Origin: a virus
Reading direction: 5' to 3' (one strand)
Length of the DNA: 28,030 bases
Virus record (IMG/VR): IMGVR_UViG_3300048582_000135
Coordinates: 1-28,030 of that record
In this document: one piece after another, positions 1-28,030 of the stretch
Position numbering within the stretch: position 1 is the stretch's first letter
Layout: the number at the start of each line of letters is the position of its first letter
Made by a program: the position numbers and the translations under genes
Notes under the pieces: model-generated
Told to the model about the DNA's origin: nothing
What the model saw: the letters and a program-made list of their open reading frames with translations, nothing else
Database searches by the model: none

Positions 1-193
1 GCTTCACCTTCCGCGCTGCTTCGATCTGTGCTTTACAGGAATAGTAAAAATCGTTCAGGTCGTCCGTGCTTGCAAAGCAAAGAATCAGGCGGCCAATAGA
101 CCTATTCGCTCTAGTCAATCCTTTTGGCGCGGCTTGCGGCGCTGGAGCCGCCTGCATCACAGCGGCGGCGTTGCGTAGTTCTTCTGGGGTCAT
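1..193 (-). CDS. Partial unknown early protein (C-terminus outside window)
   Basis: This open frame on the minus strand starts with ATG at 193 and is still open at the window edge after 64 codons (MTPEELRNAAAVMQAAP...). Its start overlaps the stop of the upstream gene by ATGA, so it belongs to the same leftward operon. The visible part has an Ala/Pro-rich stretch at residues 9-23, then a mixed segment containing the motif DDLNDFYYSC. I do not recognise the family. Support for coding comes from the overlap and the continuous frame; function is unknown. Confidence 0.6.
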   Translation of the reverse strand, partial: MTPEELRNAAAVMQAAPAPQAAPKGLTRANRSIGRLILCFASTDDLNDFYYSCKAQIEAARKVK

Positions 194-375
194 AACGAAA
201 TATCTCCTTGTATATCCTGTTCAACGCACAGCAGGATGGACTGCCGGCGCTCAGGCAAGCGGGTTTCGGCTACCTGCATCGCGGCCAGGCACTTTTCGTC
301 GGTCTGGTAGTAGGTTTTCTGGGCCACGCATTCCTCCGAGTGCAGGGCGCACACGATCACAATGAGGGCGATCAT
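190..375 (-). CDS. Small exported or membrane-anchored Cys-containing protein
   Basis: A 61-residue protein beginning MIALIVIVCALHSEECVAQ. The first ~12 residues are hydrophobic and could be a short signal or anchor. Four cysteines (about residues 9, 16, 29 and 50) could form disulfides or a lipid attachment site if the protein is exported. It overlaps both neighbours by ATGA, so it is translationally coupled within the leftward early operon. Family not recognised; export is inferred from hydrophobicity only. Confidence 0.55.
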   Translation of the reverse strand: MIALIVIVCALHSEECVAQKTYYQTDEKCLAAMQVAETRLPERRQSILLCVEQDIQGDISL

Positions 376-620
376 GCGATCACCACATCAATCAAGAACC
401 ACGGCTCCATACCTGCGGTCCGCACCGCCTTCTTTGCCTCGATAACCGCCTGCAGCCGGCTGACTGTCGAAACGACATGCGTGAACGGCACAGTCATGCC
501 GGTAGGCGGCTTGGCCGACATGACAACAACAGCGCGCACCGGCTGCGCAATCCTGACGTTTTCGCGGGCACTGGTTATCCCTAGGGCCAGTGCCATTTCT
601 TTTTCGGTCAACTTATTCAT
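372..620 (-). CDS. Unknown early protein, 82 aa
   Basis: An 82-residue protein starting MNKLTEKEMALALGITSARENV. It begins 8 nt inside the end of the upstream gene and ends in an ATGA overlap with the downstream gene. The N-terminus is helical and charged, followed by a Val-rich stretch and a C-terminus ending in WFLIDVVIA. No catalytic motif or known family is visible. It is real by position in a gapless operon; function unknown. Confidence 0.55.
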   Translation of the reverse strand: MNKLTEKEMALALGITSARENVRIAQPVRAVVVMSAKPPTGMTVPFTHVVSTVSRLQAVIEAKKAVRTAGMEPWFLIDVVIA

Positions 621-903
621 GTTCAGCCCCTTGCCTGTCGAGTTCAGACCACTCTTGCCTGAGCAGCTTTTTGGCCCTGGCGCTTGCCATGCGCTTGTCG
701 CAGGCCTCGCGCCTTTTCGGCGTCATCCACTCCTTGATTTCTTTCTTCGGCTCCCGCTTCAGGATCGCATCCGGATCAACCCATGCAGTTCGCCTGCGCG
801 GCCTGGGCTGGAAGCCCGGGACTACATGGATTGCTCCGCGATATTCGGCGACCATCGACGAGAGGTTTTTTGCGACCTCTTGAGCTGGCGCCTGCCGATT
901 CAT
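613..903 (-). CDS. Unknown basic early protein, 96 aa
   Basis: A 96-residue, strongly basic protein (many Arg/Lys in the second half, e.g. KREPKKEIKEWMTPKRREAC). Its start codon overlaps the stop of the upstream membrane protein by ATGA. The charge suggests nucleic-acid contact, but no helix-turn-helix or zinc motif is evident. Part of the leftward operon; function unknown. Confidence 0.55.
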   Translation of the reverse strand: MNRQAPAQEVAKNLSSMVAEYRGAIHVVPGFQPRPRRRTAWVDPDAILKREPKKEIKEWMTPKRREACDKRMASARAKKLLRQEWSELDRQGAEHE

Positions 904-1082
904 CTGGTGCGCCTTGCGATTACTGCGCAGATCGCCATCGCCATCGAGAAGAAAACAAACAGAAAGCGCCCCTCTGGCGGCCAGTCCAGAGGGTCGAACT
1001 TCAGCGCAATGAAGGCGGCCAGCCCGTAAAACAGCAAAAACGAAAACACAAAAACGAGCACAACTTTCAGGTAAACGGTCAT
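900..1082 (-). CDS. Small integral membrane protein, 60 aa
   Basis: A 60-residue protein with two hydrophobic segments: about residues 4-26 (YLKVVLVFVFSFLLFYGL) and about 40-55 (FLFVFFSMAMAICAVIA). They are separated by a short polar loop containing DPLDWPPEGR, and a basic tail RRTR follows. This is a two-pass inner-membrane hairpin protein by appearance. Its start overlaps the upstream stop as TGATG. Small membrane proteins in temperate-phage early operons sometimes alter superinfection or host physiology; no specific role can be assigned here. Confidence 0.55.
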   Translation of the reverse strand: MTVYLKVVLVFVFSFLLFYGLAAFIALKFDPLDWPPEGRFLFVFFSMAMAICAVIARRTR

Positions 1083-1420
1083 CAGTATTCCCCTATCACT
1101 TTGGTTACGGTCAGACCCAGCAGCTTCAGCCTGCGGCGCACCGCCGTGGCGCCTATGCCAACCAGTTCTGCCATTTCGGTTGTGTTGACTCCAGCGCCCG
1201 CCAGGCGCTCCAGCTCTGCATCAATCTCCATCGTCCAATGGAAGTGCCCTGACCTTTTTGGCTTTGCGCGCTTGAGCTTTGTCGTCGGATCTATCTTTGT
1301 GCTGCGCGGGCGCGGTCGAACCACCCCCGCAAACCCACTCACCACTTCAATCCGACCAAACTGCTCGACCGCCTGCCGCAGCTCTTCTGCCTCGCGCTGC
1401 TTCTCTGTCTGCAGGTTCAT
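1082..1420 (-). CDS. Helix-turn-helix DNA-binding protein, 112 aa
   Basis: ATG at 1420 is preferred over the longer start at 1450. The 1420 start has an AGGGG Shine-Dalgarno seven bases upstream and leaves a 10-nt gap after the SSB stop, whereas 1450 would lie inside the SSB gene. The protein has an acidic N-terminal helix and a basic linker (RPRPRSTKIDPTTKLKRAKPKR). A C-terminal helix-turn-helix of homeodomain/resolvase style follows: DAELERLAGAGVNTTEMAEL, then VGIGATAVRRRLKLLGL. Probably a DNA-binding regulator or accessory factor; target unknown. Confidence 0.65.
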   Translation of the reverse strand: MNLQTEKQREAEELRQAVEQFGRIEVVSGFAGVVRPRPRSTKIDPTTKLKRAKPKRSGHFHWTMEIDAELERLAGAGVNTTEMAELVGIGATAVRRRLKLLGLTVTKVIGEY

Positions 1421-1430
1421 GCGGCATCCC

Positions 1431-1865
1431 CTAGAACGGAATGTCGTCATTTATGAAAGCCTCTGCGTCAGGCTGCGGCGCCTGCTGGCGCTCCGGGCGG
1501 GCCGGACGTGCGGCTTGGCCTTCGGGCTTGCCGCCGAGCAGCTGCAGGGTTCCCTGCATATCCACGACGATTTCCGTGGTGTACCGCTTGACGCCATCCT
1601 TCTCCCACTCGCGGGTCTGCAGCTTGCCTTCGATGTAGCACTGCGAACCCTTGCGCAGGTACTCGCCGGCAATTTCGGCCACCTTCCCGAACAGGGAAAC
1701 GCGATGCCATTCGGTTTTTTCGACCATCTGGCCGGTCTGCTTGTCCTTCCACTTCTCGCTGGTGGCCAGGCTCAAGTTTGTGACCGCATTGCCATTCGGC
1801 AGGTAGCGGGTTTCTGGATCTTGGCCACAGGTGCCAATCAAGATGACTTTGTTTACGCCTCTCAT
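1431..1865 (-). CDS. ssb: Single-stranded DNA-binding protein
   Basis: A 144-residue SSB: OB-fold at residues 1-~108 with the diagnostic start [20 protein letters not shown], then [17 protein letters not shown] and [21 protein letters not shown] Pro/Gln-rich linker follows, and then the acidic C-terminal tip DDIPF that recruits host recombination and replication partners. The length is somewhat shorter than typical bacterial SSB because the linker is short. Its ATGA overlap with the exonuclease gene and the AGGAG site place it in the recombination module, where it would coat the ssDNA made by the exonuclease before annealing by Bet. Confidence 0.95.
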
Positions 1866-3424
1866 GCTGCTGCTCCTTTGGATAATGTTTCGCTTTTGAC
1901 TTCAATGACGGTGCCGCCCAGCGCCTGCATCCCGACGGCGGCCGCCACTGCGGCGCCCTCGATGACAACGGTGATGCGACGGGCTGCTACATAAGTGGCC
2001 GCCTGGGCAACCGCAGCTGGTGCGGGCCGCGCAATTGCAGCTGCCGGCTCTGGCGCGGCTGGCGCCTTGCTTGCTTCATTTTCTGAAGCGAGCTTGGCCA
2101 GTTCCTCTGCACGGATCTGCTCGCGCTGGGCTTCCAGCTTTTTGGCTTGCTCGGCTTCGTGCTCACTGATGCGCGACTTAATCACCGCGATCAGGTCATC
2201 ATTGGCCTTGAGCACAAGTTGCTGGCGATCACCAAACAGGGAACGGTGATCGCCAGCCAGCTCGCGCAGCGTTTCCAAATTGGCCGCGATGCTTTCGGCG
2301 ACGGCGTTGGCCTCGATCTTGGCGCGTGCCAGCTCGGTGTCGATTGCGTCACGCATGTTGTCCAGCTTGCTCTTGCCTTTCATTGCGCCGGCAAAGTCGG
2401 CAGCGATAGGCGGCAGCTGGACGCTACCAAGGCGCTTGTTGATGGCGGCGATATGCTCAGCCAAGGCGGTTTCGCCAGCCTGCTTAATCTCGGTCTTGAT
2501 TGACAGCTCCTGCGCCTTGACCAGCTTGTCCACCTTGAGGCGGGTTTCGCGGGCGTTGGCGCTGATGCGATCCAGCGAGCGGAACAGTTCGTCGATGCTT
2601 TGTGTCTGGCTCAACGCCTGCTTTTTGGCTTCCGCCACTGCAGACTCTACGTCGCCGCACCATTTCACCGCCTTTTTGGCATCAGCGAAGTCTTGATCGG
2701 TTGTCAGCTTGGTTTTCACCGAGCCAATCACCGCCAGGGCGGATTCCTCAAAGGCTTTCAGGTTGCTGCCAGTGACCATTCCGGTCAGCTCGATGCGCAG
2801 CGCAGGCAGCTCGTCAGGCGCCTTGCCAACCGCAGCGGGCGAGGCCTCAACATGAACGTATGCTTTCATGTCCTCTTCAAACTGCGCCCAGCCTGCGATC
2901 AACTGCTCGGCGCGCCCCGGCACCGGGGCATAGAACATGCTGACAAGGTTTTCCGATGTTCCGTCAGACACAACGAAGAGCACTTCGTCTGCACCAGACA
3001 CCAAGAGCTGCTGCTCAAGCTGCCAGTAGTACGCCGGGGTTAACTCGCCATCCTGCACGGCAGCAGCCAGCGAAGCATTCCACAGCTTATGCTCCCATAT
3101 CAGCTCGCCGGATTCAGAACGGCCATCTAGGGAGGCCAGCAGATTGCCGGCCGTCATAACTGCCGGAATCAATTTCTCGCCGACCATTGCGGAAGCGATT
3201 GGCCTGGCTGATTCTTCGGCGGCATGGCCACGGTCAAAAAGGTATTGCATCTGCTTCGTTACTGGCGCGCAGACGCCTGCCTTTTTCAGAGCCATCAGCT
3301 CGGTGCGGGTCATGTAATTGCTTGCGCCCATCATCGCCGCTGCTTCTGATGCGTTGAATTTGGTTGCGCGCAGATCAAGCCATTCAGGGGTGTTTGGCTT
3401 GATTTCGGTGTGGAGCTTTCTCAT
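1862..3424 (-). CDS. YqaJ/lambda-exonuclease-type 5'-3' nuclease with long C-terminal extension
   Basis: 520 residues. The first ~200 are a YqaJ-type nuclease domain. W15-L-x-L-R-x-x-x-F-x-A-S-E is the family start, [10 protein letters not shown] (E70) follows, and D100-G with E111-H-K113 form the D...E-x-K metal site. [15 protein letters not shown] (Q135) is the signature tail motif. It resects dsDNA ends to feed the annealing protein. Beyond the domain lie ~300 residues rich in helix and coiled coil (e.g. [20 protein letters not shown] near residues 420-440) and an Ala/Pro linker. Lambda Exo is only 226 residues, so the extension is unusual. ATGA overlaps link it to both RecT and SSB genes. 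Confidence 0.9.
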
Positions 3425-4266
3425 ACGATTTCACCTTCAATTGGCTGCATGCTGTTGATAGTTTCGATTTGCGTTTCCGAAAGCGTGAACTTTGCGGATA
3501 CGGCTTCGATGACTTGCGCTGGCGTTTTCTTGCCAGACTCTATGTCTCGCTGCCACCTGGGCAGGAAGCTTGAAAAGCTGCTTTCGGAGTAGGGTGGATT
3601 TACGCTCGGCTCAGAAGGCGCGCTCTCCGCTGCAGGAATGCTCTCCGCTGCAGGCGTTACGTCACGCGCCTCAATCAGCTCTTTGCCTTCCATTTCGTCG
3701 GCTGTCGGCTGCGATCCGACTTCGGGGAATGCTTTGCGCAACGCCTGCGCTTCTGCGCACTTGGCAAGCTGGGCGTATGGACGGCGCGACCACATGGAAT
3801 TAGCCACCATCTGCCCGGTCGTCTTGTCTTTCATGGTTGCGAAGTTCTCTTTCCAGCGCTCCAGCGCCACGAACTCGCAAACCTGTCCACCGGCAATCGC
3901 GCGCTTAACGCTGACCTTGCACCATGCCGGGTAAGTCACTGTCTGACCGCCGATGGCCTCGGTAACGTCAGGCCCGAACTCAGGCTCAGACACGCCGGCA
4001 TACTGGCCAGTGCGCGATGCCTGAATGCGATACAGCCCAATGCCCGGCATGATCTGGTCTACATAGCCACGCGCTGCAGAGCTGTACATCGGCACGATAT
4101 GTACCGGCTTCTGCATGGGGTCGAGTCCAGCTGCTTTGCAGTAGGACAGGACAAGGTTTACCGATGCCTCTGCAGCGCCAGGGTATAGGCTGCTGCGCAG
4201 GACGTTGATTAGCTCGCCGTCAGTGACGGCAACTGCGCTGTGATTTATTTTCGCTACATTGCTCAT
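3421..4266 (-). CDS. bet: Bet/RecT-family single-strand annealing recombinase
   Basis: The start at 4266 is chosen because GGAG lies seven bases upstream (the ATG at 4272 is too close to it). This gives 281 residues beginning MSNVAKINHSAVAVTDGELI. The Bet core is clear: LDPMQKPVHIVPMY (about 48-61), then IMPGIGLYRIQASRTGQYAG (72-91), PEFGPD (95-100), WSRRPYAQLAKCAEAQALRK and FPEV. It anneals complementary single strands during phage recombination together with the YqaJ nuclease immediately downstream (ATGA overlap). The C-terminal third (EGEIV end) is variable, with repeated AAES segments. A longer in-frame start at 4440 is rejected because it would run through two other small genes. Confidence 0.92.
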   Translation of the reverse strand: MSNVAKINHSAVAVTDGELINVLRSSLYPGAAEASVNLVLSYCKAAGLDPMQKPVHIVPMYSSAARGYVDQIMPGIGLYRIQASRTGQYAGVSEPEFGPDVTEAIGGQTVTYPAWCKVSVKRAIAGGQVCEFVALERWKENFATMKDKTTGQMVANSMWSRRPYAQLAKCAEAQALRKAFPEVGSQPTADEMEGKELIEARDVTPAAESIPAAESAPSEPSVNPPYSESSFSSFLPRWQRDIESGKKTPAQVIEAVSAKFTLSETQIETINSMQPIEGEIV

Positions 4267-4268
4267 GG

Positions 4269-4358
4269 TCATACTCCAGTTATCCAACCAGCGAGCGCGC
4301 TGGCGATGATAAAAACGGTCAAGAAGGTTGCGCAGCGGGCTGCGTCCATCGCGGTCAC
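4269..4358 (-). CDS. Very small membrane peptide, 29 aa (GTG start)
   Basis: Frame GTG ACC GCG ATG... encoding MTAMDAARCATFLTVFIIAS then ALAGWITGV. A perfect GGAGGT lies six bases before the GTG, and the start overlaps the previous stop (GTGA). The stop lies two bases before the bet ATG. One hydrophobic segment (about residues 12-28) predicts a single-pass membrane peptide. It may also serve to couple translation into bet. Support is the strong ribosome site and the precise tiling between neighbours. Confidence 0.55.
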   Translation of the reverse strand: MTAMDAARCATFLTVFIIASALAGWITGV

Positions 4359-4480
4359 AGGCGCACCTCCAAGATCCACCAGCCGGAAACCCGGCCAAAA
4401 CTCGCAGCACACTCACGGCCGTCAGCGATGGCGCGGGCAATCACTGCCCCGGCATGCTTGTCCACATAGAACAGGCTCAC
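4355..4480 (-). CDS. Small unknown protein, 41 aa (GTG start)
   Basis: Frame opening at GTG 4480, which overlaps the upstream stop codon as GTGA. The product begins MSLFYVDKHAGAVIARAIAD and continues GRECAASFGRVSGWWILEVRL. The mix looks like a small folded domain rather than noise (hydrophobic core, WW pair, single Cys). It also overlaps the next small gene by GTGA, giving an uninterrupted chain from the 134-aa gene to bet. Family not recognised. Confidence 0.5.
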   Translation of the reverse strand: MSLFYVDKHAGAVIARAIADGRECAASFGRVSGWWILEVRL

Positions 4481-4881
4481 TGGTTGTCTGCCCTTAGCTG
4501 CTGGGCGGCCTCTTCTGCGATTGGCTTCAGCAGACTCTCGGCAACGTCATAGCCGAAAGCGATGGGCTTCATGCCCATGTCAAAGATCAGCTCATGCAAT
4601 GCTTCGCGGGCCATGGATTTGTTTTCGTCTAGTACCGCTGCAATCAGCCAGCCGAGCGCGTCGTAATCGAGCGCGATGGTTTTCATCCGCTCGCCGATTG
4701 CGATGGTGTAGGTATCGAAGTCAACGCCGCAGTGGCTGTTTACCCGGTAGTCGCGGCCTTGAACCAGCTGCGTTGCCGCGCCGTCCAGCCAGTTCGCGCC
4801 CATGTCCGTTTCAAGGAAGGCCGGCTGATCGTCGGGTATCTGCATGTCGTAGATGCGTTGTGCTGCTGCCAGTGCGTTCAT
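4477..4881 (-). CDS. Unknown first protein of the leftward early operon, 134 aa
   Basis: ATG at 4881 is preferred to 4947 because GGGAGG sits about seven bases upstream and because the longer version would run into the putative promoter. The 134-residue protein starts MNALAAAQRIYDMQIPDDQP. It is acidic, with a central segment GRDYRVNSHCGVDFDTYTIA and a helical C-terminus ending EEAAQQLRADNQ. No known motif. As the promoter-proximal gene of the operon it should be the earliest and most highly expressed leftward product; function unknown. Confidence 0.65.
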   Translation of the reverse strand: MNALAAAQRIYDMQIPDDQPAFLETDMGANWLDGAATQLVQGRDYRVNSHCGVDFDTYTIAIGERMKTIALDYDALGWLIAAVLDENKSMAREALHELIFDMGMKPIAFGYDVAESLLKPIAEEAAQQLRADNQ

Positions 4882-4921
4882 GTGTTGCCTCCCGCTCCAG
4901 CCCCGCCCGGGGCCAATCAGT

Positions 4922-4938
4922 TTGCGGTAAACCCGCAA
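4922..4938 (-). other. Leader hairpin in the leftward early transcript
   Basis: Perfect inverted repeat TTGCGG-TAAAC-CCGCAA with a 5-nt loop, located between the proposed leftward promoter and the first gene. No U-tract follows on the minus strand, so it does not look like a terminator. It could act in antitermination or RNA stability; this is inference. Confidence 0.35.
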
Positions 4939-4943
4939 GGCGA

Positions 4944-4972
4944 ACATTACGCAACGTATTTCTCAGAAGCAA
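4944..4972 (-). promoter_or_regulatory. Candidate leftward early promoter (PL-like)
   Basis: On the minus strand TTGCTT (4972-4967), a 17-nt spacer and TAATGT (4949-4944) form a plausible sigma70 promoter pointing to the recombination operon. The match to consensus is moderate (-35 four of six, -10 three of six). The location is right: upstream of the first leftward gene and downstream of the repressor gene. Confidence 0.5.
4946..4960. promoter_or_regulatory. Candidate repressor operator overlapping PL
   Basis: ATTACGCAACGTATT is a 15-bp imperfect palindrome with arms A-x-TACG / CGTA-x-T. It overlaps the -10 and spacer of the proposed leftward promoter. The proposed rightward promoter contains a similar 15-mer, AATACTGTATGTATT, in the equivalent place; the two agree at about 10 of 15 positions. 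This is what CI/Cro-type control would require. Binding is inferred. Confidence 0.45.
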
Positions 4973-5011
4973 TAGGCCGTAATAAAAAAAATACGGAAAG
5001 TTTTGGCCTGT

Positions 5012-5047
5012 AAAAGCTACCACCCGGGCGCGGGCGTTTTATGGTAG
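5012..5047 (-). terminator. Weak candidate terminator behind the repressor gene
   Basis: On the minus strand CTACCA and TGGTAG (5047-5042 and 5022-5017) can pair around a GC-rich 19-nt loop and are followed by CTTTTA. It lies 18-48 nt beyond the repressor stop, where a terminator separating it from the leftward operon is expected. The six-pair stem and short U-run make this tentative. Confidence 0.25.
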
Positions 5048-5064
5048 TGGCTATGCGGGGGGGG

Positions 5065-5682
5065 TTAGAAGATTGAGCTGGGCATCTTGGCGTCAACAAC
5101 TCGGCCAAGGACGAGCATGTCGTCGCGCATCCGGATCATCCGAAATTCTGGATTGAGGGCGCGCAGATAGCCGTCCCCTGCATCACGGACGTACTGCCTG
5201 AATGCTATGTCGCTTGGGCTGAGCATGACCACATAGAACTTTTCGGGGATGAGGTAGAAGCCTTCTGTCTGCACCAGAATGTGCATCCCGCTCGGGAAGC
5301 CGTGCCCGTCAACCGGCGAAATCATCGAGTTGCCCCGCACGGTGAACCAAAAGGCTCGCGGGCCGGCATTAACCTCTGAGGGGAGAAATGTTGTTGCGGG
5401 TGACGGCTCGCCGCGATGGGCTGCCAGAATGGCTGATTCGCTCATCACCGGGTGCGAGATGCCGAGCGGCGGTTCGCCAGGCTGCTTTCCACCTCCGATC
5501 AGGAGTGGCGGCAGGCCCAGCTCGGACAGCAGGCGCTGGATGGTTTTAAGGTCTGGCTCTCTCCGCCCAGTCAGCCAGTGCGCCACCGCGCCCTGGGACA
5601 CCCCGATCTTCTCGGCAAGCGACTCCTGTGTGATGCGCATATCCCGCATGCGCCCTCTGACGACCTCATTCCAGCTCTGCAT
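5065..5682 (-). CDS. cI: CI-like lysogenic repressor (HTH plus S24/LexA-like domain)
   Basis: The start at 5682 (MQSWNEVVRGRMRDMRITQE, GAGAGG eight bases upstream) gives 205 residues; a longer in-frame start at 5850 would run through the operator. An XRE helix-turn-helix occupies about 16-56 (TQESLAEKIGVSQGAVAHWL). The S24 domain starts near AFWFTVRGNSM, with Ser119 equivalent to lambda Ser149. The residue exactly 43 positions later, where lambda has catalytic Lys192 in FTFKKLIRDSG, is Arg162 in IAFRQYVRDAG. No Ala-Gly is present ~38 residues before Ser119. The protein should repress PL and PR, but self-cleavage in the SOS response may be lost. Divergent from cro, as in lambdoid switches. Confidence 0.9.
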   Translation of the reverse strand: MQSWNEVVRGRMRDMRITQESLAEKIGVSQGAVAHWLTGRREPDLKTIQRLLSELGLPPLLIGGGKQPGEPPLGISHPVMSESAILAAHRGEPSPATTFLPSEVNAGPRAFWFTVRGNSMISPVDGHGFPSGMHILVQTEGFYLIPEKFYVVMLSPSDIAFRQYVRDAGDGYLRALNPEFRMIRMRDDMLVLGRVVDAKMPSSIF

Positions 5683-5749
5683 TCTGTGACCTCTCAGGTC
5701 GATGCTACCTGCGTCCCCGCCGATAACAACGAACAGGGCGTATTCTCGC

Positions 5750-5778
5750 TTGCGACAAAAAAATACTGTATGTATTAT
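5750..5778 (+). promoter_or_regulatory. Candidate rightward early promoter (PR-like)
   Basis: TTGCGA (5750-5755), a 17-nt spacer and TATTAT (5773-5778) lie about 28 nt before the cro start. Both boxes are good sigma70 matches with ideal spacing. It would drive cro, cII and the replication genes. Confidence 0.65.
5762..5776. promoter_or_regulatory. Candidate repressor operator within PR
   Basis: AATACTGTATGTATT has perfect arms AATAC/GTATT around a 5-nt centre and covers the spacer and start of the -10 of the rightward promoter. Additional half-sites GTATT at 5740-5744 and AATAC at 5790-5794 flank it. Partner of the similar sequence at 4946-4960. It shares TACTGTATGTAT with LexA boxes, but the second CAG half is missing. 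Confidence 0.5.
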
Positions 5779-5805
5779 CCGTGGGCAGGAATACGGAGTC
5801 CGAAT

Positions 5806-6015
5806 ATGTGCAACCTCAAAAACTACCGAAACCGGGCGCGAATCACGCAAGCCCAGCTGGCGGCAAGGGTCGGAGCTACGCAGTCGGCCATTTCACACTA
5901 CGAACTGGGGCGGCGCCGGCCAGGCCTTGCTTCGTGCCGGATGCTGCTGGCAGCTCTTGGCGACTTGGGCGTGGAATGCACGCTCGATGAAGTTTTCCCG
6001 CCAGTCGCCGCATAG
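5806..6015 (+). CDS. cro: Cro-like HTH repressor
   Basis: ATG at 5806 with GGAG seven bases upstream gives 69 residues, the usual Cro size. An XRE helix-turn-helix is clear: ITQAQLAARVGATQSAISHY followed by ELGRRRP. The gene is divergent from the repressor and first on the rightward transcript, so it should act as the lytic-side regulator at the shared operators. Longer in-frame starts upstream would read through the promoter/operator region and the divergent repressor gene and are rejected. Confidence 0.85.
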   Translation: MCNLKNYRNRARITQAQLAARVGATQSAISHYELGRRRPGLASCRMLLAALGDLGVECTLDEVFPPVAA

Positions 6016-6026
6016 GGGTAGATGGC

Positions 6027-6317
6027 ATGACCGAATCCGATTTGGCACGCAAGAACCACGCTGCGATTTTGCGCAGGCTTTCCGCTGTCGGTTTGAAAGC
6101 CGTCGCCGACGTGCTCGGCGTGCATGAATCGACGGTATCCAGAATGAAAGACCCGGGCGGCTTGATCGAGTCGTCTGCCGCCCTGCTCGCATCACTGCAT
6201 CTGTCCGTCATCGACGAGTGCGAGCAGACGTATGACCCAGAAATCATCAAAGCACTGCACACGATGGCGAGGCTCGGGTTTGAGCAGTCGCCTGAAATCG
6301 CGTCAATCAAAAAGTAG
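6027..6317 (+). CDS. cII: CII-like transcriptional activator
   Basis: 96 residues, matching lambda CII (97). It starts MTESDLARKNHAAILRRLSA and carries the CII-type helix-turn-helix VGLKAVADVLGVHESTVSRM followed by KD. The acidic C-terminal part is variable. Gene order cI-cro-cII and an 11-nt gap after cro support the call. In lambda the tetrameric activator turns on repressor establishment and integrase promoters; the equivalent target sites were not identified here. GGGG eight bases before ATG provides the ribosome site. Confidence 0.8.
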   Translation: MTESDLARKNHAAILRRLSAVGLKAVADVLGVHESTVSRMKDPGGLIESSAALLASLHLSVIDECEQTYDPEIIKALHTMARLGFEQSPEIASIKK

Positions 6318-6320
6318 GCA

Positions 6321-6347
6321 AAAAAAAGCCGCCTGGCAGGGCGGCTC
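6321..6347 (-). terminator. Minus-strand intrinsic terminator between cII and rha
   Basis: Perfect 7-bp inverted repeat AGCCGCC (6327-6333) and GGCGGCT (6340-6346) with a 6-nt loop. On the minus strand the stem is followed directly by seven Ts, a classic Rho-independent terminator. On the plus strand it is preceded by A7 and followed by CTCTCAATC, so it is not a good plus-strand terminator. No minus-strand gene lies just to the right, so it would end an antisense transcript. Confidence 0.6.
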
Positions 6348-6371
6348 TCAATCAACACAGTCGAGGTGTGT

Positions 6372-7064
6372 ATGCACGAAATTATAACCCAAACCGCTGT
6401 AACTATGTCCAGCCGTCAGATCGCGGAACTGACCGGGAAAGAGCACCGCAACGTGGCGCGTGACATTCGCGCAATGTGCGATGGGCTTGGAGTAGATGCG
6501 CTCAGTTTTGAGCACATCTTTTTTGACAGCATGAACCGCCAGCAGACTGAATACTTGCTGGACGAAGAGCTGACTCTGTGCCTGACCAGCGGCTATGACG
6601 TTAAGCAGCGCATGGCGATCATCCGCCACTGGAAGCAGATGCGTGACGCGCCACAGTTCAAGATCCCGCAGACCTTGCCAGAGGCTCTGCGCCTGGCCGC
6701 AGACCTTTCAGATCAAGTCCAGCTCCAGCAGCAGCAGCTTGCCATTGCCTCACCGAAAGCAGAGGCGCTTGACCGCATCGCTACCGCCGACGGCCTTTTG
6801 TGCATAACCAGCGCAGCAAAGCATCTGCAGGTTCGCCCCAAAGATCTTTTTGCATTCCTGCAGGAGCGCCAGTGGATTTACCGGCGCGCAGGTGGCGGCG
6901 GCGGCTTCCTGGGCTACCAGCCGCGCATCCAGCAGGGGCTTCTTGAGCACAAGGTCACGGTCGTTTCGCGCAGCGACGGCAGCGAGAAGGTGACGGAGCA
7001 GGTGCTTGTCACCGGCAAAGGAATGGCCAAGTTGGCGCAGATGCTGGAAGCGGGGGCGCAATGA
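6372..7064 (+). CDS. Rha-family antirepressor with C-terminal ANT/KilAC domain
   Basis: ATG at 6372 follows GAGG by five bases (an in-frame GTG at 6366 overlaps that site and is rejected). 230 residues. The N-terminal pRha domain (about 10-90) shows MSSRQIAELTGKEHRNVARD then YLLDEELTLCLTSGYDVKQR and IIRHWKQ. A Gln-rich helical linker (QVQLQQQQLA) leads into a C-terminal ANT domain (about 125-225: ITSAAKHLQVRPKDLFAFLQ, W-I-Y-RR, VTGKGMAKLAQML). Such proteins regulate or antagonise phage repressors. Being downstream of PR, it would be silent in a lysogen and may matter because the repressor looks non-cleavable. Confidence 0.85.
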   Translation: MHEIITQTAVTMSSRQIAELTGKEHRNVARDIRAMCDGLGVDALSFEHIFFDSMNRQQTEYLLDEELTLCLTSGYDVKQRMAIIRHWKQMRDAPQFKIPQTLPEALRLAADLSDQVQLQQQQLAIASPKAEALDRIATADGLLCITSAAKHLQVRPKDLFAFLQERQWIYRRAGGGGGFLGYQPRIQQGLLEHKVTVVSRSDGSEKVTEQVLVTGKGMAKLAQMLEAGAQ

Positions 7065-7972
7065 ATTTCTACCCATTCCATGTCGGCGACTACCACCTGC
7101 GAACCGCGCACCTTGAGCCGCTTGAGGATCTTGCGTACCGCAGACTGATCGACCTGTACTACGTCAACGAAGGCCCGCTGATCGGCACTGCAGAGGCGCT
7201 GGCGCGGATCATCCGCATGCGTGCTCACGCTGCCGACGTGGCTGTCGTGCTGGCCGAGTTCTTCGTCCAGACAGAGGCTGGATGGCAGCACGGACACTGC
7301 GACGAGGTGGTCGCCCAGTACCAGACGAAAGCCAAAGCTGCCGCCGAAAATGGCCGCAAAGGTGGGCGCCCAAAAAAGCCAGCAGGAACCGAGACTGATG
7401 GTGTGGCTAAACCGGAAATAACCCAACCCTTTACGGATGGTAAACCGGAAATAACCCAACCCAAAACTAACCAAGAACCAATAACCAATAACCAAGAACC
7501 AATAGAAGATCAAAAGACTTCGCCCTCCGGGCTGGCCAGCGAGTCGAGGGCCAATCATGAGGCGACGTTTGAGATTTTCTATTCGGCCTACCCGCTCAAG
7601 AAAAGCAAAATCGCGGCACTGAAGGCGTGGCTCAAGCTGAAACCGGACACCGCACTGGTCGCCACGATCATGCGACAGCTTGAAATCCAAGTCCGGTCTG
7701 ACGACTGGAACCGCGACGGCGGCAGATACATCAAGCACCCATCAACGTGGATCAATCAGCAGTGCTGGACGGACGAGGTACGCCACAATGAAATCAGCAA
7801 GCGAATTGGCGCAGTCGATAGCATCGACAACAGCGCGGTCGGCCGAGTCAAGCAGGCCATTGCCGAAAGAACTGCTCGGGAAGCTGCCGCAGCAACACAT
7901 GGATACCTTGTCGCTGAAGATGGCGGAAATGTACGGCCACCGCTGGACGGGGAGTGTTGGCGTGTCGTTTGA
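7061..7972 (+). CDS. Phage replication initiation protein (DUF1376 / O-like)
   Basis: 303 residues, ATGA overlap with the antirepressor gene. The N-terminal DUF1376 domain spans about 1-95 (MNFYPFHVGDYHLRTAHLEP, LAYRRLIDLYY). A basic GRKGGRPKK segment follows, then a low-complexity linker (about 115-150) whose DNA carries direct repeats. The C-terminal domain FYSAYPLKKSKIAALKAWLK with RDGGRYIKHPSTWINQQCW is common at the end of phage replication proteins. By position and internal repeats it is the likely origin-binding protein, analogous to lambda O. The last 185 nt overlap the next gene in a different frame. Confidence 0.75.
   Translation: MNFYPFHVGDYHLRTAHLEPLEDLAYRRLIDLYYVNEGPLIGTAEALARIIRMRAHAADVAVVLAEFFVQTEAGWQHGHCDEVVAQYQTKAKAAAENGRKGGRPKKPAGTETDGVAKPEITQPFTDGKPEITQPKTNQEPITNNQEPIEDQKTSPSGLASESRANHEATFEIFYSAYPLKKSKIAALKAWLKLKPDTALVATIMRQLEIQVRSDDWNRDGGRYIKHPSTWINQQCWTDEVRHNEISKRIGAVDSIDNSAVGRVKQAIAERTAREAAAATHGYLVAEDGGNVRPPLDGECWRVV
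7408..7504. repeat. Direct-repeat, AT-rich segment inside the replication gene: candidate origin
   Basis: A 22-bp sequence (TAAACCGGAAATAACCCAAC plus CC) occurs exactly at 7408-7429 and 7441-7462, centres 33 bp apart (about three helical turns). It is followed by two copies of AACCAAGAACCAATA (7469-7483, 7490-7504) with AACCAATA three times. The segment is much more AT-rich than its surroundings and has strong strand asymmetry (almost no G or T in the right half). Lambda-type origins are likewise iterons plus an AT-rich stretch inside the initiator gene. Confidence 0.6.
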
Positions 7973-8447
7973 CCAGCAGCACGCCTGGGCGACCGTGCTG
8001 GGCGGCATAACCGCGAAGCAAATCGCCTGCGGCCTTGGCGTCCTGGCGCTTGGCGGCGCGAGCTGGCCGCCATCCGCGCCGGAGTTTCGGGCCATGTGCC
8101 TGTCCGGCGAGGCTGACAGTCTCGACCTGCCGTCAGAAGCCGAGGCTTTCCGCGAGGCGTGCGCGATGGCGCACCCGTCCCGCACCGGCAACTGGAGCCA
8201 CCCAGTCGTGCGGCACGCAGCGATGGCGACGGGTATGTGGGAGTTGATGCACAACCAGGCCGACGTGACCCGAAGGATTTTCGCGGTCGAGTACGCAAGA
8301 GCAAAGGCCGATGCGCTTGCCGGCCGGGCGTTCCCAGACCCGGCGACCCTGCTACCTGAAACCGTCGAGGTACACGCAACCCCAGAGCAGGCCCAGGCCG
8401 CCCGGGATCAACTGAAGGCGATTCTGGGGAGGGCGCGCAGTGTCTGA
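7788..8447 (+). CDS. Probable helicase loader (lambda P-like), 219 aa
   Basis: ATG at 7788 has GAGG nine bases upstream and gives MKSASELAQSIASTTARSAE. This overlaps the replication gene by 185 nt, and shorter starts at 7899 and 7920 cannot be excluded but lack good ribosome sites. A central region WATVLGGITAKQIACGLGVL followed by WPPSAPEFRAMC resembles the lambda P family pattern (W...L.gi...qi..gl....W-PS..eF...C). The order initiator then loader matches lambda O-P. It would recruit the host replicative helicase to the origin. Assignment rests on this motif and position. Confidence 0.6.
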   Translation: MKSASELAQSIASTTARSAESSRPLPKELLGKLPQQHMDTLSLKMAEMYGHRWTGSVGVSFDQQHAWATVLGGITAKQIACGLGVLALGGASWPPSAPEFRAMCLSGEADSLDLPSEAEAFREACAMAHPSRTGNWSHPVVRHAAMATGMWELMHNQADVTRRIFAVEYARAKADALAGRAFPDPATLLPETVEVHATPEQAQAARDQLKAILGRARSV

Positions 8448-8640
8448 TTGGATGCGAGTCGTTTTTGCCGCCGAGTGCGACGAATGCCCCGACTGCGGGG
8501 AGCCGGTCTGTCCGGTGTGCGTCGAGCATTACGCAGACTGCGAGTGCCCAGGCCCGACACAGGACGATATGTACGAGTACCGAGAAGGCCCGGAAGGCCT
8601 TGAGGCCCGGCTTCTGGACGAGGAATTGATTGATGGCTGA
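8440..8640 (+). CDS. Small Cys-rich zinc-ribbon-like protein, 66 aa
   Basis: GTG start at 8440, with GGGGAGGG six bases upstream, overlaps the end of the loader gene by 8 nt. Residues 13-35 contain seven cysteines in CDECPDCGEPVCPVCVEHYA and DCEC, sufficient for one or two zinc sites. The C-terminal half is acidic (YEYREGPEGLEARLLDEELI). Family not recognised; a small metal-binding protein that may touch nucleic acid or another protein. An ATG at 8452 is possible but has a weaker ribosome site. Confidence 0.65.
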   Translation: MSDWMRVVFAAECDECPDCGEPVCPVCVEHYADCECPGPTQDDMYEYREGPEGLEARLLDEELIDG

Positions 8641-8863
8641 TGTTGCCGACGTTGCACAGGATCTGATCGAGCGCGAGGACGCAATGCGCAGCCAGGCGAG
8701 GGATGCGCGCAGGGCTGCAGCAGAGGCCGCCCGCGCAGTGACCGAGTGCGAAGAGTGTGGCGCCGACATACCCAAGGCGCGCCAGAAGGCCGTCAGGGGC
8801 TGCACGCTTTGCATCGAGTGCCAGAGCGTGCGCGAGCACGTCGGGAGGGTGCGCCGTGGCTAA
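8633..8863 (+). CDS. TraR/DksA-type zinc-finger protein, 76 aa
   Basis: ATG at 8633 (a TTG directly before it is also possible), overlapping the previous gene by 8 nt. The N-terminal half is a long helix rich in Ala/Arg/Glu, and the C-terminal half carries the C4 finger CEECGADIPKARQKAVRG then CTLCIECQ (C-x2-C-x17-C-x2-C). This is the truncated TraR/DksA layout typical of phages and plasmids. Such proteins insert into the RNA polymerase secondary channel and can mimic DksA-ppGpp. It could retune host transcription during early infection. Confidence 0.85.
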   Translation: MADVADVAQDLIEREDAMRSQARDARRAAAEAARAVTECEECGADIPKARQKAVRGCTLCIECQSVREHVGRVRRG

Positions 8864-9362
8864 GCCAAAGCCGATGCCGGTGTATCTGGTACTGCGCAAG
8901 CTGGTAGACCCGGCAACGGGAAAGGAAATCGCGGCCTTCGTCGCGTCATCCGATACCGACAGGGCGATCCTGCGCGAGCGCAATTACCGGGTAAACACGA
9001 AGATCCGCGCCGAACTCAAGCAGCCCCGCAACGAGCGGTTCAACCGGCTTGTGCATGGCCTCGGCAGCGTTCTGGCCAGTAATCTGGATCGGTTCGCAGG
9101 CAAGCAGGCGCATGCGGCAGTCAAGGCGCTGCAGACTGAGGCGCTGGTGTACTGCGACGTGGAGGTGTTCGACCTTCCCGGCCTGGGCCAGCTCACCCGG
9201 CACGTTCCGCAGAGCCTGTCATTCGACTCAATGGGCGAAGAGGTCTTTCAGGACTTCTGGCGCCAGTGCTGCGCGTATCTGGTGGCAACCGACTGGCCGA
9301 CTCTCACAGAAGAAAGGCTGACTGAAATGGCCGAATTTGAGTCGTTCAAGGAGGTTGCATGA
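8856..9362 (+). CDS. DUF1367 family phage protein, 168 aa
   Basis: GTG start at 8856 with GGAGG seven bases upstream, overlapping the previous stop by 8 nt; earlier starts in this frame would run through the zinc-finger gene. The family pattern is clear: PVYLVLRKLVDPATGKEIAA, then AELKQPRNERFNRLVHGLGS, VYCDVEVFDLPGLGQLTRHV, then PQSLSFDSMGEEVFQDFWRQ. DUF1367 proteins sit in the nin-like region of many lambdoid phages near recombination nucleases. Biochemical function is not established. Confidence 0.85.
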   Translation: MAKPKPMPVYLVLRKLVDPATGKEIAAFVASSDTDRAILRERNYRVNTKIRAELKQPRNERFNRLVHGLGSVLASNLDRFAGKQAHAAVKALQTEALVYCDVEVFDLPGLGQLTRHVPQSLSFDSMGEEVFQDFWRQCCAYLVATDWPTLTEERLTEMAEFESFKEVA

Positions 9363-9553
9363 GCTGCGGAAATTGTCACAAGTGCGTGGAAGGCAAGTTT
9401 GTACAAGTTGGAAAGCTACAAATTCCGATTAGCTTTTCCCGAATGATTCTCTGCCCGGAGTGCGGGAACAAACGCTGCCCGAAAGCAAGTGACTGCTCGC
9501 TGCCTTGCTCAAAAAGCAATGAGCCAGGACAGAAAGGGAGCGTTTTCCAGTGA
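9359..9553 (+). CDS. Small Cys-rich protein, 64 aa
   Basis: ATGA overlap with the DUF1367 gene. The 64-residue product starts MSCGNCHKCVEGKFVQVGKL and has a second cluster ILCPECGNKRCPKASDCSLP, i.e. C-x2-C-x2-C and C-x2-C-x4-C-x5-C patterns compatible with two zinc sites. Base composition is lower in GC than its neighbours, suggesting recent acquisition. Family not recognised. Confidence 0.6.
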   Translation: MSCGNCHKCVEGKFVQVGKLQIPISFSRMILCPECGNKRCPKASDCSLPCSKSNEPGQKGSVFQ

Positions 9554-9855
9554 GAGGTAGCAAGCCGAGCGCGGCAGAGAAAAGGTTGCACGACCAGCTC
9601 GCGCAGCTCGGCTGCATCGCGTGCCGCATCGACGGAAACCGCCAGCCAGTTGTCAGCATCCACCACATCGACGGACGCACCAAGCCAGGCGCGCACCTGA
9701 AGGTTTTGCCGCTCTGCGCTGGCCACCACCAAGACGGAACTGGCGCAGCAGGCCTGATCGCTGTGCATCCGTGGAAACGACGTTTTGAAGAGAGGTACGG
9801 GCACCAGCTCGACCTGCTCGCCCACTGCATGACCCTGATAGAGGTAAAGCAATGA
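9550..9855 (+). CDS. Ref-like RecA-dependent HNH nuclease
   Basis: GTG start overlapping the previous stop (GTGA). 101 residues. Core: LGCIACRIDGNRQPVVSIHH, I-D-G-R-T-K-P-G-A-H, LPLCAGHHQDG, HPWKRRFEERYGHQ. The C-x2-C, HH and C-x2-HH arrangement is that of the P1 Ref / phage Ref-like HNH superfamily, proteins that cut DNA at RecA-made displacement loops. It sits with DUF1367 and RusA in a recombination cluster. P1 Ref is longer (186 aa); this is the short lambdoid version. Confidence 0.75.
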   Translation: MRGSKPSAAEKRLHDQLAQLGCIACRIDGNRQPVVSIHHIDGRTKPGAHLKVLPLCAGHHQDGTGAAGLIAVHPWKRRFEERYGHQLDLLAHCMTLIEVKQ

Positions 9856-10322
9856 CCAAGCACGACCACTACAAGCGCGACGTATCGCACCTCAAGAGCA
9901 TCGACGTGTACCGGGTCATCGACCTGTTCGGAATCACCTGCCCAGTCGCCCAGCACGTCCTGAAGAAGTCGATGGCGGCCGGCAAGCGCGGCCACAAGGA
10001 CGTGCGCAAGGACTGGCAGGACATACGCGACAGCGCAGAGCGCAAGCTGCTGATGCTGGAAGAGGACGCCAGGTCAGAAGAAACACCGGAAGAGAGCATC
10101 GAGTTCAGGGATTACAGCCGCCAGCGCAAGGCCGCGATCTGGACTGACCCTTTCGCCGACTGGAATGAGTGGGCGTGCGGAGAGGAAAATCCGGCCGGCG
10201 AGAGAGTTGTCGAGGTTGAGTTCCGCTCAGGCGAAATCGGCGTGGCCCTCGCGTCGGTGCTGAGCTGGAGGACGCAGGGTAACTCCAGCGACATACGCCG
10301 CTGGCGCTACAAGAACGCATGA
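9852..10322 (+). CDS. Unknown conserved-looking phage protein, 156 aa
   Basis: ATGA overlap on the left and right. It starts MTKHDHYKRDVSHLKSIDVY, then RVIDLFGITCPVAQHVLKKS and AGKRGHKDVRKDWQDIRDSA. This N-terminal ~70-residue block resembles short proteins seen in other phage nin-like regions; the match is from memory. The C-terminal half (WTDPFADWNEWACGEENP and VEVEFRSGEIGVALASVLSW) looks like a separate domain. Function unknown. Confidence 0.6.
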   Translation: MTKHDHYKRDVSHLKSIDVYRVIDLFGITCPVAQHVLKKSMAAGKRGHKDVRKDWQDIRDSAERKLLMLEEDARSEETPEESIEFRDYSRQRKAAIWTDPFADWNEWACGEENPAGERVVEVEFRSGEIGVALASVLSWRTQGNSSDIRRWRYKNA

Positions 10323-10543
10323 GCACGGTCGTCGAGTTCTGGTCGAGGCACAGCGCAACCGCTTTGCGCTCGCCATCCGGTTACATCATCGAGCGCACCA
10401 CCTACCCGGGCGGGCCGGTGGACACCGTTTTCATTTGCTGGTCGCCGGCCGGGAAGGTGATCGGCGGATCAAGCGGGACAGGGATCAGCGCAGCCGCCGC
10501 GAAGCAGCTATGCGCCGACCACGAAGCAAGGAGCCGGACATGA
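10319..10543 (+). CDS. Small unknown protein, 74 aa
   Basis: ATGA overlap with the previous gene and with rusA. Product MSTVVEFWSRHSATALRSPS, then GYIIERTTYPGGPVDTVFIC, W-S-P-A-G-K-V and a helical tail. The pattern looks like a small beta-sheet followed by a helix. Family not recognised; its place next to rusA suggests, but does not show, a recombination-linked role. Confidence 0.5.
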   Translation: MSTVVEFWSRHSATALRSPSGYIIERTTYPGGPVDTVFICWSPAGKVIGGSSGTGISAAAAKQLCADHEARSRT

Positions 10544-10899
10544 TCTACGACATACAGCCAGTGCCAAAGCCGCGCATGACTCAGCGTGACAAGTGGGCGA
10601 AGCGCCCGGCAGTGCTCAGGTATCGGGCCTTCTGCGACCAAGTGCGCGCCCAGGGCGTCGAGCTGCCAGATGCGGGGGCGCACATCACGTTCATGCTGCC
10701 CATGCCGGGGTCATGGAGCCGCAAAAAGCGGCAGCTCATGCTGGGCGCGCCGCACAAACAGAAACCGGACGTGGACAACCTGGCCAAGGCGCTGCTCGAT
10801 GCGTGCCGCGACGAGGATCAGGGTGTCTGGGATCTGCGCACCACGAAACGCTGGGCGCACCTTGGCGGCATCGAAATCACCGTGGGAGAAGTGCAATGA
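10540..10899 (+). CDS. rusA: RusA-family Holliday junction resolvase
   Basis: ATG at 10540 (AGGAG seven bases upstream, ATGA overlap) gives 119 residues, the family size. Starts with IYDIQPVPKPRMTQRDKWAK. The catalytic region is KPDVDNLAKALLDACRDEDQ followed by G-V-W-D-L and K-R-W: D77 and D79 with K83, plus an acidic pair at D91/D93, correspond to RusA Asp70, Asp72, Lys76 and Asp91. It resolves four-way junctions arising from replication and Bet-mediated recombination before packaging. Confidence 0.92.
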   Translation: MIYDIQPVPKPRMTQRDKWAKRPAVLRYRAFCDQVRAQGVELPDAGAHITFMLPMPGSWSRKKRQLMLGAPHKQKPDVDNLAKALLDACRDEDQGVWDLRTTKRWAHLGGIEITVGEVQ

Positions 10900-11411
10900 C
10901 CGAGTACCTGACTGCAGCAGATGCCGAGGCGGCGCGCAAACCCACGAGTGACCTGGTGCTGGAGGCGATAAAAGACCTCACCTCGCATGAGCAGATAGCA
11001 ACCCGGGAGACAGTGCAGCACATCACCGGGGTCAAGCTGACGCTGGTAGACGACGCGCTCAAGACCCTCACAAACAAGCAGCTCATTGCCCGGGTTCAGC
11101 GGGGCGTCTATGTGCTGATCCACCAGCACCCGGAGGCGCGCATCGTTTCGATGACCCAACTTCCCGACGGCACGATCAAGCTGGACGTGGGCGACGACGT
11201 GTACACGCTCACCCCGCGAGAGGCCCGACTGGTTGCGACAGCCCTCGCCGGCATCCAGATGCAGGCAGCGGTCATCGAGTCCGGCCATCAGGCCGCGATA
11301 ACCAACGGTCTGCTGAGCGTGCGCATGCACCAGCTGGAGCGAGAGGTGCGCGAGGCGATGGCTGGGCGCAGGAAGGTACGGGCGGCGCGTAAAAAGGAAA
11401 CAGATTCCTAA
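10896..11411 (+). CDS. Winged-helix DNA-binding protein, 171 aa
   Basis: ATGA overlap with rusA; an in-frame extension back to 10593 would overlap rusA and is rejected. Residues ~20-75 form a winged helix: LVLEAIKDLTSHEQIATRET, VQHITGVKLTLVDDALKTLT, then LIARVQRGVYVLI as the wing. The middle has beta-rich IVSMTQLPDGTIKLDVGDDV, and the C-terminus is helical and very basic (AGRRKVRAARKK). It is the last gene of the rightward early operon, the position where lambda has its late regulator Q, so it is a candidate late activator. No homology to Q is visible. Confidence 0.65.
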   Translation: MTEYLTAADAEAARKPTSDLVLEAIKDLTSHEQIATRETVQHITGVKLTLVDDALKTLTNKQLIARVQRGVYVLIHQHPEARIVSMTQLPDGTIKLDVGDDVYTLTPREARLVATALAGIQMQAAVIESGHQAAITNGLLSVRMHQLEREVREAMAGRRKVRAARKKETDS

Positions 11412-11419
11412 TAAAGATA

Positions 11420-11448
11420 TTGACCGAGGAAACCGTTGCCTATATATA
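11420..11448 (+). promoter_or_regulatory. Sigma70-type promoter for the small-gene cluster
   Basis: TTGACC (11420-11425), a 17-nt spacer and TATATA (11443-11448) in the 97-nt gap after the winged-helix gene. This is the best consensus promoter in the window. It would drive the genes from 11509 onward independently of PR, so these genes may be expressed in the lysogen or very early. Confidence 0.65.
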
Positions 11449-11508
11449 TGTCACTCCCGCAGGGGAAAAAGGCCAGCCATACCGGCGAGGCGAACAGGAG
11501 AGACAAAA

Positions 11509-11691
11509 ATGGAAAAGCCAGATCGCAACGAAGTAAACAACGCCAAGAACCGCGCTCGCTGGGCCGCTGAGCAGAACAAGCGCAGCGGTTACGATTTTCC
11601 GGCTGGGTCACAGCGTCATTGGGATGCAATCGACTCAGTGTGGATTGTCACCTTTGCGACTGGTGAAGTAATCGAATTCGGCAACTGCTAA
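11509..11691 (+). CDS. Small unknown protein, 60 aa
   Basis: ATG preceded by AGGAGAG six bases upstream. The 60-residue product MEKPDRNEVNNAKNRARWAA starts with a basic helix and ends with a beta-rich segment WIVTFATGEVIEFGNC. First gene behind the 11420 promoter. Family not recognised; size and location fit an accessory (moron-like) phage gene. Confidence 0.55.
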   Translation: MEKPDRNEVNNAKNRARWAAEQNKRSGYDFPAGSQRHWDAIDSVWIVTFATGEVIEFGNC

Positions 11692-11742
11692 TCACTCAAT
11701 GCCGGCCCCCGCACTAGGGGCAAGGCGCACAGGAGATTCACC

Positions 11743-12027
11743 ATGCACATTGCCAAACACGCCGCCGATAACATCACCGCCCTGCGCCAGATCGCCGACC
11801 ATGCGCCTATCCAGCGCGAAGATTTGCTGGCCCTTCGTGAACTCTGCTGTGAGTGCAGTGATATTCGCGCGTACAGGAAGGAAGTCCTCGCTGCCTACGA
11901 ATCCCTCGACGCAGCTCTGAGCCTGTACGAAAACATCGGCTATGGCGCGCTCTGCGACTGGCAGCTGATGCGGGCGGCCGACATTCTGACCTCGGTCGCC
12001 AAGCTCGAAACGCACATCCCCGGCTAG
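11743..12027 (+). CDS. Small unknown protein, 94 aa
   Basis: 94 residues, starting MHIAKHAADNITALRQIADH. It is almost entirely helical by composition, with Cys-Cys-x-Cys at about 35-38. The leader AGGAGATTCACCATG is identical to that of the next gene. A small hairpin, GCCCC/GGGGC (11705-11709, 11717-11721), lies in the gap before it. Function unknown. Confidence 0.55.
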   Translation: MHIAKHAADNITALRQIADHAPIQREDLLALRELCCECSDIRAYRKEVLAAYESLDAALSLYENIGYGALCDWQLMRAADILTSVAKLETHIPG

Positions 12028-12037
12028 GAGATTCACC

Positions 12038-12316
12038 ATGACCATTTCCACCATCCGCCGCTACACCGACGACGACAAAGCCCGGGTGCGCGCAGCCGCT
12101 GAGCGTTTCTGCCAGCGCCACAGCATCAACCCCGACCAGTTTTCGGACGAAGAAACCGCCGCAGAGACTGCGATTGACTTCGCGCTGTGGAGTGCGCACC
12201 CAGAGGACAAAGCCCGCCTGCGCAAGCTGTGGACTGACTGCTACTGCCGCGCCCTGAAAGTGCCGTATGACGTGCGCACCACCACCGGCAACGGCTACAT
12301 CGGAGTGAGCGTCTGA
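12038..12316 (+). CDS. Small unknown protein, 92 aa
   Basis: 92 residues, beginning MTISTIRRYTDDDKARVRAA, with a helical N-terminal domain and an acidic stretch DQFSDEETAAETAIDFALWS. The same 15-nt leader/start as the previous gene precedes it. It ends in a TGATG overlap with the next gene. Family not recognised. Confidence 0.55.
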   Translation: MTISTIRRYTDDDKARVRAAAERFCQRHSINPDQFSDEETAAETAIDFALWSAHPEDKARLRKLWTDCYCRALKVPYDVRTTTGNGYIGVSV

Positions 12317-12666
12317 TGACCACCAAAATCAAGCTGAGCGACCCCAGCTACGTCCTGGCCTACTGCAACGAGCGTGGCTACTCGGAGATTTACCCCTACG
12401 AGGTCGTGCGGCACGTCAGCCGCACCATCGTCGAGGTGCGCCGGATGAATTACCTGCGCGATCCGAAGTGGAAGCCGGAAATATCCCCGGGCGGGTTCGC
12501 CGGACACTGCAGCAACCAGAGCGAGCAGACCTGGCTCTATGAGTCAGACCCGGACGCGCCGGTAATCCGGGTGCGCTGGGCGCCGGCAAAGCGCCAGTGG
12601 CAGTACAAAGGGACGCGCTTCGTCATGTCGCACAGCCCGCGCTACTTCCACGACTACAATTTCTGA
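12316..12666 (+). CDS. Small unknown Tyr/Trp-rich protein, 116 aa
   Basis: TGATG overlap with the preceding gene. The product (MTTKIKLSDPSYVLAYCNER) is rich in aromatic and charged residues, e.g. VIRVRWAPAKRQWQYKGTRF and a C-terminus SPRYFHDYNF. It looks like a compact mixed alpha/beta protein of about 13 kDa. No known motif. Confidence 0.5.
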   Translation: MTTKIKLSDPSYVLAYCNERGYSEIYPYEVVRHVSRTIVEVRRMNYLRDPKWKPEISPGGFAGHCSNQSEQTWLYESDPDAPVIRVRWAPAKRQWQYKGTRFVMSHSPRYFHDYNF

Positions 12667-12676
12667 GGCCGAAACC

Positions 12677-13009
12677 ATGAGCAAAGCCAAAGTAACCCAA
12701 GCCAAACCCAAGGCTTTGGTGGATCTTTTCACGGACTACGACAAGCTGCGCTGCGTTATGACCACCCTGCGCTCCAAAGTCTCTGACGGCGGCATCGACT
12801 ACAGCGAATTCACCCGCTGCAAGCTGACCCGCAAGGGTGGGTTCCGCAAGATCGACCCAAACCAGATACGCATCGCCCTGCGCGACAGGTTCGGCGAGCA
12901 GTGCAGCCATGAGCATGACTGCTGCGGCTGCATCTGCGGCGGCCCCGGCCGGATCGAGGTAAAGCGCGGCGCAGTGCTCTTCACGACCTACTACACGCGC
13001 AACGTGTAA
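12677..13009 (+). CDS. Small unknown protein with His/Cys cluster, 110 aa
   Basis: 110 residues, start MSKAKVTQAKPKALVDLFTD. Near the C-terminus lies CSHEHDCCGCICGGPGR (about residues 76-92), a His/Cys cluster that could bind metal. The start follows the preceding stop by 10 nt with a weak GAGG site. Last gene before the structured gap. Function unknown. Confidence 0.5.
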   Translation: MSKAKVTQAKPKALVDLFTDYDKLRCVMTTLRSKVSDGGIDYSEFTRCKLTRKGGFRKIDPNQIRIALRDRFGEQCSHEHDCCGCICGGPGRIEVKRGAVLFTTYYTRNV

Positions 13010-13013
13010 AATA

Positions 13014-13080
13014 CGGCTCACCCATCCGAGCCGCACCGTAACTGGTGCTACGGTAAGCCCGAGCCAGGCGGGTGAATGGG
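13014..13080 (+). ncRNA. Structured non-coding element with alternative hairpins
   Basis: No gene is present from 13010 to 13244. Hairpin 1 is CGGCTC (13014-13019)/GAGCCG (13028-13033) with an 8-nt loop. Hairpin 2 is ACCGTA (13035-13040)/TACGGT (13049-13054), also with an 8-nt loop. TCACCC plus AT (13018-13025) can instead pair with GGGTGA (13070-13075) and ATGGG (13076-13080), excluding hairpin 1. Two competing folds in 67 nt suggest a regulatory RNA or leader switch. It resembles the general form of phage C4-type antisense RNAs, but I cannot confirm a match. Confidence 0.4.
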
Positions 13081-13127
13081 ACTGGCCCGATCACCTGCTA
13101 TGCGTCGGGAGTTCCCAGCGGGCAGGC

Positions 13128-13169
13128 TGCATCGGAGTGACGATAGTCGCTGTCGTCACCCCCATGCAG
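13128..13169. repeat. Long nested inverted repeat
   Basis: CTGCAT (13128-13133) pairs with ATGCAG (13164-13169), and inside it GTGACGA (13137-13143) pairs with TCGTCAC (13153-13159), separated by a symmetric 4-nt by 4-nt internal loop and capped by a 9-nt loop. All 13 pairs are Watson-Crick. There is no U-tract, so it is not an ordinary terminator. It lies ~75 nt before the next gene and could be an RNA element or a dimer-binding site. Downstream, TGTGTGG/CCACACA (13193-13199, 13221-13227) forms another inverted repeat. Confidence 0.45.
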
Positions 13170-13244
13170 AACATAGGATGCACAATCAAAAGTGTGTGGC
13201 CTGCTAAGCACGCAACGCACCCACACAGACCAGAGGATGCACGC

Positions 13245-13526
13245 ATGACCACCCCAGACTGGCTACGCCGGCTCATTGCCGAATCGGGCATGTCACAGCG
13301 CGAGGCTGCGCAGGCTATCGGTATCTCGCCGCGCATGATGCGCTACCACCTCGCGCCAGAGGGCACGTCGCAGCACAGGCCGGCGCCACCCGCCGTTGTG
13401 CTGGCCATCGAGTACCTGGCTTGGCGAGAGCGCACCTTTGAGAGCTGGTTTGCGTCCCAGCCCGTCGATCTGCCGATCAGCGCCCGTGCTGTGTGGGATG
13501 CGGCAAGGGAGTGGCCAAAACCATGA
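13245..13526 (+). CDS. XRE-like helix-turn-helix protein, 93 aa
   Basis: ATG at 13245 with AGAGG eight bases upstream; the longer in-frame start at 13137 lies inside the hairpin region and is rejected. Residues ~8-40 form the helix-turn-helix: RLIAESGMSQREAAQAIGIS then PRMMRYHL. The C-terminal half (VVLAIEYLAWRERTFESWFA) is a helical domain, perhaps for dimerisation. Located at the early/late boundary; a possible regulator of the adjacent structured region or of late units. ATGA overlap with the next gene. Confidence 0.7.
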   Translation: MTTPDWLRRLIAESGMSQREAAQAIGISPRMMRYHLAPEGTSQHRPAPPAVVLAIEYLAWRERTFESWFASQPVDLPISARAVWDAAREWPKP

Positions 13527-13867
13527 GCGGAGCGTTTGACGGGGCTGCTAAGCCTATCCAGAAAACCCATACCGTAGAGGTCAGCTACTGGAGCTGCGGC
13601 CTGGATGCTGATGGACACTGGCATATCACAGAGGCTGGGGCTGCCGATTGCATGGCGAGGCAGCGGCGACCAGCCAGGATTTCTGTTGAGTGGACTGATG
13701 ACCTGCTGTGCGCATTGGCAGAGCAGCACGCAAACGGCGCATCACTGTCTGATCTGGCCGCTCCGCTCGGAATTGGCAAAGAACGGCTGAGACAGGTGCT
13801 GGCAAAGCACTCAAGACGAACGCGAACTGCCAGCAAGAGCCGCTTGCAAGACAACCCGGAGGAGTGA
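13523..13867 (+). CDS. HTH-containing unknown protein, 114 aa
   Basis: ATG at 13523 overlaps the previous stop (ATGA). 114 residues starting MSGAFDGAAKPIQKTHTVEV. The C-terminal half has a clear helix-turn-helix: DDLLCALAEQHANGASLSDL, AAPLGIGKERLRQVLAKHSR, then a basic tail RTRTASKSR. The N-terminus has SYWSCGLDADGHWHITEAG, possibly a small beta domain. Probably DNA-binding; target unknown. Confidence 0.65.
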   Translation: MSGAFDGAAKPIQKTHTVEVSYWSCGLDADGHWHITEAGAADCMARQRRPARISVEWTDDLLCALAEQHANGASLSDLAAPLGIGKERLRQVLAKHSRRTRTASKSRLQDNPEE

Positions 13868-13872
13868 CAACC

Positions 13873-14259
13873 ATGACCGACCAAGCAATCGAGCAGGAAA
13901 TCCAAGCCAAAGGACTGACGGCGCCGCGCATCACGCCGGCAGACATTGAGCAGAACATCGCCAGTGAGCACTTTTTCACGGCGGCGCATGGCGCGGCAGT
14001 GGCGCCTTACGACACGGGGTTTTTCGGGGGCGAAGGCGACAGAGGTGAAGCGAAGCAGCAGGAAATTCCGCAATCCCTTGGCCTGCTGACCTTCTGCGTG
14101 CTGGTACTGCGCAACGGCTTCACAGTGACAGGAGAGAGCGCATGCGCCAGCCCTGAGAACTTCGACGCCGAGCTGGGCCGCAAGATCGCCAGACAGAACG
14201 CAGTGGCGAAGGTCTGGCCGCTGATGGGCTACGAGCTGAAGTGCCGGCTGGCGCAATAA
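13873..14259 (+). CDS. Gp49-family phage protein, 128 aa
   Basis: ATG at 13873 is preferred to GTG 13864 because the GGAGGAG site lies eight bases before it and overlaps the GTG. 128 residues with the Gp49-like signature: ITPADIEQNIASEHFFTAAH, then LGLLTFCVLVLRNGFTVTGE, SACASPENFDAELGRKIARQ and VWPLMGYELK. These small proteins are common in the region ahead of the phage structural genes. Their role is not established. Last gene before the terminator. Confidence 0.85.
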   Translation: MTDQAIEQEIQAKGLTAPRITPADIEQNIASEHFFTAAHGAAVAPYDTGFFGGEGDRGEAKQQEIPQSLGLLTFCVLVLRNGFTVTGESACASPENFDAELGRKIARQNAVAKVWPLMGYELKCRLAQ

Positions 14260-14276
14260 CAAAAGCCGCCTGAAAG

Positions 14277-14310
14277 AAACCCCCTTTCCGCTACGGTTTG
14301 GGGGTTTTAT
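14277..14310 (+). terminator. Strong Rho-independent terminator
   Basis: AAACCCCC (14277-14284) pairs with GGGGGTTT (14300-14307) around a 15-nt loop that contains a further CCG/CGG pair (14288-14290, 14294-14296). The stem is followed by TTTTATTTT. It separates the early/middle genes from the late genes and lies 31 nt before the first copy of the 14-bp repeat. That argues that late transcription either restarts there or must antiterminate. Confidence 0.8.
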
Positions 14311-14340
14311 TTTGCCCGCCGATCACCGCCACACGCTGCG

Positions 14341-14354
14341 CCCCCTGTAGAGTT
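14341..14354 (+). promoter_or_regulatory. Late-unit repeat, copy 1 (CCCCCTGTAGAGTT)
   Basis: Exact 14-bp repeat, first of three. It sits between the terminator and the GIY-YIG/terminase/portal unit, 35 nt before the ATG. The leader that follows contains the inverted repeat TGCCGGC (14355-14361)/GCCGGCA (14384-14390), which reaches the start codon. No sigma70 -35 box is recognisable upstream. Interpreted as a phage-specific late control site; mechanism unknown. Confidence 0.6.
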
Positions 14355-14389
14355 TGCCGGCCCCAGGCCGCGCCGACACCATCGCCGGC

Positions 14390-14986
14390 ATGACTACCAA
14401 ACTCAAAGTAACGCCAAAATCAAAGCCAGCAGCAAAAAAAGCTGCGGGCGGGTCTGTGTCTGCGATTTACGCGCTGCATGATCCGTGTACCGGCGAAATA
14501 CGTTACATCGGCAAGGCCAACGATCCTGATGCAAGGCTGAAATCTCACATGCGTGACTCTCTAAGGCGGAACACTCCGGTCTACTGCTGGATCAAGAAGC
14601 TGCTGGATGCTCAATCTCGGCCGGTTATGCGCGTCATGGAGTGGACTAGCGACTGGCAGGAGGCGGAGAAACGCCTGATCGCCGAATACCGCATCGCCGG
14701 GGCGAGGCTTCTTAATCTTGCAGATGGCGGCAATGAGCCAGCATGCAGCCGGCATGTCAGGGCCAGTAATGGCGTAAAGGTTGCGCGCGGGCGCGACAAG
14801 GATGTGTGGGCGTTAACTCGTCGCATGGGAGAGCTGCTCAGATGGCTGCAAACCAACGGCAGAATTGAGAAGGCCGAGCAGATGATGATGACAATCAATC
14901 TGTTTGGCTTAATGTCCGCCACCGAAAAGAAGCGCATGGCGATAGCCTGCTCCGGAAGATTGGAGTCTATCAATGACAGCATCTAA
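14390..14986 (+). CDS. GIY-YIG nuclease-domain protein, 198 aa
   Basis: ATG at 14390 (a TTG at 14354 in the same frame would start inside the repeat and is rejected). After a basic N-terminus, residues ~24-100 form a GIY-YIG domain: SAIYALHDPCTGEIRYIGKA, then DPDARLKSHMRDS, EWTSDWQEAEKRLIAEYRIA and RLLNLADGGNEP. The AIY/YIG pair, the Arg in ARLKSH, a downstream Glu and the final Asn fit the catalytic layout. The C-terminal half has a basic region (SNGVKVARGRDK) and helices. First gene of the late unit, overlapping terS by 14 nt. It may be a homing-type nuclease or a nuclease that assists packaging. Confidence 0.85.
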   Translation: MTTKLKVTPKSKPAAKKAAGGSVSAIYALHDPCTGEIRYIGKANDPDARLKSHMRDSLRRNTPVYCWIKKLLDAQSRPVMRVMEWTSDWQEAEKRLIAEYRIAGARLLNLADGGNEPACSRHVRASNGVKVARGRDKDVWALTRRMGELLRWLQTNGRIEKAEQMMMTINLFGLMSATEKKRMAIACSGRLESINDSI

Positions 14987-15530
14987 GCCAAGCAAAGCCG
15001 CCCCAGCTCTTCCAGCCAAGAAGAAAGCCGCAAAGGCCGCGACTGCGCAAAAGCCACTACGCCCATCTGCAAAACTGGACAAGCTGGGTATCGAATGGGT
15101 TTGTGAGCGCATTGCTTGCGCAGAAAGCATGACAAGCATTGCCGGATCGGCTGGCGTTTCATTTGGCACTCTGTCCGCATGGCTTGAGCTTGTTCCTGAG
15201 CGTTCCGCGCGCGCACGCGAAGCGCGCCGCTCAGTCGCTCGGTTTTGGGACGAGAAGGCCGAGATTGAAATTGCGTCCGCAGGTGATCCGTTCGAACTGT
15301 CGAAGGCCAAGGAAATGGCCAGCCATTACCGCTGGCGCGCATCAAAGATCGCCCCAAAAGATTACGGCGACAAGCTGGCCGTCGGCGGCGCTGACGACCT
15401 GCCACCGATTGAAATGGCCAAGAAGCTGACCGATGCCGAGCGCGCCGTGCGACTTTCGCGCCTGCTCAACGACAGCCCAGAGGTCATGGCCGCACTGGTC
15501 GGCGCACTGAAGGGCGGCAAGAAGGCATGA
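14973..15530 (+). CDS. terS: Terminase small subunit
   Basis: 185 residues. A Lys/Ala-rich N-terminus (PAKKKAAKAATAQKPLRPSA) is followed by a helix-turn-helix CAESMTSIAGSAGVSFGTLS-AWL, the DNA-recognition part of small terminases. Then come ARFWDEKAEIEIASAGDPFE and AKEMASHYRWRASKIAPKDY-GDK, a segment common to this family, and a C-terminal helix likely to touch the large subunit. The ATGA overlap with terL confirms the pairing. It recognises the packaging site; a pac sequence often lies in or near this gene but none was identified. Confidence 0.85.
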   Translation: MTASKPSKAAPALPAKKKAAKAATAQKPLRPSAKLDKLGIEWVCERIACAESMTSIAGSAGVSFGTLSAWLELVPERSARAREARRSVARFWDEKAEIEIASAGDPFELSKAKEMASHYRWRASKIAPKDYGDKLAVGGADDLPPIEMAKKLTDAERAVRLSRLLNDSPEVMAALVGALKGGKKA

Positions 15531-17074
15531 GTGCTGCGCAGCGGATAACGACCGGCGACATGCTGGCGCTTATTGCGCAGCTCGACCCTGAGACAAAGGC
15601 CGAACTCGACAAGATCGTGATGGCTGGTGATGCGCCGCTATGGGTGGCGCAGGACGGCCCCCAGCTGGCCGCCTATATGTCGCCAGCCGACATAATCTTT
15701 TACGGCGGCGCTGCAGGAGGCGGAAAGACCGACCTGCTGCTGGGCCTGGCGCTCACGTCACAGGATCACTCGATCATCTTCCGGCGCGAGGCTGTCCAGC
15801 TGATCGGCATCGAAGAGCGCATGTCCACCATTCTCGGCACGCGCAAGGGCTATAACTCGCAAACTGGCGTCTGGCGCCTGCCCGGTGATCGCGTCATGGA
15901 GCTGGGCAGCGTCAAGGAGCCGGACGACTGGATGAAGTATCAAGGTCGAGCGCATGACGCAAAGCTGTTCGACGAGATTTGCCACTTCACTGAAGCCCAG
16001 TTCCGCACCCTGATCGGCTGGCTGCGCACCGACAAGCCCGAGATCCGGCAGCGCGTGGTGTGCGCAGGCAACCCGCCGACCACCGCAGAAGGCGAGTGGG
16101 TCAAGCGGTACTGGGCGCCCTGGCTCGACCCGCAGCACCCGAACCCGGCCAAGCCCGGCGAGCTGCGCTGGTATGTGACCAGCGAAAAGGGCGAGGATCA
16201 GGAGGTTCCTGGGCCGGAGCCAGTGATGGTTGGCGATGACATGATGCTGCCAAAGAGCCGCACATTCATCCCGTCGAGCGTGGACGACAACCTTTTCCTG
16301 CTGTCCACCGGCTACAAGGCCACACTTCAGTCACTGCCAGAGCCGCTGCGCAGTCAGATGCTGCGCGGCGACTTCAACGCTGGCGTAGCAGATCCAGCCT
16401 GGCAGGTCATCCCGACCGAGTGGGTCAAGGCTGCACAGGCTCGATGGAAGGAGCGCGAGGCAAAAGGCCCGATGACCGCGCTCGGCTTCGACCCTGCGCG
16501 TGGCGGCATCGACAAGTCATCCGTGGCGCGCCGGCATGGCCAGTGGTTCGACCAGATCATCACAGTCCCTGGCATCGCAACCAAGGATGGCCCGTCAGCA
16601 GCCGGCTTTGTCGTCCCATTGGTGCGCGACGGCGCCTGCATTTGCGTGGACAGCATCGGCATAGGCTCCAGTGCTCTGGATTTCATCACAGGGCTGAATC
16701 TGAACGTATTTGCCGTCAATGGCAGCGCCGCAACCGGCCAGGTCACGAAGGCCGGCAATCTGCGCTACCGCAACCTGCGTGCAGAAATGTACTGGAAGCT
16801 GCGCGAAGCACTTGATCCAACCTCGCCAGACCCGATTGCGCTGCCGCCAGACTCCGAACTGCTCGGCGACCTCACCGCCGTCAGATACAAGGTGGTCATG
16901 CTCGGCAAGGTGGTGGCGATCCAGATGCACGACAAGGACGAAATCAGGAAGCTGCTAGGCCGCAGCCCAGACAAGGGCGACTCTGTTGCCATGACGTTTG
17001 TGACCGGAATACCAGCATCCAACTCCACCCGCAGCGAATACAGCGAAGCACCGCCGCCCGACTGGCGCACATGA
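15527..17074 (+). CDS. terL: Terminase large subunit (ATPase plus nuclease)
   Basis: 515 residues. ATPase: Walker A GGAAGGGKT (60-68), Walker B KLFDE with D149 and E150, coupling motif VVCAGNPP (178-184). RNase H-like nuclease: ALGFDPARGG (D322), ICVDSIGIGSSALDF (D375) and a late KGDSVAMTF Asp close to the C-terminus. The motor pumps DNA through the portal and cuts the concatemer. The adaptor segment FYGGAAGGGKTDLLLGLALT matches Terminase_6-type proteins. Start by ATGA overlap with terS. Confidence 0.95.
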   Translation: MSAAQRITTGDMLALIAQLDPETKAELDKIVMAGDAPLWVAQDGPQLAAYMSPADIIFYGGAAGGGKTDLLLGLALTSQDHSIIFRREAVQLIGIEERMSTILGTRKGYNSQTGVWRLPGDRVMELGSVKEPDDWMKYQGRAHDAKLFDEICHFTEAQFRTLIGWLRTDKPEIRQRVVCAGNPPTTAEGEWVKRYWAPWLDPQHPNPAKPGELRWYVTSEKGEDQEVPGPEPVMVGDDMMLPKSRTFIPSSVDDNLFLLSTGYKATLQSLPEPLRSQMLRGDFNAGVADPAWQVIPTEWVKAAQARWKEREAKGPMTALGFDPARGGIDKSSVARRHGQWFDQIITVPGIATKDGPSAAGFVVPLVRDGACICVDSIGIGSSALDFITGLNLNVFAVNGSAATGQVTKAGNLRYRNLRAEMYWKLREALDPTSPDPIALPPDSELLGDLTAVRYKVVMLGKVVAIQMHDKDEIRKLLGRSPDKGDSVAMTFVTGIPASNSTRSEYSEAPPPDWRT

Positions 17075-17085
17075 GGACATAGACG

Positions 17086-19341
17086 ATGGACGCCACAGCA
17101 ATCAAGCAGCACACGGCACAGGGCGACGATCTGGCGCTTTCGCTGGAGGAATACGCCGAGTACATGGAGGAAATCGAAGAGCAGCCAACCTGGCGCGCCA
17201 CGGCCGACAAGGAAATGGACTATGCCGATGGCAACCAGCTCGCCAGTGATCTGCTGGCCCGGCAGCAGGCGCTCGGCATCCCGCCTGCAGTCGAGGATCT
17301 GATTGGGCCGGCGCTGCTGTCGATTCAGGGCTACGAGGCGACCATCCGCACCGACTGGCGCGTGACCCCGGACGGCGAGACTGGCGGTCAGGACGTGGCC
17401 GATGCGCTCAACTACAAGCTGAATCAGGCTGAGCGGCACTCCAAGGCCGACCGCGCATGCAGCGAGGCCTTCCGCCCGCAGATCGCCATCGGCCTGGGCT
17501 GGGTAGAGGTCAAGCGCGAGTCTGACCCGTTCAAGTACCCGTACCGCTGCACGCATGTTCACAGGTCGGAGATTCACTGGGACTACGCCTCGACCGAGCC
17601 AGACCTGAGTGATGCGCGCTACCTGCGCCGCCAGCGGTGGCTGACACCTCGCCGAATCGCGCTGGTTTTCCCGCAGCACAAGGATCTGATCATGTCCATC
17701 GACCGGCACGGCCCGAGTTGGTGGGCTGAGCAGGCTATCGAGACAGTGGACGGCGGATCATCGACCGGACTGCGCAACGCTTGGGCCGAGGCGCGCAGCA
17801 ACACCATTCAGGAGGATCGCTGGTACAACCCGACCAGCAAGACGGTCTGCCTGGCCGAGGTCTGGTATCGCCGCTGGGTGGACGTGGCGCTGATAAAGAG
17901 TCCCGACGGCCGGATTGTCGAGTACGACGAGAGCAACCTTGCGCACAACGTCGCGGTAGCGAGCGGCACCGTCGAGTATTCGCGTGCCGTGGTGTGCCGA
18001 GTGCGCCGCAGCTACTGGCTCGGCCCACACCTTTTGCACGATGGAAAGACCCCGTACAGCCACAACCACTTCCCCTATGTCCCGTTCTGGGGCTTCCGCG
18101 AGGACTCGACCGGCCGCCCCTATGGCTATGTCAGAGGCATGATCTACCCGCAGGACAGCCTCAACTCAGGCATCAGCAAGCTGCGCTGGGGCATGGCAGT
18201 GGCCCGCACCGAGCGCACCAAGGGCGCCGTCGCCATGACTGACGCCCAGTTCCGGCAGACCGTGGGCCGAGTGGACGCTGACATTGTGCTCGATCCAACA
18301 GCAATGGCTCAGCCAGGCGCCCGATTTGAGGTCAAGCGTGACTTCCAGCTCAACGCCCAGCACTTCCAGATGATTCAGGACAACCGCTCAGCCATCGAAC
18401 GAGTGAGCGCTGTCACCAACGGCTTCATGGGCAAGCAGGGCACCGCGACCAGCGGATTGCAGGAGCAGACGCAGGTAGAGCAGAGCAATCAGAGCCTGGC
18501 CCGGGTCATGGACAACTTTCGTGCCGCCCGCTCGATGGTCGGCGAGCTGCTGCTGTCGATGATCGTCGATGACCTGGGCGACAAGCCGCACACCATCCTG
18601 ATCGAGGGCGATGCCGTGCGCGAGGATCGCATGGTCGTCATCAACAAGCCGGAGGTGGATCAGACCGGCTACAGCTACCTGAGCAACGATCTGCAGCGCA
18701 CCCGGCTCAAAGTGGCGCTGGAGGACGTACCGAGCACCGCCAGCTATCGCGGCCAGCAGCTCAATGCCATGTCGGAGGCGGTCAAGTCGCTGCCTGCGCA
18801 GTATCAGGCTGCAATGCTCCCGTTCATGGTCAGCCTCATGGATGTGCCGTTCAAAAAGGATGTGGTCGAGGCCATCCGTGCAGCAGCAGAGCAAGGCTCA
18901 CCCGAGGAAATCGAGAAGCGCATCAAGCAAGAGGTCGAGCAGGCGCTCAAGCTGTCCGGCCTGGAGGTCAAGGAGCGCGAGATTGCCATCAAGGAGAGCA
19001 AGGCCAAGAGCGAAATCAGCGAAATCAATGCGCGAGCAGTGCAGATCGGCGTTCAGGCGGCCTACTCGGCCATGCAGGGCGGCGCTCAGGTCGCAGCAAT
19101 GCCGCAAATCGCACCGATTGCCGACGCAATCATGCAGGGCGCCGGCTACCAGCTGCCCAATCCGGCCGGCGTAGATCCGAATTTCCCGCAGCCGCAAGGC
19201 CTCATGCCGCCGCAAGGCATGCCGCCAGTCCAGCAGAACACCAGCCCGGCGTTCCCGCCCGTTCCGCAGCAGGGCGGCTCGCCAATGGCCGGCATCGAGA
19301 CACCAGCAACGGATGACAACCTGCAAGGAGTCGCGCAATGA
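17086..19341 (+). CDS. Portal protein, P22 type
   Basis: 751 residues, close to P22 gp1 (725). The N-terminal region has DLALSLEEYAEYMEEIEEQP and the acidic/Trp segment around QPTWRATADKEMDYADGNQL. The core has GLGWVEVKRESDPFKYPYRC, RSEIHWDYASTEPDLSDARY, FWGFREDSTGRPYGYVRGMI and SGLQEQTQVEQSNQSLARVM. A charged helical barrel (EEIEKRIKQEVEQALKLSGL) and a Pro/Gln/Gly-rich C-terminal tail follow. It forms the dodecameric vertex ring to which terminase docks. GAGGA lies eight bases before ATG. Short-tailed (podovirus-like) morphology is suggested by this family but not proven. Confidence 0.9.
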   Translation: MDATAIKQHTAQGDDLALSLEEYAEYMEEIEEQPTWRATADKEMDYADGNQLASDLLARQQALGIPPAVEDLIGPALLSIQGYEATIRTDWRVTPDGETGGQDVADALNYKLNQAERHSKADRACSEAFRPQIAIGLGWVEVKRESDPFKYPYRCTHVHRSEIHWDYASTEPDLSDARYLRRQRWLTPRRIALVFPQHKDLIMSIDRHGPSWWAEQAIETVDGGSSTGLRNAWAEARSNTIQEDRWYNPTSKTVCLAEVWYRRWVDVALIKSPDGRIVEYDESNLAHNVAVASGTVEYSRAVVCRVRRSYWLGPHLLHDGKTPYSHNHFPYVPFWGFREDSTGRPYGYVRGMIYPQDSLNSGISKLRWGMAVARTERTKGAVAMTDAQFRQTVGRVDADIVLDPTAMAQPGARFEVKRDFQLNAQHFQMIQDNRSAIERVSAVTNGFMGKQGTATSGLQEQTQVEQSNQSLARVMDNFRAARSMVGELLLSMIVDDLGDKPHTILIEGDAVREDRMVVINKPEVDQTGYSYLSNDLQRTRLKVALEDVPSTASYRGQQLNAMSEAVKSLPAQYQAAMLPFMVSLMDVPFKKDVVEAIRAAAEQGSPEEIEKRIKQEVEQALKLSGLEVKEREIAIKESKAKSEISEINARAVQIGVQAAYSAMQGGAQVAAMPQIAPIADAIMQGAGYQLPNPAGVDPNFPQPQGLMPPQGMPPVQQNTSPAFPPVPQQGGSPMAGIETPATDDNLQGVAQ

Positions 19342-19577
19342 GGGTGCTGATCGCAATCGACCAGCTGTTCAACACCGTATTTGCAGGCTGGCCCGACGAA
19401 ACACTGTCGGCCCGGGCGTACCGGATGAACCTGAAGGATCGAGTGAAGCTGCGCTGGGTGGTCGCAATGATCGTCATCGACGGCCTGTTTTTCTGGGATC
19501 AGCAGCATTGCAAGGAGTCATACCACAGTGAGCGACTGCGCCGGCAGCTGCCGCCCGAGTACCGCGACCCCCTGTAG
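19338..19577 (+). CDS. Small unknown protein following the portal, 79 aa
   Basis: ATGA overlap with the portal gene. MRVLIAIDQLFNTVFAGWPD then ETLSARAYRM, RWVVAMIVIDGLFFWDQQHC and ESYHSERLRRQLPPEYR. This compact pattern (IDQ-FN...GWPDETLSARAYR...IDGLFFWD..HC..SY..E..R.QLP) recurs as a small protein in many phage structural clusters. Its function is not known. The stop codon TAG lies inside the second copy of the 14-bp late repeat, so the gene end and the control site share DNA. Confidence 0.75.
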   Translation: MRVLIAIDQLFNTVFAGWPDETLSARAYRMNLKDRVKLRWVVAMIVIDGLFFWDQQHCKESYHSERLRRQLPPEYRDPL

Positions 19578-19581
19578 AGTT
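19568..19581 (+). promoter_or_regulatory. Late-unit repeat, copy 2 (CCCCCTGTAGAGTT)
   Basis: Exact copy; together with flanks GACCCCCTGTAGAGTTCG (19566-19583) it is identical to copy 3 over 18 bp. It overlaps the stop codon of the preceding gene and lies 59 nt before the next ATG. It is followed directly by the GC-rich inverted repeat CGCGC-CCCG-GCGCG. Same interpretation as copy 1. Confidence 0.6.
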
Positions 19582-19640
19582 CGCGCCCCGGCGCGCCCGG
19601 CCCGAAACTCCGGCCATCCACCGCACAAACAGAGACTGCC

Positions 19641-20825
19641 ATGCAGAGCACGCGCACAGACGACTGGTCAAAGGGAGCGAATAACGTGTCCCGGCCTGAT
19701 CGCCTGCCCGCAAACTTCGTGCGGCAGCTGGTTAATCTCGATCCATCCCCGGGCGGCCGGCTGCAGATGCGCGCCCAGTTCAGCCAGGTCGCGCCTGCAG
19801 CAGACATGCGCCTGGCTGTAGGTGCGACTGGCAAGGTCGTCTATGTGGACGGCGGCACTGTCGGCTGCTACCTGCTCGCAACCGACGCGACACAGCAGAT
19901 AGGCAGCATTGCCGCGACCGGCCCGATTGCCGGCGTCGAGCACAACGGTCAGGTCTACATATCCACCCAGACAGACAGCATTCGCGTCGATGGCGAGACA
20001 GTGAAGGCCTGGGCCATCCATGCGCCTCAGTTCTCCGTCGAGGTTATCGCCGGGTCGCTGCCGGCCGGCATCTACAAGTTCGCAGTCACCGCCACAGGTG
20101 ACGACGGCGAAGAGTCTGGCGCCGATCCGCTGATTGTCCGGCTCGACGGTACGCAGGCCGTGCGCCTCACCTCAACCGATGCCCGGCCGCTGCGCACCTA
20201 CGCCACCGTCAATGACGGCGCCACCCTGTTCAGCCAGGGGCCGCTGATCGGCGGCTCGATGGCGATCACCTTGGTCGATGACTCGCGTGAGCGCCTGACA
20301 ACCTCCGGGCTGGTCGGCATGCCGCACTGCTCGATGATGGTCAGTTACCGCTCGATCATCGTCGGCGTCAGTGGCGACTACCTCGTATTCAGCGTGCCAA
20401 TGCTTCCGCATTTGATGGATTCAGTGGCCGGATTCGTGCGCTACGCGAAAAGTCCGGCGCTAATCGCGGCCACCGATGGCGGAATTTATGTGGTGGCGGA
20501 TGACAAGACCTACTTCGTCACCGATCTGGACAGCGACAAGCCATCCAGCCGGATGGTGCTCGACCTGGGCGCCACCAGCGGCACAGCAGTCACGCTGCCG
20601 GATGGTCGCGCTGCATGGTTCACCCGCTACGGGCAAGCCATCGGCGACCAAGCCGGCAACATCACACTGCCAAACCGCGACACCTACGCACCAGACCTCG
20701 CCGCAAACGGGGCGTCCGGCCTGCTGGAGCACAACGGCTGCTCGATGGTCGTCACCACAATGCGCGGCCCGGCCTCGCCCAACAATATCGCAACCGGCGA
20801 TTTTGCCGACTTGGAGACAGAATGA
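19641..20825 (+). CDS. Probable tail/stabilisation protein, 394 aa
   Basis: First gene after repeat copy 2. It starts MQSTRTDDWSKGANNVSRPD, then RLPANFVRQLVNLDPSPGGR and LQMRAQFSQV. A W..G.NN...LP..FVR..VN.DP..GG.L..R opening is common in phage head-tail or tail-hub proteins. The rest is beta-rich with repeated strand-turn segments (e.g. IAATDGGIYVVADDKTYFVT), consistent with a propeller-like fold. By position it may close the portal, as P22 gp10 does, but I see no decisive signature. Ribosome site is weak. Confidence 0.55.
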   Translation: MQSTRTDDWSKGANNVSRPDRLPANFVRQLVNLDPSPGGRLQMRAQFSQVAPAADMRLAVGATGKVVYVDGGTVGCYLLATDATQQIGSIAATGPIAGVEHNGQVYISTQTDSIRVDGETVKAWAIHAPQFSVEVIAGSLPAGIYKFAVTATGDDGEESGADPLIVRLDGTQAVRLTSTDARPLRTYATVNDGATLFSQGPLIGGSMAITLVDDSRERLTTSGLVGMPHCSMMVSYRSIIVGVSGDYLVFSVPMLPHLMDSVAGFVRYAKSPALIAATDGGIYVVADDKTYFVTDLDSDKPSSRMVLDLGATSGTAVTLPDGRAAWFTRYGQAIGDQAGNITLPNRDTYAPDLAANGASGLLEHNGCSMVVTTMRGPASPNNIATGDFADLETE

Positions 20826-21346
20826 ACGAGAACATCGACGGCCTGAAGATCCTCGGATTCAGGCATGAGCTGGAAATCATCGAGATAGCCACCGGGCGCG
20901 TGGTGGAGCGGGAAGTCAAACTCAACCGCATCCCCCAGGCCGGCATCGACTTCCTGATTCAGGCGCCATTCGGCGACGTGCCGCCCGTTGCGACGTGGTA
21001 TTGCGCGCTGTTCCGCAACAACGTGCTGCCTGACGCCAACACCTCGGCCGCCGACCTGCCCAGCGTGCTCGGTGAATTCGTGGATTACAGCGAGGCAACC
21101 CGGCCGCTGTTCGTGCGTGCATACAACAGCGCAGGGCTGATGGACAACGCAGCCAGCAAGGCCATCTTCACGCCGACCGCCGACCGAAGCATCTACGGCT
21201 CCGTGATTGTGTCCAACCCGGTCAAGGGATCGAACACCGGCCTTGTGCTGTCTGCCGTGCGGTTCTCGACCGTGAAGCAAGTGTCTGCCGGGCTGGAGGC
21301 GAAACTCGTCTGCGGCCTCACCTACATCCCAACCAACGTAATTTAA
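20822..21346 (+). CDS. Unknown virion-associated protein, 174 aa
   Basis: ATGA overlap with the previous gene. MNENIDGLKILGFRHELEII, then REVKLNRIPQAGIDFLIQAP, TWYCALFRNNVLPDANTSAA and a C-terminus VCGLTYIPTNVI. A mainly beta protein with phage-structural character (small, no catalytic motif). Pairs with the following beta-rich gene as a likely adaptor or decoration protein. Function inferred from the neighbourhood only. Confidence 0.55.
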   Translation: MNENIDGLKILGFRHELEIIEIATGRVVEREVKLNRIPQAGIDFLIQAPFGDVPPVATWYCALFRNNVLPDANTSAADLPSVLGEFVDYSEATRPLFVRAYNSAGLMDNAASKAIFTPTADRSIYGSVIVSNPVKGSNTGLVLSAVRFSTVKQVSAGLEAKLVCGLTYIPTNVI

Positions 21347-21355
21347 GGGGGTCAC

Positions 21356-21799
21356 ATGACCGTAAAACTCAGCACCGGCTTCCGTGTCGGTCAAGCAATC
21401 ACCTCGTCCATGAAAGTGCTGCTCGATGGCGGCCTTGTCAGGATTTACTCGGGCACTGTGCCGGAAACCGCCGATGCTGCCCTCGGCGGCGCCACCCTGC
21501 TCTGCGAAATCAGCGACGGCGGCACTGGCGATCCGCTGAACTGGGAAGCGACCGCGCCGGGCGGAGTGCTGTCCAAGGCCGTGTCCGAAAACTGGACTGG
21601 CAACAACGTGCTCGGCGGCACCCCAACCTTCTTCCGCTATGTGAAGGTTGCCGACACTGGCGATGCCAGCACCACAGCCGTGCGCATACAGGGCACTGCA
21701 GGCGCGCTCGGCAGTGATATGTACATCAGCACCCTGCCACTGGTACTTGCTGCTCCGCAGTCGTTCTCGCTGTTCCAGCTCGCCATCCCTGAGCAATAA
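21356..21799 (+). CDS. Unknown virion-associated beta-rich protein, 147 aa
   Basis: ATG with AAGGGGG about five bases upstream. MTVKLSTGFRVGQAITSSMK, then VLLDGGLVRIYSGTVPETAD and ALGGATLLCEISDGG, ending SLFQLAIPEQ. Rich in Gly/Thr/Ala with alternating strands, suggesting a jelly-roll-like fold. It shares character with the gene before it. Probable tail or decoration component; exact role unknown. Confidence 0.55.
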   Translation: MTVKLSTGFRVGQAITSSMKVLLDGGLVRIYSGTVPETADAALGGATLLCEISDGGTGDPLNWEATAPGGVLSKAVSENWTGNNVLGGTPTFFRYVKVADTGDASTTAVRIQGTAGALGSDMYISTLPLVLAAPQSFSLFQLAIPEQ

Positions 21800-21802
21800 G
21801 TC

Positions 21803-23656
21803 ATGGCCAACCGCATAGGCAAGCTGCCTAAGCTGGTCTATGTGCCGGCCGTGGCACCCATTGCAGCGAGAGCTGCCTACTGCGTCAATGTGACGACATA
21901 CCTGCCGTATGCCGAGGCTCCAAGAAAAGCCGACAAGATACTGACCGAGGACGACCCAGAGCTGTCGTGGGTGGACTACGCAGATGACCCTTCGGAGGCA
22001 TACATACGGTACACATACGGCTACTACCCGTATGCGCCTGCAACGATCACCAACAGGATCTGTTACCCGGCAATAACAGGCCGTTCCGGCTCACCGTCGC
22101 GCATCGACGTGCTCGACAGCTTCAGCTGGGACGCTGGCGCGAGGTCTATCGCGCCGATTCCTGAATCCGGATACTTCAGGGCAGAGCTGCCGTTCTCGCC
22201 AATTGGCACGCAGTTCGGGTTCAGCTACCGGGGCTTTGCCAGCTCCGGGCTGCCAGAAATGACGCACAGCCTTGTAGCGAGGCGGGCCTTTTACACCATC
22301 GTCGAGAGCGGTGTCGTTGTTCATGGCCCTGCTGCGCTGCCGGCTTCTGCCCAGGTTGAGTTGCGCCGCACATCTGGAGTGGTGTCGTATCGCATCAACG
22401 GAACCGAAGTCTACGAGTCAGGCACGCTATCGTCCGGCGAAACCTACGGCGCCGCCTTGCTGTACTCGACGGGCGACTTTGCTGACTCACCAGAGATAGG
22501 CGAGGTCGAGGTTCCGATTGCGTTTGCTGCCGAGTTTCCCGGGCTGGTCGCAGCCATCAGTGACGTGGCCGACTACAGCGCCGCGCTGCTTGAGGCGCCG
22601 ACGCTGCTTGTCATCGCAGTGCTGGACGCAGTTGAGGGCGACATGCAGTTCTCCGGCGTGCTCCCGGCCATGCGTGCCGGCATCAGCTCGACCGGCAGCG
22701 CCGCCTGGGTGAATGAATCGCTTCCAGCTCTGTCGCTCAGGGCCAGCCTTGGTGTGATTGAAGAGATACCCAGCCACTTCATTGCGGCACTGCCGCCGCC
22801 GATCTTCTCCGCCTCGCTGCACACTGGCGCAGAGCTGTCGCTATCCATCAGCCTGCGGCCTGCGTTTGTTGCATCCGACGACCCCAGCTATTCGTTCGTT
22901 GATTCTGAACTGTCGATGACCAGGCTGATAAGGGCGCTGGAGCCATACCTGCCAGCCGACGAGATTGATGGCAGCGAGGGAATCGTTGCGCGTGACGTGC
23001 ACACCCTTGAATCAGCCATGCTGCTGGTCGGTCTTGACTCGCTTGAGGTCGGCGGCACAGCCAGCATCACTATCATCCTTGAGCTGGCCGGGATGGATTC
23101 GCTCAGCCTGAGCGATGAAATGACGCTTGGCTCCATCGTTGAAATGCTGGCCATCGAGCAGGTTTCGATAATGAGCCACGCAGGTGCGGCCCGGCAGCAG
23201 GCGCTGCAGTATTCCGTCAACTACCTGACCGGCGCCCTGACAACCTATCAGGACTTCGATTTCACCGGCTTCACTCACCACGAAGGCGCAGCATTCGCAT
23301 GGCGCGCAGACGGCCTGTACCGCCTCGGCACTGAAGGCGAAGAGACAATGCGCCTGCTGGCCGACTTCGGCGCGACCGATTACGGCGAGGCGAAGATCAA
23401 GCACGCAGTCACCGGCTTCGTCGGGGTGCGCGCAGACGGCCAGTGCTACCTGCGCATCGCTGCAGATGACGGCATCGAGCGGGTCTACAGCCTGGCCGGC
23501 ACCGGCAACCAGCGGCGGGCCAGGCTCGCCAAGGGTGTCGAGAGCAGATTCTGGAACGTGAGGCTTGAGCTGGAAGATGCCTCGTTCGCAACGATAGATA
23601 ACATCGAGCTGGAAGTCGGTGTGGCCCAGCGCCGCAGCGCCAGCAGGAGATTCTGA
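21803..23656 (+). CDS. Large virion/tail protein with lectin-like middle domain, 617 aa
   Basis: 617 residues starting MANRIGKLPKLVYVPAVAPI. Residues ~110-235 look like a concanavalin-type sandwich: SFSWDAGARSIAPI, FGFSYRGFASSG, FYTIVESGVVVHG, VVSYRINGTEVYESGTLSSG. The central part (about 240-470) is hydrophobic and Ser/Leu-rich with repeated short ELSL/DSLSL-like segments. The C-terminal ~140 residues (DFDFTGFTHHEGAAFAWRAD, GLYRLGTEGEE, VYSLAGTGNQRRARLAKGVE) resemble the end of tail-tip proteins of other phages. Likely contacts the cell surface or forms the tail end. Weak ribosome site three bases after the previous stop. Confidence 0.6.
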   Translation: MANRIGKLPKLVYVPAVAPIAARAAYCVNVTTYLPYAEAPRKADKILTEDDPELSWVDYADDPSEAYIRYTYGYYPYAPATITNRICYPAITGRSGSPSRIDVLDSFSWDAGARSIAPIPESGYFRAELPFSPIGTQFGFSYRGFASSGLPEMTHSLVARRAFYTIVESGVVVHGPAALPASAQVELRRTSGVVSYRINGTEVYESGTLSSGETYGAALLYSTGDFADSPEIGEVEVPIAFAAEFPGLVAAISDVADYSAALLEAPTLLVIAVLDAVEGDMQFSGVLPAMRAGISSTGSAAWVNESLPALSLRASLGVIEEIPSHFIAALPPPIFSASLHTGAELSLSISLRPAFVASDDPSYSFVDSELSMTRLIRALEPYLPADEIDGSEGIVARDVHTLESAMLLVGLDSLEVGGTASITIILELAGMDSLSLSDEMTLGSIVEMLAIEQVSIMSHAGAARQQALQYSVNYLTGALTTYQDFDFTGFTHHEGAAFAWRADGLYRLGTEGEETMRLLADFGATDYGEAKIKHAVTGFVGVRADGQCYLRIAADDGIERVYSLAGTGNQRRARLAKGVESRFWNVRLELEDASFATIDNIELEVGVAQRRSASRRF

Positions 23657-23657
23657 T

Positions 23658-24593
23658 ATGCCGGGCACCATCGACGACAACATTGACAAGCTGTTCGACT
23701 TTGCCGACGCAGCGGCCAAGGACGCCAAGGAGCTGGCCAACAGGATCAGCACTTTCATTCCGAACATCGAGAAGGGCGACCTGAACTACATCGACAAAGT
23801 GCCGGACATGGCCAAGCCGCTGGCGCTGGGTGACATTCTGCAGTCGGACAACAGCAGCGAAACGCTGGAGTTCATCAATGCCGAGACAGAGGCACTGATC
23901 GACAAGTATTTCCCCGAGATAAACGGCTGCCTGCGCTACACGCCGGAGCAGTGGCTGTGCGGGATCATCACCGGACAGGAGCCGTTCGGGCTGAGCAAGG
24001 AGGTTTTCGAGGCCGTCTGGCACGAGAGCCGCGACCGCGAGTACCGCGCACGCAACAGTGCGGTTGAGCAGATCCGCTCGGAGTTCTCGCAGCGCGGATT
24101 CAGGACGCCTCCGGGCGCCATGATAAAGGCCGTTATGCTGGCGGAAGAGCGCGCATCCGATGCAATCGGCGAGGTGAATCGTGCGCAGACCGTGCGCAAC
24201 GCCGAGATAAAGCTCGACCTGCTGAAGTTCGCAGAAGAGCAGGCCATCCGGCTGAAGCTCGGCATCTTCCAGGCGATCAGCACCTATTACCGGGTTCTGA
24301 TGGATCTGCCGAACAAGGACGTGGAGGCCAGTCGCATGAAGGTCGCCGCCTACGCATCGTTCAATGAGTCAATGTCCAGCTACTACCGAGTCCAGCTTGG
24401 TTTTGAAGAGCTGCGCCTGAATGCCGCGAAGCTGCGCATGGACGGCAAGCTGGACGAGTCGCGTATCAGGGTGGCATCGCTCGACGGCTCGCGTAACGCA
24501 GCCCTTGGTCAAGCCACTCGCGCATTCGCAGACGTTGCCGCCCAGGCCGCAGGCTCTGCAGGAACGATCAACGCGAACATCGTCACCGGATAA
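23658..24593 (+). CDS. Helical virion protein, 311 aa
   Basis: ATG at 23658, AGGAG eight bases upstream; the earlier in-frame start at 23619 would overlap the previous gene. 311 residues, mostly helical: MPGTIDDNIDKLFDFADAAA at the start and a long coiled region in the second half (EVNRAQTVRNAEIKLDLLKF, AEEQAIRLKLGIFQAISTYY, ELRLNAAKLRMDGKLDESRI). Its tail is Ala/Gly-rich (DVAAQAAGSAGTINANIVTG). A W-H-E-S-R-D-R-E segment sits in the middle. It could be an ejected internal or tail-shaft protein; this is inference. Family not recognised with confidence. Confidence 0.6.
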   Translation: MPGTIDDNIDKLFDFADAAAKDAKELANRISTFIPNIEKGDLNYIDKVPDMAKPLALGDILQSDNSSETLEFINAETEALIDKYFPEINGCLRYTPEQWLCGIITGQEPFGLSKEVFEAVWHESRDREYRARNSAVEQIRSEFSQRGFRTPPGAMIKAVMLAEERASDAIGEVNRAQTVRNAEIKLDLLKFAEEQAIRLKLGIFQAISTYYRVLMDLPNKDVEASRMKVAAYASFNESMSSYYRVQLGFEELRLNAAKLRMDGKLDESRIRVASLDGSRNAALGQATRAFADVAAQAAGSAGTINANIVTG

Positions 24594-24608
24594 TCTGGAG
24601 AGCAACCA

Positions 24609-25646
24609 ATGCCACTGCCAGCGGGATCATTCGCCTACAGCGTGCGGCACACCGTCTGGGTGCCATCCTACGTCGATACAAAAAAGGTTTATCTGGACGT
24701 GCTGGGCTTGGCACGCGAGTGCCCGCCGCAGATTAACCCTGAATTTGTGCTCGGGTTTACAACGGATCACGCCTATCTGTGGTTCGGCAGCGACACGAAG
24801 CTGTGGCGCTGGAATCTTGATACTGATGAGGTCACAGAGCATTCAGCTACGCTGGGCACGGTAATCGTGCCTTCGACCGAGGTTGCGTATAAGTTCTTCG
24901 ACGCACCGAGAGACAGACTGCTTACATCTGCAGGCCTAGTTGACCTGAACACCCTGAGCGTGTCGGCGGCCGCAATCAATCGCGTCCAGTATCTGCGCGA
25001 TGTTTCATGGTCGCGTGACGGCTCTAAGTTCTACGCCGTTTACAGTTCGTCGCCGTTCATGCGCGAGTACGACACAGAGACATGGGTTTCGGTAGACAAT
25101 CCGAGAGGATTTACGGCAGATACCACCAGGATCGTTTTTTCGCCTAGCGGCGACATGGTTACTATTTCTGGCGGCATTAACTATTACTGGATAACAACTT
25201 ATTCGTACCCCGACTGGGTTGGCCTGCATTACGTCAACCATTTTTTTGGAGAGTATTACGCCGCCGAGTATTCGCCAGACGGGCAGTTACTCGCCATGTG
25301 GTATCCAGAGGGCAGCTCAGATCAGCGAGCTGGCGGTGATCCTGCGCGTGACGCCTTCCGCCTTTACTCGCTCCCCGGCCTGTCATTGCTACCGAGGCTT
25401 CCGCTTGACCCTGGATACAGCTATTGGGGCCGGTTCACTGGAAATGACAACGAGGTTGCCTTTGAGGGAAACGCTTACGAGGCAGACGGGCTTTCAGGCC
25501 AGGATACGCGCATGTTCGACGTGGATACTGGCGTGATGACGAGATCCATAATCGGGCGCATCACAAGCCTTGTAAGATCGCCGCCGCCGCCAGTCGAGGT
25601 CTATCAGTTCTGGACTTCCCGCACCAAGTCTTTCGAGGTGATCTGA
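24609..25646 (+). CDS. WD40-like beta-propeller protein, 345 aa
   Basis: ATG with GGAGAG six bases upstream. At least four blade-like repeats are visible: AYLWFGSDTKLWRWNLDTDE; VSWSRDGSKFYAVYSSSPFM then REYDTETW; IVFSPSGDMVTISGGINYYW; AEYSPDGQLLAMWYPEGSS. A fifth, GRFTGNDNEVAFEGNAYEAD, is followed by DTRMFDVDTG. S-x-D/S-G turns followed by hydrophobic strands and a W/Y-D-T closing strand are WD40/TolB-like. Propellers can bind proteins or sugars, so a receptor-contact role is plausible. The gene is visibly less GC-rich than upstream virion genes. Confidence 0.65.
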   Translation: MPLPAGSFAYSVRHTVWVPSYVDTKKVYLDVLGLARECPPQINPEFVLGFTTDHAYLWFGSDTKLWRWNLDTDEVTEHSATLGTVIVPSTEVAYKFFDAPRDRLLTSAGLVDLNTLSVSAAAINRVQYLRDVSWSRDGSKFYAVYSSSPFMREYDTETWVSVDNPRGFTADTTRIVFSPSGDMVTISGGINYYWITTYSYPDWVGLHYVNHFFGEYYAAEYSPDGQLLAMWYPEGSSDQRAGGDPARDAFRLYSLPGLSLLPRLPLDPGYSYWGRFTGNDNEVAFEGNAYEADGLSGQDTRMFDVDTGVMTRSIIGRITSLVRSPPPPVEVYQFWTSRTKSFEVI

Positions 25647-25726
25647 TGACGATTATCGCCACCGATTACAGTGGCGTGGCGCCGAGATTCTGGACAAACC
25701 GCATCCGCACGCAGGAAGCCTCCTGA
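25646..25726 (+). CDS. Very short coupled ORF, 26 aa
   Basis: ATG overlaps the propeller gene stop (TGATG) and its own TGA overlaps the next ATG (TGATG), giving MTIIATDYSGVAPRFWTNRI then RTQEAS. It fills the only space between the two large genes exactly. Either a real tiny protein or a translational bridge, or the remnant of a longer gene disrupted by cassette exchange. No domain recognisable. Confidence 0.45.
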   Translation: MTIIATDYSGVAPRFWTNRIRTQEAS

Positions 25727-27900
25727 TGGCGATGATCTTTCGCCCGACAAGCGCTGCCGCTGTGCGAACAAGGGTGTTTGCTGGGCGGCTGGCTGCAAGG
25801 ATTCGCCGCCTGAAATCGGGGGTGGCGCATGCAGTGCATGGCATCTTTCTGCTGCGGGCTGTGAAGAGAGGCGGTAACGAGATTGTTACCGTCATTGAAA
25901 CCCCCACATTCGTGTGCTCGGCGACAGGAGTTGCTCGATTCCTTGGTGTGCCATCCAACCGAAATGTATTGGTGACGTTCGACGCTTACCGGGTAACGGA
26001 CTTGGGCGCCCTTTTGTCAGGCGAGCAGAAACTAAACGATGGTGGCGCGCTGATGCCGGCCGGCTCTGTTGACATGACCCGCTCGTCGATGCCGAACGGA
26101 ACGCGAATGCAGGTCGGCGAGCTGCCCCCTTGGAGCGCCGGGCGACCCCACGACCTCACCCCTGATGTTGGGATGCAGTCTTTCAGTCGCGGGTCTATGG
26201 TTGCGTGCGTGCCATTGCCGTTGTCCGGGCATTGGTCAAACCATGTGTACTCCATGCTCGTTTTCCGGTGTACGCCGCAAATGCCGCTCGTTGCCGCGCA
26301 GAAAGATGACCCGAACTTTGTCATCCCCGAAGGGTGGCACGCCGGAACGCCGACGGGGACTGACGAGCCTGCCACCACCCTGTCCAAGCTGACCGCGATA
26401 GAGTTCAGCCAGGCCGCGATAGGTATCTTCGCGCCGGTAAAGATAGGCGCAGGTTCAGCTATAGGTGTGGCAGAGTGGGTGGAGCCAGACGGCAGCGCAA
26501 TAGGCGGCGTCTGTTCTCTTGCCGTCTTAGATCCTTCATACGTCGGAGAAGCGCCGTCTACTGGAATTAAATCGGAGCAGATAAAGTATTTCGGCTACAG
26601 CGTTACGCTCGATACGAGCGACCCAGATGCCGTAGCGGTCGGTGCTGTTCCGTGGAGCACCACGCTGACGATTGGCGATATAGCCGGCGAGCCAACCAGC
26701 ATCCCAGCATACGCATCTGGGTACGACCCCACGTTCACCTACTACGGTAACGGGTATTCCTCCAGCCCGCGCCCTGCCTTCCCGATAGAGTATTCCGCCG
26801 CCCCATACCTTGTGACCAGCGGCGCGCTCGCTGATCTTCAAATCAGTGATAACGGACTGCTCGGGCTGCCGCGCTCCGTATTCCCTGACGCAGCAGCGAC
26901 CGCGACGGGCATTGTGCGAATTAAGGTGCCGACTGCTGGAGGGCCGGTGACGCTCCCCGGAAGCAAGGCGGGGGATGGGCTTGGCGCGCCGGCTGTGTGG
27001 ACTACGCTATCTACAGTGGAGTTCACATACAACCGTGTTTTGACCGTGCTGGTTCGCGCCGGGGCAGAAGGCGTGAGCGGTCAGGTGCTGTATGAGTACC
27101 ATCAAGACCTATACAACCACCACGACGACCTGTTTGAAAAGATATGGGTGCCGTACAACGCCGTTTACGACGCAGAGGGCAGCCAGTCCCTTGTGAGCGC
27201 GCGAATAACGCGGCGGTGGGAGATAGACCCGCCGAGGCATGTGTTCGATAACCCCGCCCTCCCGTTGCTGCCTACCACCAAGTCTGCTATCAGGCCCACC
27301 CGCTACTTCCAAAATGCCAACGAGGTAGACTTTGTTTTAGTGCGCGACAACGGCGCAATTGTTAGCCTGAGCTTCGGCGCATACATGCCGTGGGTGTTTA
27401 ACAGCCGAAGGTACACTTCAACCGACCCGGATGACTCTGGGCGGCTAGAGCATATAGCTGTCGGCGATCAGTTCTGGAACCGGCCGGCCTCAAAAAGGTC
27501 TGAACCTTTTTGTCAGTACAGCGACGGCACAATCGCTGTGCTACTGACGCCAAAGGCTGATTTTATGGCAACGCTGCGCCGTATATACATCGGAATCGTC
27601 GATGTTGCGTCCAGTACGCTGATACAAATTGGGCCGCAGCTGGCGCTTCTCAATTCAGATAACTGCCCTATCATCGCGCTGTCATGCCACGAGCGCGCAG
27701 TAGAAAACGTGGGCGCCCCTGGCATTGCCGCTCACGGAAAGCTGCTGCTGTCAGTTAATAGTGGGGGCGGGCTGTTTTGTATATCGGATATTGAAACCCT
27801 AGCGTGGCTTGACGACGGGGCTTTTTGGGATGTTGAGCATTACATTGGAAACCCACTCGCCCCCGCCGACATAGGCGAGAAAATGAAGCTGGACTGGTGA
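25726..27900 (+). CDS. Large unknown virion protein, 724 aa
   Basis: 724 residues. Unusual basic N-terminus (MAMIFRPTSAAAVRTRVFAG, RLAARIRRLKSG) followed by a mainly beta protein with many Gly/Pro/Asp turns. Examples: YYGNGYSSSPRPAFPIEYSA; VLYEYHQDLYNHHDDLFEKI; VDFVLVRDNGAIVSLSFGAY; GKLLLSVNSGGGLFCISDIE. The C-terminal strands look propeller-like, as in the gene two upstream. It ends at the third late repeat. Size, beta content and position suggest a tail spike or receptor-binding component. Codon use includes many AT-ending codons, unlike the terminase/portal block. Confidence 0.55.
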   Translation: MAMIFRPTSAAAVRTRVFAGRLAARIRRLKSGVAHAVHGIFLLRAVKRGGNEIVTVIETPTFVCSATGVARFLGVPSNRNVLVTFDAYRVTDLGALLSGEQKLNDGGALMPAGSVDMTRSSMPNGTRMQVGELPPWSAGRPHDLTPDVGMQSFSRGSMVACVPLPLSGHWSNHVYSMLVFRCTPQMPLVAAQKDDPNFVIPEGWHAGTPTGTDEPATTLSKLTAIEFSQAAIGIFAPVKIGAGSAIGVAEWVEPDGSAIGGVCSLAVLDPSYVGEAPSTGIKSEQIKYFGYSVTLDTSDPDAVAVGAVPWSTTLTIGDIAGEPTSIPAYASGYDPTFTYYGNGYSSSPRPAFPIEYSAAPYLVTSGALADLQISDNGLLGLPRSVFPDAAATATGIVRIKVPTAGGPVTLPGSKAGDGLGAPAVWTTLSTVEFTYNRVLTVLVRAGAEGVSGQVLYEYHQDLYNHHDDLFEKIWVPYNAVYDAEGSQSLVSARITRRWEIDPPRHVFDNPALPLLPTTKSAIRPTRYFQNANEVDFVLVRDNGAIVSLSFGAYMPWVFNSRRYTSTDPDDSGRLEHIAVGDQFWNRPASKRSEPFCQYSDGTIAVLLTPKADFMATLRRIYIGIVDVASSTLIQIGPQLALLNSDNCPIIALSCHERAVENVGAPGIAAHGKLLLSVNSGGGLFCISDIETLAWLDDGAFWDVEHYIGNPLAPADIGEKMKLDW

Positions 27901-27926
27901 GCGGAGCGTCAATCAGTCCGACCTGA

Positions 27927-27940
27927 CCCCCTGTAGAGTT
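27927..27940 (+). promoter_or_regulatory. Late-unit repeat, copy 3 (CCCCCTGTAGAGTT)
   Basis: Third exact copy, 26 nt after the stop of the 724-aa gene and 56 nt before the next ATG. It shares 18 bp (27925-27942) with copy 2. Being ahead of a new gene after a 96-nt gap, it marks the start of a third late unit. Confidence 0.6.
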
Positions 27941-27953
27941 CGACCAGCGCAAA

Positions 27954-27990
27954 GCCCCGCAACACCATAAGCCCCACAAACAAGCGGGGC
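27954..27990 (+). repeat. Leader inverted repeat before the last gene
   Basis: GCCCCGC (27954-27960) and GCGGGGC (27984-27990) can pair across a 23-nt loop. The right arm contains the GGGG that would serve as ribosome site for the ATG at 27997, so the fold could hide it. A second GCCCC at 27971-27975 offers an alternative partner. Confidence 0.4.
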
Positions 27991-27996
27991 ACCCTC

Positions 27997-28030
27997 ATGT
28001 ACGGCATTCGTGACAAGCATTCTCAGCAGG
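27997..28030 (+). CDS. Start of an unknown late gene (cut by window end)
   Basis: ATG at 27997 opens MYGIRDKHSQQ and continues past the window. It is the first gene behind the third late repeat. No family can be assigned from 11 residues. Because no scaffold or coat gene is seen earlier, this unit is where they may lie; that is only inference. Confidence 0.4.
   Translation, partial: MYGIRDKHSQQ

Follow-up and report, generated by a model that had tools for sequence, protein, structure and literature searches.

The window analysed here, an entire virus record of 28,030 bp that is itself a phage fragment, carries a temperate phage early region, with a RecE-like exonuclease and a single-strand annealing protein encoded on the minus strand (1862–4440) and a Rha/KilAC anti-repressor on the plus strand (6366–7064). 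A 14-mer, CCCCCTGTAGAGTT, occurs at the starts of three late gene blocks, with exact matches at 14341–14354, 19568–19581 and 27927–27940, all on the plus strand. The features discussed below are as follows.

10896–11411, plus strand: candidate late regulator, winged-helix protein of 171 amino acids, PHROG_8117 (no assigned function)
14341–14356, plus strand: copy 1 upstream box, about −48 to −33; exact match, ahead of the GIY-YIG, TerS, TerL and portal genes
14354–14359, plus strand: copy 1 −35-like hexamer, TTGCCG (from the sequence; register from aligned copies)
14377–14382, plus strand: copy 1 −10-like hexamer, CACCAT, with the A and T of xAnnnT present (aligned copies)
14390–14392, plus strand: ATG coinciding with the predicted +1, the mRNA being predicted to be leaderless (start-position survey)
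14390–14986, plus strand: GIY-YIG endonuclease-like gene, first of the unit after copy 1
14973–15530, plus strand: terminase small subunit, Sf6-like
15527–17074, plus strand: terminase large subunit
17086–19341, plus strand: portal, P22-like
19568–19583, plus strand: copy 2 upstream box, ahead of the head closure Hc3 gene (19641–20825)
19604–19609, plus strand: copy 2 −10-like hexamer, GAAACT (aligned copies)
27927–27942, plus strand: copy 3 upstream box, after the ORF at 25726–27900
27940–27945, plus strand: copy 3 −35-like hexamer, TCGACC (from the sequence)
27963–27968, plus strand: copy 3 −10-like hexamer, CACCAT (aligned copies)

An initial annotation had described three exact plus-strand copies and no others, and this held when both strands of the window were scanned with up to three mismatches. 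Its judgement that such a triple is unlikely by chance was also sustained: CCCCCTGTAGAGTT is the sole 14-mer with at least three occurrences in the window, and our own rough arithmetic puts the chance at <1e-3. As it had further reported, the copies lie 35–59 nt before an ATG (35, 59 and 57 nt for copies 1, 2 and 3; ATGs at 14390, 19641 and 27998), copy 2 contains a stop codon (the TAG of the ORF at 19338–19577) and copies 2 and 3 have 18 bp in common, GACCCCCTGTAGAGTTCG. The strong terminator that it placed before copy 1 stood in part, as a terminator-like hairpin visible by eye at about 14277–14312, but a simple terminator scan, in which loops were restricted to 3–8 nt, did not list it.

Copy 2 is followed by head closure and other virion genes. 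The GIY-YIG endonuclease-like gene (14390–14986) lies after promoter copy 1 and before the small terminase gene; its first codons (ATGACTACCAAACTCAAAGTAAC) are a near match to the start of the gene that follows the equivalent element in L080, an arrangement that looks like insertion behind a terminase-like N-terminal tail.

Conservation of the element among related phages

Phages 8P, USP_18 and F116 and dozens of uncultivated phages each carry 2–7 copies of (A/G)CCCCCTGTAGGGTTCG; almost all of these lie on the late-coding strand, at unit starts that correspond by synteny. In 8P, whose portal gene has 75% DNA identity to that of the window, CCCCTGTAGGGCT has five copies, all on the plus strand and either intergenic or over the preceding stop codon; they precede the terminase, the gene that follows the portal, a csrA-like gene, a structural gene and the holin. 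The copies of F116, which vary slightly, are at 22729 (just past the winged-helix gene and before the small terminase), 28682 (after p41), 45732 and 59203 (before the holin). The motif search in relatives that the initial annotation had proposed thus found the copies recurring at late-unit starts: in the annotated genomes of 8P, USP_18 and F116, 14/14 either fall in gaps before late genes or overlap nothing but the stop codon of the gene before.

Orientation was strongly biased. Among 80 portal relatives, CCCTGTAG had 85 occurrences on the late strand against 10 on the opposite one, and in 17 records, most of them picked because their partial loci carried a copy, CCCTGTAGRG occurred 2–7 times per record with 68/68 copies on a single strand per record. 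The exact 14-mer also matched 63 IMG/VR records, once each; these single matches are probably mostly due to chance. A CsrA-like gene lies inside the late region of 8P, F116 and Bcep22-like phages and, in 8P, this gene (9910) is directly 3′ of one element copy (9838). We found no earlier description of the element in the open literature searched (the F116 and Bcep22 genome papers lie outside it), and a literature search by sequence gave nothing related among the matches listed.

A second box at fixed spacing and predicted transcription starts

Aligning 101 copies on the core revealed conservation at positions −3 to 13 and then at positions 34–39, where the pattern xAnnnT forms a −10-like box about 22 nt downstream of the 14-mer. 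Because the alignment was seeded on the core, conservation within the core is partly by construction; that of the −10 box is not. In a non-redundant set of 76 copies (<70% identity downstream), the A and T of xAnnnT were in register in 57 (75%), while other registers averaged 1.9%, and 14 more of the 76 had the pattern with one extra base of spacing. It was present at all three window copies (CACCAT, GAAACT and CACCAT). The T and G at positions 11 and 13 agree with the beginning of a −35 hexamer placed 17 bp ahead of the −10. Taking the T of xAnnnT as −7 places the core at about −48 to −33, with the 14-mer itself at about −48 to −35, and the predicted +1 about 7 nt past the −10-like box, at position 46–47.

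The −10 box is without the usual first T, and a scan for the sigma70 consensus at the copies found no consensus promoter. The initial annotation had seen no sigma70 promoter match, which was right for the 14-mer and for the consensus scan, the −35 being poor, but which missed the xAnnnT −10; it was also right in seeing no sigma54 match, as the pattern GG-N10-GC was not found among the aligned copies.

The ATG positions and tRNA 5′ ends were not among the data defining the element. The first ATG of a long ORF fell at positions 46–48 in 23/103 copies, mainly those ahead of the small terminase but also window copy 1, and at positions 55–64 in 0/103, with the remaining copies having ordinary leaders. 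This distribution is as expected, because transcription starting at position 46–47 predicts either a leaderless message or room for a ribosome-binding site. The terminase mRNA is thus predicted to be leaderless, with the terminase start codon at the predicted +1. In eight relatives (L095:5384-5505, L097, L098, L101, L106, L133, L141 and L088), the winged-helix gene has an element within or next to its 3′ end, and the 5′ end of a tRNA-Met predicted with ARAGORN falls at position 45–47 of that element, which is its predicted +1, so the role of the element does not appear to be purely translational.

The palindrome in the box is weak and shows no covariation between its arms, which gives no support to a dimer site; a perfect dyad, CCCT-GT-AGGG, was rejected on the same lack of covariation (GAG in the window, CCG in the L134–L140 group). 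A CsrA site was likewise rejected, the GGA loop being absent by eye. Near the small terminase start of L073, L078, L095 and L092 are inverted repeats of changing sequence (GCCGGGAacacTCCCGGC, GCGCGcggaacactcGCGCGC), which flank the −10 and adjoin the leaderless ATG; these are possibly an operator, or a hairpin blocking translation of read-through RNA.

A winged-helix gene and a sister lineage with a different element

Only one conserved gene preceding the late units looks like a regulator (10896–11411). Its protein matched the PHROG_8117 profile with an E value of 7e-41, and 34/34 aligned members of the family matched that profile too. An AlphaFold2 model of the window protein (mean pLDDT 92) combines a winged helix with a small beta part and a long C-terminal helix. 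In this predicted structure, the first domain resembles DtxR/IdeR-type DNA-binding domains (rmsd about 1.5–2 over about 60 residues); Foldseek matches were weak (best E 5.8e-3), and a PDB sequence search gave no significant match. The window protein had no Pfam Mor match, and Mor was absent from the 25 of 31 families listed for the 34 aligned members. Some database entries label PHROG_8117 members as hypothetical or as putative AbiEi antitoxin, with a best E value among members of 1.3e-4 for Pfam AbiEi_4; we rejected that identity for the window protein, which scored 13.2 bits, well under the cut-off of 25.

The winged-helix gene was present in 12/12 whole motif-bearing genomes and in 0/4 whole genomes of a sister lineage lacking the motif; it is 8P_038 in 8P and F116p37 in F116. 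Among all ORFs of 8P or G001 this pattern was unique to it; starting from the ORFs of G007, one large virion-region ORF showed the same pattern. A separate set of prophages from named bacterial genomes, fetched by the protein alone and not used for the motif, gave 44 core matches on the strand of the gene versus 8 on the opposite strand, and the −10 was in register at 25/44 of the former versus 0/8 of the latter. In some records with divergent winged-helix proteins, element matches were weak or absent.

Residue 54, within the predicted recognition helix (residues 48–60), is Arg in nearly all members. The window protein has Ala54, and all its copies have GAG in place of GGG; L083 has Lys at this position and GAG, while L093, L100, L105, L108 and L212 have Asn and AAGG, and the divergent L091 is also without Arg54. 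The link between residue 54 and the box bases fits a change of specificity, but with few independent cases it is just suggestive, because Acinetobacter prophages with Arg54 mix GGG and AAGG. We consider the winged-helix protein likely to be the specific regulator of the element. The short HTH protein at 13137–13526, marginally similar to Xre and to sigma region 4, was rejected as the regulator, having no relatives in the motif-bearing genomes searched.

The sister lineage (L069–L077), near by portal, has neither the winged-helix gene nor the motif, and the gene is absent from its four whole records (G017–G020). Because the portal tree nests this lineage among motif-bearing phages, in a clade with strong support (100/99), its condition looks like replacement within the group. 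It repeats an unrelated element, AGTCACATAGCGTC, in up to seven copies on one strand and at comparable sites, usually with TTG some 16–20 nt upstream (TTGC...AGTCACATAGCGTC), an arrangement that is late-promoter-like. The swapped genomes (4/4) also share a short protein that has no Pfam match and is absent from 12 motif-bearing genomes, making it a candidate alternative regulator of the swapped lineage; it is encoded at L228:15003-15206, and a relative ends at L069:5176.

A proposed late-gene switch and its parallels

The repetition, orientation and synteny of the element, its −10 at fixed spacing, the start-site coincidences, and its co-occurrence and replacement with a gene are there to be read in the genomes, and on such sequence evidence the element is very probably a family of phage late promoters. 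More specifically, we propose, at a probability of roughly 0.75, that the 14-mer is the upstream box of these promoters, read by the PHROG_8117 protein, which would activate all late units. The box, (A/G)CCCCCTGTAGGGT, would lie at about −49 to −36 and adjoin a poor −35 hexamer (TnG...), followed by a spacer of 17 (sometimes 18) bp, the −10-like xAnnnT and, about 7 nt beyond it, the transcription start. The −10 would be recognised by host RNA polymerase carrying its main sigma factor, for which the poor −35 would be unusable; the PHROG_8117 protein, made from the region preceding the late genes, would bind the box beside the −35 and recruit polymerase, so that the terminase/portal, head, tail and lysis units are all switched on together. 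Binding of protein to box, activation and the choice of sigma factor are the parts of this scheme that we infer. Of the roles suggested in the initial annotation, those of late promoter and late activator site are the ones favoured by the relatives, the fixed-spacing −10, the ATG and tRNA starts and the winged-helix co-occurrence.

Activation is preferred to repression because the core promoter is poor and the box adjoins the −35. An unlikely alternative keeps the late promoter but has the winged-helix protein repress it from an operator overlapping the −35, with another factor or derepression turning it on. The DNA data are symmetric in this respect, a box overlapping the −35 is a site of repressor action too, and relatives of the winged-helix fold include repressors; however, with such poor core hexamers (no sigma70 consensus at the copies) an unaided promoter would be weak, and a box adjoining the −35 resembles activator-dependent promoters. 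Somewhat less likely again, the core may serve as the −35 for a sigma factor, either phage-encoded or alternative, and the winged-helix protein may do something else or be a sigma-like specificity factor. The core is indeed the most conserved part, the −10 departs from TATAAT and the HTH protein at 13137–13526 shows marginal similarity to sigma region 4; but that protein has no relatives in the motif-bearing genomes searched, none of the ORFs scanned reached a curated cut-off for a sigma factor, and the −10 retains the A and T that are the most critical bases for sigma70.

Action in RNA or on elongating polymerase, as a pause site or as the antitermination loading site that had initially been suggested, would suit the single orientation at unit starts and the terminator-like hairpin before one window copy, but is very improbable because the fixed-spacing −10, leaderless ATGs and tRNA 5′ ends place the core upstream of +1; the potential CCC-TGTA-GGG hairpin is, moreover, broken in the window (GAG), and there was no Rfam match. 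A recombination boundary, also suggested initially, or a chance repeat would account for copies at module edges but can practically be dismissed, because a spaced second box is kept across dozens of genomes with strict strand bias.

The activation scheme offers, as box plus candidate protein, a late-gene switch that can be tested in temperate phages including F116, 8P, USP_18 and prophages of Pseudomonas, Acinetobacter, Variovorax, Zoogloea, Psychrobacter and others. In the literature searched, late control in this large group appears not to have been described. The scheme also proposes a function for the conserved hypothetical family PHROG_8117. With slightly better than even confidence, we extend it to a late-activator family defining an exchangeable regulon module, in which protein and boxes give way together to a different pair of regulator and element in sister phages, terminase mRNA starts at its AUG and the tRNA at its 5′ end. 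This would be a natural case of a dispersed promoter set exchanged along with its regulator, a long-standing question in regulon evolution.

The late promoters of phage Mu, activated by protein C, are several and dispersed, with non-consensus −10 and −35 elements and an activator site that adjoins or overlaps the −35 (PMC4461284). The element described here resembles the Mu C way of working in having several copies in one orientation, each before a late unit, with a −10 at fixed spacing and a poor −35. It differs from Mu in its DNA motif, in a winged-helix/long-helix candidate without a Mor/C Pfam match and in belonging to a P22-like portal phage group. In P2 and P4, a phage activator (Ogr or delta) likewise switches on several late operons, but Ogr, a zinc-binding protein, has sites around −55, and no Ogr-type zinc-binding match was found here. 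The Q proteins of lambda and P22 (gp23) act by antitermination from one late promoter, and control the late genes in phages whose virion genes are P22-like; here, by contrast, the promoter-like elements are several and the ORFs scanned include no Q-like gene. The SAS of cluster K mycobacteriophages are short conserved repeats before genes, in one orientation and adjoining the start codons of protein genes. The present element shares with them a short conserved sequence repeated before genes in a single orientation but, unlike SAS, its copies also precede a tRNA and have a −10 box at fixed spacing.
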